The position numbers and the translations under genes are program-made. From Sphingomonas cannabina (GTDB lineage: Bacteria > Pseudomonadota > Alphaproteobacteria > Sphingomonadales > Sphingomonadaceae): a stretch of 64,000 nt of DNA. Of this stretch, positions 1 to 64,000 are shown in pieces (position 1 is the stretch's first letter; the number at the start of each line of letters is the position of its first letter). The stretch spans positions 3,643,001 through 3,707,000 of the forward strand of contig NZ_CP090059.1 of the NCBI RefSeq assembly GCF_021391395.1, written 5' to 3'. The notes under the pieces are model-generated. The model ran no database searches, had not been told where the DNA came from, and was given only the letters and a program-made list of their open reading frames with translations.

Positions 1-324
1 GCCGATACCGGCGCCCGGATCGTAACGGATGAGCAGCGCCTGCACGAGCGTCTCCGGATCGAGCCCGGCGAATGCCGCAGCCCGCTCACGCACGGGAAGC
101 AGGAACTCGGGGATCGGCGTCGTCGGCGCGAACGTCGCCTTGTCGAAATCATACTGCCAACCGAACGAAGCTGTCAGCCGCTTGCCGGTCCAGCCTTGGA
201 AGCGGAACGGCGCCAGCGAGACGCCCTCGATTCCCTTGATCAGCGCGTGCTCCTCCTCGGCCGAGAGGAAGTTCTCGGCATAGGCAAGGCCCGAAACGGC
301 AGGGAGAGCGAAGAGATCGGCCAT
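1..324 (-). CDS. AlkB-type 2OG-Fe(II) dioxygenase, N-terminal part (runs off the left edge)
   Basis: Reading leftward from the ATG at 324 gives 108 open codons with no stop before the window edge. The protein begins MADLFALPAV, has the AEEEHALIK helix, the LAPFRFQGW and ASFGWQYDF strands, and ends in LIRYDPGAGIG, just before the HxD iron ligand would be expected. This order matches bacterial AlkB-like 2-oxoglutarate dioxygenases that repair alkylated bases. The catalytic HxD...H residues lie outside the window. It is divergent from exonuclease III with a 35-base gap, so two repair genes share one promoter region. The assignment is by motif order only. Confidence 0.82.
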   Translation of the reverse strand, partial: MADLFALPAVSGLAYAENFLSAEEEHALIKGIEGVSLAPFRFQGWTGKRLTASFGWQYDFDKATFAPTTPIPEFLLPVRERAAAFAGLDPETLVQALLIRYDPGAGIG

Positions 325-359
325 GGGAACGTGGGCATGCTCGCGCGAATTGAGCGGGC

Positions 360-1151
360 ATGCCTACCGATATGAGGATCGCGACCTACAATGTGAACGG
401 CATCAACGGGCGCCTGCCCGTGCTGCTGCGCTGGCTGGAGGAATCCGCGCCCGATGTCGTCTGCCTCCAGGAATTGAAATCGCCCGACGAGCGCTTCCCC
501 AAGCAGGCCCTTGCCGATCTTGGCTACGAGGCGATCTGGCACGGGCAGAAGAGCTGGAACGGAGTCGCGATCCTGAGCCGGGTCGGCATGCCGGTCGAGA
601 CCCGCCGCGGCCTCCCCGGCGATCCCGTCGACAGCCACAGCCGCTATATCGAGGCGGCGGTCGGCGGCATCCTGATCGGCAACCTCTATTTGCCGAACGG
701 CAATCCGCGCCCCGGTTCCAAGTTCGATTACAAGCTCGCCTGGTTCGACCGGCTGATCGCCCATGCCGCCGAGCTGCTCGGGACCGGCGTGCCGGCGGCG
801 CTGATCGGCGACTTCAACGTGATGCCGACCGAGCTCGACGTCTACAAGCCGGAGCGCTGGCTCGACGACGCGCTGTTCGCGCCGGAGGTGCGCGCCGCCT
901 ACCGGCGGTTGCTCGACCAGGGCTGGACCGACGCGCTGCGCACCCTCCATCCGGAGACGCACATCTACACCTTCTGGCACTATTTCCGGAACGCCTTCGC
1001 CCGCGACGCCGGCCTTCGCATCGATCACTTCCTGCTCAGTCCGGCGCTTGCCGGCCGCCTCAAGGCCGCCGGCGTCGAGCGCGACGTGCGCGCGTGGGAG
1101 AAATCCAGCGACCATGCGCCGGTGTGGATCGACCTGACGGACGAGCGCTGA
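360..1151 (+). CDS. xthA: Exodeoxyribonuclease III (AP endonuclease family)
   Basis: 263 residues, the normal length for bacterial exonuclease III. It shows the family motifs in order: MRIATYNVNGING near the N-terminus, LQELK (metal-binding Glu), GDFNVMPTELD (catalytic Asp-Asn), LRIDHFLLS and the C-terminal SSDHAPVWIDL (catalytic Asp-His). The expected role is cleaving abasic sites and removing 3'-blocking groups in base excision repair in the cytoplasm. An ATG at 372 would give the more typical MRIATYNV start, but GAGCGGG lies just upstream of 360, so 360 is kept. It is divergent from the AlkB-like gene. Confidence 0.93.
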   Translation: MPTDMRIATYNVNGINGRLPVLLRWLEESAPDVVCLQELKSPDERFPKQALADLGYEAIWHGQKSWNGVAILSRVGMPVETRRGLPGDPVDSHSRYIEAAVGGILIGNLYLPNGNPRPGSKFDYKLAWFDRLIAHAAELLGTGVPAALIGDFNVMPTELDVYKPERWLDDALFAPEVRAAYRRLLDQGWTDALRTLHPETHIYTFWHYFRNAFARDAGLRIDHFLLSPALAGRLKAAGVERDVRAWEKSSDHAPVWIDLTDER

Positions 1152-1182
1152 CGGAAGCGCACACCGCCCCCGCGCCGCCGAT

Positions 1183-1368
1183 CTATTTCCTCAGCTTCTC
1201 AGCGGCCGCATTGAGCTTTTCGCGATCGTTGCCGATCCGGTCAATCAGCTTCTGCGCCTGGTCCTTGCCGATGCCGTGCTTGCGGGCGAAATAGTTGACC
1301 TCGTATCCCTGTCCGCCTGCCACGCGCCGCCGGTCGGTTCCGCCGCGCTTGGATTTGTCGTCTGCCAT
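1183..1368 (-). CDS. DUF3606 small protein
   Basis: 61-residue basic protein starting MADDKSKRG, with the pattern YEVNYFARKHGIGKDQAQKL followed by an amphipathic helix, which fits the DUF3606 family. The start at 1368 is supported by AGGAGAG seven to eight bases upstream; longer open frames on this strand lack a comparable site. Function is unknown; family members are small helical proteins common in Alphaproteobacteria, sometimes stress-induced. It sits between exonuclease III and the relaxase, near the presumed left edge of the mobile region. Confidence 0.75.
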   Translation of the reverse strand: MADDKSKRGGTDRRRVAGGQGYEVNYFARKHGIGKDQAQKLIDRIGNDREKLNAAAEKLRK

Positions 1369-1430
1369 CGACCCTCTCCTTCCTGCGCAGAATCGACGAG
1401 ACCCGGCCGTTGTTCCGGCGAGCAGGTCAG

Positions 1431-3410
1431 TCATGACATGCTCGGCCCGCTGCGGCCGCGGCCGATCGTCCAGCTGATGCCGTCGTCGCGCACCAGGCCG
1501 GACACCGCCTTGCCGACATGGCGCTCCAGCACCGGCCGCCACGGCACCAGCGTGAACTCCCGGCTCTTCTCGATCAGCGCATAGCGTCCGCCGGCGAGGT
1601 CGACCGAGCGCCGGTAGACGCCCTCCACCCGGGCGCCGGCAGGCGCCTCGACGAACGGGAGCTTGAGCTCCTCCGAGAGCCGACCGGCGACCCGCAGCAG
1701 CTCGCGCCGCTGGAGCGCGGCGAGCATGTCGGCGCGATAGGAGACGGTCCCGCCCGCCTCCTCGGCGAACCCTTGCACGACCAGCCACTGCCGGCGCTGC
1801 TGCTGAGCCTCGCGGACTGCTTGCCCGAACCCGGCCTCGCGCAGAGGCTCCGGCGAGGCGGCGACTAACTCGCGGTCGAGCCAGGTCGCGGCCTCGGCAT
1901 CGACGAGGTGCTCGAGCGGCTGGGTCGAGAGCGTCTCGATCCTGACCGGTGCGTCGCGCGTGCGCGCCGCCTCATAGGCCGCGGCGCGGTCGAGATGGTC
2001 GGGGGGGATGACCCAGCTGCCGTCGGCCGTGCGCTCGACCGCGCCGGTCCGCCGCCGCATCGCTTCGAGGCGGCGGACATGGGTTTCGGCGAACGACTCG
2101 GTCGCGGTGGAATCGAAGCGCAGGTGGGCATCGATGTCGTAGCGGCCGCCATTGACCACCGCGACCGCGGCGATCGTGCGGTCGACCTCGCGGACCGCCG
2201 GCCGCTCCGGCGTGATCCGCACGATCGCTCCGGCCGGCAGGACCGGCACCGCCTCCCCTTTCCCGATGTCGACATAATGGGTGCGCCCGTCGGTCGCCTC
2301 GACGAGAAGATAGTGGCGGTCGCGATGCTCGTCCGCGAGGCCGCGCTCCACTAGGCGGCCGACGATCGCGCACGCGTCCGGCGCAGCGGGATCGTAGATC
2401 GCGAGATCGGCCGCGGCGGCCGGCGTCCTGCCGCGTTCGGTGAACGCGCGCTGCATGGCCCGGATGATGTCGCCGCGCTCGCCCATGCGCCGCAGCGCGT
2501 CCTCGATGCCGTCCGCCAGCCGCCAGCGTCCGTCCTTCTGCCGCTCGGCCAAGCCCAGTCGCGCCAAGGTCGCGAGGCGCCCGGCGCGCAGGCTCTGCTG
2601 GAACGGATCGCGGGCGAGCGCGGCGACGGTGCGCTCGCCGTCCATCTCGCCGAGCAGCCGGCGGTCGATGCTGGTCAGGCGCTCCTGGCCGATCTCGGCG
2701 CGCAGCCGCGCCTCGATGTCGCGGTCGCTACGCGGCCCCAGATCGAGGTCGACGAGCTCGGCCGCGCGCTCGCGGATGCCGCGGGTCAGATAGTCCGGCG
2801 CGATGACGAGGTCCCTGCCCCTCTCGTCCTTGCCGCGCACGATGATGTGGGTGTGCGGATGGCCGGTGTTGAAATGGTCGACCGCGACCCAGTCGAGCCG
2901 GGTGCCGAGATCCTCCTCGATCCGGGCCATCAGCCGCTTCGTCAGGTCTTGGAGGTCGGCATATTGGTCGCCATCCTCGGGGGAGACGATAAAGCGGAAC
3001 TGGTGGCGATCGCCCGCTTGCTCGTCGAGCCAGCGCCGGCCGTCGACCTTGTCCGAGTCCGGACCGTAAAGCTGGCCCGGCCGGCCGTCGCGGGTCACCC
3101 CGTCGCGCTGGATGTAGCGCAGGTGCGCGCGGGCACCCTCGAACCCCTTGCCGGCGAGGCGGACCAGGCGCGCCTTGACGATGACGCGGCGCCGGCGCCA
3201 GGCGGCGAACCGGTCGCGCGCGGCGAGCACGCGTCCTACCCCTGCCCCGCGCCCCAAGCGGCTGCCGGCAAAACCGCGCCGTGCGCCAGGCGATGCCGCG
3301 CGGGCGAGATTGGCGGCGGCGAGCACGCGCGACAGGTAGCTGCGCGGCCGCTGGCCCGACGACGCACGCATGCGACCGAGATGCGGTTCGAACTCTTCGT
3401 CAGCGGCCAT
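1431..3410 (-). CDS. VirD2-type relaxase / mobilization nuclease (DUF3363)
   Basis: 659 residues from the ATG at 3410 (MAADEEFEPHLGRM). The N-terminal third carries the relaxase fold with FRFIVSPEDG and the histidine triad region HFNTGHPHTHIIVRGKDERG, the metal site that cleaves at oriT. The rest matches the DUF3363 extension typical of alphaproteobacterial conjugative elements. A basic arginine-rich stretch precedes the nuclease domain. It should nick the element at its transfer origin and carry the strand through a type IV secretion channel, which is not in this window. The non-coding region on its 5' side holds two strong hairpins. Confidence 0.9.
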   Translation of the reverse strand: MAADEEFEPHLGRMRASSGQRPRSYLSRVLAAANLARAASPGARRGFAGSRLGRGAGVGRVLAARDRFAAWRRRRVIVKARLVRLAGKGFEGARAHLRYIQRDGVTRDGRPGQLYGPDSDKVDGRRWLDEQAGDRHQFRFIVSPEDGDQYADLQDLTKRLMARIEEDLGTRLDWVAVDHFNTGHPHTHIIVRGKDERGRDLVIAPDYLTRGIRERAAELVDLDLGPRSDRDIEARLRAEIGQERLTSIDRRLLGEMDGERTVAALARDPFQQSLRAGRLATLARLGLAERQKDGRWRLADGIEDALRRMGERGDIIRAMQRAFTERGRTPAAAADLAIYDPAAPDACAIVGRLVERGLADEHRDRHYLLVEATDGRTHYVDIGKGEAVPVLPAGAIVRITPERPAVREVDRTIAAVAVVNGGRYDIDAHLRFDSTATESFAETHVRRLEAMRRRTGAVERTADGSWVIPPDHLDRAAAYEAARTRDAPVRIETLSTQPLEHLVDAEAATWLDRELVAASPEPLREAGFGQAVREAQQQRRQWLVVQGFAEEAGGTVSYRADMLAALQRRELLRVAGRLSEELKLPFVEAPAGARVEGVYRRSVDLAGGRYALIEKSREFTLVPWRPVLERHVGKAVSGLVRDDGISWTIGRGRSGPSMS

Positions 3411-3758
3411 CGGACCCGTCCCGGCTGGCGCCCCGCCGCTACCATGGCCGGCGCGGCGGCGGCTGAAAACCGGTGCCGGCGGACATGGCGGAATTTCGCG
3501 GTTTGCGGGGAGGACGGCACTGTCCGCGACGCGGCAGTGCCGCAACTTTCCAAGAAAAACGATGTACAGGCAATGGCTTGCGGCACCAGAGGTGCCGGCG
3601 CTTTATCTTGCCTTCCGTGCTCTCCCCGTGCACCACGCTCCAGGAGGCACCTCGTCAGCCCTCGATCCGCGGCATTGCAGGCAGGCGTATCCCCCTTGCG
3701 GCGCCCGGCGACATGGGACAGCCTCTGCGACCGGACTGCTCGTGGGAGGGCCGGTCGC
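3411..3758. promoter_or_regulatory. Non-coding region upstream of relaxase: candidate oriT
   Basis: 348 bases between the divergent relaxase and DUF1905 genes with no convincing gene. Two hairpins are visible. The arms GGCACTG (3516-3522) and CAGTGCC (3535-3541) enclose CCGCG/CGCGG with one bulged base. CGGCACC (3581-3587) pairs with GGTGCCG (3591-3597) around a 3-base loop. Inverted repeats beside a relaxase gene are what an origin of transfer looks like, but no nick site can be named from sequence alone. Confidence 0.4.
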
Positions 3759-4079
3759 TTGAGCGCCGATACCATCACCTTCACCGCGCCGCTGCTGGTG
3801 TGGCACACCGAGAAATATGGCGACATCGGCTATGTCAGGATCGTCGGCAAAGCCGCCGATGCGATCGGCGGGCATGAGCTGGCGCACAGGCTTGAGCTCG
3901 GCCGCCGGCGCGGGTTCGGTTCGGTCAAGGTCAACGCCGCAATCGGCGACAGCAGCTGGTCGACCTCGGTGTTCCCGCCGAAGGAGGGCGGCTGGTTCCT
4001 GCCGGTCAAGAAGGCGATCTGCCGCGCCGAAGGGCTGGCGGCGGGCGACGAGGTCGAGGTGCGGCTGGAGCTCCTCTAG
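3759..4079 (+). CDS. DUF1905 domain protein
   Basis: 106 residues starting at a TTG preceded by GGGAGG at a suitable distance; no ATG gives a sensible start in this frame. The sequence ITFTAPLLVWHTEKYGDIGYV, then GFGSVKVNAAIGDSSWSTSVFPPKEGGWFLPVKK and GDEVEVRLELL, fits the beta-barrel DUF1905 family. Biochemical function is unknown. It points away from the relaxase and is probably expressed on its own. Confidence 0.72.
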   Translation: MSADTITFTAPLLVWHTEKYGDIGYVRIVGKAADAIGGHELAHRLELGRRRGFGSVKVNAAIGDSSWSTSVFPPKEGGWFLPVKKAICRAEGLAAGDEVEVRLELL

Positions 4080-4174
4080 CCGATGGTCATGGGTGCCACC
4101 CGCCGCGAGCGAGGCAAAAGAACAGGGCGGCACCCTGCCAGGCGCCGCCGCTGTCGAGCCGATGCGGACCGCTC

Positions 4175-4537
4175 TCAACGCATCCGATGGAACGCGTCCT
4201 GGGCATCTCCGGCGTTGCGCATCAGCCTCAGCCCGTGCATCGCCTGGACCGCGCCATCGCCATCGACGATGCACTCCGCGACGAACCAGATGTGCCGCAG
4301 TGCGCCCATGATCGCGACCCGGTCGAGCTCCGCATCTTCGCCATTATCGGTGCTTTCGCACGTTCCGAGATGCCGTTCCCTGACGCGGCTCTGCCAGTGG
4401 AATTCGGCGGCTTCCGCTTCGAGAAAATGGGTTGCGATCTCGATCGAATCCTCATCTCCGAACTGTGCCTGGAGTCCAGCGAGAAGCGCCGGATAGGCAT
4501 CGCGCGATGCCGCCGCGATGATTGAAATCATGGTCAT
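4175..4537 (-). CDS. Hypothetical protein, 120 aa, behind a structured leader
   Basis: The start at 4537 (MTMISIIAAASRDAY) has a perfect GGAGG six bases upstream. It is acidic and mostly helical; no domain is recognised. Residues include LEAEAAEFHWQSRVRERHLG and IWFVAECIVDGDGAVQAMHGL. Its 5' region carries a 176-nt element with perfect 18-base terminal inverted repeats (4587-4762), the same arrangement found before other element genes in this window. Confidence 0.6.
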   Translation of the reverse strand: MTMISIIAAASRDAYPALLAGLQAQFGDEDSIEIATHFLEAEAAEFHWQSRVRERHLGTCESTDNGEDAELDRVAIMGALRHIWFVAECIVDGDGAVQAMHGLRLMRNAGDAQDAFHRMR

Positions 4538-4586
4538 GGAAGCCTCCTTCGCTTGCGTCCTCCGACCTGAGGACGACGTCTGGAGG

Positions 4587-4762
4587 ACGGGCGGCGGGGC
4601 GGCTGTCAGGGCCGCCGGCGCGTCAGCGCAGGCGCCGCGCGAGCGGCGGCGGAGGAACCGATTTTGTCGCGTAGCGACCAACAAATGCGCGCGCTTCAGC
4701 GCGCTCCATCTCGCGGCAAAATTGGAGGGGCCGCCGGCCTTGAGAGCCGCCCCGCCGCCCGT
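4587..4762 (-). ncRNA. Structured leader A with perfect 18-bp closing stem
   Basis: Bases 4587-4604 (ACGGGCGGCGGGGCGGCT) are the exact reverse complement of 4745-4762. Inside are a second stem (4658-4671 against 4712-4725, pairing an ATTTTG strand with a CAAAAT strand), a hairpin GTCGC-GTA-GCGAC at 4666-4678 and GCGCGC-TTCA-GCGCGC at 4689-4704; the inner stem and the GTCGC hairpin overlap and may be alternative folds. The motif GGCGGCGGAGGA (4645-4656) resembles one in the other leaders. It lies 50 bases upstream of the 120-aa gene and is read in the same direction. The structure is seen; the RNA role is inferred. Confidence 0.5.
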
Positions 4763-4860
4763 CATGCTGGGCCTTGCCGAGACAGCCCTCCCCGCCCTTG
4801 TGGCGGTCTCGTCTTCCTATCGGGACCAGCTCGATCCAGATCGGGGCACCGTCGTTGGAC

Positions 4861-5046
4861 TTAGCCCGTCCAATCACAGATCACGGATAGCGTTTCGTTA
4901 GGCGACTGCGCCTTCATCCGAGAATATTCCGGCACCTTCGGAACCAGCTTCGCCACCCGTCCGAATGCGCGCGCGAGCGTTGTCGCATCGGCGCGGGGAG
5001 GAAATGCTGCCCTTGCACCGGCCGCTTCGAGGGTTTTTGCCCTATA
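4861..5046 (-). pseudogene. Possible gene remnant
   Basis: An open frame of about 60 codons ends at a stop at 4861-4863 and is closed upstream by a stop at 5047-5049 without a plausible start. The peptide contains KTLEAAGARAAF, ARAFGRVAKLVPKVPEY and ICDWTG, which has protein-like composition unlike the surrounding shadow frames. I do not recognise the family. It may be the 3' end of a lost element gene; no other feature is seen between 4763 and 5096. Confidence 0.22.
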
Positions 5047-5096
5047 TTATATACATGCATGGCAAGTATGGATAAGTCGAGACTACTTGGCGCGGT

Positions 5097-5894
5097 TTAT
5101 CTCCGGAGGCTGAACTCATCTCTCGATGGTGTATCTTTGGGATCATACTCATCCGATGACGTAACCTTCCCCAACCAGGGTAGAACGCTCTCAATCCCAG
5201 TCGTGATTTTTTCGTTTGTTATCGTTATAGATATATGATCTATATACACCTTGCCATCGGTTAGCTTAAGAAGTTCTGTATAATCCACTAAGTGGAATGC
5301 TGATTTTTTTAATCTATTGGACGCAAATCCGATATGTAGACATTGCCCCTCAGCTAATCTGAGCGAGGATTCGGCATTTGCAATCTCGGCCCTCGGAGTT
5401 CTATCTCTTTTATAGTCGCAAAGGGAGCGTACTGTTGCTCCCTTTAATCGAGATATCCCGGCGATAAAGGCGATGTTATCAACACCGCGGCCGGGGACCC
5501 TCTCATTAAATGAATCGGACAATAGGGACCAAGGAGCGCTATCGGAATCATATGGCCCGGCCGGTATGATGAAAACATACCCTTTCCCCGGAATTTCTAT
5601 CGGGATCGCTTGGCCATGCATACTGCCACTGAACGGCGTAATAAAGGGAATCAGTGGCCGCCAAACGCTTTGACTCCACACTCCACTTCCCGTTCGAACA
5701 ATATCTCCATCCCTAACATATGCAGTTATTTTATAATGAACCGTCGCCACGGAGGTGCAGGACGCGCATAGTAGCAGCATTCCTAGGGTGATGACGCGCA
5801 AGAATGTTAAACCGGCTGGAAAAAACGTGCGAGGCAGAAACCCATTTGCGGGTCGCATCTTGGAGATGCGCATCAATTCGCGAATCGCGCTCAT
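5097..5894 (-). CDS. Putative lipoprotein of low-GC origin
   Basis: 265 residues with a long N-terminus, a hydrophobic segment and the lipobox LLLCASC at about residues 40-46, so likely a lipid-anchored exported protein. The mature part has YKITAYVRDGDIVRTGSGVWSQS and TNEKITTGIESVLPWL; no known domain. Its base composition is clearly more AT-rich than the neighbours and it uses AT-ending codons freely, suggesting recent transfer. Its ATG overlaps the stop of a tiny membrane-protein frame upstream (ATGA at 5891-5894), suggesting translational coupling. Confidence 0.62.
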   Translation of the reverse strand: MSAIRELMRISKMRPANGFLPRTFFPAGLTFLRVITLGMLLLCASCTSVATVHYKITAYVRDGDIVRTGSGVWSQSVWRPLIPFITPFSGSMHGQAIPIEIPGKGYVFIIPAGPYDSDSAPWSLLSDSFNERVPGRGVDNIAFIAGISRLKGATVRSLCDYKRDRTPRAEIANAESSLRLAEGQCLHIGFASNRLKKSAFHLVDYTELLKLTDGKVYIDHISITITNEKITTGIESVLPWLGKVTSSDEYDPKDTPSRDEFSLRR

Positions 5895-6037
5895 TTCACT
5901 GCCCCCTTTTGCGGTAGCAGGCTAGCAACGAGCAGTGTTGCCACAACGAAAAATTGCGCCGGAAAAGTTACTTTCTTGTTTGCTATTTTGGGTGCCAAGG
6001 TTCGCTCGCTTGACGGCCGGAGCAATTCGGTTTCCAC
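5891..6037 (-). CDS. Small single-span membrane protein (uncertain)
   Basis: 48 codons from a GTG at 6037. The C-terminal half, FPAQFFVVATLLVASLLPQ, forms one transmembrane helix. The stop overlaps the ATG of the lipoprotein gene, which argues for a real coupled pair. A TTG start a few codons later is also possible and no clear ribosome site is visible. The frame shares the unusual AT-rich composition of its partner. Confidence 0.3.
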   Translation of the reverse strand: METELLRPSSERTLAPKIANKKVTFPAQFFVVATLLVASLLPQKGAVK

Positions 6038-6085
6038 TGGAACGATGATCGGCTGCGGGGGCGGCCGAGTCGAAGGGGGGATGTC

Positions 6086-6724
6086 ATGAAAGCTATCGTG
6101 TGCGCGCTCGCCTGCGCGTCCTGTGTCGTGTCGTTTGACGCTCTGGCTCAGACGGCCGCACCTGCGCCCGTACAATCTACGCCGATCGTCGCGGGTGCAC
6201 CGGCCGACAATGTCCTTCGCGTCGGAACGCCGCTTCAACTGCGGATGATGGAGGAGCTCACCACCAAGGGGAAGAAGCTCAAGGTGGGCCAGCGCTTCAA
6301 CATGGAAACGGCAGAAGCCCTCAGCCTCGGCGATACCGTCGTCATTCCCGCCGGCAGTCCAGCCGTCGGCGAGATCACCGACGTCCGCAACAAGGGCATG
6401 TGGGGGAAATCGGGGCGCATCAATGTCCGTGCGCTGTATGTCCGCGTGAACGGTCGTCAGATCAGGCTCACCGGGGCGACGGACGACAAGGGCGTCACCG
6501 GCACCGCCGGCGTGGTCGCGTCGGTCGCGCTGGTTCCAGTGGTCGGCTTCTTCGTGACCGGCACCTCCGCCAAGATCGGACTGGGCTCGCAGATGAAGGC
6601 ATTTCTCGACGAGGACGTGCCAGTGACCTTCTCGGGCGGCGCACCCGCACCGTTGGTCGTTCCTGCGACGACCGGGACTCCTGCGCCTGCGCCGGCACCG
6701 GCGCCAGGCCAGACCGCATCGTAA
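6086..6724 (+). CDS. Exported hypothetical protein
   Basis: 212 residues. It has a signal peptide ending near ALAQ (about residue 22), a core with LRVGTPLQLRMMEEL, GDTVVIPAGSPAVGEITDV and NKGMWGKSGRINVRALYV, a glycine/valine hydrophobic stretch VVASVALVPVVGFFV, and a tail rich in Ala-Pro repeats. Related exported proteins occur widely in sphingomonads, but I know no assigned function. GGGGGG lies before the ATG at 6086. It is divergent from the lipoprotein pair. Confidence 0.7.
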   Translation: MKAIVCALACASCVVSFDALAQTAAPAPVQSTPIVAGAPADNVLRVGTPLQLRMMEELTTKGKKLKVGQRFNMETAEALSLGDTVVIPAGSPAVGEITDVRNKGMWGKSGRINVRALYVRVNGRQIRLTGATDDKGVTGTAGVVASVALVPVVGFFVTGTSAKIGLGSQMKAFLDEDVPVTFSGGAPAPLVVPATTGTPAPAPAPAPGQTAS

Positions 6725-6793
6725 CGATGCGATCTCGTCAGGACCTGCGCGCGAGCGATATCCGGCTGAGGCAAGGATAGGGAGGCAGCCATC

Positions 6794-6991
6794 ATGGGCC
6801 TTATGCATCGGGTCGTGGCCCCGTTCTGGCGCGTCGGTATTGGCGCGCCGGTCGCGCCGGTCCCCAGGCGAAACGGCTATAGCCGGTGGCTCGTCGGGCG
6901 GGCCTTCGTGCCCTTGGTCGATCCGGTCGCGCCATGGGCACGCGCCTGTGCCAAATGGCCGGGCGAACGGGCGAGCGGCCCGGCATGGTGA
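6794..6991 (+). CDS. Short ORF, uncertain
   Basis: 65 codons. GGGAGG lies nine to ten bases before the ATG, a good ribosome site, but the peptide has no recognisable family and its composition could be chance. It overlaps the start of the following cysteine-rich gene by a few bases. Confidence 0.22.
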   Translation: MGLMHRVVAPFWRVGIGAPVAPVPRRNGYSRWLVGRAFVPLVDPVAPWARACAKWPGERASGPAW

Positions 6992-7170
6992 GAGAGATTC
7001 TCGCGCTGGTTGCGGTGACCGCGCTCGGCTCGGCGTCACCGCAGCCGGCCTGCGGCCAGGGCCCGGCTGGTCAGCGCGGCTGCTGCTCGCATCACAAGGG
7101 CGTCTGCGGCTGCGCCAGCGGCCGCAAGACCTGCTGCGATGGGACGGTTAGCCCGAGCTGTCGCTGCTAG
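6985..7170 (+). CDS. Small exported cysteine-rich protein
   Basis: 61 residues: a short signal sequence (MVREILALVAVTALGSAS), then a compact domain with the pattern CCSHHKGVCGCASGRKTCCDG and the end SPSCRC. This Cys/His arrangement recurs in many small bacterial secreted or periplasmic proteins of unknown function and looks able to form disulfides or bind metal. Start chosen as the first ATG giving a signal peptide. Confidence 0.65.
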   Translation: MVREILALVAVTALGSASPQPACGQGPAGQRGCCSHHKGVCGCASGRKTCCDGTVSPSCRC

Positions 7171-7343
7171 CAGCACGCCGCATGGCACGAAATCGCGCTA
7201 GTGCCGCACGACCGGCCATGACACTGCTCGTCCGATGCGGCGATATCGGCAACCGGTTCCGCAAGCCGTCGACGGGGAGATCGGCGTGAAAGGGCCAGTC
7301 GGACAATTGCCGCGATATCGCCGGCGAACGATCCGACGGGAGA

Positions 7344-7448
7344 ATGCAGGCGGCACGGATGAAGCGGCGGCTGTTCTATTTCGAGGTGGCCGTCATCGGC
7401 GCGCTCCTGCTTCTCAGCCTCGGCCTTTCGGTCGCTGCGCTGTTCTGA
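7344..7448 (+). CDS. Very small membrane protein (uncertain)
   Basis: 34 residues: a basic N-terminus (QAARMKRRLFYF) followed by one hydrophobic helix (VIGALLLLSLGLSVAALF) up to the stop. GGGAG sits just before the first ATG. Short single-span proteins of this type are easily missed; the only support is hydropathy and the ribosome site. It lies just upstream of the DUF6961-like gene. Confidence 0.33.
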   Translation: MQAARMKRRLFYFEVAVIGALLLLSLGLSVAALF

Positions 7449-7505
7449 TGCCGGTTCCCCCGCGTTGCATTTTGCACTCGACCGATCGCGGCATATCGTC
7501 GGGCG

Positions 7506-7694
7506 ATGACACGGGATCAGGAGCTGTGGGCCTGCGCGTTGACGCTGGAGCGGCAGTTTGGCGAGCGGGCGCCGCGCTACGTCGCCGAGCGACTGGGTGC
7601 CGCGGCGCTCGCGGGCGATGACACTGGTGTCGCGACGATGACGGCGATCGCCGCGAAGCTGGAGATGCTCCGAACAGCGACGCCCTCGGCCTGA
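7506..7694 (+). CDS. DUF6961-like small protein
   Basis: 62 residues, MTRDQELWACALTLERQFG, then RYVAERLGAAALAGDDTGVATM and a short helix. The layout (conserved Trp near position 8, ERLGALALAGD motif) matches small sphingomonad proteins grouped as DUF6961. Function unknown; probably all helical and cytoplasmic. The next 120 bases hold no gene. Confidence 0.6.
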   Translation: MTRDQELWACALTLERQFGERAPRYVAERLGAAALAGDDTGVATMTAIAAKLEMLRTATPSA

Positions 7695-7818
7695 GCGTCC
7701 AATGGGCCAACCTCTCGCCGTCCACCTCGGGATCTTTCTTATGCCTGATCGGGAATCGTCGTCCGGAGGCGATAGTCATTCAGAACCGAAGCCGCGGAGC
7801 AAATATATCCAAGCATGG

Positions 7819-8418
7819 CTAGCGCGATGACAAGCGAACGAAGATCGCGCTCGCTGCCGTGGGAGACGGCGCTTCAGGCTGCGACACCGCCGCGCCGTTG
7901 ATCCGAACGAAGATCGTTGTTGGGTGCGACGGCATGATAGGCTTGTCCGCGACGCTCGCGACGTAGGCGACGGTTTCGCCCGGCAGGGGGCGCCCCGCCG
8001 CGAGGTGCTCGGCGTAGCGGCCGGGTCCGGCATTGTAGGCGGCGAAGCAGCCCGGATAGCCGAACCGGTCGTACATGAGCCGGAGGTAGTAGGTGCCGGC
8101 GAGGATGTTGTCGCGCGGGTCGTGCGGATCGTGGCCGAGGCCGAGCCGGGCGCGCATCTCCGCCCAGGTGCCGGGCATCAGCTGCATCAGCCCCATCGCG
8201 CCGGCATGGCTGGTGATCGGACGGCCGTTCAACCTGGTCCGGCCGCCGCTTTCCGCGATCATCACGCGCTCGATCCACGCGGCCGGAAGGCCGAACCGCG
8301 CCGCGGCTTCGGCGATATGGACGCGCCAGGGCGCGAGCGGGTCGGCGCCGGCCGGCGCCGCGGCGAACAGCGCCGCAGCAGTCGCCACGGTCCTTGCGAG
8401 CCGGTTCAGCGCGGCCAT
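7819..8418 (-). CDS. Lytic transglycosylase (SLT domain), conjugation-associated
   Basis: 199 residues: signal peptide (AAALFAAAPAGADP), then an SLT domain with catalytic Glu in WIERVMIAESGG, GAMGLMQLMPGTW, DPRDNILAGTYYLRLMYDRFG and AAYNAGPGRY. It should cut peptidoglycan so that a transfer channel can be assembled (VirB1/TrbN-like role). The start at 8418 overlaps the end of the TraF-like gene by 13 bases, so the two are co-transcribed. The C-terminal 30 residues are Ser/Ala-rich and not part of the domain. Confidence 0.87.
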   Translation of the reverse strand: MAALNRLARTVATAAALFAAAPAGADPLAPWRVHIAEAAARFGLPAAWIERVMIAESGGRTRLNGRPITSHAGAMGLMQLMPGTWAEMRARLGLGHDPHDPRDNILAGTYYLRLMYDRFGYPGCFAAYNAGPGRYAEHLAAGRPLPGETVAYVASVADKPIMPSHPTTIFVRINGAAVSQPEAPSPTAASAIFVRLSSR

Positions 8419-8978
8419 AGCAAGGTCGCCCTGCCGAGCACCAGCCGGGCATCGCTCGGCCCGAAATAGCGCCCGTCGAACGAGTCCGGCCGCGCGCGGT
8501 TGAGCAGCAGCAGCTCGCCAGGGCGCAGCTGCCGGCAGCCCTCCCACCACGGCAGCGGACGGCCGCGGCGGTCGCGTTCGCGGCGCAGCACCATGGCCTG
8601 GCCGTTGACCGTGAGCACGCGCCCGCGCGCGCAGACCAGGTCGCCGGCGACCGCGCCGATCTGCTTCACCGCCGGCACATTACGCGGGAGGTAGCGGCGC
8701 CGCGCGGCAAGCGCGGCCGCCTCCTCGGGCAGCCGGGTCGCAATTAGGTCACCGGGTGCGACCGCCGCGCCGGAATCGATCCAATAGAGGCCGATCGGCG
8801 CGCTGGCGCTGGCGTTCCAGACCAGGCGCGGCGTCGGCGGGAAGATGATGGTGTGGCCGAGCGCCGCGACGCCGGCGCCGAGCAGCGCGGCGCGGCGGCG
8901 CAGGCGAGTACGGCGTCGCCGGGCGGCGCGCAGCGCCTCGCCCCAGGCGATGAGCGGCAGGTCGCGGCGCTCAGCCAT
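8406..8978 (-). CDS. traF: TraF-like S26 family signal peptidase
   Basis: 190 residues. One membrane helix near residues 25-45, then the S26 catalytic region with Ser in NASASAPIGLYWI and Lys in NVPAVKQIGAVAGD, and the closing strands RPGELLLLNRARPDSFDGRYFG. In conjugative systems this peptidase matures or cyclises pilin. Start at 8978 (MAERRDLP) gives the family N-terminus; it overlaps the HTH gene by eight bases. Order HTH-traF-transglycosylase forms one minus-strand operon. Confidence 0.85.
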   Translation of the reverse strand: MAERRDLPLIAWGEALRAARRRRTRLRRRAALLGAGVAALGHTIIFPPTPRLVWNASASAPIGLYWIDSGAAVAPGDLIATRLPEEAAALAARRRYLPRNVPAVKQIGAVAGDLVCARGRVLTVNGQAMVLRRERDRRGRPLPWWEGCRQLRPGELLLLNRARPDSFDGRYFGPSDARLVLGRATLLWPR

Positions 8979-9195
8979 GGTCCGTCTCCGCCCCTCGCGC
9001 CGCCGACCAAGCATCGATGTCGTCGATATGGAAGCGCAGCGAGCGGCCGTGCTTGCGGGCGCGTGGGCCCGCCTTCCTCGCCCGCAGCGCCTTCAGCGTC
9101 GCCGGGGAGATGCCGAGATAGAAGGCGGTCTGCTTGGTGGTGAGGAACGGCGAGGCCTCGCGCGCCCGCTGCGCGCGATCGTCGGGGTCGCTCAT
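8971..9195 (-). CDS. AlpA-like helix-turn-helix protein
   Basis: 74 residues with the MerR/excisionase-type winged helix: FLTTKQTAFYLGISPATLKALRARKAGP, then RFHIDDIDAWSAAR. Proteins of this size in integrative elements act as transcription regulators or recombination directionality factors. It is the first gene of the traF operon and could be its regulator. Start at 9195 (MSDPDDRAQ). Confidence 0.78.
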   Translation of the reverse strand: MSDPDDRAQRAREASPFLTTKQTAFYLGISPATLKALRARKAGPRARKHGRSLRFHIDDIDAWSAARGAETDHG

Positions 9196-9356
9196 GGTGA
9201 GGTTCCGTCGTGGCGCCGGGCGCCCGATTGCGCCCGTGGCACCCCGACCTGCCCCAGGCCGGACCGGTCCGGCAGGGTCGCACATGGCTATCGGCGATTG
9301 CGACCCTCCCCCGTCGAAGAGCTCCCGCGCCGGGGCCGGCGCGGGAGCGCATCCGC

Positions 9357-9683
9357 TCAGTCGAGCGGATTCCAGATGACGGCGAGAACGTCCTCGTCGT
9401 CCTGGCCGGCGGCGCGGCCGAGGTTGGCGTAGATCCGCCGCGGGCCGAACTCGGGCGCGGCGATGCTGAGCGAGGTGTAGGGCTTGCCCGAGGCCTCGCC
9501 GATCCGGTTCCAGCCGCCGCCGACCTCGGCATCGCCGAGATAGACCCGGTAATCGGGCTGGGCCTCGGTCCGCTTCTCGGCATTGGGCACGATCTCGATG
9601 CGGACCGGACGGCTCATCGTCGGGGTCTTGAACACGCCCTTGAAGCCATCGGCGGTGCGGGTGACGGTTCCGAGTGCAGGCAT
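9357..9683 (-). CDS. DUF736 family protein
   Basis: 108 residues. MPALGTVTRTADGFKGVF, VRIEIVPNAEK, PDYRVYLGDAEVGGGWNRIGE and YTSLSIAAPEFG are the DUF736 pattern. This small beta-rich family is a regular cargo or backbone gene of alphaproteobacterial plasmids and ICEs; function unknown. AAGGAG lies eight bases before the ATG. The long region upstream (9707-10035) is non-coding and highly structured. Confidence 0.88.
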   Translation of the reverse strand: MPALGTVTRTADGFKGVFKTPTMSRPVRIEIVPNAEKRTEAQPDYRVYLGDAEVGGGWNRIGEASGKPYTSLSIAAPEFGPRRIYANLGRAAGQDDEDVLAVIWNPLD

Positions 9684-9706
9684 TTCAACGTCTCCTTGGC
9701 TTGGTG

Positions 9707-10035
9707 CGCCCGGACCCGTTCCGGGCGACGGGCGGACCTGAGGGACGGCGTCAGCCGGGACGGCGAACCCTGAGGGCCGCAGCGGCAGCGGAGGACCGGA
9801 GCCCCAGGCTGATTTGAGAGCGCAGCGGCCGCGAGGAGCCCGTGGCAATCACCCGCGCGGCCTGTCGCGCGGGGTGATCGCGGGCGGGGAAATCAGCCGC
9901 CGGGCGATGGTTTTGCGGGCCCCGGCGGCCGTTCCAGGTCAGCGCCCGAGGAGCCGGAACCGGGCCCGGCCGCACGCCAGGGACAGGAGGCGCCGCCGCG
10001 GGACCTAGCCGCGCTGCCGGCCCAACGGCCTGTCA
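9707..10035 (-). ncRNA. Structured leader C upstream of DUF736
   Basis: Read on the minus strand into the DUF736 gene. Visible stems: CGCCCGGA/TCCGGGCG (9707-9714 and 9720-9727); GGCTGATTT/AAATCAGCC (9807-9815 and 9890-9898), enclosing the near-perfect ATCACC...GGTGAT hairpin at 9848-9878. Plus-strand motifs AGGGCCG (9773-9779), CGGAGGA (9789-9795) and CTAGC (near 10005) match motifs in leaders B and D in the same order, so this looks like a longer relative. No gene fits this stretch. Confidence 0.45.
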
Positions 10036-10134
10036 TAGCGCACGCGACGCCAGCACCGGCCCGCAAGGGTTTGCGCCGATTGCCGCGACGCAGCCCGGAC
10101 GATATCGCGACCGTCTTCGCGCGGAGGGGAGCGG

Positions 10135-10578
10135 ATGGAACCGGATCATGGCAGGGAACGCAGCCTATTGCCATCGGCGCGGCGCGTGGCGTTCGGCCTC
10201 GCGGCGCTGATCCTCGCCACGGCGGCGGCGGACGAGCGCGGCCGGATCGCCTATGTCACCGACGGCGACACCGTGCGGCTCGAAAGCGGCGAGCGTATCC
10301 GGATCGCCGGCATCGACGCGCCGGAAATCCACCGCGGCCAAGCGCGCTGCCGCGCCGAGCTGGCGCGTGGCAGGGCTGCCGCCGAGCAGGCGCGCGCGCT
10401 GCTCGGCGGGCGCGTGGTGTCGATCGCACGCGTCGGGCGCAGCTATGACCGCACCGTTGCGAGGTTGCGCCTCGATGGCCGCGACGTCGCGGCCGAGCTG
10501 GTGCGGATCGGTGCGGCACGATGGTGGCCGCGCGGACGGGCAAAGCCCTCCTGGTGCGGACGGGCGGCGCAGCGCTGA
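10135..10578 (+). CDS. Staphylococcal-nuclease-like (SNase) protein
   Basis: 147 residues with a hydrophobic N-terminal segment (RVAFGLAALILATAAA), then VTDGDTVRLESGERIRIAGIDAPE, RAAAEQARALLGGRVVSI and the conserved YDRTVARLRLDGRDVAAELVRIGAARWW. The Asp-Gly-Asp-Thr and the Asp in IDAPE are the metal-site residues of thermonuclease. Probably an exported DNA/RNA nuclease; such genes are frequent near transfer genes. The C-terminus is short but complete for the domain. Confidence 0.83.
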   Translation: MEPDHGRERSLLPSARRVAFGLAALILATAAADERGRIAYVTDGDTVRLESGERIRIAGIDAPEIHRGQARCRAELARGRAAAEQARALLGGRVVSIARVGRSYDRTVARLRLDGRDVAAELVRIGAARWWPRGRAKPSWCGRAAQR

Positions 10579-10765
10579 CCGCGGGCACGTGCAGCAGCCT
10601 TCGAACGCGTTTCCGCCCGGCGACGGGCCCCGTCGACCGGTGGCCGCACATCCCGCAACGGCATGAGAACGAAAGTGCCGAGCCTGTGGGCGCGCGCCGG
10701 CCGGCAAGGAGCATGTGTTGCAGCGGGCTTGCGTATTCGTTCCTTTTTTGTTCTTGATGCACACC

Positions 10766-10978
10766 ATGACGCGACTCGATTCGGACCTGCTCGGCACCAT
10801 CGCGCGCGCGATCGAGGAGGCGCCGCTCAGCTATCGCCAGGGCCTGGCATCGGCCAACGACCGGCAACGGTTGCGGGCGGCGGATGCGCTGGCCGGCTGG
10901 ATCGGTGCGACCCTCGCCGCGCCGGCCGCACACCATGACGTACAGCTGGCGCTGCCGATCGACGAGCGGATGGGTTGA
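10766..10978 (+). CDS. DUF6771-like small protein
   Basis: 70 residues from MTRLDSDLLGTIARAIEEAPLSYRQGLASANDRQRLRAADALAGWI, an all-helical protein resembling the DUF6771 family of sphingomonads. An ATG nine bases earlier is also possible; neither has a clear ribosome site. Function unknown. Confidence 0.5.
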   Translation: MTRLDSDLLGTIARAIEEAPLSYRQGLASANDRQRLRAADALAGWIGATLAAPAAHHDVQLALPIDERMG

Positions 10979-11038
10979 GCGCCGGGCGGGCGCCGGAACG
11001 ACCGGCGGACCGCCTCGGAGATCACGGCATTCCGCCCC

Positions 11039-11085
11039 GGACCGGCCGTTCGCCGCGACGCCGGCGCCGCGCGAACGGCCGGTCC
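11039..11085. repeat. Perfect 15-bp inverted repeat
   Basis: GGACCGGCCGTTCGC at 11039-11053 is the exact reverse complement of 11071-11085, with a 17-base spacer. It lies in the gap (10979-11259) between convergent genes, where no ORF is supported. It has no T-run, so it is not a classical intrinsic terminator, though it may still end transcription from both sides. Confidence 0.5.
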
Positions 11086-11259
11086 CGTGCTTCGACCGCC
11101 TGGACGCCGCGAGCCGGCACGGCGCCGCGCGATGATGCGGTGGGCAACCTTGCGAACCGGGATCGGCGGAAGCCCGTTCCCGGCCCCTGGTGACGCCTGG
11201 CGCCAGTGATCCGGGCGCTCACCGCATTATCGCGGGGGGCTTGCGGGACGGGAGAAGCG

Positions 11260-11685
11260 TCAGGCCGCGAGCGACAGCCGCACGTCGAGGCCGTTGCGGG
11301 CGAGGTGCGAATAGGGGCAGACGACATGCGCTTGGTCGACCAGCTCGCGCGCGACCTCGGGATCGACGCCGGGCAGCGCGATCGTCAGCGCGACATCGAG
11401 GCCGAAACCCTGGCCGTCGTCGCGCTTGCCGATGCCCACGGCAGCGGTGACGGTGCTGTCCTCGGCGATCGTCACCTTGCGCTGGCTCGCGACGAACTTG
11501 AGCGCGCCGAGGAAGCAGGCGGCATAGCCGGAGGCGAACAGCTGCTCGGGATTGGTGCCTTCGCCGCCGGATCCGCCGAGCTCCTTCGGCGTGACGAGCG
11601 CGACGCTGAGCGCACCGTCGGCGGTGCGGGCTTGGCCGGTGCGGCCGCCGGTGGCGGTGGCTTGGGTACGATAGAGAATGTTCAT
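11260..11685 (-). CDS. ohr: Organic hydroperoxide resistance protein (Ohr/OsmC family)
   Basis: 141 residues, full length for Ohr. Both reactive cysteines are present: the peroxidatic one in SGYAACFLGAL and the resolving one in HVVCPYSHLARN; the Arg/Glu of the active site lie in the N-terminal half. It reduces organic peroxides using lipoylated partners in the cytoplasm. It is divergent from a MarR-family gene with palindromic sites between them, the standard Ohr/OhrR arrangement. Confidence 0.93.
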   Translation of the reverse strand: MNILYRTQATATGGRTGQARTADGALSVALVTPKELGGSGGEGTNPEQLFASGYAACFLGALKFVASQRKVTIAEDSTVTAAVGIGKRDDGQGFGLDVALTIALPGVDPEVARELVDQAHVVCPYSHLARNGLDVRLSLAA

Positions 11686-11701
11686 CGCTCTGCTCCTTTA
11701 T

Positions 11702-11779
11702 TATCTACGATAACATTTATCGCGATATCCTTTGTTACCGCGCGCCCTTCTGAGTCGCAAGATAAATCTTATCGCGATA
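11702..11779. promoter_or_regulatory. OhrR operator sites in the ohr-ohrR intergenic region
   Basis: The 10-bp palindrome TATCGCGATA occurs exactly at 11718-11727 and again at 11770-11779, each in the wider form TTATCGCGATAT. A third, weaker TATC-TAC-GATA sits at 11702-11712, right before the ohr start. The sites are AT-rich islands in GC-rich DNA and flank both promoters, fitting repression of both genes by OhrR until peroxide oxidises it. Confidence 0.75.
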
Positions 11780-11826
11780 TGTATTTTTGCGAAAAGGCCG
11801 CTAATATCAGTGGCGAGGAGCCTGCC

Positions 11827-12312
11827 ATGACCGACACATCCGATGTGCCGCTGCCGCTGGATGACCAGCTGTGCTACGCGATCTACTCGGCGGGGATCGC
11901 CGTCCAGCGGCTCTACAAGCCGCTGCTCGACGAGCTCGGGCTGACCTATCCGCAATATCTGGTGCTCAATGTCCTGTGGCGGGAGGATGCGCAGACCGTC
12001 GGCGGGATCGCCGAGCGGCTTGCTCTTGAGTCGAGCACGCTCACCCCGTTGCTGAAGCGGCTGGAAGCGGCGGGGCTGGTGCGCAGGGCCCGCAATCCGG
12101 ACAACGAGCGGCAAGTCGTGGTCGAGCTGACCGCGCGCGGCCGGGCGCTCCGCCCGCGGGCCGGTTGCCTCGGCGAAGCCTTGCTGAAGGCATCCGGCCA
12201 ATCGGCGAGGCAGCTCGGCGAGCTGAACCGGGGCGTGCGGCGGCTTCGCGACGCGCTCTACGACGTCATCGGCAAATGGGGCGCGCGCACGCCCGACCGG
12301 GCGGAATCCTGA
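11827..12312 (+). CDS. ohrR: MarR-family peroxide-sensing repressor OhrR
   Basis: 161 residues. The N-terminal LDDQLCYAIYSA holds the single reactive cysteine of OhrR; LTYPQYLVLNVLW, TVGGIAERLALESSTLTPLLKRLEAAGLV and RARNPDNERQVVVELT form the MarR winged helix and wing. GGAG lies before the ATG. Partner and target is the divergent ohr gene through the TATCGCGATA sites. Confidence 0.9.
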   Translation: MTDTSDVPLPLDDQLCYAIYSAGIAVQRLYKPLLDELGLTYPQYLVLNVLWREDAQTVGGIAERLALESSTLTPLLKRLEAAGLVRRARNPDNERQVVVELTARGRALRPRAGCLGEALLKASGQSARQLGELNRGVRRLRDALYDVIGKWGARTPDRAES

Positions 12313-12480
12313 ACCTGCGGCCTGGCCGCCGCCGGCCAAACGAACGGCGGTGCGTTGCGAGGCCGTGCCGGCGGGCGGAAAGACGTCGGCGGCCGGCTTC
12401 GGGCATGTGAGAAGGGCAGAACGCGGCCATGCGGCCCGCCACGATCTCGGCTCGGGGTTGGCGGCAAACAGCCGTCTGCG

Positions 12481-12894
12481 TCATCCGCCGGGCGGCGGAA
12501 GCTCGTCGTCATTGGCGGGCGCGCGGCGGCGGAGGCGCGCGAGCAGCGTTTCGGCCTCGCGGATCGAGCCGCAGCGGCGTGCCGCTTCGATCCAGACCGA
12601 CAGCGGCACATCGCTGGCGAACAGGAGATCGCGTTCCAGGCGCAACCCCAGCGGAAGTCGCACCGCGCGCAGCTCGGCGAGATTGAACGTGCCGAGCTCG
12701 GGGGTGCCGAAGCCGAGATCGGCGAGGCCGAACAGGGTATCGCCGTCCGGATAGAGTTCGGTCGCGAGCCATGTCGCGGCCCCGAGCGGGTTGAAGAACC
12801 TGACGACCGGCGGCGGGTCGAAGTCCTCGTCGATGCGGGCGCGCTCGGCATTAGCGGTGAGCCGCGCGCGCAAGGCGGGAATGAGGAGGATCAT
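12481..12894 (-). CDS. DUF2958 domain protein
   Basis: 137 residues. PPVVRFFNPLGAATWLATEL, DTLFGLADLGFGTPELGTFNLAELRAVR and LGLRLERDLLF are the DUF2958 pattern. The family always travels with mobile-element genes and its function is unknown. The start overlaps the stop of the ArdC-like gene (ATGA at 12891-12894), so the two are translationally coupled in one operon. Confidence 0.88.
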   Translation of the reverse strand: MILLIPALRARLTANAERARIDEDFDPPPVVRFFNPLGAATWLATELYPDGDTLFGLADLGFGTPELGTFNLAELRAVRLPLGLRLERDLLFASDVPLSVWIEAARRCGSIREAETLLARLRRRAPANDDELPPPGG

Positions 12895-13928
12895 GCCGCG
12901 ATCCTTCCCGCGATGGCGTCGGCGTTCGCCTCGCGGTGGCGCGCGAGCAGCCAATCGGCGGCTTTGCTGGCTAGGCTGGCGGCGCGGAAGATCGCGCGCC
13001 CGCGCGGGCCCGCCATGCTCCGGACGGCGGGGTCGTCGCTGAGGTCGGCGCGCAGCACCTCCAGCCAGCTGGCGATATAGTCCGAATGCCGGACGGTCGG
13101 CACGATGCCAAGCGCGGCGCACAGGAAGGCCGAACCCATCTCGGCGACCAGCTCCTCGCGGGCATAGCCCTTGCTCCCAAAGGCGTGACCGAGGTCGCGC
13201 CCGAGCCGCTTGGCGTGGCCGGTGGCGTGGGTCAGCTCGTGGAGGACGGTGCGGTAGTAGTTGACCTGCTCGAAGAAGGCGGGTTGCGGCGGGACGACGA
13301 CATGGTCCGGCCCCGGCGCGTAATAGGCCTGGGCCCCCTGCACGACGACGCGAACGCCGCTCGCCGCGATCACCGCTTCGGCGACGGGCACGATCTCGCG
13401 CTCGGGGAGCGGCACCGGCTCGGGCGCAAGGCCGGGGCGCAGCCCGTCGCACTGCGCGATGTTGAACAGGGTCGAGCGCCTGAGGAACGGCACGTGTTTC
13501 GGCTCGTCCCCGCTGTCCCGGGCGCGTTCGCGCTCTGCGGCGGGGATGAAGCGATCGGCATAGACGATGCCGACGCCGCGCTCGCCCTTGCGCACGCAGC
13601 CGCCCGCCTGGATCGCCTGACGGAAGGTCAGCCAGCATTGCGATGCATAGCCCCTGGCGAACAGCTCGCCCCACAGAGTGAGGATGTTGATGCCCGAATA
13701 GGGACGGCCGGTGAGTGCGTTGCGTGGCAGGCCGACCGCGGCGGCGGCCGAGCCATCGGGTGCACTCCAGGGCGTCACCCACGGAACGGTGCCCGCCTCC
13801 AGCTCGGCGATGATGCGCTGCGTCACCTCGACGTAGAGGCGTCCCCGGTCGGTCTCCCCGGAGGCAGCGCGGCGCGCGCCACCCTTGCGGCGGCCGGGCC
13901 CGGCACGGGACAGGCGGGTTGATGTCAT
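12891..13928 (-). CDS. ArdC-like zincin metallopeptidase (antirestriction family)
   Basis: 345 residues from the ATG at 13928. N-terminal ssDNA-binding part (YVEVTQRIIAELEAGTVPWVTPW, GRPYSGINILTLW, WLTFRQAIQAGG, RKGERGVGIVYADRF), then the zincin half with the zinc site HELTHATGHAKRLGR and GYAREELVAEMGSAFLCAALG. ArdC proteins bind single-stranded DNA and protect incoming elements from restriction. A decayed second copy lies at 62.5-63.6 kb and both have the same structured leader upstream. Confidence 0.88.
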   Translation of the reverse strand: MTSTRLSRAGPGRRKGGARRAASGETDRGRLYVEVTQRIIAELEAGTVPWVTPWSAPDGSAAAAVGLPRNALTGRPYSGINILTLWGELFARGYASQCWLTFRQAIQAGGCVRKGERGVGIVYADRFIPAAERERARDSGDEPKHVPFLRRSTLFNIAQCDGLRPGLAPEPVPLPEREIVPVAEAVIAASGVRVVVQGAQAYYAPGPDHVVVPPQPAFFEQVNYYRTVLHELTHATGHAKRLGRDLGHAFGSKGYAREELVAEMGSAFLCAALGIVPTVRHSDYIASWLEVLRADLSDDPAVRSMAGPRGRAIFRAASLASKAADWLLARHREANADAIAGRIAA

Positions 13929-13972
13929 CGCTTTCCTCCTCCCCGCCCGAAAAACCCCCAGGGCCCCGGCCG

Positions 13973-14132
13973 AAAGGGGTGGGCGGCGAGAGCGACCGGA
14001 GAGGCGCGCCGCAGGCGCCGCCGGCACCCAAGCCGGAGGCGCAGGGCCGGAATGCAATGGAGGAGCCGGGGCGTCAGCCCGGCTTGCCGGCAGCGCGGGC
14101 GCGCCTAGCAGGGAGCGCCGCCCACCCCCTTT
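13973..14132 (-). ncRNA. Structured leader B upstream of the ArdC-like gene
   Basis: Closing arms GGGGTGGGCGGC (13976-13987) and GCCGCCCACCCC (14117-14128) are exact reverse complements 153 bases apart at their outer ends. The interior has GC-rich hairpins and the motif GCAGGGCCG...TGGAGGA (14041-14064), plus CTAGC at 14105-14109. Leader D at 63.7 kb has the same stem, the same motifs in the same order and nearly the same length. It ends about 45 bases before the start codon. Confidence 0.6.
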
Positions 14133-14185
14133 GGCCGCGGCCCGTCCAGACAAGCGCCATCGCGCGGCACGCGCGATGACCGCAT

Positions 14186-14236
14186 GCAGGGGCCGGATGG
14201 GCCCCTGCCCCATGCATCAGCGACATGCATCAGCGA
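14186..14236. repeat. Hairpin followed by a 13-bp tandem repeat
   Basis: GCAGGGGCC (14186-14194) pairs with GGCCCCTGC (14200-14208). Immediately after, CATGCATCAGCGA occurs twice head to tail at 14211-14223 and 14224-14236. The stretch 14133-14560 otherwise holds no gene I can support. Confidence 0.5.
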
Positions 14237-14560
14237 CCGTCACCCGAAGGGCCGAGACGCGGAATTGGCGCGGCTCGGTGCAGCTTGGCGAACGCGCCCG
14301 AAAGGGTAAGTCTAGCGGAATAGAGCGCGGTCCGGCTCCCGGCCGGAGACGCCGATCGCGACGGCGCGCCCGAATGCTCCACTGCCAGCCGCCGCAAAGC
14401 AAGGATGTCTCATGGCCGATCCCATTGGCCATGACATCGCGCCCGACCTTGCCAGGTCGGTTCCCGGGCGGAGATCAGCGAATGGGAGCGTCAGCACCGT
14501 TGCGGGCACGGCCGGCCAATGCCACCCTCGTTGGCGATCGGTTCGTCTTGGGGGACGGTG

Positions 14561-15127
14561 ATGATTCGGCGTCGTCAGTTTTTCGGCCTGACCGCGACGG
14601 GACTGGGCATGCTCTGGTCCGGATCGGAGGCAGCGGCGTGCACGCTCGTGGCCGTCAACCGCGCACCGTTCAGGGATCGCATGTGCCGCCGCGCGCTGGC
14701 CGAGTTCGTGGCACTGCTGAACGACGCCCCTTCGCTCCCGGTGGAGGACGTGTTGCGGCGCAAGGACGAGATCGGGGTCTGGATCGAGGAGGGGTGGGTC
14801 GACGACCGGCTGGGCGAGGAGCGCTCGAACAAGGACGCCGATCGCCAATACACGTTCGTCCGGGAATTTCGCCTGTCGGCCGGCATTCTCGATCCCAGGC
14901 CGATCGAGATCGACGGCATCAACCTGGTCCGCCGGCTGGGCAACCGGGCGACCTATCAGTTCACCCTCAAGCGCTACGCCTACCATCCTGCCGACCCTGA
15001 AGGATGCAACGGCCTGTTCGTCCACGACGAGTATTACGGCGATGATCGCCTGTCGTGCCTGGCTACATTCTCGGCCAATCATCTGAAGACCGTCCGCCGG
15101 TTTCCCGAATGGTATCTCGAGGCGTAG
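14561..15127 (+). CDS. Exported hypothetical protein with Tat-like signal
   Basis: 188 residues starting MIRRRQFFGLTATGLGMLW: a twin-arginine-type n-region and hydrophobic core, ending near EAAAC. The mature part has RRALAEFVALLNDAP, a Trp/Glu-rich middle and GLFVHDEYYGDDRLSCLATF; no known domain. GGGGGACGG precedes the start. It stands alone between the ArdC leader and the toxin-antitoxin pair. Confidence 0.6.
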   Translation: MIRRRQFFGLTATGLGMLWSGSEAAACTLVAVNRAPFRDRMCRRALAEFVALLNDAPSLPVEDVLRRKDEIGVWIEEGWVDDRLGEERSNKDADRQYTFVREFRLSAGILDPRPIEIDGINLVRRLGNRATYQFTLKRYAYHPADPEGCNGLFVHDEYYGDDRLSCLATFSANHLKTVRRFPEWYLEA

Positions 15128-15170
15128 GACGGGAGCACTGCTCAGCCCGCCCGGATTGAAATGGCCGGCC

Positions 15171-15189
15171 AATAGGATTAAATCCTATT
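15171..15189. promoter_or_regulatory. ParD autoregulatory operator (candidate)
   Basis: AATAGGATT and AATCCTATT form a 9-bp inverted repeat around a single A, 19 bases before parD. Antitoxins of this type bind such palindromes to repress their own operon. Confidence 0.6.
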
Positions 15190-15207
15190 CCCTGAAGGGA
15201 CAGAGGA

Positions 15208-15486
15208 ATGCGCTCGACCCAGCAATTCAGCGTGACGCTGCCGAACGAGATGGCGGCCCAGGTGCGCGCCAAGGTCGCCTCGGGCGAATATGCCAGCGAA
15301 AGCGAGGTCATCCGGGACGGCCTGCGGGCGCTCCAGGCGCGCGACCGCGCCGTCGAAAGCTGGCTCCGCAACGAAGCGCTGCCCGCCTACGACGCCTACA
15401 AGGCCGACCCGCAGCGCGGGCTGTCGCTCGATGAGGTGAAGGCCGGGCTTGCCAAGCGGCACGAGCGGGCCGCCCGGCGCGACTGA
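15208..15486 (+). CDS. parD: ParD-type antitoxin (ribbon-helix-helix)
   Basis: 92 residues: QQFSVTLPNEMAAQVRAKVASGEYASESEVIRDGLRAL is the ribbon-helix-helix DNA-binding domain, followed by a charged C-terminus that would wrap the toxin. The toxin gene begins two bases after its stop. It should neutralise ParE and repress the operon via the palindrome at 15171-15189. Confidence 0.9.
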   Translation: MRSTQQFSVTLPNEMAAQVRAKVASGEYASESEVIRDGLRALQARDRAVESWLRNEALPAYDAYKADPQRGLSLDEVKAGLAKRHERAARRD

Positions 15487-15488
15487 GC

Positions 15489-15797
15489 ATGGCCACGCGC
15501 ATCGTCGTCACGCCCGAGGCGCGTGACCAGATTGACGCGATCTACGACTATATCGCCGAGGCAGCCTCGCCGGAGATCGCCCGGCGCTTCACCGACGGGA
15601 TCGTCGATCACCTGGCGAAGCTCGCCGACCATCCCCGCATCGGAACGCCACGCGACGATCTTCGGCCTGGCCTGCGCACTTTGGCCCATCGCCGCCGCGT
15701 GACGATCGCCTTCATAGTTGAGGACGCGGCCGTGGTCGTCATCGGCTTCTATTATGGCGGGCAGGATTTCGAGAGCTTGCTGCGCGACGAGTCCTGA
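15489..15797 (+). CDS. parE: ParE/RelE-superfamily toxin
   Basis: 102 residues: VVTPEARDQIDAIYDYIAEAASPEIARRFTDGIVDHLAKLADHPRIGTPRDDL and a hydrophobic C-terminal strand pair, the ParE fold. Family members poison DNA gyrase. In operon with parD; likely stabilises the mobile element. Confidence 0.9.
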   Translation: MATRIVVTPEARDQIDAIYDYIAEAASPEIARRFTDGIVDHLAKLADHPRIGTPRDDLRPGLRTLAHRRRVTIAFIVEDAAVVVIGFYYGGQDFESLLRDES

Positions 15798-15819
15798 TGC
15801 CGATGCCGGGTTCGCGTTC

Positions 15820-16350
15820 TTACCAGAGAGGGGTGAACGCCACGCCCACCAGCCCGGAATTGCGGACGCGGGCGACGAACTGGTCGGTTACGAAGACCGG
15901 AGATGCCCGCATCGGCAGCTTGAAGACCTCCGAGGCGCCGATCACGTCGGCCTTGAATGCATAGTCTTCGATCGCGAGGATGCTGCCGTCGTCGAAACGG
16001 ACGATCCGGGCACGCTCCTCGTCCAATGCGTCTAGCACGTTCGTGACATTGTAGAGCCACGCATCGCCCTCGCCCTGGAGCGGCAAGAACTGACCATATC
16101 GCAGCGCGACGTCGCCGAGCCTCTCTATCGCCCGCCGACGGAAGATCGGCGCATGTTCTCCGAGCCAGGGGAAATCCGAATATGCTCTCGGACGGCCGCT
16201 CTCATCGTGCGTCAGGAGCGTCATCTCCGGCGGGTCCCAATCTTGAACGGCGCGGCCATCCAAGGAGAAGAAGCGCTCGAATTCCTCGCCGTCGACCGGA
16301 AGGAGCCACTCGTGACCGTCGACACCTTCGAAACAATAGATTCGATTCAC
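15820..16350 (-). CDS. Imm11-like (DUF1629) immunity-family protein
   Basis: 176 residues from a GTG at 16350 preceded by GAGGCAGG; an ATG 36 bases further up is possible. The C-terminal VFKLPMRASPVFVTDQFVARVRNSGLVGVAFTPLW is the signature end of the Imm11 family, which pairs with polymorphic toxins. No toxin gene is adjacent, so it may be an orphan immunity gene. The link to Imm11 rests on that C-terminal pattern. Confidence 0.6.
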   Translation of the reverse strand: MNRIYCFEGVDGHEWLLPVDGEEFERFFSLDGRAVQDWDPPEMTLLTHDESGRPRAYSDFPWLGEHAPIFRRRAIERLGDVALRYGQFLPLQGEGDAWLYNVTNVLDALDEERARIVRFDDGSILAIEDYAFKADVIGASEVFKLPMRASPVFVTDQFVARVRNSGLVGVAFTPLW

Positions 16351-16534
16351 GTGCCTGCCTCGTGATTGAGACCTCCATCGGTCCATCGATGTCTATCGCA
16401 CGGCCACGACAGGAATAGCGAACCTGGGCCGGGGCCCGGCCGATCTGGCCGACCGGCGCTCGCCAGCAGACGATCCGTGAACCAGGACGGTCCTGGGCGG
16501 CGATCGTTGCGCTCAGGCTGAGCGGATCGGGACG

Positions 16535-17369
16535 TCAGGCGCCGGGTCGTTCGTCAATCTTCCGTGCTCGCGAACAGCCGCGCACCATCAATGCCAGATA
16601 GTCCCCGCGTGCCATGCGCCGGGCATCGGCGACAAGGCGGCGCACGCGCGAGCGCAGCGATTCCGAGTCCCCGCGCCATTCGGTGGCGACGCGATCGCGT
16701 CCGACCAGGATCTCGGCGATCTCGCGCTGGCTGGCACCGTCGGCGAGCGCGTCATGCACCCGCAGCATGGCGATCCAGCGGCCGGCCTGCCGGTCAGGCG
16801 GGAACAGCGACGCCGGGAAGCGGCGGTGCCGATAGAGGTGGAGAAATCGTCGCAGCGCCAGCAGGGGCGGCGCGACACGCCGGACGCCGGAGAGCCGATA
16901 GCGCAGCAACACCGGCCGGTCGCCCAGCAGCGTGCCGCCATCGACCTCGAGACGGATGCGGCGCTTGCCGTCGGTCAGGACGGCGTGCTCGATTCCATCA
17001 CCATCGGACACCGCTACCAGCCAGCCCCGCAGTACGGACGGCTCGACGCGCTCGGGATCGTCGGCGGAGGTCGGCACCGCCTCGAGGCGGAGCACGGCCG
17101 GATCGAGATCGGCACGCCAGATCAACCGGGCCTCCGGCGCCGCCACGTCCGGATTCTCGGCGAAAGTGAAGCCCCCAACGGATCGGGTCGACACCGGGCG
17201 CCACGCTGCCGGCGCTGCCCCGGGTCGCGGTGCTCGCCCGCGCGTACCAGGCAATGTAACCGGGGTCGCGGCGCAGCCACTCCCACATGATCCCGGCGCG
17301 GTCGATGCCGGCCAAGGCCGCGTAGGCTCGCCCGTCGCGCCAATTCTCGACCGGCCCCGACCCGCCCAT
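16535..17369 (-). CDS. Split DUF6499-DUF2285 protein, FseA-like, needing a +1 frameshift
   Basis: Two frames overlap. From the ATG at 17369 the frame gives VENWRDGRAYAALAG and MWEWLRRDPGYIAWYARAS (DUF6499), then DPIRWGLHF and nonsense. The +1 frame from the same point reads FTFAENPDVAAPEARLIW on through HLYRHRRFPASLFPPDRQAGRW and SQREIAEILVGRDRV (DUF2285) to 16535. The switch is at a G5 run (17172-17176, codons TGG GGG CTT). In ICEMlSymR7A, two such frames are joined by programmed +1 frameshifting to make FseA, which activates excision. Sequencing error or decay are the alternatives. Confidence 0.65.
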
Positions 17370-17478
17370 CGGGCGCTATCCGGCATCCCGCTGGCCAGGC
17401 ACCCGCCAATGGCTGCTGCAACCGGGCATAGTCCCCGCGGAGCCGGCGAGCCGATTTTCTCTGGAATCCAAGTTGCGG

Positions 17479-17493
17479 GAATCATATTCTCGA
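17479..17493. promoter_or_regulatory. AT-rich dyad in the split-gene/luxR intergenic region
   Basis: GAATCATATTCTCGA sits between the two divergent genes. Nearly the same word, GAATATATTCTCGA, lies before the lasso precursor at 20573-20586. The GAAT/ATTC arms form a small dyad. This suggests one regulator acts on both; which one is unknown. Confidence 0.35.
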
Positions 17494-17612
17494 GGTTCGG
17501 GCCTCGCCCGGCGTTGAATTGAGACATCAACGCGCGCTGGCGAACAGCTGGAAAGGACGATCGCCGGGCAAGGGGCGGCTTGAGACGCCGCTCGCGGTCG
17601 TAGAATTGACGG

Positions 17613-18380
17613 ATGGTCTTGTTGCCCTTGGTCGACGACTTCGTCCGGGCGGTCGGACGTGTTCAATCCGCCCCGGACCTGCATACGATCCTGGCGTTCT
17701 TCACCGCCGAAATGGGGTTTCACTTCTTCGCGCTCACGCACCATGTCGACATGCTGAAGGCGGGCCACACCGCGATCCGGGTGCACGACTATCCCGAGGA
17801 GTGGGCCGAGTTCTTCGACCGCAGTGCGCTCGGTCCCACCGACCCGGTGCACCGCGCGAGCCACGTGACCAGCGTCGGCTTTGCCTGGTCGGAGCTTCCT
17901 ACCCTGATCACGATGACCGCCGGCGACCGGCGTGTCCTCGAGCTCGCGGGCAGGCACGGCATCGGCGAGGGCTATACGGTGCCGGCCAACGTGCCGGGCG
18001 AGTCCAACGGCTCGGTCTCCTTCGCAATGCGCGCCGGCACGCCGCTGCCGCGGTGCATGCGTCCGGCCGCGCAGCTCATCGGCGCCTTCGCCTTCGAGGC
18101 CGCGCGCAAGCTCTGGCGGGTGCGCACGCCCAGGACCGGGCTGCCTACGCTCACCGACCGTCAGCGCGACTGCCTGATCTGGGTCGCGCGCGGCAAGTCG
18201 GACTGGGAGATCAGCCGCATCCTCGGCGTCACCGAAGGAACGGTGGTGCGCCACGTCAAGCAGGCTCGCGAGCGCTATGGGGTGCAGAAGCGGACATCGC
18301 TCCTCATGCAGACGTTGCTGGACGGAACGATCAGCCTCGCCGACGCCGCGCAGTGGCGCTATTCCCATTTCTGGGAATAG
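17613..18380 (+). CDS. LuxR-family quorum-sensing regulator
   Basis: 255 residues. The autoinducer-binding domain has the conserved Trp and Asp-Pro pattern in EEWAEFFDRSALGPTDPVH and VGFAW; the C-terminal HTH is LTDRQRDCLIWVARGKSDWEISRILGVTEGTVVRHV. It should bind an acyl-homoserine lactone made by the downstream LuxI. It is divergent from the FseA-like gene, the same topology as quorum-controlled ICEs. Its stop codon lies inside a perfect inverted repeat. Confidence 0.88.
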   Translation: MVLLPLVDDFVRAVGRVQSAPDLHTILAFFTAEMGFHFFALTHHVDMLKAGHTAIRVHDYPEEWAEFFDRSALGPTDPVHRASHVTSVGFAWSELPTLITMTAGDRRVLELAGRHGIGEGYTVPANVPGESNGSVSFAMRAGTPLPRCMRPAAQLIGAFAFEAARKLWRVRTPRTGLPTLTDRQRDCLIWVARGKSDWEISRILGVTEGTVVRHVKQARERYGVQKRTSLLMQTLLDGTISLADAAQWRYSHFWE

Positions 18381-18382
18381 CG
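18357..18382. promoter_or_regulatory. Perfect 11-bp inverted repeat at the end of luxR
   Basis: CGCTATTCCCA (18357-18367) and TGGGAATAGCG (18372-18382) flank TTTC, and the luxR stop TAG is within the right arm. It lies 53 bases before luxI, so it could be a lux-box-like operator for luxI or a hairpin limiting read-through. There is no T-run. Confidence 0.5.
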
Positions 18383-18434
18383 GCGCGGCCGCCGGCGATG
18401 GACCTTGGCCTTCCGATCAACGGAGGGCCAAGCC

Positions 18435-19064
18435 ATGCTCCACATCCTCGATCATGCGGCCGACTGGCGCGAGGACGATCGCCTCTGCCGCATGTTCGCC
18501 GCGCGCAAGCGCGTCTTCATCGACCTGCTCAAATGGCAGGTGCCGGTGGTCGACGACTGCTACGAACGGGATCAGTTCGACGCACCGGGTGCCACCTACC
18601 TTGTCCTGACCGATCCCTCGGGCGCCCATCTTGCCTCGGCGCGGCTCCTGCCGACGATGCGGCCGCACATCCTCGGCGATCTCTATCCGCATCTGTGCGA
18701 GACGCCGCCGCCGTTCGGCCCCACCGTCTACGAGATCACGCGGTTCTGCCTCGACCGCCGCCTGCGCGCGCCGGCGCGGCGCGAGGCCCGCAACCGGCTG
18801 GTCTCGGCAATCGCCGAGTTCGGAGTGTGGCGCGGCGTCACCACCTACACCGGGGTCGCCGAGATCGGCTGGCTGCAGCAGATCCTGGCGTTCGGCTGGC
18901 GATGCCGGCCACTCGGCCTGCCGGTCGCCGAGCGCGGTGCGATGCTGTGCGCGCTCGCGATCGAGATCGATGCGGCGACACCGGCCCGGCTGCGCGACGC
19001 CGGCATCTATCGCCCGGTGCTCGTCGATCCTGTCGATACCGGGGAGCGCCGCCATGCCGCATGA
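18435..19064 (+). CDS. LuxI-family acyl-homoserine-lactone synthase
   Basis: 209 residues from the ATG at 18435, preceded by GGAGG. Conserved synthase residues are present: RKRVFIDLLKW (Arg, Phe, Trp), DQFDAPGATYLV (Asp), ASARLLPT (Arg) and YEITRFCLD (Glu-Arg). It makes the signal read by the LuxR upstream. The 3' end overlaps the dioxygenase gene by 11 bases. Confidence 0.9.
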   Translation: MLHILDHAADWREDDRLCRMFAARKRVFIDLLKWQVPVVDDCYERDQFDAPGATYLVLTDPSGAHLASARLLPTMRPHILGDLYPHLCETPPPFGPTVYEITRFCLDRRLRAPARREARNRLVSAIAEFGVWRGVTTYTGVAEIGWLQQILAFGWRCRPLGLPVAERGAMLCALAIEIDAATPARLRDAGIYRPVLVDPVDTGERRHAA

Positions 19065-19935
19065 CGCAGCACGGCGCGCCGGCGATCCGGTTGCGCAGTG
19101 GACGGAGCGGCTGCTGACGGACGGCTATGCGGTCATCCCCGGTGCCATGCCGCCGGAGGAGGTCGCGGCCATCGACGCCGAGCTCGGCGACGCGTTCGAC
19201 CAGACGCCGTTCTGCCAGGGCGGCTTCTATGGCACGCGCACCAAGCGGTTCGGCCGGCTGCTCGCGCGCACGATACGGGCCGCCGCGTTCGTCCAGCATC
19301 CGCTGGTCCTCGGTGTGGCGGAGCGTGTCCTGGCGCCCTGGTGCGATACGATCCAGCTCAATCTCACGCAGGCGATCGCGCTCCATCCCGGCGCGCTGCC
19401 GCAATTTCCGCACAGGGACCAGGACATGTGGCAGGGCGAGACCGGCCGCATCGAATATCTCGTCAACGTGATGTGGCCGTTCACCGGCTACACGACGGAG
19501 AACGGCGCGACATTGATCTGGCCGCACAGTCACGGGCCGCGCTGTCATGATCCCGAGCCGGTTGGCGAGCCGATCGTCGCCGAGATGGCGCCGGGCGCGG
19601 CGCTCATGTTCCTCGGTTCGACGCTGCACGGTGCCGGCGGCAACCGCTCGGCGACGGTCAGGCGCGGCATGATCGTCAGCTACTGCCTTGGCTGGCTGAA
19701 GCCGTACGAGAACCCATGGCTCGCCTATCCGCCCGAGGTGGCACGGCATTTCCCGCGCGAGCTCGCGGCGCTCGCCGGCTATCGTCAGCACCGCCCCAAC
19801 CTCGGCAACTATGAGGGGCAGTGCCCGTCGATCCTGCTCGACGGGTCGCCGGCCGAACCGCTCGGAGCGGTCGATGCGCTGCGGCCCGACCAGGCCGAGG
19901 GGGTGGCGGCGTTCGTCGCGAGCCAGCGCGCATGA
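19054..19935 (+). CDS. Phytanoyl-CoA-dioxygenase-family (PhyH) 2OG-Fe(II) oxygenase
   Basis: 293 residues. Facial-triad candidates are HRD in FPHRDQDMW and the His of STLHGAGGNRS, with the downstream Arg for 2-oxoglutarate; GYAVIPGAMPPEEVAAID is the usual N-terminal strand-helix. The substrate is unknown. The overlap with luxI means co-translation with the signal synthase, an unusual pairing; it could alter the signal or a metabolite under quorum control. Its stop overlaps the next ATG. Confidence 0.8.
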   Translation: MPHDAARRAGDPVAQWTERLLTDGYAVIPGAMPPEEVAAIDAELGDAFDQTPFCQGGFYGTRTKRFGRLLARTIRAAAFVQHPLVLGVAERVLAPWCDTIQLNLTQAIALHPGALPQFPHRDQDMWQGETGRIEYLVNVMWPFTGYTTENGATLIWPHSHGPRCHDPEPVGEPIVAEMAPGAALMFLGSTLHGAGGNRSATVRRGMIVSYCLGWLKPYENPWLAYPPEVARHFPRELAALAGYRQHRPNLGNYEGQCPSILLDGSPAEPLGAVDALRPDQAEGVAAFVASQRA

Positions 19936-20549
19936 ACTCCGGACAGACGTCGGGGCGCGTCTACGAGGCACTGCGGCTGCGCCTCACGGGCCGCGGCCTG
20001 CGGCCCGGCGCGCGCCTCGATCCCAACCTGCTGGCGGAGGAATTCGGCAGCAGCGTCACGCCGGTGCGCGACGCGCTGCACATTCTCGTCGGCGAGGGGC
20101 TGGTGGAGACCGGCCAGGGCGAGGGATTCCGGCTGCCGCACCTCGACGAGCCGGGCCTCAAGGATCTCTACGACTGGAACGGCGACTTGCTGCTGGCCGC
20201 ACTCCGGCGACGGGCGCCGGTGCCGGGCGAACTATCGCCGCAGGACATCGGCGACACGGCAGCGCTGACGGCGTCCGTGTTCTTCGCGATTGCCCATCGC
20301 TCGCGAAACCAGCTCCACCGGCTCGCGATGCGCTGGGCTAACGCGAAGCTGCATCCGACCCGGCTGGTCGAGACCGACATCCTGCCGGCGATCGCGGAGG
20401 AGGTGTCGGCGATCGCCGACGCGTTCGAGGCCCACGAGACCGCGGCGGTGCGGCGGATGATCGGCGCCTATCACGGCCGGCGCCAGCGCGTCGCGGCGGA
20501 GATCGTCCGGGGCCTGTATCGGGCTTCCGACGACGTCGCGATCCTATAG
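19932..20549 (+). CDS. GntR/FadR-family transcription regulator
   Basis: 205 residues. N-terminal winged helix RVYEALRLRLTGRGLRPGARLDPNLLAEEFGSSVTPVRDALHILVGEGLVE, then an all-helical FCD-like effector domain. The start overlaps the dioxygenase stop (ATGA). It is the last gene of the luxI operon and lies directly before the lasso promoter, so it may regulate the lasso cluster. Confidence 0.85.
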   Translation: MNSGQTSGRVYEALRLRLTGRGLRPGARLDPNLLAEEFGSSVTPVRDALHILVGEGLVETGQGEGFRLPHLDEPGLKDLYDWNGDLLLAALRRRAPVPGELSPQDIGDTAALTASVFFAIAHRSRNQLHRLAMRWANAKLHPTRLVETDILPAIAEEVSAIADAFEAHETAAVRRMIGAYHGRRQRVAAEIVRGLYRASDDVAIL

Positions 20550-20672
20550 TCCCGTGCCGCGGACAGCCGTCCGAATATATTCTCGATATAGAATCTGTAT
20601 AAGTTTCAACGTCATGCGGGAGATCGGTAGATTCGCCTCTGCTGCAATGCGCAGCAAGCAGGAGAGTGAATC
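20550..20672 (+). promoter_or_regulatory. Promoter region of the lasso peptide operon
   Basis: 123 bases, markedly AT-rich in its middle. It contains the palindrome GAATATATTC (20573-20582), the inverted pair ATTCT/AGAAT around CGATAT (20579-20594), and GGAGAG seven bases before the precursor ATG. The dyads are plausible operators for the adjacent GntR or LuxR proteins. Confidence 0.5.
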
Positions 20673-20792
20673 ATGGAACGCGAAGACGATGTGATCGATC
20701 TCGGCGTCGCCAGCGTCGAGACCCAGGGACCGGGGCAGCTCCCCGGGGACGAGGTCCTCGGGCGGATCGTGCCCGGACTTTCCGACGACTGA
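20673..20792 (+). CDS. Lasso peptide precursor (sphingonodin-like)
   Basis: 39 residues, below usual gene-finder limits. Leader MEREDDVIDLGVASVETQ has the required Thr at position -2. The core starts with Gly: GPGQLPGDEVL then GRIVPGLSDD, 21 residues. An isopeptide ring from Gly1 to Asp8 (8-membered) or Glu9 (9-membered) is possible; Arg13, Ile14 or Leu18 could be plugs. The GPG start and GLSDD end resemble known sphingonodins. B and C genes follow immediately. GGAGAG precedes the ATG. Confidence 0.85.
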   Translation: MEREDDVIDLGVASVETQGPGQLPGDEVLGRIVPGLSDD

Positions 20793-20795
20793 CCG

Positions 20796-21509
20796 ATGGG
20801 GCGCGCAAGTTCCCGCCTGCGCGCCTTTTCGGGATTGCCGAGCATGGGCGGATATCGCATCGCGCCGGGCATCAGCTTCTGTGACGCGGGCGGGCGCCAC
20901 ATCTTCCTCGACCTCGATGCCGACCGCTATTTCTGCCTCGGCGACGCGGCCGAACGCAGCTTCGCCCGCATGATCGCCGGAACCCCGCTCGATGCGGCGG
21001 ACCATCATCGTCTGGGCGCGCTCGCGCGGCGCGGACTGCTGCTGCCCGCAAAAACCGACACGACCCTGCCGCCAACCAGGATCGCGCCGATCCGACGGGC
21101 GATCGCGGAGCCGCCGGCGCGCGCGGGAAACCTTGCCGTCGCGCGCGCCGCGGCGGCGCTGCTGCGCGCCAGACTCGAGCTGCGCCGCCGACCGCTCCGT
21201 CGCCTGATCATGGCGGTCCGGCGGGCCAAGCGGGGCTGCGCGCCGCCGGACGGCGACGGCGAGCGCCGCCTCGCGGCGATCGGCGGCGCGTTCCGGCGCG
21301 CCGCCGTGCTGACCGGTGCACTGGACGAGTGCCTTGCGGTCTCGCTGGCGATCATGCGCCGGAGCGCGGCGCATGGCATCGCGGCCGAGCTCGTCCTCGG
21401 CGTCAAGCTACGCCCGTTCCAGGCGCATGCCTGGGTCCAGGTGGGCGACCTGCTGGTGAGCGACGAGCGTGATGCCGTCGCACCGTTCACGCCGATCCTC
21501 GTAGTATGA
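20796..21509 (+). CDS. Lasso peptide biosynthesis protein B (leader binding plus peptidase)
   Basis: 237 residues; a later ATG at 20844 (MGGYRIAPGISFC) may be the true start. The first part is PqqD-like leader recognition (IFLDLDADRYFCLGDAAERSF); the second a transglutaminase-like cysteine protease with Cys in LTGALDECLAVSLAIMRR and His in PFQAHAWVQVGD, followed by the Asp region. It removes the leader after the Thr(-2)-containing site. Four bases separate it from the precursor and its stop overlaps the C gene. Confidence 0.87.
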   Translation: MGRASSRLRAFSGLPSMGGYRIAPGISFCDAGGRHIFLDLDADRYFCLGDAAERSFARMIAGTPLDAADHHRLGALARRGLLLPAKTDTTLPPTRIAPIRRAIAEPPARAGNLAVARAAAALLRARLELRRRPLRRLIMAVRRAKRGCAPPDGDGERRLAAIGGAFRRAAVLTGALDECLAVSLAIMRRSAAHGIAAELVLGVKLRPFQAHAWVQVGDLLVSDERDAVAPFTPILVV

Positions 21510-23257
21510 TGGGCCGGCGCTACATCGCATTCCTGCCCGCGGATCGCGCCGACAGCCGCCCCCGCGCCAGGTTCCTGCGCGAACGGAATCGGTCGCCTTC
21601 GCTCGCGGTCGCCGCGGACCGGCCCGGCCTCATCGTGCTCGCCACTGCGCAGGCAATCGCGCTCGGCGAGCATGGAGTCGTGCTAGGCGAGGTGATCCGC
21701 GCCGAAGGCGCGGCGCCGCTCGACCGGCTCGAGGCGCATGATGTGCGGACGATCGCCGTGTGCGGAGGCGAGCCGCTGATCCGGAACTTCTGGGGTGCCT
21801 ATGTCGCGCTGCTCGAGCACGCGGACGGCAGCATCCGCGTGCTGCGGGCGCCGCTCGGCGACCTCCCGGCCTATGCGTGGCGATCGCCCGAGGGCGTGGC
21901 GATCGCTTCCGATGTCGAGCTGCTCGCGCGGTTCGCGGGCTATCGGCCGGCCATCGACTGGACCGGCGTCGCCGAGCATCTCGCCGCCGCCGATCTCAGG
22001 CGGCCGAGGACCTGCCTCGCAGGCATCGAGGAACTGCCCGGCGGCGCCGAGGGATGCTGGCGCGACGGACATTGGTCGGTGCGGCAGCGCTGGTCGCCAT
22101 GGCACGCGATCGCGCGCGATGCCGCGCCGGTCGACCTCGCCGCCGCCGCGGCCCATGTCGGGGATGTCGTCCGCCGGTCGGTCGCGGCGCGGACCGCACG
22201 CTATCGGTCGCTCCTGGTCCTGCTCTCGGGCGGGCTCGATTCCTCGATCGTCGCGGCGAGCCTTGCCGCCGCCGGCCGTCCGATCTTAGCGCTCACCATG
22301 GTCACCCGCGATCCCGGCGGCGACGAACGCCACTATGCCGCGGCGACCGCCTCGGCGCTCGGGATTCCGCTGACCGCGATCGGGCGCGACGTTGGCCAGG
22401 TCGACGTCACGCGGTCGCTCGCCTGCGGCTTGCCGCGACCATCGGCACGAAGCTTCGCCCAGGCGACGCATGCCGCCGCCCAAGCACTGGCGCGCGATGC
22501 CGGCGCACGGGCGATCGTCACCGGCGGCGGCGGCGACAATGTCTTCTGCGCGCTGCAGTCGGTGGCGCCGGCCGCTGACAGGCTCCTTCTCCGCGGTCCC
22601 GACCGGCAGTTCCGGGCGACCGCAGGCCATATTGCGACGCTCGCCCAGGTGAGCGTGCTGCGGGTCGCCGCCAAGGCGTTCGCCCGCGCGCTCCGCCGTC
22701 GGCGCGGCTATCGCTTTGCGGTGAACACCGGTCTGCTCACGCCGGATGCGATCGCCATGGCGGCCGCGGCGTGCGAGCATCCGTGGCTCCGCCCGCCGCC
22801 GCGCGCCCTTCCCGGTTCGGCGGCCCATATCGGCCTGATCGTCGCCGCCCAGAGCGTCGCCGAAAGTCCCGATCCGCGCGCCGCCGTTCCGCAGCTGGCG
22901 CCGCTGATCGTGCAGCCGATCGTCGAGGCCTGCGTAGCGGTACCGAGCTGGGCCTGGTTCGACCGGGGATGCAACCGCGCGGTCGCGCGTCACGCGTTCA
23001 CCGACGGGCTTCCTGCCGAAATCGCCTGGCGGCGCTCGAAGGGCGCAATGGACAGCTTTGTCGTCGAGATCTTCGAGGCGAATCGAGCGGCGCTGGCGGA
23101 CCTCCTGCTGGATGGGAGGCTGGCGTCGCATGGCCTGATCGACCGGGCGGCCCTCGAGATCGTCCTCCAGGATCGCGGGCCGACCCGGAGTGGCAGCTAT
23201 GCCAGGGCGATGGAGCTGGCTGACGTGGAGGCCTGGGCGCGATCATGGCCGCGCTGA
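21506..23257 (+). CDS. Lasso cyclase C (asparagine-synthetase-like)
   Basis: 583 residues. The N-terminal glutaminase-like half is degenerate; the synthetase half has the ATP loop LLVLLSGGLDSSIVAASLA, a later VTGGGGDNVFCALQ and the C-terminal IAWRRSKGAMD. It activates the ring Asp/Glu side chain as an adenylate for attack by Gly1 of the core. Overlap with B and tail-to-tail overlap with the isopeptidase gene show tight packing. Confidence 0.88.
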   Translation: MMGRRYIAFLPADRADSRPRARFLRERNRSPSLAVAADRPGLIVLATAQAIALGEHGVVLGEVIRAEGAAPLDRLEAHDVRTIAVCGGEPLIRNFWGAYVALLEHADGSIRVLRAPLGDLPAYAWRSPEGVAIASDVELLARFAGYRPAIDWTGVAEHLAAADLRRPRTCLAGIEELPGGAEGCWRDGHWSVRQRWSPWHAIARDAAPVDLAAAAAHVGDVVRRSVAARTARYRSLLVLLSGGLDSSIVAASLAAAGRPILALTMVTRDPGGDERHYAAATASALGIPLTAIGRDVGQVDVTRSLACGLPRPSARSFAQATHAAAQALARDAGARAIVTGGGGDNVFCALQSVAPAADRLLLRGPDRQFRATAGHIATLAQVSVLRVAAKAFARALRRRRGYRFAVNTGLLTPDAIAMAAAACEHPWLRPPPRALPGSAAHIGLIVAAQSVAESPDPRAAVPQLAPLIVQPIVEACVAVPSWAWFDRGCNRAVARHAFTDGLPAEIAWRRSKGAMDSFVVEIFEANRAALADLLLDGRLASHGLIDRAALEIVLQDRGPTRSGSYARAMELADVEAWARSWPR

Positions 23258-25375
23258 CGGCCGCTCCTCTCCCGGCGCATGCTCGCGGCGCAGCTGTTCC
23301 CACCGGCGATATTGACCAGCCTTGGCTGGCGCGGGATCGACCCGGCCGGTCAGCCAAAAGTCGAACCAGTCGAGATTGGTGCCGAAGATCGCGGCGCGGT
23401 GCCGCGGCTGCCATTTGATATGGAATTCGCCGGGAAAGATCCGCAGCTCCGCTGGCCTGCGGTGCTGGCGCAGCGCGGTGATTGACGGCAGCGCATAGAG
23501 CGCCTCGCTGTCGGCGAGTTGCATGAGCAGGGGCGTACGGATCCGGTCGGCGTTGAGCACCAGCGAGCCGGGGCGCCAGAACGCGCGATCGACCGGGAAG
23601 GCCAGCGGATAGCCGACCGACCGGCTGTATCGCCCCCAGGCCGGTCCGACGAGGACTGCGCTCGATTCGTCGACGCAGCAGCTGCTGAGCGAGGCGGCGG
23701 CGAACAGCTCGGAGTTGATGAGCGCAAATCGGACCGCGCTCGCGCCGTCGCTGAGGCCGGTGATGCCGAGCCGCGCGGGGTCGGCGATGCCGCGGGCCAC
23801 CAGCAGCTCGACCCCGGCCGCGATCGCCGACTGCACGTTGCGCCGCTCGGCCCAGTCGCGAACGTTGGCGGCATAGATCGCATCATAGGTCTCGAGGCCG
23901 GGAACGCGGCTCGCCGCCATCGGCGGGCCCTCGATGCTGAGCACCGCATAGCCGTGCTGTGCGAACAGGAAGATCGGATATTCGTTGCCGGTGCCGCCGC
24001 GCAGGAACCCGCGCGAGCGATAGAGGGTGACGATCGTCGGGAGCCGCGTCCCCGCGCGATAGCCGGCGGGTAGCACGAGGTCGCCATAGGCCTCCAGGCC
24101 GAGCGCATTGCGCCAGGTGATCCGCTCGACGGTCGCGCCGGCCCGATGCGCAAAGCTCGGGTTGGGATCGAAGAGCGTATCGACGGCGCCGGAGCCAAGG
24201 TCGACCGCAACGATGTGCGAGGGTCGGGTCGCCGTCTCGCGGATGCAAAGCAGACGCGCATCCGCGCGCCGGCAGCGTTCGAGCACGTCGTCCGTCAGAA
24301 GCAGCCGCTCGGGAGGAAGGGGCCCCGGCGACCAGCGATAGAGGGCCGTGTAGCGATCGTTCCAGCCTTCGCGCTTCAGGAACCACAGCGTGCCGCCGGC
24401 CTCGTCCCACCACAGGCCGTCAAAACGGCCCGTGCAGGCCGACCAGACGCACGCGCGTGGCGTTCCGGTTGCGTCGGTCACCCGCAAGCGCCGCGGCGAC
24501 AGCGGTGAGGATGCAGTCGGCTCGGCCGAGGCGCGCGCCGCACCAGCGCTTGCCCCTTGCCCTTCCCGTGCCGTGACCGCCACGCGCAGCGCCTCGGCTT
24601 GCGCTGCGGTCGCGGGGGTCGACCTGCCGGACCGCACGTCGGCGATTCGGTAGGCGAGCGCCAGCGGCGCGCCGAGCTGCGGCCGCCAGCCGATCCCTGG
24701 CATCACCCGCTCGTCGTAGATCCAGCCGGCTTGGCCTTCGGCGTCGATCGCCCGGTCGAGCGCCGGCCGATCCGGTTCGAACGCGAAGCCGATCCGGCCG
24801 TCCGGCATCCATGCCCACGACACCACGTCGAGATCGGTGGGCGTGACCGGGCGGGCGCTGCCGCCATCAAGCGAGACGCTCCAGACCCGCGTCGAGTCTT
24901 GGTCGTGGCGCAGATAGGCGATCGCGCCGCCATCCGGAGACCAGGCCGGGGCGATCTGCTCCGGAAAGCCGTTGGCAATCTCCAGTCCTCGCATCGCGAC
25001 GGTGGTGGTGATGACATCGCCGCCGCGATCGAGCACGCGCGGCGGCGCGCGGCCGTCCAGGCGGATGACTACCAGCGCCTGGCAATAGCGGTTCTCGTCG
25101 ATATCGGCGCGCTGGAGCACGAACGCCGCCTGGCGTCGGTCGGGCGAGATCGCGAGCGGGCTGGCGCCGCCGACCGGCTCGGCATCGGCGCGGCCGATCC
25201 CGGCGAGCTCGACCAGATCCTTGACGGTCACGGTCCGGCCGCCGGTTGCCGGCGGGCCGAGCGGCGCCCAATCGGCACAGCGGCTCCATGCCGGCTCCGC
25301 ACCGGCGAGGCAGCCGAACAACACGCCCAGCCTCAGCAACTGCCATGACCAATGGACCGGGCGCCGCCTCACCAT
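23243..25375 (-). CDS. Lasso peptide isopeptidase (S9 prolyl-oligopeptidase family)
   Basis: 710 residues with a signal sequence ending near AEPAWS. Beta-propeller part with repeated WSPDGG-type blades, then an alpha/beta hydrolase with nucleophile Ser in GITGLSDGASAVRF, and His in FPGEFHIKWQPRH. This matches the astexin/sphingopyxin isopeptidases that linearise their own lasso peptide. Convergent with the cyclase (15-bp overlap) and coupled to the TonB receptor, whose stop it overlaps. Confidence 0.85.
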   Translation of the reverse strand: MVRRRPVHWSWQLLRLGVLFGCLAGAEPAWSRCADWAPLGPPATGGRTVTVKDLVELAGIGRADAEPVGGASPLAISPDRRQAAFVLQRADIDENRYCQALVVIRLDGRAPPRVLDRGGDVITTTVAMRGLEIANGFPEQIAPAWSPDGGAIAYLRHDQDSTRVWSVSLDGGSARPVTPTDLDVVSWAWMPDGRIGFAFEPDRPALDRAIDAEGQAGWIYDERVMPGIGWRPQLGAPLALAYRIADVRSGRSTPATAAQAEALRVAVTAREGQGASAGAARASAEPTASSPLSPRRLRVTDATGTPRACVWSACTGRFDGLWWDEAGGTLWFLKREGWNDRYTALYRWSPGPLPPERLLLTDDVLERCRRADARLLCIRETATRPSHIVAVDLGSGAVDTLFDPNPSFAHRAGATVERITWRNALGLEAYGDLVLPAGYRAGTRLPTIVTLYRSRGFLRGGTGNEYPIFLFAQHGYAVLSIEGPPMAASRVPGLETYDAIYAANVRDWAERRNVQSAIAAGVELLVARGIADPARLGITGLSDGASAVRFALINSELFAAASLSSCCVDESSAVLVGPAWGRYSRSVGYPLAFPVDRAFWRPGSLVLNADRIRTPLLMQLADSEALYALPSITALRQHRRPAELRIFPGEFHIKWQPRHRAAIFGTNLDWFDFWLTGRVDPAPAKAGQYRRWEQLRREHAPGEERPSARP

Positions 25376-27963
25376 GACTTGGCGATCGCCAGGCTGATCA
25401 CCCGCCCGAACGGCGTGTAGTTGGTGGAATCGTACGGCGTGTCGGTGACGGACGAGATGAAGATCGGCGGGGGCTCCGCGCCGAACGCGTTCTCGACGCC
25501 GAGCGTCACATCGAGGCCGCGCAGCCACGCCGGGCCGGTGTCGCCGCTGCGGTAGCGAAGGGTGAAGTCGAACCGGACCTGGTCGGGAACGACCGTCGCC
25601 GGCGAGAAGCGGGTGTCCTGAAGCCGGCCGGTATAGTTCGCGATTGCGGTCAGCGAGAAGCGATCATGGCGCCAGCTGGCAGTGGCGCGACCGCGCCAGT
25701 GCGGCGGGTTGAACAGGATGCCGGCGAGCGGCCGGGCGGCCTGGTCCGCGCTGATCCGGCGGCGGCTGCTGAGATAGCTGGCATTGGCGCTCACGGCGAT
25801 CTCGTCGTCGCTCCTGCCGAGGCGGCTGCGATAGGTGGCGAGGAGGTCGACGCCTCGCGCCCATTGGCGACCCGCGTTGAGGTTGCTGTTGTCGATGAAG
25901 GCGATGACGTTCGCAGGATCATAGGGGGCGCCGGTGCCGTTCACGAAATAGGCGCCGCTCGCCAGGATCGCCGCCAGCATTTCGGGCGATGGCGAGCGCG
26001 TGACCTGGGCGGCATAGGCCGGATCGGCAAGCGCCTGGCTCACGAAGGCGATCGGCGCAACGATCCGGTCGATATAGCGCGTCTCGAAGTAGCTGAGTTC
26101 GGCGGTGAAGCCGGCAAGCGTCGGAGGATGGACACCGGCGGTCACCGACCAGCTCGTCGCGCGTTCGGGCGCGAGGTCGGGCCGGCCGCCCTCGATCAGC
26201 AACGCACTTGCGCCGGCCGGGGCGCCGGCGGCGCCGACGTTGCGGGCAGGCAGCAGGGTCAGGGCCGGCGGCAGGTAGCGCTGGTAGAGGGTCGGCGCGC
26301 GAAACGAGCGCCCCCAGCTCGCCTTGAGATCGAGGCTCGGCGATGGCGCATAGACGATGCCGACCTTGGGCGTGGTGACCGAGCCCGCCCGCTCGTAGCG
26401 CTCGTGGCGGGCGGCCGCGGTGAGGTCGAGCCGATAAAGGCCCGGAATTCCCAGCGCCGGCCCGATCAGCGGCAGGCTGAGCTCGCCATAGGCATAGCGG
26501 TTCGACTGCGAGCGGATGAAGTTGAGCGGATTACCGGGGCCGCGGTCGCTCTCGAGCTCGATATTACGGTATCCGACGCCGAGCGCGAGCTTAGCCGGTC
26601 CGCCGGGAAGGTCGAACAGCGGGCCGTCGCCGGAAAGCTCGACCCATCGCGCGCTGTTGCAGTAGCAGCCGGCGCCGAGCTCCAGCGCACCGCCGCCGAT
26701 GACGGCATCGACCCGGAAATCGGTGCGGTCCTCGGCATAGCTTCCGGTCAGGACGACGTTCCATCCGCCGCCCGGCTCGAACTGGAGGCTGGGCGCGATC
26801 GCGAAGGCACGGCTGTCGGTGGACTGGGTGGCGCGACTCACCCGAAGGTCGCCAGCCGGGTTCATGGCATAGGTGAAGGCCTGGCGCCGCTCGTTGAACA
26901 GGGCATCGACGCTGACCTCCAGCGTCGATGCCAAGTGCTGATGCGCGCTGAGCAGCGCGTTGTGATTGCGCATCGATGGATAGAGGGTGAGCCCGCGCGA
27001 GCGCGTGGCGGCATAGTCGCGATCGGCCGAGTCCACGGCGGTATTGCGGTTGAACTCATAGGCGGCGATGACGCCGCCGCTGCCCCAGCGCAGGCCGCCG
27101 GTCGCGCCATATTGCTGCTGGACATTGCCGCCGTCGGTCGAGGCACCGAGGCGGGCGCGGGTCTCAAGCCCGTCGAGGTCGCGCTTGAGGATGATGTTGG
27201 CGACGCCGCCGACCGCATCGGAGCCATAGAGCGCAGAGGCACCGTCGGCGACGATCTCGATGCGGTCGAGCGCACCGACCGGGATGGTCGAGACGTCGAT
27301 GCTCTGCCGCGAGCCGCTGTAGGAAAGCCGCCGGCCGTTGAGCAGGGTCAAGGTCGCGTCGCTGCCGAGGCCGCGCAGGTTGATCGAGGCGCCGCCGCCG
27401 ACATTGACGCCGCTGATCGCGGGGACGTTGAAGCCGATGCCGGGATTCTGGCCGCCGCCGAAACTCTGCGGAATGCTGCGGACGACGTCGCCGAGAGTCG
27501 CCTGACCAGCGTCGCGGATCTGGTCCTGGCTGACGCTGATCACCGGCGAGGCAATCCGTGCGCCGCGGATGCGGCTCCCGGTGATGACGATCTCGCCGTC
27601 ATGTTGGGCCGGGTCGGCGGGCGGCGGCAACGCCCCGTCCCTTGCGTCCGGCCGGATCACGAGCGCGTCGCCGACGGTGTCAGCGCGCAGTCCGGTGCGA
27701 TCGAGCAGCAGCGCGAGCGCTTCCTCGACGGTGTAGGTGCCTCGGACCGCCGGCGCGCGCCTCCCGTCGGTCGCATGCGCCGCGGCGACGATGTTGCGGC
27801 GCGTGATGATCGTCACGTCGCGCAGCGCGGCGCCAAGGCTCTGGGCCGGCAGGTCGAAGCGATAGCGCGCTTGCTCTTGGGCGCAGACCGGCGAACTTGC
27901 AGCAGCGGCAAGCGCAACCGCGGCGCCCCAGCTCGACCTCGACAGAGATGATGAAAACCGCAT
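25369..27963 (-). CDS. TonB-dependent outer-membrane receptor with STN signalling domain
   Basis: 864 residues from the ATG at 27963. Signal peptide to about SSPVCAQ, an N-terminal STN (secretin/TonB) domain with YRFDLPAQSLGAALRDV, then a plug with INLRGLGSDATLTLLNGRRLSYSG and ALYGSDAVGGVANIILKRD, and a 22-strand-type barrel ending in SLAIAKSW. The STN domain fits transcriptional signalling through FecR/FecI encoded upstream. Likely imports the mature lasso peptide or a ligand. Confidence 0.9.
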   Translation of the reverse strand: MRFSSSLSRSSWGAAVALAAAASSPVCAQEQARYRFDLPAQSLGAALRDVTIITRRNIVAAAHATDGRRAPAVRGTYTVEEALALLLDRTGLRADTVGDALVIRPDARDGALPPPADPAQHDGEIVITGSRIRGARIASPVISVSQDQIRDAGQATLGDVVRSIPQSFGGGQNPGIGFNVPAISGVNVGGGASINLRGLGSDATLTLLNGRRLSYSGSRQSIDVSTIPVGALDRIEIVADGASALYGSDAVGGVANIILKRDLDGLETRARLGASTDGGNVQQQYGATGGLRWGSGGVIAAYEFNRNTAVDSADRDYAATRSRGLTLYPSMRNHNALLSAHQHLASTLEVSVDALFNERRQAFTYAMNPAGDLRVSRATQSTDSRAFAIAPSLQFEPGGGWNVVLTGSYAEDRTDFRVDAVIGGGALELGAGCYCNSARWVELSGDGPLFDLPGGPAKLALGVGYRNIELESDRGPGNPLNFIRSQSNRYAYGELSLPLIGPALGIPGLYRLDLTAAARHERYERAGSVTTPKVGIVYAPSPSLDLKASWGRSFRAPTLYQRYLPPALTLLPARNVGAAGAPAGASALLIEGGRPDLAPERATSWSVTAGVHPPTLAGFTAELSYFETRYIDRIVAPIAFVSQALADPAYAAQVTRSPSPEMLAAILASGAYFVNGTGAPYDPANVIAFIDNSNLNAGRQWARGVDLLATYRSRLGRSDDEIAVSANASYLSSRRRISADQAARPLAGILFNPPHWRGRATASWRHDRFSLTAIANYTGRLQDTRFSPATVVPDQVRFDFTLRYRSGDTGPAWLRGLDVTLGVENAFGAEPPPIFISSVTDTPYDSTNYTPFGRVISLAIAKSW

Positions 27964-28043
27964 GCGTGCCCTCCCCTTGCGACGCTCTTGCGTGGCGTCG
28001 TGGGAGGCGTGACGAGCCGGGAAGGACAATCCCCCCGACTTTT

Positions 28044-29063
28044 TTAGCGGTTCTCGCGGTACTGGGCGGGGGCGAGCAGGATGCCATCGGCACGGGACTC
28101 GATCCTGAGATCGAGCGCGGCGGCCGCGGCGCGGGCGAACCCTTCGACGTCGCCGGCGCGGTAGCCGCCGCCGATGCGCCGGTCGCCCAGCTCGGGCGTC
28201 GCCAGCCGGATCTTGCGGGCCGAGTAGCGGTTGAGCTCGGCCACGGCGTCGACGAGACGTACGTCGTCGAATGCCAGCATGCCCGCCGTCCACCGAAGCT
28301 CGGCGGACGATACCGGCACCGGTTCCGGAACGGGACTGCGGCTGTCGAACGTGACCTGCTGGCCGGGCCTGAGCTGCCGCGGCGGCGCATCGGCGGACTG
28401 CCCGGCACCCTCCCCATTCCTGGTCACTTCGACCGATCCCTTGAGCAGGACGACGTGGACCCCGGACGGCCCGACGCTGACATCGAACACGGTGCCGCGC
28501 GCAACGATGCTCCCGTCACCGGCGCTGACGATGAACGGGCGCGCGGAATCGTGCGCGACCTCGAACCGTGCACGACCGCTGTCGAGCCGGATGCGTCGCG
28601 CGTCGGCGGTATAGGTCACGCGCAGCAGAGACCCTGCATCGAGCGTCACCTTCGATCCGTCCGCCAACGCGAGCGTGCGCAGCTCACCCGTCCGCGTCGC
28701 ATAGACCGCTGCCTCGCCCGCGGAAAGCGACGGACGGAAGCTGTCGAGCTCCCGCAAGGCGACGCCCCCGCCGATCACCGTCAGGGCGGCGAGGCCGGCG
28801 GCAAGTGCCAGCGTCGTTCCGGGCTTGCGCTGGAAGACGCTCGCGCGATGCAGGCGTGAATTGCGGACCAGCTTCGAACCCGCGGCGACGTCGGTCGTCG
28901 CGACCGATTGCCTGACCGCCTCGAACGCGGCGGCATTGGCGGGGTCAGCGGCGAGCCAGGCGTCGAACTCGGCCTGCTCGGAGCCGTCGCCCAGCTGCAG
29001 ACGGGTGAGCCAGTCAGTGGCCTCGCGCTCGGCGCGCGACAGCGGCGGGTGCTGCCGAACCAT
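28044..29063 (-). CDS. fecR: FecR-family anti-sigma factor
   Basis: 339 residues. DUF4880 N-terminus (SRAEREATDWLTRLQLGDG, AEFDAWLAADPANAAAFE), one membrane helix (TTLALAAGLAALTVIGGGVAL), the FecR domain (GEAAVYATRTGELRTLALADGSKVTLDAGS, RGTVFDVSV) and a C-terminal STN-like tail. It relays the receptor signal to FecI. Its ATG overlaps the end of fecI. Confidence 0.88.
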   Translation of the reverse strand: MVRQHPPLSRAEREATDWLTRLQLGDGSEQAEFDAWLAADPANAAAFEAVRQSVATTDVAAGSKLVRNSRLHRASVFQRKPGTTLALAAGLAALTVIGGGVALRELDSFRPSLSAGEAAVYATRTGELRTLALADGSKVTLDAGSLLRVTYTADARRIRLDSGRARFEVAHDSARPFIVSAGDGSIVARGTVFDVSVGPSGVHVVLLKGSVEVTRNGEGAGQSADAPPRQLRPGQQVTFDSRSPVPEPVPVSSAELRWTAGMLAFDDVRLVDAVAELNRYSARKIRLATPELGDRRIGGGYRAGDVEGFARAAAAALDLRIESRADGILLAPAQYRENR

Positions 29064-29632
29064 CAGCGCCGCCCCAGCGAGCGATGGATGTGCGCATAGG
29101 CCTTGCTCATGTGCTTCTCGACGCCCTTGATGCTGAGGCCGGTCTGTTCGGCAATCTCGGCGCGGCTGAGCCCATGGAAGTGGGCCGCGATGAAAATCTC
29201 CCGGGTCATCGGCTTGAGTCTCAGTATAACCTGCTCGACCCGATTCAACAGGTCGCGCGCTTCGAGATTTGCAATCAGATTGGGTCCTGTCAGCTCGGCG
29301 TCTTCGGCCGATACGGACAGGTTTATCGCACGCTGCGAAGCGCTCCTTGCTTTGTCGCGCAACAGATTGCCGGCGATCCGCGTCAGGTAGCGTTCGGGCG
29401 AGAGGATCGAGATGTTGCGATCGGCGCCTGCACCGGCGAAGCGGGCGAACGTCTCCTGCACAAGATCGTCCGCCTCTTGGCTGCTCGCGCGCCGGACGAA
29501 GAGCCGGAAGAGGCGGCCGGCCTGCGCCCGATAAAGTGCGTCGAGCGAGAGCCGGCCGGGCGAGCCGTCGTCATTAGCCGGAGCAATGCCGTCCTGCCCG
29601 GCCGGCGATACCGGATCGACGTTCACCCGCAT
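29063..29632 (-). CDS. fecI: FecI-like ECF sigma factor
   Basis: 189 residues. Region 2 (ALYRAQAGRLFRLFVRRASSQEADDLVQETFARFAG, ERYLTRIAGNLLRDKARS) and region 4 (RLKPMTREIFIAAHFHGLSRAEIAEQTGLSIKGVEKHMSKAYAHI) are intact. It heads the fecI-fecR-receptor-isopeptidase operon. A later ATG is possible because the first 25 residues are low complexity. Confidence 0.9.
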   Translation of the reverse strand: MRVNVDPVSPAGQDGIAPANDDGSPGRLSLDALYRAQAGRLFRLFVRRASSQEADDLVQETFARFAGAGADRNISILSPERYLTRIAGNLLRDKARSASQRAINLSVSAEDAELTGPNLIANLEARDLLNRVEQVILRLKPMTREIFIAAHFHGLSRAEIAEQTGLSIKGVEKHMSKAYAHIHRSLGRR

Positions 29633-30066
29633 GGCATGAGGCTCGCCGCCCGCCGCGCGCGATCACCGGACACCCTCGTCAACCCGCACTGCATCCTCGG
29701 ACCTTTCCCGTGGCAAGGCCCTGCCGGCGAAAAAGCCGGGTGTGAGAAACACGCTTGAGAACGTGCGCCGACGCCTTTAGCCGTTTGGCCTGGACATACG
29801 CGTCGGCCACCCGGCCGCATCATCGCGCGGGATCTGGTCTCTCAAGTTCGAGGTTTCTCAGGCCTCGGCGCCGCAAGGGCGGCGCAAGAACAGACTAAGG
29901 GCTTCAGCAAGAGATGCAAGTATCCGCCAAGAGCCCGCTCAAGCGCCCGTAAACTCTCTGTCTCAGCTAGTACCGTCGGCAAACGTCAGCCGGTACCGAG
30001 CGTCAGATTCTGACCACTGGGTTCAGTTCGGCAGGGCCGCGAGCGAGGGTCAATATCGGGCGTCTC
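29633..30066. other. Intergenic region without a supported gene
   Basis: 434 bases between the divergent ends of fecI and the NTF2-like gene. GGCGCCGC/GCGGCGCC-like arms near 29871-29886 form one hairpin. The fecI promoter is expected near its right part, but no clear -35/-10 pair was identified and no ORF is convincing. Confidence 0.4.
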
Positions 30067-30606
30067 TCACCCATTTCCTTCACCCTCGGGCCGACCCAAG
30101 GTGATCCGGCCAGCCTGTTCCAGAGTGAGGCCTTTGACCAGCGGATCGGCATGGCGATGGGCGAGCCGCCATTCGCCATTGTCGCGGCGGAAAACGAGGG
30201 TCACGCGCAGCGACCAGTCCTGGGCCGTCAGCGACCCCACTGCTACATGGGCGTGCTCATTGGCGACAAGCACCACCAGATCGGCCGAACGATAGGCGTG
30301 GATCAGTTCGAACCGCGCGTCGCGTCCCTCGCGAAAGAAGCGGCCGATCCGCTCCCAGTGCGCGTCGGAGGCGGGCGCCCCGGTCGGCTGGCCCCCGAAG
30401 GGATCCATCAGGGTGAAATCCGGCGTAACCTCGATCGCGCTTCGATAGCGTGCGATGTCGCCGCGCATCAGGCTCGCATGGGCATCCGCGGCGCGGCCCG
30501 CCAGGGTTGCCACATCGGGATCGGTGTCGCTCCTGGCGAGCGCGCCGAGCGCACCGACGGTCGCGACACCCGCGACGCAGATCGCAACGAAATGGCTGAA
30601 AAACAT
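30067..30606 (-). CDS. NTF2-like (SnoaL/DUF4440-type) exported protein
   Basis: 179 residues with an N-terminal hydrophobic helix (HFVAICVAGVATVGALGALA). The body AHASLMRGDIARYRSAIEVTPDFTLMDPFGGQP, FELIHAYRSADLVVLVANEHAHV and WSLRVTLVFRRDNGEWRLAHRHADPLV is the cone-shaped NTF2 fold. Substrate unknown. Divergent from a LysR gene, its probable regulator. Confidence 0.75.
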   Translation of the reverse strand: MFFSHFVAICVAGVATVGALGALARSDTDPDVATLAGRAADAHASLMRGDIARYRSAIEVTPDFTLMDPFGGQPTGAPASDAHWERIGRFFREGRDARFELIHAYRSADLVVLVANEHAHVAVGSLTAQDWSLRVTLVFRRDNGEWRLAHRHADPLVKGLTLEQAGRITLGRPEGEGNG

Positions 30607-30703
30607 GATCGTACCTCATCTGACGGGTGCGCAGCGCGGGCTGCGCAGTCCTCAAGAGATGGCGACTATTCAATAATGCATAAAATGATATGATTTCACC
30701 AAT

Positions 30704-31675
30704 ATGCTGAATGAAACTGACCTTTCCCGTGCCGACCTCAATCTGCTCGTGCTGTTCGAGGCGGTCTTCGAGGAAGGGCATGTCGGCCGGGCCGCAGATC
30801 GACTGAGCCTTTCGCCCTCCGCGGTCAGCCACGGTCTCGGTCGGTTGCGCCGGCTGCTCAACGACCCGCTATTTCTCAAAACGCCGAAAGGCGTGGTCGC
30901 GACCGACCGGGCACAGACATTGGCGCCGTCGATCGCGGATGTGCTGCAACGTGTGCGGGCCGTCATCTCGGATGCCGCGCCTTTCGATCCCGCGACATCG
31001 GTCCGCCGCATGATTATCGGCGCGCCGGATGGTGTGTCCGCAGTCTTCCTGCAGCCGCTGCTGATCGATCTCGCCGCTAGCGCGCCGGGAATCGACATCG
31101 GCATTCGCCAGCTCCTGCCGATCGCCGGAGAGACCGCACCTGACCGCGCGTGGCGCGAGGCGTTTTCGGAGCTTGAGGCGAGGGCGTTCGACGTGGCGGT
31201 GGTACCCGTCGAGGATGCCCCGGCCAGGTTCGATAAGCGGACGCTCTACGAGGAGGATTTCGTTCTCGCCATGCGTCCCGACCATCCTTTCCAGCAGACC
31301 TCCACCATCCCCGCCTATTGCGAGAGCCGGCACCTGGTCGTGTCGCTCGCCGGCGATCCCCATGGCTTTGTTGACGAAGTTCTGGCCAGGGACGGTCTTT
31401 CGCGCCGCGTCGCGCTCACCGTTCCCAATTTCATGTTCGCCTGCGCAATTCTGCCTTCAACCGATCTGCTCTGCGCCATCCCGCGCCGGTTCGCCGAAGT
31501 CTATGCCACACGCTTCGGTATAGCCACTCAGGACCCACCGCTGCCTCTGGGCAGCTTCCGACTCAACGCCTTCATCCCCAAAGTGGCATTGATGGACTCA
31601 GGATTGGCATGGATCTTCGATCGTCTCAGCGCCGCGGGGATGCAAATCCAATCCGGTCGGCTTTCAGTCGAATGA
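30704..31675 (+). CDS. LysR-family transcription regulator
   Basis: 323 residues. HTH DLNLLVLFEAVFEEGHVGRAADRLSLSPSAVSHGLGRLRRLLNDPLF, then the periplasmic-binding-like effector domain. The 97-base gap to the divergent NTF2-like gene is AT-rich (ATAATGCATAAAATGATATGATT), where its operator and both promoters must lie. Confidence 0.9.
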   Translation: MLNETDLSRADLNLLVLFEAVFEEGHVGRAADRLSLSPSAVSHGLGRLRRLLNDPLFLKTPKGVVATDRAQTLAPSIADVLQRVRAVISDAAPFDPATSVRRMIIGAPDGVSAVFLQPLLIDLAASAPGIDIGIRQLLPIAGETAPDRAWREAFSELEARAFDVAVVPVEDAPARFDKRTLYEEDFVLAMRPDHPFQQTSTIPAYCESRHLVVSLAGDPHGFVDEVLARDGLSRRVALTVPNFMFACAILPSTDLLCAIPRRFAEVYATRFGIATQDPPLPLGSFRLNAFIPKVALMDSGLAWIFDRLSAAGMQIQSGRLSVE

Positions 31676-32334
31676 AATTTCCGAAACGGGTGAAGCTCAG
31701 AAGGCGGGCGAATTTTTGGGCGCATGACGGTAGATTGATCGCCGGCAAGGTCATGATTTGGGTCGAAGGAGGATTGTTTTCTCCAGAATGAGATCGTTCG
31801 AGACCTCTCATTTGGGCTCAAGCTAAGTGGCGTCGCCATTGACAAGCCGGCACTGGCGGCAGGGACAATAACAGGCCAGCTGTAGATACGGGCCGCTTGG
31901 TGCAGAGCCGGTCGCGTTTGATTGCGGGAAGGCCGGAGCGGACAATGGCACTCGTCGCTACATCCGTGAATTGAGTGCGGCATCGAAGCAGAACGACAGC
32001 TTTCGGGTGAGGACCGGACAGTCCGCTACTGGGAGCGTAAGGTCGGATAGCTGGCGTTCCAAGCTGAGCTCGTGCGAACGACTGCCAACGTCCAGTTATT
32101 GCCGTTCAGCGTGCGCCTAGATCTTCTCGGCTTGCGGCCGGAGCTGGGCCGACAGCAGACCGGCGGCTTTTGGAGCGGTAAGTTCGCGATAGCTGCCGAC
32201 AGTGATGCGGCAGAACAACGAGGGCCTCCGTTAAGTGATCGAACGGCGTGCCTTCATTCGGTTGAAATCTGTGCGGACCTCGTTGCGTAGATCGTCGAGG
32301 TTCGGTGCAGTCCTCCAATGTAGACAAGTCTGGT
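31676..32334. other. Long intergenic region with a dispersed-repeat copy
   Basis: 659 bases with no supported gene. At 32159-32198 it holds ACCGGCGGCTTTT followed after 14 bases by GCGATAGCTGCCG, a pair of words repeated at 37493-37531 and in inverted form at 37303-37339. The short ORFs here do not resemble known proteins. Confidence 0.45.
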
Positions 32335-32853
32335 TTAGCCAAGCGCCTTCAGTTCTTCGGCGATCCAGTCAAGCCGGGTCCGCTGGAGGCGGACGGCAAG
32401 TTCGTCCCGCGTCCGCTCCACCGTGTCTGCGTCGTCTGCCCCCTGGCGGGCGAGATCCTGTCGTATCTCCGCTGCCACGGCTTCGAGGGCGTTCCGTCGT
32501 TCCTTATTCGGCAAGGTACGCCAGATGCCCGATCGCAACCGAAACGGATCGAGGCCCACTCCGGCCGCACGTCCGGGGTCGCAAGCCCATGCGGTGAGCG
32601 CTGAAACCCCGGCGCGCGTCACTTCCAGGGCTTGTGCCTTGCGCCCGCCCGCCATGGGGGTTGCCGTTATCAGGCCACCTTCGATCAGTCGCCGGATCGC
32701 GGGGTAAACGGCTCCCGCACTCCCGCTCCATTCCGTAGACGGCGAGCGCTGAAAAGCGCGCTGGACCTGAAATGCTGTTCGGTTCGCGCGATGATGAATT
32801 TCAGACAGGACGGCGCCTTCCAGCTCGGTAAGCGCGGCGGTTGAACCGGTCAT
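32335..32853 (-). CDS. PadR-family transcription regulator
   Basis: 172 residues (an ATG one codon upstream is equivalent). LTELEGAVLSEIHHRANRTAFQVQRAFQRSPSTEWSGSAGAVYPAIRRLIEGGLI and the wing KAQALEVTRAGVSAL are the PadR winged helix; the C-terminus is a dimerising coiled helix. It is divergent from a serine hydrolase gene with a perfect palindrome between them. Confidence 0.87.
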   Translation of the reverse strand: MTGSTAALTELEGAVLSEIHHRANRTAFQVQRAFQRSPSTEWSGSAGAVYPAIRRLIEGGLITATPMAGGRKAQALEVTRAGVSALTAWACDPGRAAGVGLDPFRLRSGIWRTLPNKERRNALEAVAAEIRQDLARQGADDADTVERTRDELAVRLQRTRLDWIAEELKALG

Positions 32854-32868
32854 CACGCTTCGCTATCT

Positions 32869-32887
32869 ATATTACGAATCGTAATAT
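32869..32887. promoter_or_regulatory. PadR operator (candidate)
   Basis: ATATTACGA-A-TCGTAATAT, perfect 9-bp arms, 12 bases before the serine hydrolase ATG and 13 before the PadR start. Position and symmetry fit repression of both genes. Confidence 0.7.
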
Positions 32888-32898
32888 CATGAGGGCAC

Positions 32899-34461
32899 AT
32901 GGTTCGCTTGCTTCTCCTCTCGCTGGCCCTGTTTGCCACCGTCGCCGCGCCAGCTTCGGCACTTGATCAAGCTATTGCAGCTCCCGTCGGGGATGATCGG
33001 ATCAGAGCCCTAGAGGCCTTCTTTACCGAGCGTTCCGAGCGCGATGGGCTGAATGGCGCGATTTTGATCGCTCGTAACGGAAAGCCGATCTACCGCAAGT
33101 ATATCGGCCTTGCCGATGGGGAAGCGGGCCGGCTTGTCGATGCAGACACGGAATTCGAGCTTGCATCCATAGGCAAGCTCTTCACCGCAACCGCCGTGCT
33201 CCAACTGGTCGAGCGTCGCAAGATCGGGCTCGATGCGTCGTTCGCGAGCTATTTTCCCGACTTCCCCTACCCGGCGGTCACCGTCCGCCAGCTGCTGTCG
33301 CACAGTTCCGGCCTCTCCGACCAGGACATGGCGGGCTTCGTCGAGGCTTATGCCCCAAAGCTCGCCCCGCAGCCGTTCACGATGAGGGAGTTGATTTCGG
33401 CGATCGCTCAAGCCCAGCGGACAATGAAGCTGAAGCCCGGCGAACGCTGGTGGTATTCCAATCTCGGCTTTCAGCTGCTCGCGCTGCTCGTCGAAAAGCA
33501 GTCGGGCGAGGCACTGCCCGAATATCTCGATGCGCATGTGTTTGGGCCGGCAGGAATGCGCCACAGCTATATCAAGACTGCGCTGGTTAACCGTGCGGAC
33601 ACCCCGAACTTCGCTCAGAATTATGCCTGGCCACATCGCTGGTCGCGCGAGCGGGTTCGGCTTGAGGGCGTGCGCGGCTATTATGCTGAGACGCTCTACG
33701 GAAATGCATCGGTGATAGCCACCGCTGACGACCTGTTGCGGTTCGACACGGCGCTTCGCAAGGGTGTCCTGCTGCGGCCGGAAACGCTGGACCTGGCCTA
33801 TGCACCGCAGCGCCTCGCCGATGGCTCGCCGACCTTCGTGTGGCTCGGCATCGGCGGGATGGGAGATGCCGACAACGGACTGGGCTGGTTCCGATTTCGC
33901 GATGAGAGTTTGGGCAGGATCGTATGGCACACCGGCGGCATGCCGGGATGCCAGACGATCCTGATGCGCAATCTGGACGACGGCATCACCGTGATCCTGC
34001 TCAACAACGCAGATAGCGAGAATCTCTACAAATCGGCGCTCTCGGCCATGCGCATCCTTGCCGGACTGCCACCACTGGACGAACCGGTGTCGCTTGCCCG
34101 AATCTACGGCGCAACGCTTGTTGATCAGGGCGCGGAAGCGGCAAGGGCCAGGGTCGACCAGCTTCGCACGAACAGTACGCAATACCGATTGACTGAGAGT
34201 GACCTGAACAATCTCGGCTATGCGCTGATGGAGGACGGCAGGATGCGCAACGCGCTCGCTGCGTTCCACACTATGACCGATCTGTTTCCGAGAAGCAGCA
34301 ACGCCTTCAACAGCTACGGCGAGGGCCTAGAGAAGGCTGGCCTGCTCGAGCCGGCGCTCCAGGCATTCCGGCGCTCGCTCGAGCTGGATGCGAACAACAC
34401 CGATTCCACCGGCGCGCTCGAACGGGTCGAAGCGGCGCTCAAAGCCAGTCGCCAACGATAG
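32899..34461 (+). CDS. Beta-lactamase-fold serine hydrolase with C-terminal TPR
   Basis: 520 residues: signal peptide ending PASALD, then a class-C-like catalytic domain with SxxK in ELASIGKLFTATAVLQL, YxN in WWYSNLGFQLLALL and HTGG in IVWHTGGMPGCQ. After residue 400 come TPR-like helices (YALMEDGRMRNALAAFHTMTDLFP, GEGLEKAGLLEPALQAFRRSLELD). Such proteins are esterases or peptidases rather than true beta-lactamases. Controlled by the divergent PadR. Confidence 0.85.
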   Translation: MVRLLLLSLALFATVAAPASALDQAIAAPVGDDRIRALEAFFTERSERDGLNGAILIARNGKPIYRKYIGLADGEAGRLVDADTEFELASIGKLFTATAVLQLVERRKIGLDASFASYFPDFPYPAVTVRQLLSHSSGLSDQDMAGFVEAYAPKLAPQPFTMRELISAIAQAQRTMKLKPGERWWYSNLGFQLLALLVEKQSGEALPEYLDAHVFGPAGMRHSYIKTALVNRADTPNFAQNYAWPHRWSRERVRLEGVRGYYAETLYGNASVIATADDLLRFDTALRKGVLLRPETLDLAYAPQRLADGSPTFVWLGIGGMGDADNGLGWFRFRDESLGRIVWHTGGMPGCQTILMRNLDDGITVILLNNADSENLYKSALSAMRILAGLPPLDEPVSLARIYGATLVDQGAEAARARVDQLRTNSTQYRLTESDLNNLGYALMEDGRMRNALAAFHTMTDLFPRSSNAFNSYGEGLEKAGLLEPALQAFRRSLELDANNTDSTGALERVEAALKASRQR

Positions 34462-34603
34462 CGACAGCTTTAGGGGATCGCCACGATTGCGCTGAATGGC
34501 TGCTATTAGGGCGCATAACGGTCGGCACGACGTGTTTAGATCGAAGGTCTGCTCACAACCCCAATAGCGATCATGACGCTTTGCAGATAAGCCATCGGTT
34601 GAG

Positions 34604-34921
34604 ATGAGTGCGCAATCTAACGACAATAGGGAACTGGAACTTCGTGTCAGTGACGTCGCATACGAGGTAGCGGAGTTTGCTTGGTCCGATCTGGCCGAGC
34701 GGCTCCCCGTTGGGCGCACTTACGTAAGGCCGGAGAGTGAAGGACCATACATGGCCGTTACGTGGGATGCCGATTGGAAAGGGCGGCCGGGTGGCGCAAT
34801 TCTCATTCGGATCAATGGCTATCTTGATCGCGAGCATTCAGATCCGGTCTGGGGCACGGCCGAGATTATCGAGCGACGCCCAAGTTGGCTTACTCGGCTA
34901 TTGAACCGGTTCGGCAGCTAG
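34604..34921 (+). CDS. Hypothetical protein, 105 aa
   Basis: Acidic soluble protein with WSDLAERLPVGRTYVRPES, YMAVTWDADWKGRPGGAILIRINGYLD and a basic end SWLTRLLNRFGS. No family recognised; no signal peptide. The start at 34604 has no clear ribosome site but composition and codon use are gene-like. Confidence 0.5.
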   Translation: MSAQSNDNRELELRVSDVAYEVAEFAWSDLAERLPVGRTYVRPESEGPYMAVTWDADWKGRPGGAILIRINGYLDREHSDPVWGTAEIIERRPSWLTRLLNRFGS

Positions 34922-35152
34922 CACCCAACTTCGGTCGTAGCGGCGCAGAGTGGCGAACCAAAAGCGGCCAGACCGCTCGCGCCCCAGTTGCGGTCGGAAC
35001 CTCGCTGTGACGCGAGCCCGAAAACGGTCGTACCTTGACGATTGCAGATATACATGGCCATCTTCATCCTCGACTAAACTATTTGCCTGCCGAAGAGAGA
35101 GTACGCTGCGTCGCTATCCCGTAAATTCTGCCTCGTTCCTTCGAGACGGTGT

Positions 35153-36043
35153 ATGATAAGCCGAAGTAATTCTTTGAAGCGGTTGAGTGCGATCGGTCAT
35201 GCCATCCCACTTTGCGCCCACGAGAAGGCGCGTGATCTGCTGGCGATCGGAATAGTGGGACTGGCGGCAAGTGGTTGCACGTCGATTGAGCCGGCAGCTG
35301 CACCTGGACGGACTTGGGTATATTCGCCCTACGCGCCGGGCAGCCAGCCCAACCCGATAGCGATCGACGTTCCTGAATCCGCGTTGTCGAACGCAACCCC
35401 CTCTCGTCAAACGACGCAGCGCGTGGCTGGTGGCCCCATATTGGCCGAGCGTCGATTCGAGACCAACCTCGAATTATTCCAAATCCCTCGGCTCGTTATC
35501 GAGCACTTAGATGGAGCCGCCACGCCGAGCGCCGCCGCGCTTGCCGCCCTCATCGAAGCCGCCGGGAACACTTCCGAAGCGTCCAACCCACCGTTTCCGA
35601 GCCAAGTGGTGGTATCGACTCGGGCGTGCGGCCGCGCGGATGGCACCTTGCGCCAATGGGCGGAGACACGGTTCTGCAAACCGGGCGTGACTCGATACGT
35701 CGAACTCCGCATCGAAACCTTCGCGCGCTGGCGCACTACGACAGGAGTGTCCTGTTCCGATTGCGTAGCACGATACTTTCAGCGACTGAATTCATTGACT
35801 ATTGGCGCCGTGACGACTCGCCTCGACGCTGCCCATTACTCTCCGCTTGGTGTAGTCGAGCCGCAGATGGAGGTTGGCCCGTTCCCATCCCCGTTGGTCC
35901 ATAGCGGGTTTGTCCGTGACGCCGCGGCTCCCCTGATTGCCGTTAGCCATCGCCCGCTGGTCGACAGGTCAGGTCGTCCAGCCGACCTGCCGCCCGCCGT
36001 ATTCCAGGTACAACTCTACTTCCCCGCAAGCGCGGAATACTGA
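35153..36043 (+). CDS. Putative lipoprotein, 296 aa
   Basis: A long N-terminal region leads to LLAIGIVGLAASGC, a lipobox with Cys at about residue 42; a later start would shorten the leader. The mature part has WVYSPYAPGSQPNPIAIDVPESAL, paired cysteines (TGVSCSDCVARY) and ends in an aromatic strand (FQVQLYFPASAEY). Unknown function, probably lipid-anchored in the envelope. Confidence 0.55.
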   Translation: MISRSNSLKRLSAIGHAIPLCAHEKARDLLAIGIVGLAASGCTSIEPAAAPGRTWVYSPYAPGSQPNPIAIDVPESALSNATPSRQTTQRVAGGPILAERRFETNLELFQIPRLVIEHLDGAATPSAAALAALIEAAGNTSEASNPPFPSQVVVSTRACGRADGTLRQWAETRFCKPGVTRYVELRIETFARWRTTTGVSCSDCVARYFQRLNSLTIGAVTTRLDAAHYSPLGVVEPQMEVGPFPSPLVHSGFVRDAAAPLIAVSHRPLVDRSGRPADLPPAVFQVQLYFPASAEY

Positions 36044-36497
36044 CGCGCCAGCTGGGGGCGCTGATGCAGTTTGCACTCGCGGGTAGTCAAGCCCGCGCTG
36101 TCGCCCCCGCAGCGGCACCCGTTGGGTCAGAACTGTGCGGCAAATTCGCCGCGCTGCGCAGCAAAAGCCGCCAGTCCGCTGACCAGCCGATCTCGGCCGT
36201 TTTCGCCCAAGTTGGCACGCCGGCTAGGCTGGAAGCCGCCGTGCCGTTTTCGGACGATGGAGCTGCCAGTCGGCGAACGCTCCATTTGCGGCCGCCTGGA
36301 AGCTCGCCACCTGCATCTGCAAAGTTGCTTTTTGTCGCAGCAACGAGCTGCGGCACGGCAAACCGCCGCCAACGCTTCGTCTGGGCTTTCGGCTGAGAAA
36401 AGTCTCCGCTTACGCAGTGCCGTTAGTCGCGGGAAACTGCCCCGATCTCCCACCACCAATGAGTGAATACTGAGCGCTGATATTGACTTTGGCCGCT
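36044..36497. other. Intergenic region with a dispersed-repeat copy
   Basis: 454 bases, no supported gene. On the minus strand the word GGACTGGCGGCTTTT occurs at 36163-36177, matching the copies at 32.16 and 37.49 kb. A related word lies at 34959-34976. Short ORFs here have no protein-like features. Confidence 0.4.
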
Positions 36498-37277
36498 ATG
36501 GTGCGAAGTTTCCGCATTGAGGAGAATTGGGATGTCCAGCGGACGAATTCGAACTGCGTCTGGACGTCGCGAGCGATGACTGCGTCAGCTGTGGCTGGAG
36601 CTTCGGCGCTACTCATTCTGGTTCTCGCTTTTATAGCCCCTGAAGATCGCTTATTTGAAGCCCCGCTTCCAACCGGCGTCTCCGGGTCAAACGAAACAAA
36701 ACTTCGTGGCCTGTATGCAGAGATGCGCACCGGCAGTGCGGCCGTGAACGATGAATTGGAACAACTGGAGAATTCCTGTTCGGCTCGCGGTAAGAAGGCT
36801 GTGGTCGAAGGGCATGAACGTCAATGGTCGGGAACTCTTCAGATCTACCGGAGCGCGAAATTCATCGCCGAGTTCAGGGCAGCTCCTGCAGTAACGTCGG
36901 ATGCGGCCGCTTGCACAGCTCGCATCATCTTGCGGCGAGAGTTCAAGATCCTGTCGACCACTGCCGACAATCTCAAGAGCTTAGGGTGGAGCTTTAAAGT
37001 TCTACCGTGCAACCGTTCGCCTCTCATCAACCGGTGCACGAATGAGATGGTCGCGGGTGTCGAGGCGCGGTGCATAAATATGGGGGACGGCTTCGTTGGA
37101 TCTATCGCATGCTACTCCACACAGAAGGACTTGAGTCATGGGTTGATGGTGTCGGGCTCGAGCTATACCGATGATGGCAGCGGCCCCGACGAAGCCTGGA
37201 GCTTCAATCAGGTCATGCCAAATGCGCTGATCGATCCCGCCGTGTTCCGACCGCATGCGGCTTCTACCGGGCGTTAG
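36498..37277 (+). CDS. Hypothetical membrane-anchored protein
   Basis: 259 residues with one N-terminal membrane helix (AGASALLILVLAFIAP, about residues 35-50) and an extracytoplasmic domain containing six or more cysteines (e.g. LENSCSARGKK, KVLPCNRSPLINRCTNE, GSIACYSTQ). No known family. The start is uncertain: a later ATG at 36576 would leave a shorter cytoplasmic tail. Confidence 0.5.
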   Translation: MVRSFRIEENWDVQRTNSNCVWTSRAMTASAVAGASALLILVLAFIAPEDRLFEAPLPTGVSGSNETKLRGLYAEMRTGSAAVNDELEQLENSCSARGKKAVVEGHERQWSGTLQIYRSAKFIAEFRAAPAVTSDAAACTARIILRREFKILSTTADNLKSLGWSFKVLPCNRSPLINRCTNEMVAGVEARCINMGDGFVGSIACYSTQKDLSHGLMVSGSSYTDDGSGPDEAWSFNQVMPNALIDPAVFRPHAASTGR

Positions 37278-37302
37278 CTGCCATCGCTGCAGGTCTTATT
37301 TG

Positions 37303-37339
37303 GACCGGCAGCTATCGCGCGTACCCAAAGCTGCCGGTC
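37303..37339. repeat. Hairpin copy of a dispersed intergenic repeat
   Basis: GACCGGCAGCT (37303-37313) and AGCTGCCGGTC (37329-37339) are exact reverse complements. The minus strand reads CGCGATAGCTGCCGGTC, sharing GCGATAGCTGCCG with the copies at 32186-32198 and 37519-37531. Another copy, ACTGGCGGCTTTT, is at 37493-37505. The gap 37278-37572 has no gene. Confidence 0.5.
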
Positions 37340-37572
37340 GGCTAACCACCAGATAGCCGCCATGCGATCGATATCTGAGCGAATGGCAGCTTCTAGGATC
37401 GCCGGCTGGTAGGCCGAATGACCGAAATGAGGGCGCATTCCCGGCCGGCAACTTACGTCAAAAACGGCGAGCTGCTCGTGGGTCGGAAGCGGACTGGCGG
37501 CTTTTCGGGCAAGCAGGTGCGATAGCTGCCGTTCGCCAGATGTTTCGGCAGGATCGCGTCTCGTCCTGATCG

Positions 37573-38562
37573 TTATGGTTCTACTTCTACGGTCTGGCGC
37601 GTTACCTTCTCTATGGCGCCATCGCGGTTGTAACGCAGCGGCGCATAGGTGATGGACCGGCGGTGGCTGCCGCCGCCGGGAAGCAGATTGTCATGGTAGA
37701 ACAGCCATGACTTTCCTGCATGCTCCAGTACCGCCTGATGGTTCGTCGAAATCGGCAGATAGCCCAGAATCACGCCGCGATACTGGTAAGGGCCGAGCGG
37801 CGTCGTCGCCGTGGCATAGACGATCTGGCCGGGCCAGCCGGTCGAGAAACTGAAATAATAGAGTCCGCCGCGTTTGTGCAGAAACGGCGCCTCGCCATAC
37901 ATTTTCTTGGGATCGTCACGGGGAAAGCCATTGATCGTCAGGTTCCTGATCGGCCCGTCGAGCGTGACCATATCGGACTTCAGCTTGACGATCTTCGGCA
38001 CGCGCGTGCCGAACAGCAAATAGGCTTGGCCGTCCTTGTCGAGAAAAACCGCAGGATCGATGGGTTCATCGCCCACATTCGGATCGCGTGCCTTGTCGAT
38101 CAGCGCATCGGTTCGAGCATCGCGGAACGGACCTTCGGGCTGGTTCCCAACGGCGACGCCGATCTTGTCGCCGCCGATCGGCGCGTAGAAAAAGTACTTG
38201 CCATGGCGGAAAGCGACTTCAGGTGCCCAGGCCTTCGCTTCGGGCTTCGCCCATTTGAACACCGTGACGTCGAGTGGCGCTCCCTTATCGACCCAGGTTT
38301 TCATGTCTTTGGAAGTGTACAGTCGCCATGCTGTGGAATCCCAATACTTACCGGAGTTCGAAGCGTCGTCGGTCGCGTAAACGTAGAACTGCCCGGCAAA
38401 GAAGTGCGGCGAGGGATCCGCGCTGAAGCGAGAGGTGATCGGCGTTTGCGCTGCAGCCGCCAAGGGTATGAGGAGCATCGCGGCGCACACGAAAGCCTTC
38501 ACAATCTTCACCTGCAAATGTCTGACTAATGCTGTCAGATCAGGTTGGCTGCAAGTCGTCAA
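37573..38562 (-). CDS. Glycoside hydrolase family 43-like protein
   Basis: 329 residues with a signal peptide (AFVCAAMLLIPLAAAAQ). FSADPSPHFFAGQFYVYATDD gives the first-blade Asp (base), EPIDPAVFLDKDGQAYLLFGT the second Asp, and KMYGEAPFLHKRGGLYYFSFS the acid Glu; the five-bladed propeller order is GH43. Members cleave arabino- or xylo-oligosaccharides. A GTG closer to the signal peptide (VKIVKAF) may be the start. No other sugar genes are adjacent. Confidence 0.82.
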   Translation of the reverse strand: MTTCSQPDLTALVRHLQVKIVKAFVCAAMLLIPLAAAAQTPITSRFSADPSPHFFAGQFYVYATDDASNSGKYWDSTAWRLYTSKDMKTWVDKGAPLDVTVFKWAKPEAKAWAPEVAFRHGKYFFYAPIGGDKIGVAVGNQPEGPFRDARTDALIDKARDPNVGDEPIDPAVFLDKDGQAYLLFGTRVPKIVKLKSDMVTLDGPIRNLTINGFPRDDPKKMYGEAPFLHKRGGLYYFSFSTGWPGQIVYATATTPLGPYQYRGVILGYLPISTNHQAVLEHAGKSWLFYHDNLLPGGGSHRRSITYAPLRYNRDGAIEKVTRQTVEVEP

Positions 38563-38699
38563 GCGCGCGGGGAACGATGCCCGTCGATGCCAATTTTGCG
38601 GTTAGCTCCGTGGTTATGTCCAAGGCATCCTCCGCGATCGCCGACAGAGGACGGACCATGGGCAACCGCGCCGATAAACATCCCTGACAGAAGGCCGCG

Positions 38700-38828
38700 C
38701 AGATCGACGCATACATGATGCTTCCACCGGCCGAGGTGGCTGAGGCTATCCTGTTCGCGGCGACCCGCGGTCCTGGCGTGGACGTGGTCACGTTGCGGAA
38801 CGAACCGCTGGTGCAGAAGATTTGCTAG
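38700..38828 (+). pseudogene. C-terminal remnant of a short-chain dehydrogenase
   Basis: 42 codons ending at TAG: AYMMLPPAEVAEAILFAAT then RGPGVDVVTLRNEPLVQKIC, the typical tail of SDR-family oxidoreductases. No Rossmann N-terminus is found upstream (only GH43 promoter DNA), so this is a 5'-truncated relic. Confidence 0.6.
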
Positions 38829-38959
38829 GTCAGCCGTCCGACAGCTGGCCTCTTGTACTGTATCGGCATTTTGCCCGAAGTGCCTCTAACAACTGTTAAA
38901 GAACCAAGGCTTGCGATCCTCTAAAGCTCATTCCGGACAGGACGACGCTGAGGCGTATC

Positions 38960-39121
38960 ATGAGCGATCGAGAGTATTTGAGGAAGCGCGCCGAGGTTGA
39001 AAGGGCTGCTGCGATGGCAGCCAAGGACCCCGCTAGCTGTCGCATTCATATGACGATGGCCAGGGTGTACGACTGGCGCGCAAGCATCGAGCCGCCCGTC
39101 GAACCGACGAAGCGCCGATGA
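38960..39121 (+). CDS. Small hypothetical protein, 53 aa
   Basis: MSDREYLRKRAEVERAAAMAAKD, then ASCRIHMTMARVYDWRAS and a proline-rich end. A charged two-helix protein like small ORFs seen near regulators in sphingomonads. Role unknown. Confidence 0.5.
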   Translation: MSDREYLRKRAEVERAAAMAAKDPASCRIHMTMARVYDWRASIEPPVEPTKRR

Positions 39122-39193
39122 TGGTGGATCCAGGGCGAGCGACCCTCAACGGCACCCGCCGCCGCAACAGGCCGACGCGCTGTGCCGGCGACG

Positions 39194-40015
39194 TTACCCG
39201 GGTCTGCTGACAGCGTGCTCCTGTGAATGACGCAAAGCGGCTCTCAACATATCACGGCTCCGGGCGGGCTGGATGGACGACGACGTAGCGGACGCGAGAT
39301 GCAGATAGCCGGACCTGAAATCGCCGGCGACCTTGAGACCCTCCCAATCGGCGACCAGTAGTTGTCGGCCTGAGGTCCGCAACAGGCGTTCGGCGCGGAG
39401 CTTCTGCAGCGTCCGGTTGACGTGCACCGAAGTGAGCCCGGTTGTTTCGCCGAGCTGTTCCTGTGTCAGCGGCCAATGATATTGGCCACTGTCGCAGATC
39501 CCCGCATCCTCCTGGCGAAGCGCCAGCTCGCAGATCAAGTGGGCGATGCGCTGACGAGCGTTGTGTTGACCGATATTGAGCAGCCATTCGCGTAGGATCG
39601 ATGCATCGACCATCGTGTCCGCCCACATCGCCTTGGCGATGCTCGGCGATGCCAACGCCAGGGTGAGGATCTCGTGGGCAGGGATGAGCGCCACGCTGAC
39701 GTCCGTCAGCGCCTGGATATTATCGTCGGCTACGTCGAGCATCACGTTGGGCAGGTCGACCAGATCGCCCCTCAGGTGAATAGACAGGATCTGCCTCGCA
39801 CCCTCGCCGGTGCATTTGTGCCGGTAGACGAAGCCGGACAGGAGTACGCGACAGTGCGTCGCCTTGTCGCCTTCGCGCACGAGGAAGCTGCCGCGCTCGA
39901 GTCGGGCGATCCGGTGCGGAAGCGCGAGGAGCGTGTCGATATCACTCGGTCCGAGCGGGTACCGGCGCGCGAGCTTTGCGACCATCGAATGGAGAAGGGG
40001 GGAATCTGGGCTCAT
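39194..40015 (-). CDS. Crp/Fnr-family transcription regulator
   Basis: 273 residues from the ATG at 40015, with GGAGG six bases upstream. Cyclic-nucleotide-binding-like barrel (IARLERGSFLVREGDKATHCRVLLSGFVYRHK) and C-terminal HTH (LTQEQLGETTGLTSVHVNRTLQKLRAERLL). It lacks the Fnr cysteine cluster. Similar proteins answer to redox or nutrient cues. The target is unknown. Confidence 0.85.
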   Translation of the reverse strand: MSPDSPLLHSMVAKLARRYPLGPSDIDTLLALPHRIARLERGSFLVREGDKATHCRVLLSGFVYRHKCTGEGARQILSIHLRGDLVDLPNVMLDVADDNIQALTDVSVALIPAHEILTLALASPSIAKAMWADTMVDASILREWLLNIGQHNARQRIAHLICELALRQEDAGICDSGQYHWPLTQEQLGETTGLTSVHVNRTLQKLRAERLLRTSGRQLLVADWEGLKVAGDFRSGYLHLASATSSSIQPARSRDMLRAALRHSQEHAVSRPG

Positions 40016-40149
40016 GGAATCCTCCGCGTCGGGGCGAAGGAAACGAACCTCCAGCCGCCGACGCCCGGAATTCCCGATCGGCGATGGTAGCTTAACTAAG
40101 GTTGCGATGTTTGGTTCCAACCTGGATCGGTCTGTGAGTTCCTAATCGG

Positions 40150-40745
40150 GCGGAGCATCGCCTGCTACAATCGCTTCGTGCGATGGCGGAAGGCAGGCGT
40201 GTGGGATAGGCCGATGGACGCCATCACCGCCGCGCACGACGGCGACATCCAGATGATCGACAGCACCTCCGTTCGCGCTCACCAGCTGGCAGCGACGGCA
40301 AAAAAGGGGTGCCGATCACTGTCTCGGTCGATCACGCGACGGGCTCACAACAAAGATCCACGTTGTCGTCGACGCGGAAGGCCTCCCGATCCAGCTCGGC
40401 CTGACCGCCGGACAGACGCACGACGGGCAGATCGCCGACACACTGCTCGACTACCTTAAACCGCGTACCATCGTGCTGGCGACGAGGCTTACGATGCCGA
40501 CCGCATCCGCAAGCTGATCCAGGACCAGGGCGCCACGCCCAACATCCCGCCCAAGAGCAACCGGAAGTGGAAGCCCTGCTTCAGCAAACGGCTCTACCGC
40601 GAGCGCAACCCGATCGAGCGGTTCTTCTCCAAGCTGAAGCACTCCCGCCGCGTCACCACCCGCTACGACAAGCTCACCGCCAACTTTCTCGCCCTGGTCC
40701 AGCTCGCCTCAATGCGCCTGTGGCTGCGAGCTTATGAGGTCTACG
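40150..40745 (+). mobile_element. Degenerate IS5-family transposase
   Basis: Pieces of one transposase in different frames: CYNRFVRWRKAGVWDRPMDAI and QMIDSTSVRAHQL, then (after a shift near 40305) TKIHVVVDAEGLPIQLGLTAG and THDGQIADTLLDYLKPRTIV, then (after a shift near 40477) YDADRIRKLIQDQGATPNIP and RERNPIERFFSKLKH. The first third of the gene and the left end are missing; no terminal repeats or target duplication were found. The 3' end abuts the histidine kinase gene. Confidence 0.8.
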
Positions 40746-40747
40746 GC

Positions 40748-43741
40748 CTAGACTTCTCGTTCGGCACACGCGACCCTTAGCTCTTTGAGCGTCTGGTCGA
40801 GCACGCCTGCCTTGTAGGGCTTTGCGATCACGCGAACGCAGCGATCGTCGCCGAACTGCTCTTTCAATTCGTCCGCGCGCTGCTGCGAAGCGATCACGAT
40901 CGGCAGGTCGGCATGAAGCGCGCGCAGTTCGCGAAGCAGGCCGTCAACGCTTCGATCGGGAAGCGCATCGTCCAGCACGACCGCATCGTAGCGCCCCTGC
41001 GCCGCCCGCACCTTGCCGAGCGCCTCGCTGCCCGTGCCCGCCTCTTCCACACGGAACCCGCTTCCGGCCAATGCTTCCGCCGTCAGCGAGCGCACGGTGG
41101 GCTCGGCCTCGACGATCAGCACGCTGCCGATGCCGGCGCCGGCATCGATCATGTCCCGCACCTTCTGGGCGAGCACCTCGAAGGTGAACGGCTTGATGAC
41201 CACCTCGACTCCGGGGTCCAACCGCCCGCCGTGGACGATCGCGTTGCGCGTATAACCCGAAGTATAGAGGACGCGCAGGCCCGACCGGAGCTCGCGCGCC
41301 TTCTCGGCAAGCTCGCTTCCGCTCATGCCGGGCATCACCACGTCGGTGAACAGAAGATCGACCCAGTCGTCCTGGCGCCCCAGCAGTCGGAGCGCGGACG
41401 CGCCATCATGCGCCTCGAGCACGCGATAGCCGAGCTCACGCAGACACTCGACGGTATAGGTACGGACGTCATCGTCGTCCTCCACGACCAGCACCGTCTC
41501 CTGGCGGGGGCTCCCCTCGAATCCGGACCCCACGCGCATCTGCTCCTCGTCTTCGGCCGGATCGGTGAGCAGGCGCGGCAGATAGATCTTGACGGTCGTC
41601 CCCTCGCCTTCCTCCGAGTAGATTTTGACGTGCCCTCCCGATTGCTTGACGAAGCCGTAGATCATCGAGAGCCCGAGGCCGGTGCCTTTCCCGACCTCCT
41701 TCGTCGTGAAGAACGGTTCGAACGCACGCTCGATCACATGGCGCGGCATGCCGGTGCCGGTGTCGGTGACAGCGATCATGACATAGGCGCCGGGAGGCAC
41801 TTCGGCCTGCATGGCTGCATAGCCTTCGTCGAGCCGCACATTGGCGGTCTCGATGGTGAGCTCGCCCCCTTCGGGCATGGCGTCGCGCGCGTTGAGCGCG
41901 AGGTTGAGTATCGCGCTCTCGAGCTGGTTGGGATCGGCTTCGACCCGCCACAGTCCGGGGGAGGTCACGATCTCGAGCCGGACGAGCTCGCCCAAGGACC
42001 TCTGGAGCAGATCGGACATGCCGGTGACGAGCTTATCCGGGTCGATCGGCTTGGGGGCAAGCGGCTGGCGGCGCGAAAAGGCGAGCAGGCGCTGCGTCAG
42101 CGATGACGCTCGCTCCGCGCCCTTCATGGCATTGTCGAGCGAGCGGTGCACGCGCACGTCGCCAATGTCGGCAGCGTCGAGCGCCCGCTTCGCCATGCCG
42201 ATATTACCGGTGACCACCGTCAGCAGATTGTTAAAGTCGTGCGCGATCCCGCCGGTCAGCTGGCCGACCGCCTCCATCTTCTGCGCCTGGCGTAGCGCCT
42301 CCTCGGCCTGGCCGCGACGTGCGACCTCTTCCGCTACCCTCTCCTCGAGCCGGTCGTTGAGATCGCGCAATCGCTCCTCGGTACGCTTGCGCGCCGTCAT
42401 GTCGATGGCGGTGCCGATGAACCGCACTGCCCGCCCATCCTCGAAGATCGCACGGCCGGTCGCGGCCAGCCAGCGCTCGACGCCGTCTTCCCGACCGACG
42501 GTGCGATACTCGATGTCGTAGTCGCCCGAGCCGTCCGGGCTGAGCGCAGCCTGGACCGCCGCATGGGCCCGCTCGCGATCCTCTGGGTGGAGCCCGGCGA
42601 GGAAGCTCCCCTCGTAGCTGACCTCGGCGTCGGGCGGCAGACCGAACAGCGCCTTGCATTTCGCGTCCCAACGCAGCTTCCCGCTGACCGGATCGAAGTC
42701 CCAGGTGCCGATGTCCGCTGCCTCGTTCGCGAGGCGCAGCCGGTCCTCGCTGGTGGCCAGGTCGGCCTCGGCCGTACGTCGCTGGGTCAGCTCGAGCTGG
42801 AGCGCCTGGAACAGCCGGACATTGTCAATCGCGACCGCTGCCTCGGCCGCGAGGCCGGCGAGGCCGCGCTCGGATTCGGGCGTGAAGACCCCGACGTCGC
42901 CGTGACCGAAGAACAGCCCGCCGATCACCTCCCCGGTCCGCGACACTACCGGCACGGCGAGATAGCTGCGCACCGGCAAATGTCCCTCGGGCATGCCCTT
43001 GCGCGGCGCGTTCTTTCCGTAGCGCGGATCCTTGGTGATGTCGTCGGAGCGGACGACGCCTTCGCCATTGAACGTGGGGGCGAACACGGGAGTGTTGCGC
43101 GGCATGGGGAATTGCGAGAAGGCCTCGGCGGGCGCGCCCGACAGCGTGTAGAGCATGTAGCTCTCGCCGGCATCGTTCAGCACATTGTAGAAGAACGCTC
43201 CGAACGCGGCGCCGGTGAGCTCGACTCCGGCGTCGGTGACGATCTGGACGAGCTCGTGGAGATCGGTCTCCGCGGCGAGCGCCGATCCCGCGCGATTGAG
43301 GATCTCCAGCGCGCGACGCTCCTCGATCAGGGCTTCCTCCGCCTGACGCTGGCTGGACCGATCGCGCAGCACCTTGGTGAAACCGACGACTTCGCCACCG
43401 ATGTCGCGGATGGGTGTCATCTCGCCGGTTGCCCAGAAGCGTGTGCCGTCCTTGCGGACGCGCCAGCCCTCCGCACCACCGCCACGGCCGATAGCAAGTG
43501 CGTCCCGCATCTCGCGATCGAGCGCTTCCGCGCCAATGTCGTCCGGAAACAGCCGCTCGAGCGTGCGGCCGAGCATCTCGTCCTCGCGCCAGCCGATGAT
43601 CCGCTGCGCGCCCTTGCTCCAGCTGGTGACCTTGCCGTCCACATCAGTTGTGATGATCGCCGTGTCGACCGCGCTGTCGACGATCTGGCGCCATTCGTCC
43701 GCGGTGATCGGATGATGCCCGTCGCGCCCGCTTCCGGCCAT
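40748..43741 (-). CDS. Hybrid sensor histidine kinase, PAS-GAF-PAS-HK-REC-REC
   Basis: 997 residues from the ATG at 43741 (AGAAGGGG upstream). No membrane segment. PAS (about 15-140), GAF (about 160-330), PAS/PAC (about 345-470), HisKA with [14 protein letters not shown], HATPase with [12 protein letters not shown] and [14 protein letters not shown], receiver 1 with [12 protein letters not shown], receiver 2 with [14 protein letters not shown]. Likely phosphorelay through a separate Hpt protein not seen here. Confidence 0.9.
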
Positions 43742-43916
43742 GTGTCCCCTTCTCATCTTTTTTTGGCGATCGCTGAACAAGTGGCGCCCCGTTTTGTTGC
43801 AGGAGGCACGGCCGCAAGACCGTTCGATTGACCGGAATGCTACTCGTTGGAACTCCAGCTCCCGGCAACACGTTGCGCAGCCGAGCTATAAGTCATTGGT
43901 CGCTGGAGAAGTGGTC

Positions 43917-43994
43917 ATGGGAAAAGGCATTTTATTGTGGCTGCTGGGCGTGCCGCTGCCGATCATTCTCCTTCTTCTGCTGTTCTGGCACTGA
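43917..43994 (+). CDS. Tiny hydrophobic membrane peptide, 25 aa
   Basis: MGKGILLWLLGVPLPIILLLLLFWH: a single membrane helix. GGAGAAG precedes the ATG. The next gene starts two bases after its stop, so they form an operon. Similar peptides of about 25 residues recur in sphingomonads. Confidence 0.6.
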   Translation: MGKGILLWLLGVPLPIILLLLLFWH

Positions 43995-43996
43995 TC

Positions 43997-44584
43997 ATGG
44001 CAGAAAAACCCCTCAGCGCGGTCGATCCCGCCCTCTATCCGGCTGGCGTTCCCGACGGAGCGGGAAGTTCAGCCGTGGCCTGGTCCGCCGTGATCGCCGG
44101 CGCCGTCGCCGCGATTGCTCTCACCCTCACTCTCCTGGCCCTCGGCTCGGCGTTCGGCCTAGCTACGGTCTCGCCTTGGCCCGGCGTCGGTGCCAAGCCG
44201 ACCACATTCACCATCGGCGCCGGCATATGGCTGATCATCACCCAATGGCTCTCGGCCGCTCTCGGCGGCTATCTTGCCGGCAGGCTCCGCGTCCGCTGGC
44301 ATGGGCTCCACACTGACGAAGTATTCTTCCGCGACACGGCCCATGGCTTTCTGACTTGGGCCATGGCAACCGTCCTGATGGCGATCGTCGCGGTTGTCGC
44401 GGCCGCCCTGTCGAATGTCCCGCCACCGCCGGTGGACGCACTAGCGACGCGCGAGACCATCGACGCGGCACGCAAGGCCGCTGCCACCTTCGCTGGTTTC
44501 ACCGGCCTGTCGCTCGTCATCGGCGCGTTCATCGGAAGCGTGAGCGGAGCGATCGGCGGCAGGCTTCGCGATCGGCATCCCTGA
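43997..44584 (+). CDS. Multi-span membrane protein
   Basis: 195 residues with about four hydrophobic helices (AWSAVIAGAVAAIALTLTLL, IGAGIWLIITQWLSAALGG, FLTWAMATVLMAIVAVVAAAL, TGLSLVIGAFIGSVSGAIGG). The pattern of glycine-rich final helix GAIGGRLRD is common to uncharacterised inner-membrane proteins. Function unknown. Confidence 0.7.
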   Translation: MAEKPLSAVDPALYPAGVPDGAGSSAVAWSAVIAGAVAAIALTLTLLALGSAFGLATVSPWPGVGAKPTTFTIGAGIWLIITQWLSAALGGYLAGRLRVRWHGLHTDEVFFRDTAHGFLTWAMATVLMAIVAVVAAALSNVPPPPVDALATRETIDAARKAAATFAGFTGLSLVIGAFIGSVSGAIGGRLRDRHP

Positions 44585-44685
44585 GCCCGCACGCACGATC
44601 GCCACGAACAATCATCTCGCGCCCGTGCACTCAGGCGGAACGCCCTCGGCAGGAGATGGTTGGACCGTCATTAGGGAGGTGCCAC

Positions 44686-45198
44686 ATGGCGAAGCAGCAG
44701 TTCACCGATGCCATCATGTTGCTCAAGGCAGATCACCGCGACGCGGAGGCGCTATTCGAGAAATTCGAGAAAGCAAAGGGAAGCGCCAGGAAGCGGCAGA
44801 TCGCGCTCGAGCTTTGCACGATACTCAAGATCCATACGATCGTCGAGGAGGAGCTGTTCTATCCCGCGTTTCGCGGCAAGATCGACGATGACGTCCTCGA
44901 CGAGGCGCATGTCGAGCACGACGGTGCCAAGATTCTGATCAACGACATCGAATCCGGATCACCTGACGACGAGTTCTTCGAGGCCAAGGTGACGGTGCTC
45001 GGTGAGGACATCAAGCACCATGTACGCGAGGAGGAAATGCCCAGGGAGGGCATGTTCGCGCAGTGCCGCAAGACGGATGTCGATCTGGTGGCGCTTCGCG
45101 ACCAGATGCTGGCCCGTAAGGAGGAATTGCTCGCCCAAGCGAAAACGGCGGGTCTCCCAGCGGCGAAGCCGAGCGCCGTGAAACTCGTTCCTGCCTGA
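44686..45198 (+). CDS. Hemerythrin HHE-domain protein
   Basis: 170 residues, ATG at 44686 with AGGGAGG upstream. KADHRDAEALFEKFE, KIHTIVEEELFYPAF, DEAHVEHDGAKILI and LGEDIKHHVREEEMP supply the His/Glu di-iron ligands of a four-helix hemerythrin. Probably oxygen or redox sensing or iron handling. The C-terminal 40 residues are Ala/Lys-rich. Confidence 0.87.
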   Translation: MAKQQFTDAIMLLKADHRDAEALFEKFEKAKGSARKRQIALELCTILKIHTIVEEELFYPAFRGKIDDDVLDEAHVEHDGAKILINDIESGSPDDEFFEAKVTVLGEDIKHHVREEEMPREGMFAQCRKTDVDLVALRDQMLARKEELLAQAKTAGLPAAKPSAVKLVPA

Positions 45199-45559
45199 TC
45201 GGATGTCTGCCCGTGCTGCGGCTTCGGGCGGCTGATCTGGATCCTTGGCTCCCCGAGGGGAATCCGGTTGCCGGATGCGCTGACTTGCCTGCTCTATGTC
45301 GCCATGACCTGGGCGCTCGCCCGCTTCGGCGTCAGGCTCTAGGTCTTCGGCGGCCAGTTATGTGGCTCGCCCTGAGTGTGAGCGCCGCAACCTATAAGCG
45401 AATGGCCGTTTTCAGGAACCTCGGCAGGAGCCTCAAAGGTCGCCGATTGGGGCGCTTACCCGTCGTGGTTGGATATGGCTGAAATCGAGCAGCCACTTTG
45501 GGGAGCTGGATCGCGAAGTGGACATCCCCGTCCCACCAAAATGACGGATTAGGAGGTCG
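45199..45559. other. Intergenic region, possible gene relics
   Basis: 361 bases. A short frame near 45283-45342 reads LTCLLYVAMTWALARFGVRL and may be a membrane-protein tail, but nothing upstream supports a gene. Words such as AATGGCCGTTTTC resemble the dispersed intergenic repeats of this window. Confidence 0.3.
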
Positions 45560-46045
45560 CTAGATTCTACTCGCTGCACCATCGGCAATGCGCTCGAACA
45601 GTGACTTTCGCGCGAGTGCATCTTCAAGTCTCGCCAGCGCCTCAGTCACTCTGCCGGCTTCGGCATCGAGTGCTCGCGCCGCGTCGTCAAAGGCAGCCCA
45701 GAGCGGCCGCAATTGCGCGACCAAGGCCTTGCCGGACGGAGAAAGGGTGAGCACGCGCCGACGCGCATCGCTAGGGTCCGCCTCGGATGCGATCAAACCC
45801 GCCCGTTCGAGCGACTGGCGGGTCTCGCTGACCGAAGCATGCGTTATCCCAAGCGCATCGGCCAGCTGTCGGACGCCTAGCGGGCCGACGAGCGCCAGCT
45901 GATTGATAACGCCGAACCAGCGCTGCTCGAACCGGACCCCGCGCGCGGCATAGACGCGCGAGGCGTCGGCATCGATCGTCGCGCTCAGGCGCCGCAGGCG
46001 CGCGCCGAGCGCGGCACCACCCATTTCCGCAACATAGTCCTTCAT
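45560..46045 (-). CDS. MarR-family transcription regulator
   Basis: 161 residues from the ATG at 46045 (GGAGA upstream). An ATG at 46084 would put the start inside the operator, so the shorter form is preferred. LALVGPLGVRQLADALGITHASVSETRQSLERAGLI and DPSDARRRVLTLSPSGKAL are the winged helix. Divergent from a serine hydrolase gene. Confidence 0.86.
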   Translation of the reverse strand: MKDYVAEMGGAALGARLRRLSATIDADASRVYAARGVRFEQRWFGVINQLALVGPLGVRQLADALGITHASVSETRQSLERAGLIASEADPSDARRRVLTLSPSGKALVAQLRPLWAAFDDAARALDAEAGRVTEALARLEDALARKSLFERIADGAASRI

Positions 46046-46080
46046 CAAGGTTCTCCAAATCTCGATTGACTCATCGGTAG

Positions 46081-46100
46081 GCACCTACCTAATTAGGTGC
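46081..46100. promoter_or_regulatory. MarR operator (candidate)
   Basis: GCACCTA-N6-TAGGTGC with the inner perfect 12-bp palindrome ACCTAATTAGGT (46087-46098), 25 bases before the serine hydrolase ATG. Placed to shut off both divergent promoters. Confidence 0.7.
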
Positions 46101-46125
46101 AACGATCATTCGTGAAGGTTGATTC

Positions 46126-47511
46126 ATGATCCTATCGAGACGCCATGTCTTGAGCGGAGGGCTAGCGCTTGCCTGTCCGCAACGTGCTTTCGCCGCGCAA
46201 TCGCTCATGCCCATAGACTGGCTGTCCCGGTGGCTGGCCGCCTTCAACGATCCCGGTGCCGCCACTTATCCTGAGTTCATCAGGCGGAACATTCCGAGCC
46301 TGGTCCCTTATCTGGACGAGGATTTGGGGGTGCGCGAGGCGTCCGGCGGCTTCGTCCTTCTGCGCAGTGAGCAGACAGGCCCCCAAGAAATCACAGCATG
46401 GGTCCGCGACCGCAACTGGGAGCGGTTCTCGAAGGTCGTGCTGTCGATCGGCGGCCGCCTCATCGATGACCTGTCCTTCACTGGCGCGTCCGAGCCGGCC
46501 GGCTTCGTCGTTCGGCGGACGAGCGAAGGCGCGACCGTCCGCGCACTTCACGAAAAATTACGCACAGAGGCGGCTGCCGGCCGGTTCTCGGGATCGGTGC
46601 TGGTCGCCAAGGGAGATCATGTCCTCCTGCGTGAGGCTTATGGCGCGCAGGATGCCGGAAATACGCGGGCCGTGACCCCCGCCACCCGCTTCTGCATCGG
46701 CTCGGCCGGCAAGATGTTCACGGCGGTCGGCGTGCTGCAGCTCGTGCAGGCTGGCCGGCTGAGCCTGACCGACACCATCGCGATGCGCCTGCCGGATTAT
46801 CCCGATACGCCGCTTGCCCGATCGGTGACGGTCGAGCAGCTGCTCGCGCATACCGGCGGGACCGGGGACTTCTTCGGCGCCGACTACGACGCGCACGCGT
46901 CGGAGCTACGCACGCTATCCGACTTCGTCCGGCTGTTCGGACGGCGCGATCCACTGTTCCCGCCGGGCTCCCGCTGGGGCTACAGCAATTTCGGCTTCAT
47001 ACTGCTCGGCGCGATCCTCGAGCAGATATCCGGCCAAAGATGGGACGCCCATCTGGACCAACGTGTCTTTCGTGTCGCCGGCATGACGGCCACTTCGGCC
47101 GTCGCATCAGCGGAGGATACCGCCGTCCCGCTCAACGGAGCCGCGCAAACGGGATTGAAGCCGCTGTCCTACTATGGCGGACTGCCCGCCGGTGGCGGCT
47201 ATTCGACGGTCGATGACCTGCATCGTTTCGCGACGGCACTGCGAGCGGGCGCCCTGCTCGATCCGGCCCACCGCCTATTGCTGACGACGCCCACTGTCGC
47301 GGCCGGAAGCGCGCAATGGTCGCTCGGCTTGCGCATCGCTATGCGTAACGGCGAGGCGAGCTATGGCCATCGCGGCAGCGCTCCAGGGGTGAACGCCGAC
47401 TTCGCCGTCTATCCACATTCCGGGTACACGATCATCGTGCTGTGCAATCGTGGGCATCCTCACGCATCGAACCCGGCGGAGTTCGTTGGCGCTCGGTTGC
47501 CAATTACCTGA
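46126..47511 (+). CDS. Beta-lactamase-fold serine hydrolase
   Basis: 461 residues with a signal sequence (HVLSGGLALACPQRAFA). A leading NTF2-like part (WLAAFNDPGAATYPEFIRRNIPS) precedes the catalytic domain with SxxK in CIGSAGKMFTAVGVLQL, YSN in WGYSNFGFILLG and GHRGSAPG near the end. Paralogous to the gene at 47942. Controlled by the divergent MarR. Confidence 0.87.
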   Translation: MILSRRHVLSGGLALACPQRAFAAQSLMPIDWLSRWLAAFNDPGAATYPEFIRRNIPSLVPYLDEDLGVREASGGFVLLRSEQTGPQEITAWVRDRNWERFSKVVLSIGGRLIDDLSFTGASEPAGFVVRRTSEGATVRALHEKLRTEAAAGRFSGSVLVAKGDHVLLREAYGAQDAGNTRAVTPATRFCIGSAGKMFTAVGVLQLVQAGRLSLTDTIAMRLPDYPDTPLARSVTVEQLLAHTGGTGDFFGADYDAHASELRTLSDFVRLFGRRDPLFPPGSRWGYSNFGFILLGAILEQISGQRWDAHLDQRVFRVAGMTATSAVASAEDTAVPLNGAAQTGLKPLSYYGGLPAGGGYSTVDDLHRFATALRAGALLDPAHRLLLTTPTVAAGSAQWSLGLRIAMRNGEASYGHRGSAPGVNADFAVYPHSGYTIIVLCNRGHPHASNPAEFVGARLPIT

Positions 47512-47792
47512 GCTGCGGCGTGACGCGCCGTCCTGGCCTCGGGATTATGGGAGATCCAGCACCGGACAGCATCAAATCTTTAGCACTTCGCATCGGGCCG
47601 TGAGGGCACCACGGGACGGTTGCGCTGGCGCTCAAGCAAGTCCTGCCGTTGAGTCTCGCTCATCACTCGCCCAGCGATAAAGAATCCGCTCCGTAGCTGG
47701 CAGGCTTGCGTGGTTCGGTGACATTGGCGGCCGGCCCGGCGCGATAGCTCTCTCGCACCGGCACGAGGTTCTCGCGCCGACAAGTTGTCCCC
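47512..47792. other. Intergenic region, nothing recognised
   Basis: 281 bases before the promoter of the next hydrolase. No protein-like frame, tRNA or repeat was recognised. Confidence 0.4.
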
Positions 47793-47831
47793 TTGACAGT
47801 ATTCAAAAATGGAACGACTACAGATGTAGTC
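47793..47831 (+). promoter_or_regulatory. Promoter with BlaI/MecI-like operator
   Basis: TTGACA at 47793-47798 is a perfect -35; the -10 would fall at about 47816-47821, inside GACTACAGATGTAGTC (47816-47831), a perfect dyad containing TACAnnTGTA, the BlaI/MecI core. No blaI or blaR gene is in the window, so the regulator, if real, acts from elsewhere. Confidence 0.5.
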
Positions 47832-47941
47832 TATGGAGAAGGTCCGTAGACTCTGTAGCGATCTTAGCAGTGCTCACGTTCTGAAGCTGGAACGAGTTCG
47901 GATCGATATCGCATTTCTTGGGATAAGCCGGGGACAATAGC

Positions 47942-49417
47942 ATGCTTAAGGCAATCCGCTTGGCAACACGAATGGCGATTTTCGCGCTACTGAGCGCGTC
48001 CACGCCCATCGCTACTCAGACGACCCCATCACTGGTCTCGTCCCAAGCCGCCGCTATCCCCGACACGCCGGTCGGCCGTAAACTGCGTGCCTACCTTGAA
48101 GCCTTCAACAGCGACGAGCCTGAGCGGATCAACGAGTTTTTCGGGGAAAAGTCTCCACCTTCCGGGGCGCCCAGCGCCAACGCAGGCTTGCGAGCCGCAA
48201 CGGGCGGCTTTGATCTCGTTGAACTTCAATCCGCGACCGACAACAGGATTGTGGCGGTTCTTGGGGAGCGGCTTTGGGAAGGCTCCTATTCACAGCTCAC
48301 TCTCGAGGTGGATCCGCTAAACGGCAAAATCAGAGCAATCTCACTCCAGCCGGCGTCGGCGCCCGCGAACCTGCCACGCATCAAGAGAATGACCGAAGGC
48401 GAGGCACTGGCGGCGTTGAAGGCGAAACTCGACCGGGTGGCAGGAAGCGGCGATTTTGCGTTCTCCGGAGCGGTACGGGTTTCCCACAACGGAAGAACGG
48501 TGTTCGATTTCGTCAGCGGTCAGGCTGATCGGGAGAACGGCATCGTCAACACATCCGATAGCAAGTTCCGTATCGGCTCGATGAACAAGATGTTCACTGC
48601 CGTCGCGATCCTTCAGCTTGTCGACGCTGGCCGTATTTCGCTGAATGGCACTATCGGTACTTACCTGAGGGACTACCCAAACAAGGAACTCGCCTCGCAG
48701 GTGACGGTCAGGCACCTGCTGACGCATACCGGAGGGACGGGAGATATTTTCGGTCCCGAGTTCGATCAGCACCGGCTTGGATTGTGCGAGCACTCCGATT
48801 ACGTCGCATTATACGGCAAGCGTAATGCAGCCTTCAAACCCGGCGAACGCTTCGCCTACAGCAATTTCGGCTACGTGCTCCTGGGAGCGATTATCGAGAA
48901 GGTTACCGGCCAGAGCTATTTCGACTATGTGCGGACGCACATCTACCTACCGGCAGGAATGACCGCGACTGGATCTCTGCCAGAGACGACACATGTGCCG
49001 AAACGTGTGGTGGGCTACACCACCCGTGGCCCCACCGGACCGGTGAAGAGCGGCCCTAATACGGACAGCCTACCATGCCGAGGCACTTCGGCAGGTGGTG
49101 GCTACTCGACTGTCGGCGACCTGATACGCTTCTCCGAAGCGCTTCGCAAAAATACTCTTCTGAATCCCCGGCTGCTGGCTGAGGCAACGCGCCTGCAGGT
49201 TGCAGAGGGACCGTATGGCTACGGGTTTGTCGAGCGGCAGGTAAACGGCACCCGTGCGTTCGGTCACAGCGGCGGCGCGCCCGGTATGGCCGCCGAGCTG
49301 ATGGTGTTCCCTGAGCTTGGCTACGCCATCGCGATCGCCGTCAATACCGATTCTCAGATCACTACCCGCATCGCCCAGTTTGTTGGCGCTCGATTGCCGG
49401 TTGCCGGGGGATATTGA
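47942..49417 (+). CDS. Beta-lactamase-fold serine hydrolase
   Basis: 491 residues with a signal sequence. NTF2-like N-terminal part (YLEAFNSDEPERINEFF) then the catalytic domain: SxxK in RIGSMNKMFTAVAILQL, YSN in FAYSNFGYVLLGAI, GHSGGAPGMAAELMVF. Closely parallels the gene at 46126, so a tandem duplication is likely, but it has a different upstream operator. Confidence 0.87.
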   Translation: MLKAIRLATRMAIFALLSASTPIATQTTPSLVSSQAAAIPDTPVGRKLRAYLEAFNSDEPERINEFFGEKSPPSGAPSANAGLRAATGGFDLVELQSATDNRIVAVLGERLWEGSYSQLTLEVDPLNGKIRAISLQPASAPANLPRIKRMTEGEALAALKAKLDRVAGSGDFAFSGAVRVSHNGRTVFDFVSGQADRENGIVNTSDSKFRIGSMNKMFTAVAILQLVDAGRISLNGTIGTYLRDYPNKELASQVTVRHLLTHTGGTGDIFGPEFDQHRLGLCEHSDYVALYGKRNAAFKPGERFAYSNFGYVLLGAIIEKVTGQSYFDYVRTHIYLPAGMTATGSLPETTHVPKRVVGYTTRGPTGPVKSGPNTDSLPCRGTSAGGGYSTVGDLIRFSEALRKNTLLNPRLLAEATRLQVAEGPYGYGFVERQVNGTRAFGHSGGAPGMAAELMVFPELGYAIAIAVNTDSQITTRIAQFVGARLPVAGGY

Positions 49418-49808
49418 ACCACGAGCCGGTCGTGCAGCCCGCTTCGTCCCCTCAGTCCATCGATCATGACGCCGCGGGGAACCTGAACGAACGTCGGCGA
49501 TCAGGAACCGCGATAGGGCCTTCAATGGCGAAAAGTGGGCGTTAGCGGACGGGGTGGATGATCGAAATGGGGCGCGAAGCAGACGTAACCCAGATAAGTA
49601 GTTACACTGACCCGATGATTCCGGGAATAGCGACAGTAAGCTGCTTCCATAGAAGACGAGAGATGAGGAAAGTGACGCCATCCGGGCGGAAACCGCCCTT
49701 CTCACCTCAGCTCAGCTCAGCTCACGGCAATTGAGAGAAGTGCCTGCTCTTGGCTATCGTTAGAAGATCTTGATAGAGCAAGTCGTCGTCACACGAAGAT
49801 CGGCCGTC
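49418..49808. repeat. Intergenic region containing a duplicated segment
   Basis: A 32-base block, 49733-49764, is identical to 61061-61092, within about 140 bases of wider similarity that runs into the EexN-like genes at both places. A short tandem of TCAGC units is at about 49710-49725. No gene lies in 49418-49808. Confidence 0.65.
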
Positions 49809-50067
49809 ATGATGCAGGGTAGAACGCTCATCATCGCACTGGTCACACCGTTTGTCGGGTTCGGCACCGGCTTCGTCCTGCGTCCGATCATTGCTCCGGT
49901 TACGCAAATGCCGCTTGCCGCCGGCCCGTCTGCCTTCGCCGGCGGAGGCACGCAGCACGCAATATTTCGCGGCGCATCTCGACGAGGCGCGGCGGATCGT
50001 GGCGCAATGTCGCGACGGTTCCGTTCGCGGGACGAATGCGCACGGCCCTAGATTGCCGTGCCGCTAG
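49809..50067 (+). pseudogene. Frameshifted EexN-like gene
   Basis: The frame starts RTLIIALVTPFVGFGTGFVLR like the intact copy at 61133, then a four-base insertion near 49936-49950 shifts it; the second frame continues YFAAHLDEARRIVAQCRDGSVRG before ending early at 50067. Compared with the 61-kb copy it has also lost the last third. A decayed duplicate. Confidence 0.7.
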
Positions 50068-50171
50068 GCTACGGAAGCTCTAGGCAGCCGGCCATTCAAA
50101 GCTTCATGGTTCTGTATCGCATAAGCGCGAGCGAACAGCCGCCCCAAAGGGCAAGACTGTTGAGTGTTTCG

Positions 50172-50771
50172 CTAATCGACGAAGCCGAGCAGTAAGGTGC
50201 TCGCGATCTTGTGCGCACTAGGAGCTAGCGCATCGTCCGACAGCTCGCCCGCGGTCCAGAAGGACAGCACGCCCCGGAAGGTGAACGCGAGCTGCTCCGG
50301 CAGCGTACGGATTGCCACCTCGCGCCTGTTCGCAGCGAGCCCCTCACCATCGCCCAGCGCGCGTGCCCATAATGTCGTCGAGTGCGCCAGCACCGTACCG
50401 GGGGACGAAGTCGCCGTGCCGAGCCAGCCCATCACAGCCCGGTTCACGTCCGGTTCCTCGAGCATCACCGCCGCTGCCACATCGACAGCCGACATCACGC
50501 GGTCGACGGCATTTTCAAGAGGCGGCGCCGCGTCGAAGCGCTCGATCATGGCATTGATCCGCCGCCCGGACAGCGCGTGCATGATCGCGCCCTTGCTGCC
50601 GAACTGATTGAACGGCGTCGCGAAGCTGACGTCTGCCTCGGAGGCTAGGTCGCGCATCGAGAACTCTGCCTTGCCTTCGCGAAGCAGACGCTCGGCTGCA
50701 TCGATCACGCGCTCGCGCAGCGGCTCGCCTCTTTTGGCAGGCTTGGATGGTCCAGTCTTGCTCGTGGCCAT
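50172..50771 (-). CDS. TetR-family transcription regulator
   Basis: 199 residues. RERVIDAAERLLREGKAEFSMRDLASEADVSFATPFNQFGSKGAIMHAL is the TetR HTH; the C-terminal ligand domain is all helical. It is divergent from an SDR gene with a perfect palindrome next to its start. Confidence 0.88.
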   Translation of the reverse strand: MATSKTGPSKPAKRGEPLRERVIDAAERLLREGKAEFSMRDLASEADVSFATPFNQFGSKGAIMHALSGRRINAMIERFDAAPPLENAVDRVMSAVDVAAAVMLEEPDVNRAVMGWLGTATSSPGTVLAHSTTLWARALGDGEGLAANRREVAIRTLPEQLAFTFRGVLSFWTAGELSDDALAPSAHKIASTLLLGFVD

Positions 50772-50779
50772 ACAGGTAT

Positions 50780-50795
50780 CTATATCATGATATAG
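50780..50795. promoter_or_regulatory. TetR operator (candidate)
   Basis: CTATATCATGATATAG is a perfect 16-bp palindrome eight bases upstream of the TetR start and 25 before the SDR start, placed to repress both. Confidence 0.7.
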
Positions 50796-50820
50796 TCAAT
50801 TTCGGAAGCAGAGTAGACCA

Positions 50821-51666
50821 GTGATTGCCCCCAATCCCAAGACATTCCTGATCACCGGCGTCAGCTCAGGCCTGGGCCGCGCCTTCGCCGCCGAGGCCCT
50901 TGAGGCCGGGCACCAGGTCGTTGGCACGGTGCGCCACGACGACGACGCCGCGAATTTCGCCGCGCTCGCACCCGGCCGCGCGCATCCACTGCTCCTGGAC
51001 ATCACCGACTACGATGCCATTCCGGCGGCGGTCGTCGATACCGAGCGTGAGGCCGGCCCCATCGACGTGCTGGTCAACAATGCCGGCTATGGTCACGAAG
51101 GCGTGCTCGAGGAGTCGTCCATCGAGGATCTCCGGCGCCAGTTCGCCGCCAACGTGTTCGGGCCGGTGGCGATGATCAAGGCGGTGCTGCCCGGGATGCG
51201 GGGTCGCCGGCATGGCCATATCATCAATGTGACGTCGATGGGCGGCTTCATCACCATGCCCGGCATCAGCTTCTATTGCGGAAGCAAGTTCGCGCTCGAG
51301 GGTATCTCGGAGGCGCTCGGCAAGGAAGTGGCCGGCTTCGGGATCAAGGTGACGACACTGGCGCCAGGTCAGTTCCGCACCGACTGGGCGGGACGCTCGA
51401 TGGACCGTACGCCGCGCAGCATCGCCGACTATGATGCAGTGATGGACCCGATCCGCAGTGCACGGCAGGCCAAGAGCGGCAAGCAGCCGGGCGACCCTGC
51501 CAGGGCCGCGCGGGCGTTGCTCACCATTGTCGAGGCGCCCAACCCGCCGGTACGGCTATTCTTGGGCGAGGACGCGCTGGCACTGGTGGAGCAGAAGCTG
51601 GATGCGATGCGCGCGGAGCTCGCCGACTGGGATGCGCTTTCCCGCTCGACCGGCTTCCCCCTCTGA
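50821..51666 (+). CDS. Short-chain dehydrogenase/reductase
   Basis: 281 residues, GTG start. NAD(P) motif TFLITGVSSGLGRAFAAEAL, NNAG in DVLVNNAGYG, catalytic Ser in INVTSMGGF and YxxxK in FYCGSKFALEGI. A classical SDR; the substrate is unknown. Probably the target of the divergent TetR. Confidence 0.9.
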   Translation: MIAPNPKTFLITGVSSGLGRAFAAEALEAGHQVVGTVRHDDDAANFAALAPGRAHPLLLDITDYDAIPAAVVDTEREAGPIDVLVNNAGYGHEGVLEESSIEDLRRQFAANVFGPVAMIKAVLPGMRGRRHGHIINVTSMGGFITMPGISFYCGSKFALEGISEALGKEVAGFGIKVTTLAPGQFRTDWAGRSMDRTPRSIADYDAVMDPIRSARQAKSGKQPGDPARAARALLTIVEAPNPPVRLFLGEDALALVEQKLDAMRAELADWDALSRSTGFPL

Positions 51667-51873
51667 GCGATTGCGCAGGAGGCTTGAGGAAACGGATCGT
51701 CACTGCGAACATAAGCGAGGCCGCGTGTTACCTTTGGGGACCGGCCAGCGATAAGAAGCCATGCGGCGACGCCCCCTCTCGATGCTGACGACGATCCGGC
51801 CCGGGACCGGGTTCCGCCGGCTTTGTCCGCCAGCACCATGAAGCGGCTCGATCACGAACCACGAGTGAGCGGC

Positions 51874-52404
51874 CTATGGAAGCGTTACGCCCGGCAGTGT
51901 CCGATCGATCTCGCCTGTGACCGCTGGCGTGATGTCCATCGCGTTGTTCCAGCCATAGGCGTGGTCGCGCTCCATGACGACGCTGCAGGCGGTGCGGGTG
52001 ACGACGCGGCTGAGCGCCTGGCCGAGCGCGCCGTCGATCTGCTGCTGGCCGCGCTACTGGGCGGCGATGAAACGCGCGTTCTGCTGCTGCTCGAGCGTCT
52101 GCGCCTGCTGATTGAGCGCGGTGAGCTGGCGTTGATACTCGATCGGCGCGATCGCGCTCTGCCGCGCCTCGAGCTGCCGGCGCTGCTGATCCAGCGCCGC
52201 GCGGCGCTGGGCAAGATCGCCGTTCAGCGAGCCCTGCATCTGCTTGAGCTGCGCCTGCATCGACTGGCCTGCACGGGAGGCGGCAATCGCGCCGGCGCGC
52301 GACAGCAGGCACAGGCCCTGGATCGGCGGGCCGAAGGTCTGGGCCTGCGCCGGCATCGCGGCGCAGGCAAACAGGGAGGCGGCGATGAGGCTGATCGAGC
52401 GCAT
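51874..52404 (-). pseudogene. OmpH/Skp-like periplasmic protein interrupted by an amber codon
   Basis: From 52404: signal peptide SLIAASLFACAAMPAQAQ, coiled-coil LKQMQGSLNGDLAQRRAALDQQRRQLEARQ. At 52056-52054 a TAG stops the frame after ARFIAAQ; the same frame then continues GQQQIDGALGQALSRVV and CSVVMERDHAYGWNNAMDIT to a stop at 51874. One base change from CAG would explain it. Skp-like chaperones assist outer-membrane proteins; here the partner would be the autotransporter. Confidence 0.75.
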
Positions 52405-52423
52405 GCCGCCGCCTCTCGCCCAA

Positions 52424-52849
52424 TCAGTCGGCGGCCGCAACCCGGTCCGCACAGGCCTGATCCTGCCAGATCACCTCTGACACGGAGACGTTGTAGAGGC
52501 CGCGCTGGCGCGTGAAGCGGATCTCCATCCGGCAACGCACCCGCTCCGTGCTCCCCGGCGCGGTGGGGAAGAACAGCACATAGTTCCATCGCCGGGTGAT
52601 GCCCTCGTCGAAGTGGGGCGTGCCGATCAGCCGGTAGACGGTGAACTTGTCGACGCCCGGCGTGATCATCCGGACCGCGGCGGGATCGACGACCACGCCC
52701 AGCTTCTTGTGCTCGAGCGGCGTCGGGTGGAACGCGCTGGGATCGACCCTGCCGACATAAGCCGGGGTGGTGCCGGCCTTCTCCCCGGCGATCGCCGGCG
52801 AGAGACCGAGGGTGGCCAGAAGCGGAAGGGCGAGGAGCTTGAGGGTCAT
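52424..52849 (-). CDS. BamE/SmpA-like periplasmic protein
   Basis: 141 residues with GGAGG before the ATG and a signal peptide ending SPAIAG. FTVYRLIGTPHFDEGITRRWNYVLFFP resembles the BamE fold (helix, then a LGxP...WxY strand). It sits directly after the autotransporter gene, so likely helps its assembly. Confidence 0.65.
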   Translation of the reverse strand: MTLKLLALPLLATLGLSPAIAGEKAGTTPAYVGRVDPSAFHPTPLEHKKLGVVVDPAAVRMITPGVDKFTVYRLIGTPHFDEGITRRWNYVLFFPTAPGSTERVRCRMEIRFTRQRGLYNVSVSEVIWQDQACADRVAAAD

Positions 52850-52883
52850 TGTGTCCTCCTTGAGATGATGGGGTTCACGAGGA

Positions 52884-55800
52884 TCAGAACTGGAAGCCGA
52901 CGCCGACGTTGGCACCGACATGTTGCTGGGTGTCGTAGGTGGCGCCTGCCTTCACCACGGTCACGCCATCATCCATCACCCGCGACAGGCCGAGCGCGAA
53001 TGCCGACTGGCCGCGATAGGTGCCGCCGCCGAACGCCAGCATCCCGCGACCCGGCTCGAACGCCTGCGGCATGCCCGCCGCAGCGAGCGCGCCGGCGGTT
53101 CCGGCATTGGCCTCGCGCCGGACCTGCGAGAGGTCGTACTGGATCCCGGCGACCTTCTGGTCGGTGTAGGCATTGGCCGACTGCAGCGTCTTCGACAGCC
53201 CGTCGTTGAGCTGCTGGACGTTGACCGCGTCGGTCGGCGCCACGCCAGCCGCGACATTGTGGATGGTCGCCGCCGACCCGCCCGGATTGAGCGTCACCGA
53301 ATTATGGTCGGCGTCATATTGCACCGAATTGTTGGCGACCTGCTGCACCTGATGGAGCTGCGCGCCGTTGACCGCATCGGTGGAGGTGGCGTTGACCGCG
53401 CCCGCGCCGACGTTCTGGACGACGTTGCCGCCCATGTTGACGCTGGTGTTGGCACCGACGGTAAGCCCGCCGTTCGCCGTCACCATGCCGGCGAAGGTCG
53501 GATTGTCGACCACCCCGACCTGGAGCTGGTTGCCGTTCAAGGTCACGACGGTGTTGGAGCCGGCGGTGACGTTGAGCGTGCCGTTCGACCCGATGTTGGT
53601 CGACGGACCGCCGTTGGCCTGGATGTTCCAGCCCGCGCTCGCCGTCTGATTCAGCGACTGCAGCGCGTCGTTGACGTTGTTGTAGGTGTTGCCGCCGACG
53701 TTGAGTTGGGTGGTCACCGTGCCCGTGGTCGGATCATAGGTCGAGCCGCCGCCCAAGCTGTTCGCGACGCTGTCGCCGAGGTTGGTGACATTGTTGGCGA
53801 CCTCGGTCACCCGGTTGTCGACGTTGGTGACGCGGTTGTCGAGGTTGGTCACCTTGTTGTCGACCGCCTGAAGCTGGCTGACGTTGACCGCATCGGTCGC
53901 CGCCGAGCCGGCGGCGACGTTGGTGACCTTCCGCTCGGCGCCCGCGCTGCCCACCGAGACCTCGCCGGCCGAGTTCTGCGGCGCGGTGAGGCCATAGCCG
54001 GTGTAGCCGCTCTCGGAGCCGACCGAAGTCGTCGCCCCGGCGCCCAGCGCGACGCTGCCCGAATGGGTGGCGTTCGCCCCAGCGCCGATCGCGACCGACT
54101 GGATGCCGTTGCCCTGGGCATTGGTACCGAGGGCGATGGCGTCGGCCTGGGCGACCTGCGCGTTCTGACCGATCGCGGTGCCGCCCGGTGCGGTCGCCTG
54201 GACGATCGCGCCATTGCCCATGCCGATGCCGTTGTTGCCGTTGACCACGGTCTGCGGCCCGATCGCGACCGATTCCTGGCCAATCGCCAGCGAATCCGCC
54301 GCCGTCGAGTTGGCATGGAAATACATGATCGGCGTCACCGCGAAGGACGACAGCGCCCCCGCCAGCTGACGGATCGTCACCGCATCCTGCGCCTGGGTGC
54401 CGTCGGCGACGTTGGTGATCTGGCGATAGGCACCGGCACTGCCGACGGAGATGGCGCCGAGCAGCGTCTGATCACTGGTATTGTAGGGAATGTAGCCGGT
54501 GGTCGCCGGGATCTGGCCGACGGTCGGCGCCAGGGCGCGATCCGCGACCGAGCCGGCGCCGAGCGCCAGCGAGCCCTCGACCGTGGCCTGGGCGCCGCGG
54601 CCCAGCGCCACCGCATTGCCGGCGCTCGCCTGCGCCTGATAGCCGAGCGCCGTCGATCCTACCCCCTGGGCGAAGGCGTCGGTCGGCGCGAGGCCCGTCT
54701 CGTTGGTGCGGGCGTAGCGGATGCCGTCGCCGTTCGCGTCGGTGAAGACGGAGGTGGTATCCCCGGCGATGTTGGTGATCGTGTTGCCGAGATTGGTGAG
54801 GCTACCCTCGACGGTCGTCACCCGGCCGTCGAGATTGGTGACGGTGCTGCCCAGGTTGGTGACGGTATTGCCGAGGTTGGTCACCTGCGTGCCGAGGCCG
54901 TCGACGGCCTGGTTGGTGGCGAACAGCTGCGAGCCGTTGATGGCGTCGGTCGAGCCGCCGTCGACCCGTCCGGCGGCGACGTTGGTGATGGTCCGCTCGG
55001 CTCCGGCCGCGCCGACGCTCACCGTCGAGGTGGGCGTCGTCCCCGCGAAGGTATAGGCCGTGCCGTTGATGGTCGTGCCGCCCGTGGCCACCGCAACGTC
55101 CGTGGTCGAGCCGCTGCCGAGGGCAATGTCGCCGGCGTTGTTGGCCACCGCATTGGGGCCGATCGCCACCGAGTTCGTCCCAAGCGCCTGCGAGTCCGGA
55201 TCGCTCGAGTTGGCGTGGAAATATTTGATGCCGCCGCCGTTGTTGATGTTGGTGAGATCGCCCTCGATCGTCGTCACGCGACCGTCGAGATTGGTCACGT
55301 CTCCCTCGACCGTGGTCACGCGGCCGTCGAGGTTGGCGATGTCGGTGGTGTTCTGGGTGACCTGCTGGTTGGTCGCATAAAGCTGCGAGCCGTTGATCGC
55401 ATCGGTCGAGCTGTCGCTGATCCGGCCGGCGGCGACGTTGGTGACGGTGCGTTCCGCACCTACCGCGCCGACGCTGACGGTGCTCGTCGGCGTGGTGCCG
55501 GCGAAATTATAGGTTGTACCGCCAATCACCGTACTCGACGTCTGCACCGCCGCCGCCGTGACGCTGTTCGCGCCGAGGGCGACGTCACCCGCGTTGCCGG
55601 CCGATGCCGCATTGCCGAAGGCGAGCGAGCCCGCCGCCGCCGCATTGGCATTGGTCCCGATCGCAACTGCATTGGCTGCGCTGGCGCTCGCGGTGTCGCC
55701 GAGGGCAACGCCCGACGGCGCGTTGGCGACGGTCGATCCCCAGCCGATCGCGACACCATTGGTCGAGGCCGCATCGACGGCCAGCCCGGTGTTCGATCCG

Positions 55801-58559
55801 ATCGCGACGCTGCCTTCGCCCGCGGCGACGATCTGATTACCGAGGGCTGTCGCGTTGGTGGCGGTCGCCTGAGTCAGATTGCCGATCGCGACGCCTTCCA
55901 GCCCGCTCGCGTTGGCGCCGGTGCCAAGCGCGACGCTGCTGCCGCCGCTGGCCTGGGCGAGCGTGCCGATCGCCGTGGCCCCGTCCTCCGACGCCTGGGC
56001 CTGCGTGCCGACCGCAATGCTATTGAGATGGTTCGCGACAGTGCTGGTGCCCAGCGCGAGCGAATTGACGCCGGAGGCGGTCGAATTGTTGCCGAAGACG
56101 AAGGCCCCGTCGGCCGAGGCGGTCGAGGTCACGCCGACCGCTGCCGAATTGGCGCCGCTGGCCACGGTCTGCACGCCCGCCGCCAAGGCATTGATGCCGC
56201 TCGCGCCGTCATTGTTGTAGTTGCCGTTGGGGCTGCCGCCATCGTTGACGCTGTAATAATGGCTGGCCGCGCCCGCGATCGCCGCCGAAAGCGCCTGGTT
56301 GGTCGCATAGAGCTGCGATCCGTTGATCGCGTCGGTCGAGGTGTCGCTGATGCGGCCCGCGGCGACGTTGGTGATCGTGCGCGTGGCCACGGTGCCCGAG
56401 GGAGTCACGTTGCCACCGACGCTGACGGTGCTCGTCGGCGTGGCGCCGGCGAAATTATAGGTCGTTCCGCCGAGCGTAATACTGGCCGTACCGACCGCGG
56501 CTGCGGTGGTCGAGCCGTTGCCGAGCGCCACGTCGCCGAAATTATTGGCGGCGGCCGAGTTTCCGAGCGCCAACGTACTGCCAGCGTTCGCGAGGGCGCC
56601 GGCGCCGAATGCCGACGCATTTGTCCCGTTCGCGACGCTCTGCCGCCCGATGGCGATGGCGCTTCCGCCGGTCGCGGTCGAATTGGAGCCGATCGCGATG
56701 CTCTGGTCGGTATTGGCGACCGCCGTGTCGCCGAACGCGAGGGCCCCGGCCGCCAACGCCTTGCTGGTGCTGCCCAGCGCCACGGCGCCCTGGCCGACCA
56801 CCTGGTTCTGATAGCCGATGCCGACCGCGCCCTGCGCCGCCGTGCCGGGCGTGCTCACCGCCTGCCCGCCGCCGCCGACCATGTTGGTGTTGCCCATCGC
56901 AACCGAACCGAGGCCGTTGGCGGTATTGTCCTTGCCACTCGCGATCGCGCCGTCGCCGAAGGCAGTGTTGGGATCGCCGATCGCCACCGCGCCGTCGCCG
57001 CTGGCGCGGTTGCCGGCGCCGATCGCGACCGCCTTGCCGCCCGTCGCGGTCGAGCTGGTGCCGATAGCGACGGCATCGGCGGTGTTCGCGACCGAGCCCA
57101 GGCCGGCCGCGATGGCATTTTCAGCAGTCGCGCTGGCGTTGTTGCCGAGTGCCAACGAGGAGACGCCAGTGCTCTGCGCGCCCGAACCTGCCGCGACCGA
57201 GCCGCGCCCGCTCGACACCGCCTGATTGCCAAGGGCCACGCCGAAGTCGCCCGAGGCATCAGCCTCGCGGCCGAACGCTGCCGCGCTTGTCCCCGCCGCG
57301 CTGGAAGCCACACCAAGCGCGGCGGCGCTGCCGCCGGTCGCAGTGCTTTCGCGTCCCATCGCGATCGTGTCGGTCGCGGACGCGATCACGTCTGTGCCGA
57401 TGGCGATGGCGCTCTCAGCAAGGGCACCCGTGCCGGCTCCGGTGCGCGCGCCCAGATAGACGGCGTTCACACCGTTGGCAATTGCTCCACTGCCAACGGC
57501 GGTGCCGTTGGTCTGGCTGGCCAGGGCGTCGATGCCTATCGATGTCGTCGAGTTGGCAGCCACGCCGATGCCGGCATTGGTTCCGATCGCGACGTTGTCG
57601 CTGCCCGTGACCAGATTGCCTGCCGAGGCGGAAAGCGTACCGTCGTAGGTGACGGCGCCATTGCCGCTTCCGAGGGCGACGTTGCGCGTCCCCGTGACGC
57701 CGGAACCAGCGCCTCGCATCACGCTGGCGATGCCGCCGCCCATCGCGGTATTTTGCGCCCCTTGAACGAGCGTGCCGGCCGCAATGCCCACCGCAACGGA
57801 GCTTGCGTTTCCGGCGGTCGATCCGGCGCCGGCACCTTGGCCCACGGCAACGGTGCTTGCACCAATGGCCAAGGCCTGCGCCCCGAGTGCGGTCGCGCTA
57901 TTCCCCGTCGCCTGGGCGCGGTTGCCAACGGCGGTGGCGGCACTGTCTGACGCTATGCTGAGGCGGCCCAGTGCTACAGCGCTCGGGCCTGAGGCTGCAC
58001 TCTGAAGCCCGATCGCGACGGCCCATGAGTCGCTTGCTGTTACGTCCGTGCCGATTGCGATAGCCCCGCCGCCCGTGGCGCCCGTGCCGGGCACCGTGCG
58101 CGCGCCGAGATAGATCGTGTTGGCCTCCGATGCGATCGCCCCTACGCCGATCCCGATGGCGTTGGTGGCGCCGGCATTGGCGTTAACGCCCTCGGCAATC
58201 GAGCCTGATCCGGATGCCGACGCGTTGCCGATGGCGATGGAGTTGGGAGCCGTCGCCGAACCGCCACCCGCCTGATATTGCGCAAGCGCCGGTGTGGCCG
58301 CGCCGAAGGTGGCGATGGCAGCGAGGCCGCCGATCATGACCTGCGCGCTGGCCGAAGACAGCAGCACCGCACGGGCGCCGCCGCCGAAACCAAGCGATCC
58401 CACGCCCAGGTCCTTGCGACCAACGCCCAGCACCCGATGCGCCCGGCGCAGCACCGCCATCAGCCGCCGCCGCTGCGACCAGCTCGCGCCCTCACCGCCG
58501 ACGACCCAGTTCGCGGCAAAGCGGGCGCGACGAACATTCTGCGACTCAAATCCGGACAT
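52884..58559 (-). CDS. Trimeric autotransporter adhesin (YadA-like)
   Basis: 1891 residues from the ATG at 58559 (GGGGAAG upstream). Long signal region with cleavage near ALAQ (about residue 94). Then many YadA-head repeats of the AIGxxSxAxGxxSxALG type, HIM-type necks such as AGRISDTSTDAINGSQLYAT (three or more), stalk coiled-coil segments (NLDGRVTTVEGDVTNLDGRV) and a C-terminal membrane anchor with YRGQSAFALGLSRVM, ending GVGFQF. Expected to form a trimeric surface fibre for adhesion. Confidence 0.93.
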   Translation of the reverse strand: MSGFESQNVRRARFAANWVVGGEGASWSQRRRLMAVLRRAHRVLGVGRKDLGVGSLGFGGGARAVLLSSASAQVMIGGLAAIATFGAATPALAQYQAGGGSATAPNSIAIGNASASGSGSIAEGVNANAGATNAIGIGVGAIASEANTIYLGARTVPGTGATGGGAIAIGTDVTASDSWAVAIGLQSAASGPSAVALGRLSIASDSAATAVGNRAQATGNSATALGAQALAIGASTVAVGQGAGAGSTAGNASSVAVGIAAGTLVQGAQNTAMGGGIASVMRGAGSGVTGTRNVALGSGNGAVTYDGTLSASAGNLVTGSDNVAIGTNAGIGVAANSTTSIGIDALASQTNGTAVGSGAIANGVNAVYLGARTGAGTGALAESAIAIGTDVIASATDTIAMGRESTATGGSAAALGVASSAAGTSAAAFGREADASGDFGVALGNQAVSSGRGSVAAGSGAQSTGVSSLALGNNASATAENAIAAGLGSVANTADAVAIGTSSTATGGKAVAIGAGNRASGDGAVAIGDPNTAFGDGAIASGKDNTANGLGSVAMGNTNMVGGGGQAVSTPGTAAQGAVGIGYQNQVVGQGAVALGSTSKALAAGALAFGDTAVANTDQSIAIGSNSTATGGSAIAIGRQSVANGTNASAFGAGALANAGSTLALGNSAAANNFGDVALGNGSTTAAAVGTASITLGGTTYNFAGATPTSTVSVGGNVTPSGTVATRTITNVAAGRISDTSTDAINGSQLYATNQALSAAIAGAASHYYSVNDGGSPNGNYNNDGASGINALAAGVQTVASGANSAAVGVTSTASADGAFVFGNNSTASGVNSLALGTSTVANHLNSIAVGTQAQASEDGATAIGTLAQASGGSSVALGTGANASGLEGVAIGNLTQATATNATALGNQIVAAGEGSVAIGSNTGLAVDAASTNGVAIGWGSTVANAPSGVALGDTASASAANAVAIGTNANAAAAGSLAFGNAASAGNAGDVALGANSVTAAAVQTSSTVIGGTTYNFAGTTPTSTVSVGAVGAERTVTNVAAGRISDSSTDAINGSQLYATNQQVTQNTTDIANLDGRVTTVEGDVTNLDGRVTTIEGDLTNINNGGGIKYFHANSSDPDSQALGTNSVAIGPNAVANNAGDIALGSGSTTDVAVATGGTTINGTAYTFAGTTPTSTVSVGAAGAERTITNVAAGRVDGGSTDAINGSQLFATNQAVDGLGTQVTNLGNTVTNLGSTVTNLDGRVTTVEGSLTNLGNTITNIAGDTTSVFTDANGDGIRYARTNETGLAPTDAFAQGVGSTALGYQAQASAGNAVALGRGAQATVEGSLALGAGSVADRALAPTVGQIPATTGYIPYNTSDQTLLGAISVGSAGAYRQITNVADGTQAQDAVTIRQLAGALSSFAVTPIMYFHANSTAADSLAIGQESVAIGPQTVVNGNNGIGMGNGAIVQATAPGGTAIGQNAQVAQADAIALGTNAQGNGIQSVAIGAGANATHSGSVALGAGATTSVGSESGYTGYGLTAPQNSAGEVSVGSAGAERKVTNVAAGSAATDAVNVSQLQAVDNKVTNLDNRVTNVDNRVTEVANNVTNLGDSVANSLGGGSTYDPTTGTVTTQLNVGGNTYNNVNDALQSLNQTASAGWNIQANGGPSTNIGSNGTLNVTAGSNTVVTLNGNQLQVGVVDNPTFAGMVTANGGLTVGANTSVNMGGNVVQNVGAGAVNATSTDAVNGAQLHQVQQVANNSVQYDADHNSVTLNPGGSAATIHNVAAGVAPTDAVNVQQLNDGLSKTLQSANAYTDQKVAGIQYDLSQVRREANAGTAGALAAAGMPQAFEPGRGMLAFGGGTYRGQSAFALGLSRVMDDGVTVVKAGATYDTQQHVGANVGVGFQF

Positions 58560-58730
58560 GGCACTTCCCCTTGTTGAACTGGCCACGGCATTTCGGCCGA
58601 TGGCCGGGAGCGAACAGACACAGCTTCCCCGTCGCCCCGGCGCGCGCGGACGCTTTCACGAGTTCAGGAATTCAAATTCGGCTCGATGGAGAGGGCCGGG
58701 ATGAGCCTCAGCCCATCCGCCCTCCCAAAC

Positions 58731-59333
58731 TCATCCGACCTCGGCACCTCGCGCGACCGTCACCACCACGCAGGCGCCGCCGCTGGAGACCAGCATCGCT
58801 TGCCCCTGGTCACCGCCCAGGTTGTAAAGAGGCACGCCGGACAGGTTGCCGGCGGCGGTGCTGCCTGCCGGCAGCAGCGCGACAACATCCCTGCAGGCGC
58901 GCTGGAACGGCGCGACGCGCACCAGCTGTCCTTCGCATTTCTCGCCGACCGGCGCCGCCATGACGATGCCGGCCGCCTGGGCGCTATAGCCGGGCGTGTT
59001 GTAGGTCATGCCGACCACGCCCTGTACGCCATGGCCATCCGGCGCACTGCCTTCGGTCTGTGCCTGGACGGTGTAGGCGGCGCCGTGGGAGACAGTCTGG
59101 CCCATGGCGGCGAAGAGATTGGCGCACTTGCGCACGCCCAGCTTGCTGGCTTGGTCGCGGAAGACGTCTCCGGCCGGCATCGCCTTCGCATCGGGGCGGG
59201 ACTGGGCGCCCGCCGATACACCGCCGCCGACAAGGACTAAGACGAGCGTTACGACCATCAGGTTGCTTCGTCGTGCTGTCGGCGCGTCCCGCCGATCGGT
59301 AAGCGCCTTTACTTTAGATAGATGCGCAATCAT
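58731..59333 (-). CDS. Exported hypothetical protein next to the adhesin
   Basis: 200 residues; start at 59333 (MIAHLSKVKAL) chosen for the membrane-signal helix VVTLVLVLVGGGVSAGAQ. The mature part has FRDQASKLGVRKCANLFAAMGQ and GVVGMTYNTPGYSAQAAGIV, with three or four cysteines. No family recognised. Same direction as the adhesin, 170 bases upstream of it. Confidence 0.55.
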   Translation of the reverse strand: MIAHLSKVKALTDRRDAPTARRSNLMVVTLVLVLVGGGVSAGAQSRPDAKAMPAGDVFRDQASKLGVRKCANLFAAMGQTVSHGAAYTVQAQTEGSAPDGHGVQGVVGMTYNTPGYSAQAAGIVMAAPVGEKCEGQLVRVAPFQRACRDVVALLPAGSTAAGNLSGVPLYNLGGDQGQAMLVSSGGACVVVTVARGAEVG

Positions 59334-59812
59334 GCAGACAACTGCCCCTTTTTTGCAAAAATAGAGCGGCATCCGCTACCAACATAGGCGCGGATCATCA
59401 TCACTCAACTGTTGCGTGCTAAGAGTTTATGACCCCTTTTATGTCGTCACTACTTGAATGATGCCACGGTTTAACCGGATTTCAAGTTAAATTAACAGAA
59501 TATTCATGGTTAACGCAACAAAGTGCTGTGGTTTCTTGTAGTATTTTATGGGCTTCCGACAAGATTATGCTTAATCCGATCAATCCTACCGGATGCCACG
59601 AGTTCGGCGGGGAGCTGTGGTCGGCGAGTCGGGGTAAAGATCGGGCGTCGGTCCGCATGGCGCCCCGGCCTCACCGTCGCGAATGGGAGAGCCTCGGGCG
59701 CCCGCGCCGCCTTCTCTCTGGCAAGCGTGCCGCGTGTCCCGAGCGTATGGATATCGGTTGCGCGACGAACAGCCGCCGCTGTTACAACTGCAAACGCTGT
59801 TCTCGTGCCGCG
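59334..59812. other. AT-rich intergenic region
   Basis: 479 bases, much more AT-rich than average at 59340-59580 (e.g. GATTTCAAGTTAAATTAACA). It should hold the promoter of the 58.7-59.3 kb gene. No gene is supported. Confidence 0.4.
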
Positions 59813-60532
59813 TCAGCGGTTGGCGGCTCTCCGACGGTCCGGCAGGAGCGGGGCGGAGAAGAGATGTCCCTGGCCATGGACGGTCTTCACCGGTGCAGGC
59901 AAACCGGTTGCCCGCTCGATCTTATGCCTCAGCCGCTGCACAATGGCATCGAGGCTGCGGTCGCCAGCGGGATCGGCGCTGTAGCCGAGCTCAGCGCGAA
60001 GCTCGTTCCTCGGGATCAGGGTCCCGGAGCGGAGCAGCAGCCGCTCGATGAGCTTGGTTTCCAGGGCGGTCAGCTTGACCATTGCGCCGGTCGGCGCGTG
60101 CAAGATCCAATACGCCGGATCGAAGTACCATTCCGAAGCGGGCAACGCGGGCGTCGGAGCGGGACCGCCGCGTCGCGCGATCCGGCGCGCGAGGCTGTGG
60201 ACGCCTTCGACCAGCTCGTCGTCGGTCAGCGGCGCTGCAAGAGGGAGATCCACACCGATTTCGAATGCCCGGATGTAGTCCTGCACCTTGTTGCCGGCGG
60301 TAATGAGGATGATGCCGATGTCGCCCTTGCGGCGGAGCCAGGACGCGATTTCCAAACCGGCCGGTTCGGACGAGACGCCGCCGATGATGGCGATATCGTA
60401 ATCGTCGATCGCGATGCTGCGATAGAATTCGAACGCCGATCCGGCACTCGCGACCCCGAAGCCCTCTCGCTCCAGGCGACTCTGCAGCGGACGGCAGGCC
60501 GCAACGTTTTCCTCGAGAATGATGACGCGCAT
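59813..60532 (-). CDS. OmpR-type regulator with degenerate receiver
   Basis: 239 residues. The receiver-like domain starts MRVIILEENVAACRPL, but the phospho-acceptor site reads DDYDIAIIGGVSSE with Gly in place of Asp, and the conserved Lys is replaced in PLAAPLTDDELVEGV. The C-terminal winged helix is intact (TALETKLIERLLLRSGTLIPRNELRAEL, LDAIVQRLRHKIE). It probably acts without phosphorylation; the adhesin locus is the nearest target. Confidence 0.83.
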   Translation of the reverse strand: MRVIILEENVAACRPLQSRLEREGFGVASAGSAFEFYRSIAIDDYDIAIIGGVSSEPAGLEIASWLRRKGDIGIILITAGNKVQDYIRAFEIGVDLPLAAPLTDDELVEGVHSLARRIARRGGPAPTPALPASEWYFDPAYWILHAPTGAMVKLTALETKLIERLLLRSGTLIPRNELRAELGYSADPAGDRSLDAIVQRLRHKIERATGLPAPVKTVHGQGHLFSAPLLPDRRRAANR

Positions 60533-61132
60533 AGACACCACCGCACTCGAGCGGGGCGCCATGCGCCGCTCCCGCCCCCTTTATTTTTGGATCAGATGCT
60601 CTCGCGTGCTGCAATGAACCGGCAGCACGACTCGGCTCCCCCGCGTTCTAGGGACGCATCAGCACGCACTCCGCTTGCACCTGCAACATCAGCATGAGGT
60701 GTATATTGTATTCTCAGACAAAAGAAAAGATTAGCTTACTCAATATTTTGCGGAACGTTTTGAAAGCCATAGCTATCATTGCAGCCCATAATGGGGCGAA
60801 GGCCGGGCTCGCGACGATTCAGCCAGGCATCGACCTTCGCTGAGCTGGGATTACAGGATCGCGTGAGCCAGCATTGGAGCGACCTGCTCAGGGCAGCTGA
60901 ACGAACAGAATGGAGCGCTAAGCAGATGAGCCGGAGTAGCTGGCTACCCCGGCCCGATAATCAAGATCGCGGTAGCTAGCGACTGCAATTTCCGCAAAAG
61001 CCAGAGGTAAAGAAAGTGAGGCCATCGGATAGAACCGCCCACCTCACCTCCACCGCAACTGAGAGAAGTGCCTGCTCTTGGCTATCGTTAGAGGAACTTG
61101 AATGAGGTCGTCGTCACACGGAGATGGCCGTC
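60533..61132. repeat. Intergenic region ending in the duplicated EexN upstream segment
   Basis: 600 bases. The first part (60600-60780) is AT-rich and carries no gene. From about 61005 it is the second copy of the segment at 49660-49808, with the identical block 61061-61092. GGAG at 61120-61123 serves the next gene. Confidence 0.55.
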
Positions 61133-61435
61133 ATGAGGCAAGATAGAACACTCATCATCGCCTTGGTCACACTGTTCATCGGGTTCGTCGCGGGTTTCGT
61201 CCTACGTCCGGTCATTGTTCCGGTCGCGCAGGCGCCGGTTGCCGCCGCCCCGTCCGCCTTGGCGGAGGCGCGCGGCATGCAATATTTCGCGGCGCATCTC
61301 GACGAAGCCCGGCGGATCGTGGCGCAATGTCGCGACGGCTCCGTTCGCGGCGACGAGTGCGCCAATGCCGACGCCGCCGTGATCGCGGCAGAGGGTCGCG
61401 AACAGACCGAACGATTCTTGGGAAAACGACCCTAA
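61133..61435 (+). CDS. EexN-like entry-exclusion family protein
   Basis: 100 residues; start at 61133 with GGAG nine bases upstream (an ATG at 61124 is also open). One membrane helix (IIALVTLFIGFVAGFVL), then YFAAHLDEARRIVAQCRDGSVRGDECANADAAV, the paired-Cys pattern of EexN proteins, though without a lipobox. EexN proteins block redundant conjugation. A broken copy lies at 49.8 kb. Confidence 0.6.
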   Translation: MRQDRTLIIALVTLFIGFVAGFVLRPVIVPVAQAPVAAAPSALAEARGMQYFAAHLDEARRIVAQCRDGSVRGDECANADAAVIAAEGREQTERFLGKRP

Positions 61436-61444
61436 TCGGCACCG

Positions 61445-62374
61445 CTACGTCGCGGCGTTCGCCTCTCGCTCAAGCTCGGCGAGGCGCTCCGAGCAGACAA
61501 GATGCACGACACGCCCCAGCTCCTCGATCTGGGCGGCGAGCCAGGTCAGCTCCTCCATGGTGATGCGGTAGTGCTTGGAATAGCGCGCCTTCACATAGGC
61601 GTCCTTGAGCTTCGAGAAGATGCCGCGTTCGCGCCGAGTGCCGGACGGCCAGACCTGCGCCAGCCTCGAGTCCAGCTTCTCGGCCATGTTGCGCAGCGCG
61701 GCGATGTTGTGGACGTGCGGCGTGTAGAAGGTCCGTACCAGCAGGACACAGTGATAAAGCCGTTCGACCGTCTGATGCATTAGGAAGGCCGCATCCTTAA
61801 GCCGTCCCTGAGACTGGCTAAATCGAGCAGTCTCGAACATTCCAACAGCAGCTGGACACCACTCCTCGAAATACTCCTTAGCCATCGCCAGCGCCTGCTC
61901 GGGCGTCTTGGGCGTCGGCGTGCGCAGCTTGCGGTCGTCGCTCTCGTAGAGTGCGATGCCGTCGCGGACGATGTCCATGAAGAAGTAGCGGCCGTGGGCG
62001 AGGCCGTCGTTCACCTCCTGGAGCGAATGGACGATGAAGTTGACCGGCGTCTTGAGCGTCCTGGTGATCGACAGCTCGCGCATCAGCCGGTCCTCGGCGC
62101 CCGCCCAATAGTCCACCATGTCGGTGAGGCGCTTGTCGTTGACGATGACGAGCAGGTCGAAATCCGACCGGTAGCCCTTCTTGGTGTGCGGCTCGTCGAC
62201 CCAGCCGCCGCGCGCATAGGAGCCGTAGAGGATGATCTTGAGGATGCGGCCCTTCTTCTTCCAGTCCTGGGTCGCAAGCGCCCGCGCCTCCTCGAATTCC
62301 TCGAACAGGATCTGCACGACGCGCTCGAGCTCGCGTCGCTTGGCCGCCGGCAGATGGTCGAGGTCGGTGCGCAT
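61445..62374 (-). CDS. Nucleotidyltransferase-HEPN fusion protein
   Basis: 309 residues. N-terminal MNT domain with GSYARGGW and the acidic pair in RSDFDLLVIV; C-terminal HEPN-like helices with MHQTVERLYHCVLLV, HVHNIAALRNMAEKL and ARYSKHYRITMEEL. Separate MNT/HEPN genes form toxin-antitoxin pairs in which MNT AMPylates the HEPN toxin; here both are in one chain. Often found in mobile elements. Confidence 0.82.
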   Translation of the reverse strand: MRTDLDHLPAAKRRELERVVQILFEEFEEARALATQDWKKKGRILKIILYGSYARGGWVDEPHTKKGYRSDFDLLVIVNDKRLTDMVDYWAGAEDRLMRELSITRTLKTPVNFIVHSLQEVNDGLAHGRYFFMDIVRDGIALYESDDRKLRTPTPKTPEQALAMAKEYFEEWCPAAVGMFETARFSQSQGRLKDAAFLMHQTVERLYHCVLLVRTFYTPHVHNIAALRNMAEKLDSRLAQVWPSGTRRERGIFSKLKDAYVKARYSKHYRITMEELTWLAAQIEELGRVVHLVCSERLAELEREANAAT

Positions 62375-62468
62375 GGAGCCCGAATCCTAGAGCGGGTTCG
62401 CTAGCATGCAAGCCGGCGGCGGATTTGCCGGGCCGGGCTGCCGCGTCGCGGGCGATGCAGCGCGTGCA

Positions 62469-63647
62469 TCAGGCGCGGCCATCACTCGCCGCCAGCTGTG
62501 CGCCGATCAGCACGATCGCTTCGGCCAGCCGCCGCTCGACCTCGCCCATATCGATCCCGAGCCGCGCCGCGATCGCGGCATGGCCGAGCCCCTCGACCGC
62601 GCTCAGGCAATAGACCTCGCGCGGCCACAGCGGCAGGCGGTCGAGCGCGGCGCGGAGCGCCGCGCGGCGCTCGTCGTCGCTGCGGTCCATGAGCCGGGCA
62701 CCCTCCCCTCCCCCAGCCGCCGCGGCCGGAACCGCGGCGGCCGGGCCGGGGCGCAGCACGCCGTCCGGGTCCGGGGCGAAGGCAAGCAGATAGTCGGCCG
62801 CCCTGCTCGCCGCGCTCGCGGCGCGGACGATCGCCTTGCCGTCCTCGCGCAGCACCGCCAGCCACGCCCCGATATAGTCGGCATGGCGCACGGTCGGCCG
62901 GATGCCGAACGATGCGCACAGGAACGCGCTCGCCATCTCCGCAACCAGCTCCTCGCGGGCATAGTCGCCGCTGCCGAAGCTGCCGCGCTGCTCGCGCGCG
63001 AGCCGGCTCACGTGGCCGGTCCAATGGCCGAGCTCGTGGAGCAAGGTGCGATACCAGTCGACCAGCGCGGAACGCGGCCGGCGGCGGCACCGCGACATAA
63101 TCGGGACCAGGCGCATAATAGGCCTCGCCCCCGCCGATGCGCACGTCGGCGCCGCTCGCCGCGATCAGTGTCGCGACCTCGGGCAGGATGTCGAGGTCGC
63201 CTCGGACCTCGGAAGGCTGGGAGAGCGCGGCGGGCAGGCCGTCGCATTGGTCGACATTGAACAGGGTGAAGCGCTTGAGGAACGCGATCGCCCGCGCCTC
63301 GCGCCCCTCGTCGAACGCGCGCTCGGCCTCGCCCTTCGGCGTGAAGCGATCGGCATAGCAGACCGCTGTGCCCTGCTCGCCCTTGCGGACATGCCCGCCG
63401 AGGAGAAGGGCCTGGCGGTAGGTCAGTCAGCGCTGCGTCGCATAGCCGCGCGCGACCGCCGCCGCCCACAGGATCAGCACGTTGATCCCCGAATAGCGCC
63501 GCGCGCTCACGGCATTGGCCGGCAGCGCGCAGCCGCTCGGCACGCTGTCCCAAGGCCGCACCCAGGGCAGCCGCCCCTGCTCCAGCTCGGCGATCACCCG
63601 CGGGTCACCTCGCCATAGAGGTCCGCGCGATGGCCGGTATCCCTCAT
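62469..63647 (-). pseudogene. Decayed ArdC-like gene, C-terminally fused to a sigma-70 region-4-like HTH
   Basis: Three lesions break the frame: a one-base loss near 63595 (YGEVTR then RVIAELEQGRLPWVRPW), a Trp-to-TGA change near 63426 (ATQR-stop-LTYRQ), and a shift near 63080 before VDWYRTLLHELGHWTGH. The zincin HELGHWTGH and EELVAEMASAFL are readable. After the ArdC part the frame runs into LDRLPLWPREVYCLSAVEGLGHAAIAARLGIDMGEVERRL, a sigma-like HTH absent from the 13-kb copy. Confidence 0.8.
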
Positions 63648-63692
63648 GATCCTCGCTCCTTCCTCCAAAAACCACCGCACCCGGCGCCGGAA

Positions 63693-63847
63693 CGGCGGGG
63701 TGGGCGGCAGGAGCGGACCGGCAGTCCCGCCACCAGCGGCGGACCGCACCCGCGAAGCAGGGCCGAAACGCAGTGGAGGACCCCGGCCGAAGCCGGGGTT
63801 GCGGCGCGCCGCGGCGGGACTAGCGGGAAGCGACGCCCACCCCGCCG
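63693..63847 (-). ncRNA. Structured leader D upstream of the decayed ArdC gene
   Basis: CGGCGGGGTGGGCG (63693-63706) pairs exactly with CGCCCACCCCGCCG (63834-63847). Inside: GCAGGGCCG...TGGAGGA (63757-63780), a CCCCGGC/GCCGGGG hairpin (63781-63799) and CTAGC (63820-63824). Same stem, motif order and length as leader B; the differences in the shared motif are base transitions. It ends about 45 bases before the start codon. Confidence 0.6.
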
Positions 63848-64000
63848 CACCGGTGCCGGAGGCACCAGCGCCAGCGCGGGCGGCAGCCCGCGCTGGCCGC
63901 TTCCGGTCGTCGCAGCACGACCGGCCGCCAGCACGCGCGGCACATCCGGCATCGATCATGAAGACGGCTCAGTCATCGCGAACAACGCGACTCCCCCGGC
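63848..64000. other. Right edge of window, no gene identified
   Basis: 153 bases of GC-rich sequence with a CCGGTGCCGGAGGCACC-type hairpin near 63850-63866. No supported gene before the window ends. Confidence 0.3.

Follow-up and report, generated by a model that had tools for sequence, protein, structure and literature searches.

A probable single-stranded DNA element on the T-strand, and putative entry promoter, upstream of ardC and other establishment genes of Alphaproteobacteria

Our analyses suggest that a short DNA stretch preceding anti-defence genes and further early genes of bacterial mobile elements is built to fold as a single strand, the state in which it passes between cells, forming a switch that turns these genes on at entry. 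The reading that we favor, with somewhat better than even confidence, is that of a single-stranded DNA element on the conjugative T-strand, probably a putative entry promoter of the Frpo type. The element was examined in a 64,000-nucleotide stretch of the Sphingomonas cannabina contig NZ_CP090059.1 (hereafter, the window), in which a first-pass annotation had described two copies, B and D, as an RNA family upstream of ArdC. That observation was confirmed, and the two copies belong to a large family; the interpretation placed on it was partly supported. The features of the window that bear on the element, all on the minus strand, are as follows.

13976 to 13988, minus strand: copy B, outer stem P0, gene-side arm (GGGGTGGGCGGCG)
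14116 to 14128, minus strand: copy B, outer stem P0, upstream arm (CGCCGCCCACCCC)
14017 to 14094, minus strand: copy B, predicted core four-way junction (model R1, 50.4 bits)
14017 to 14025, minus strand: copy B, P1, 3′ arm on the gene strand (partner 14086 to 14094; from alignment and sequence)
14086 to 14094, minus strand: copy B, P1, 5′ arm on the gene strand (followed by AA at 14084 to 14085)
14065 to 14083, minus strand: copy B, variable hairpin P2 (from sequence and alignment)
14047 to 14063, minus strand: copy B, Pb/Pa arm (CC-TCC-AT-TGC-AT-TCC-GG on the gene strand; from pair counts)
14027 to 14046, minus strand: copy B, P3 hairpin CCC...GGG (loop with an 11-nt insertion)
63739 to 63809, minus strand: copy D, predicted core four-way junction (model R1, 49.7 bits)
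63695 to 63708, minus strand: copy D, outer stem, gene-side arm (from sequence)
63831 to 63845, minus strand: copy D, outer stem, upstream arm (from sequence)
9760 to 9812, minus strand: weak third copy, possibly degenerate (23.4 bits; poor P1; contains TCCTCCGCTGCGCTGCGG)
12891 to 13928, minus strand: ArdC gene behind copy B (ORF and Pfam scan)
12481 to 12894, minus strand: DUF2958 gene after the ArdC gene of copy B (domain scan)
62940 to 63647, minus strand: ArdC-like gene behind copy D (homology split over two frames)
1431 to 3545, minus strand: relaxase (DUF3363 and MobA/VirD2-like), on the strand of copies B and D

The closing arms noted around copy B are present and are 13 bp long, not 12 bp, and copy D indeed has the same closing stem and the same internal words in the same order. 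The spacing of about 45 bases between the outer stem and the ArdC start also held (copy B, start at 13928, ∼45 bases; copy D, ATG at 63647, ∼48 bases). Because the genes lie on the minus strand, the words first given for the plus strand (GAGCG, GCAGGGCCG and TGGAGGA) are in template-strand writing. Allowing three mismatches or fewer, we found the 24-base word shared by the two copies at two places in the window and in 0 of 100 shuffles. RNA folding energies gave z-scores of −0.57 for copy B and −3.35 for copy D; as the fold energy of copy B is unexceptional, the case for structure rests on its relatives. Protein P0001 is an ArdC with ArdcN and MPTase-PolyVal domains, and the DUF3363 relaxase, an S26 peptidase, an SLT domain protein and the DUF2958 protein are encoded on the same strand as copy B. 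The ArdC-like gene at 62940 to 63647 looks interrupted, with no minus-strand ORF of 250 aa spanning the region. Elsewhere in the window, the segment 49723 to 50030 is directly repeated at 61051 to 61350, 11.3 kb away (93% over 90 nt and 86% over 65 nt), and in 52884 to 58586 both strands carry long ORFs over many imperfect repeats spaced at 21 nt.

To define the family, we scanned genome contigs for exact matches to the core word, which returned 68 stretches, mainly from Sphingomonadales, Rhizobium, Asticcacaulis and Caulobacter. Together with the two window copies, the resulting 70 core matches fall into 30 groups, one of which holds 23 near-identical copies. A covariance model, R1, was constructed from 20 masked fragments, with copies B and D left out of the 20-row seed, and in a search of 345 kb it recovered both copy B (50.4 bits, E = 1.5e-12) and copy D (49.7 bits, E = 2.3e-12). 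Four strong R1 copies are present in the host genome, the two besides B and D being located at 998480 and 1949387. Copies were found in 53 of 296 sampled genomes of the host order (R1, E ≤ 1e-5). At E ≤ 1e-3, R1 matched 23 of 385 class genomes, three of which look false, and at E ≤ 1e-4 it matched 29 of 398 phylum genomes, including two that fall outside the class; the order, class and phylum samples overlap. Over 179 sources, R1 gave 189 matches (104 + 85). The core spans ∼60 to 105 nt, and the outer stem lies within ∼160 nt. The three doubtful matches of the class sample (L099, L100 and L101; E of 5e-4 to 9e-4) are probably false, as their alignment shows no core, and one IMG/VR viral contig has the word without the fold, so that a phage element was set aside as a chance match. 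In several loci, multiple same-strand copies occur within a few kilobases before successive genes (L053 at 5932 and 7923, L106 at 7355 to 10727, and L107 at 10998 to 13622).

The Rfam comparison, which included the radC and STAXI families, matched no family: the window gave no match at gathering score, copy B none at E ≤ 5 and copy D two chance matches far under gathering, and in 10 related loci none of the listed matches overlaps the element. In the literature surveyed, within the parts of those papers available to us, we found no prior description of the element.

The predicted fold of the core is a four-way junction, which reads on the gene strand P1 - AA - P2 - T - Pb(CC) - TCC - Pa(AY) - UNC - Pa(RU) - UNC - Pb(GG) - P3(CCC UNC GGG) - U - P1′. 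The secondary structure covaries, in agreement with the conserved fold proposed for copies B and D. Specifically, alignment A5 (99 distinct rows), which was fitted to the pairs of R1, contains 17 pairs, 16 of which have changed on both sides. Double-change cells in A5 number 318 compared to a shuffled mean of 95.4; none of 500 shuffles reached 318, and slid versions gave at most 83. The two Pb pairs lie outside R1 and still keep Watson-Crick pairing, one in 156 and the other in 157 of 159 rows, and each shows three or four pair types, among them C-G, G-C and T-A. For the outer stem P0, own arms score at least 10 in 35 of 68 representatives versus 5.2% of swapped arms. Minimum free energy folding of the single copies B and D with DNA parameters did not show the complete junction. 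A hidden reading frame was rejected, since P2 lengths spread over all three classes modulo 3 (45, 37 and 52 of 134 elements) and loop lengths vary.

Structure in an mRNA is expected to favor G.U mismatches. To determine which strand folds, we counted P1 and P2 mismatches on the gene strand of 121 unique elements, obtained from the 189 matches by dropping 25 with no parsable core, 17 with no CAA, 13 in which P1 was misassigned (CAAGAAA type) and duplicates. There were 58 A.C mismatches versus 20 G.U. The excess persisted after similar rows were collapsed, a procedure that uses no tree (43 versus 17, p = 0.001), and in a count from the covariance-model alignment (65 versus 24). Because a G.T pair on the template strand reads as A.C on the gene strand, this excess points to the template strand. 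Consensus folding with RNAalifold gave the same picture: on the template strand P1, P3, Pb, Pa and P2 were all found (−9.65 for A5, −14.7 for A6), whereas the gene-strand fold contained P2 and P3 alone (−5.3 for A5, −7.2 for A6). As a control, 27 TPP riboswitches of related genomes leaned weakly in the opposite direction, with 5 G.U and 2 A.C, too few mismatches to carry much weight, and with consensus values of −14.7 for the sense and −13.3 for the antisense strand.

The loops further distinguish the strands. Of 189 rows, 142 have a Pa loop that reads TNC on the gene strand and a further 24 one that reads TNNC, and the P3 loop reads TNC in 132, which corresponds to GNA and GNNA on the template strand. 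In P2, where the stem varies freely, 32 of 48 triloops are GNA and 10 of 27 tetraloops are GNNA when read on the template strand; on the gene strand GNA and GNNA loops number 0, and UNCG 3 of 102. Control hairpins elsewhere in the same loci, in gene-strand reading, include 77 TNC and 47 GNA among 1053 triloops. The DNA loop d(cGNAg) has special stability. A title cited in PMC2984261 describes d(cGNNAg) as a selected stable DNA loop. Only 1 of the 10 P2 GNNA tetraloops is GNRA; the remaining 9 fit DNA better than RNA. The internal loop has four positions that read G, A, G and A on the template strand; one of them is constant in 103 and the other three in all 104 of 104 A5 rows, and the positions between them vary. 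We infer that sheared G.A pairing occurs here: two such pairs around a free pair would explain the constancy, and pyrimidine mismatches in the mRNA would not. The mismatch asymmetry, the strand-wise consensus folds, the loop types and the G and A positions thus point to selection for a structure on the strand complementary to the mRNA, rather than on the mRNA strand as the initial RNA-leader interpretation had held. A cruciform in double-stranded DNA was likewise rejected, since it would produce no preference for one strand.

We next analyzed the genes behind the element. Of 178 unique matches, 173 are followed within 320 nt by an ORF of at least 50 aa, at a median distance of 80 nt (quartiles 70 and 88), a spacing partly shaped by the scoring of start codons, which favored a Shine-Dalgarno match and a short distance. 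The clusters of following genes, named by Pfam scans of representatives, are ArdC (59), ParB_N (26), DUF736 (24), YAcAr (12), sigma-70 region 4 (8), HEPN/nucleotidyltransferase (5, with ORFs 240 to 303 nt away that may not be the first genes), DUF3768 (4), DUF2958 (4), and SSB and RadC as single cases, the rest being unnamed. The location upstream of ArdC therefore stood, and its restriction to ArdC did not, as at least 10 gene families follow the element.

The orientation of the element was compared with that of the relaxase genes on 22 plasmid records searched with R1, 20 of which hold 30 copies. All 26 placeable copies, on 18 plasmids, are on the relaxase strand and on the 5′ side of the relaxase; these plasmids share backbones and are not independent, and for one of the 26 placements an unannotated gene of pSWIT02 was assumed to be its second relaxase. 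The four unplaced copies comprise one beside relaxase fragments, two on pTK1, where the nearest relaxase was not located, and one on a plasmid without a relaxase. Two relaxase plasmids among those searched with R1 have no copy. The MOBP nick consensus is given as (C/T)ATCCTG(C/T) in the accessible part of one study (PMC3772185). Searching with T or G allowed at the fifth hexamer base, TATCC(G/T)G, we found a nick-like motif on the template strand upstream of mobC/relaxase in 18 of 19 regions; 17 of these sites are TATCCGG and one is exact (TATCCTGC, pCFD-2-3). An exact TATCCTG also occurs on the gene strand of three related plasmids, twice on one, and in the window region searched the motif is found on both strands and hence is uninformative there. 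In F and related plasmids, the leading-region genes are read from the T-strand, as stated in the sections available of PMC11541004. The T-strand would be the template of the genes behind the element if nicking takes place at the template-strand site. From the nick-like motifs and the analogy with F, we infer that the T-strand is probably the template strand.

These data are consistent with the following model, in which each copy would act as single-stranded DNA on the template strand of the following gene, that is, on the T-strand of conjugation. In a donor or resident cell the element would be double-stranded and inert. When the T-strand enters the recipient single-stranded, the element would fold into the four-way junction, consisting of P1, P3 with its GNA loop, Pb/Pa with positions of the sheared G.A type and a GNA or GNNA loop, and the variable P2, likewise with a GNA or GNNA loop; in most copies P0 would close the structure as a whole. 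The folded element may then provide a local duplex for host RNA polymerase, such that the next gene (encoding ArdC, SSB, a ParB-like protein, DUF736 or others) would be transcribed from the T-strand before second-strand synthesis. The promoter proposal derives from the position of the element ahead of every gene, the absence of an AT-rich upstream region and the spacing of two conserved features. Over the upstream 300 nt there is no marked AT-rich peak (26 to 39% in 15-nt bins; loci mean 36%). In 70% of 108 upstream arms, and in 55% of 38 representatives outside the B/D subfamily, the junction has TTG followed by an A 21 nt further on (the 24th base from the first T), a distance that resembles the spacing from −35 to −10. 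The hexamers otherwise match poorly, the base before the conserved A being C in 55% and T in 16% outside the B/D subfamily, and for this reason the promoter step stays a hypothesis.

The nearest rival to the promoter reading is a priming site, or ssi, in which the folded T-strand primes synthesis of the complementary strand and no promoter is involved. The same single-strand and T-strand evidence applies to it, and Frpo itself is described, in a title cited in PMC8708921, as a combined promoter and primer site. We nevertheless consider priming by itself unlikely, because priming would not require a separate copy before each of many different genes, oriented with the gene and within a narrow range of distances from it.

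Decidedly unlikely in our assessment is a cis-regulatory leader of the mRNA, for example one in which TCCTCC sequesters the ribosome-binding site. The element does lie a median of 80 nt before the start codon, its covariation is strong, the gene strand of copies B and D also folds well as RNA, and TCCTCC is complementary to ribosome sites of the GGAGGA type. However, an RNA leader or thermometer conflicts with the strand evidence, namely the excess of A.C over G.U on the gene strand, the recovery of just P2 and P3 in its consensus fold, and loop and internal-loop conservation that makes sense on the other strand; in addition, TCCTCC is not constant but covaries with its Pb partner. A structured antisense RNA from the template strand, or the leader of a divergent gene, would carry the structured strand, and by a crude ORF test the upstream neighbor is divergent in 36 elements. 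This reading is quite improbable, as the neighbor is tandem in 50 elements (75 being unclear and 12 too short), where no gene lies in that direction, the near absence of GNRA among the GNNA tetraloops is unlike RNA, and the expected start region in copies B and D, judged by eye, is GC-rich with no promoter-like sequence. Least credible is a mobile palindromic repeat copied before genes by transposition and lacking a regulatory role, to which the 23 near-identical copies among the 70 core matches, adjoining a three-integrase element on annotated plasmids, would lend themselves, but which conflicts with the fixed orientation and spacing before diverse genes and with the compensatory changes that keep the helices across many lineages.

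As a putative T-strand promoter, the element would work most like Frpo/ssi and EGeRS1, although we do not claim membership in Frpo. In the portions available of PMC11541004, Frpo/ssi sites are structured single-stranded DNA upstream of leading-region genes, for example ssb and anti-restriction genes, and those genes are read from the T-strand. The element likewise precedes ssb, anti-restriction and other establishment genes, and the leading genes of F point toward oriT, as here. R1 gave no match in the F leading region (53000 to 67000), so that this search provides no sequence tie to Frpo. In contrast to Frpo, the element is predicted to be a compact, GC-rich four-way junction with GNA loops and a weak −35/−10 resemblance, for which transcription is proposed. 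EGeRS1, from the Bacillus plasmid pLS20, is a structured sequence that recurs before ardC and further establishment operons, near the ribosome-binding site, within which its authors report finding no ordinary promoter, as far as the available part of their account extends (PMC8708921). Here too several copies precede ardC and other establishment genes, and the host genome holds four strong copies. The two were compared by description: EGeRS1 measures 420 to 750 bp and is found on Gram-positive plasmids (PMC8708921, in the part available), compared to ∼60 to 160 nt and Alphaproteobacteria for our element. A third likeness is to the STAXI motif, which the accessible text of PMC2864571 places near SSB, topoisomerase, anti-restriction and integrase genes and which its authors suggested may be single-stranded DNA. 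Unlike the element, STAXI is a pseudoknot repeated two or three times (PMC2864571, same portion), and no Rfam match was obtained here.

We give an even chance to the broader proposal that widespread T-strand elements, compact four-way junctions capped by GNA or GNNA loops and present only while the DNA is single-stranded, switch on an establishment regulon of Alphaproteobacteria, which in that case would comprise ArdC, SSB, ParB-like, DUF736, DUF3768, DUF2958, RadC, YAcAr and sigma-like genes. To our knowledge, single-stranded DNA promoters are known from few plasmids, and this would be the first single-stranded DNA regulatory element to have its strand assigned by comparative covariation. With a searchable model, the establishment regulon could be listed in thousands of genomes, and functions could be proposed for DUF736, DUF3768 and DUF2958 by their association with the element. 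More generally, loop types together with counts of A.C versus G.U offer a method to separate single-stranded DNA structure from RNA.

Two further observations concern insertions. A GC-rich hairpin, CCACCCC...GGGGACCCC, is inserted in element loops at tolerated places, in the P3 loop (L042 at 728 to 827, L157 at 1501 to 1595, and L020 from 7385) and in P2 (L023 at ∼2980 to 3015). The three-integrase element is flanked by ArdC-domain genes on plasmids of Sphingobium, Rhizorhabdus and Mesorhizobium (L246 at 13530 to 20458, L247 at 9119 to 16011, L249 at 11046 to 20457, L255 at 13527 to 20162, and L256 at 20190 to 27579), and the zincin genes there mostly have their own copy of the element, as if ardC were targeted.
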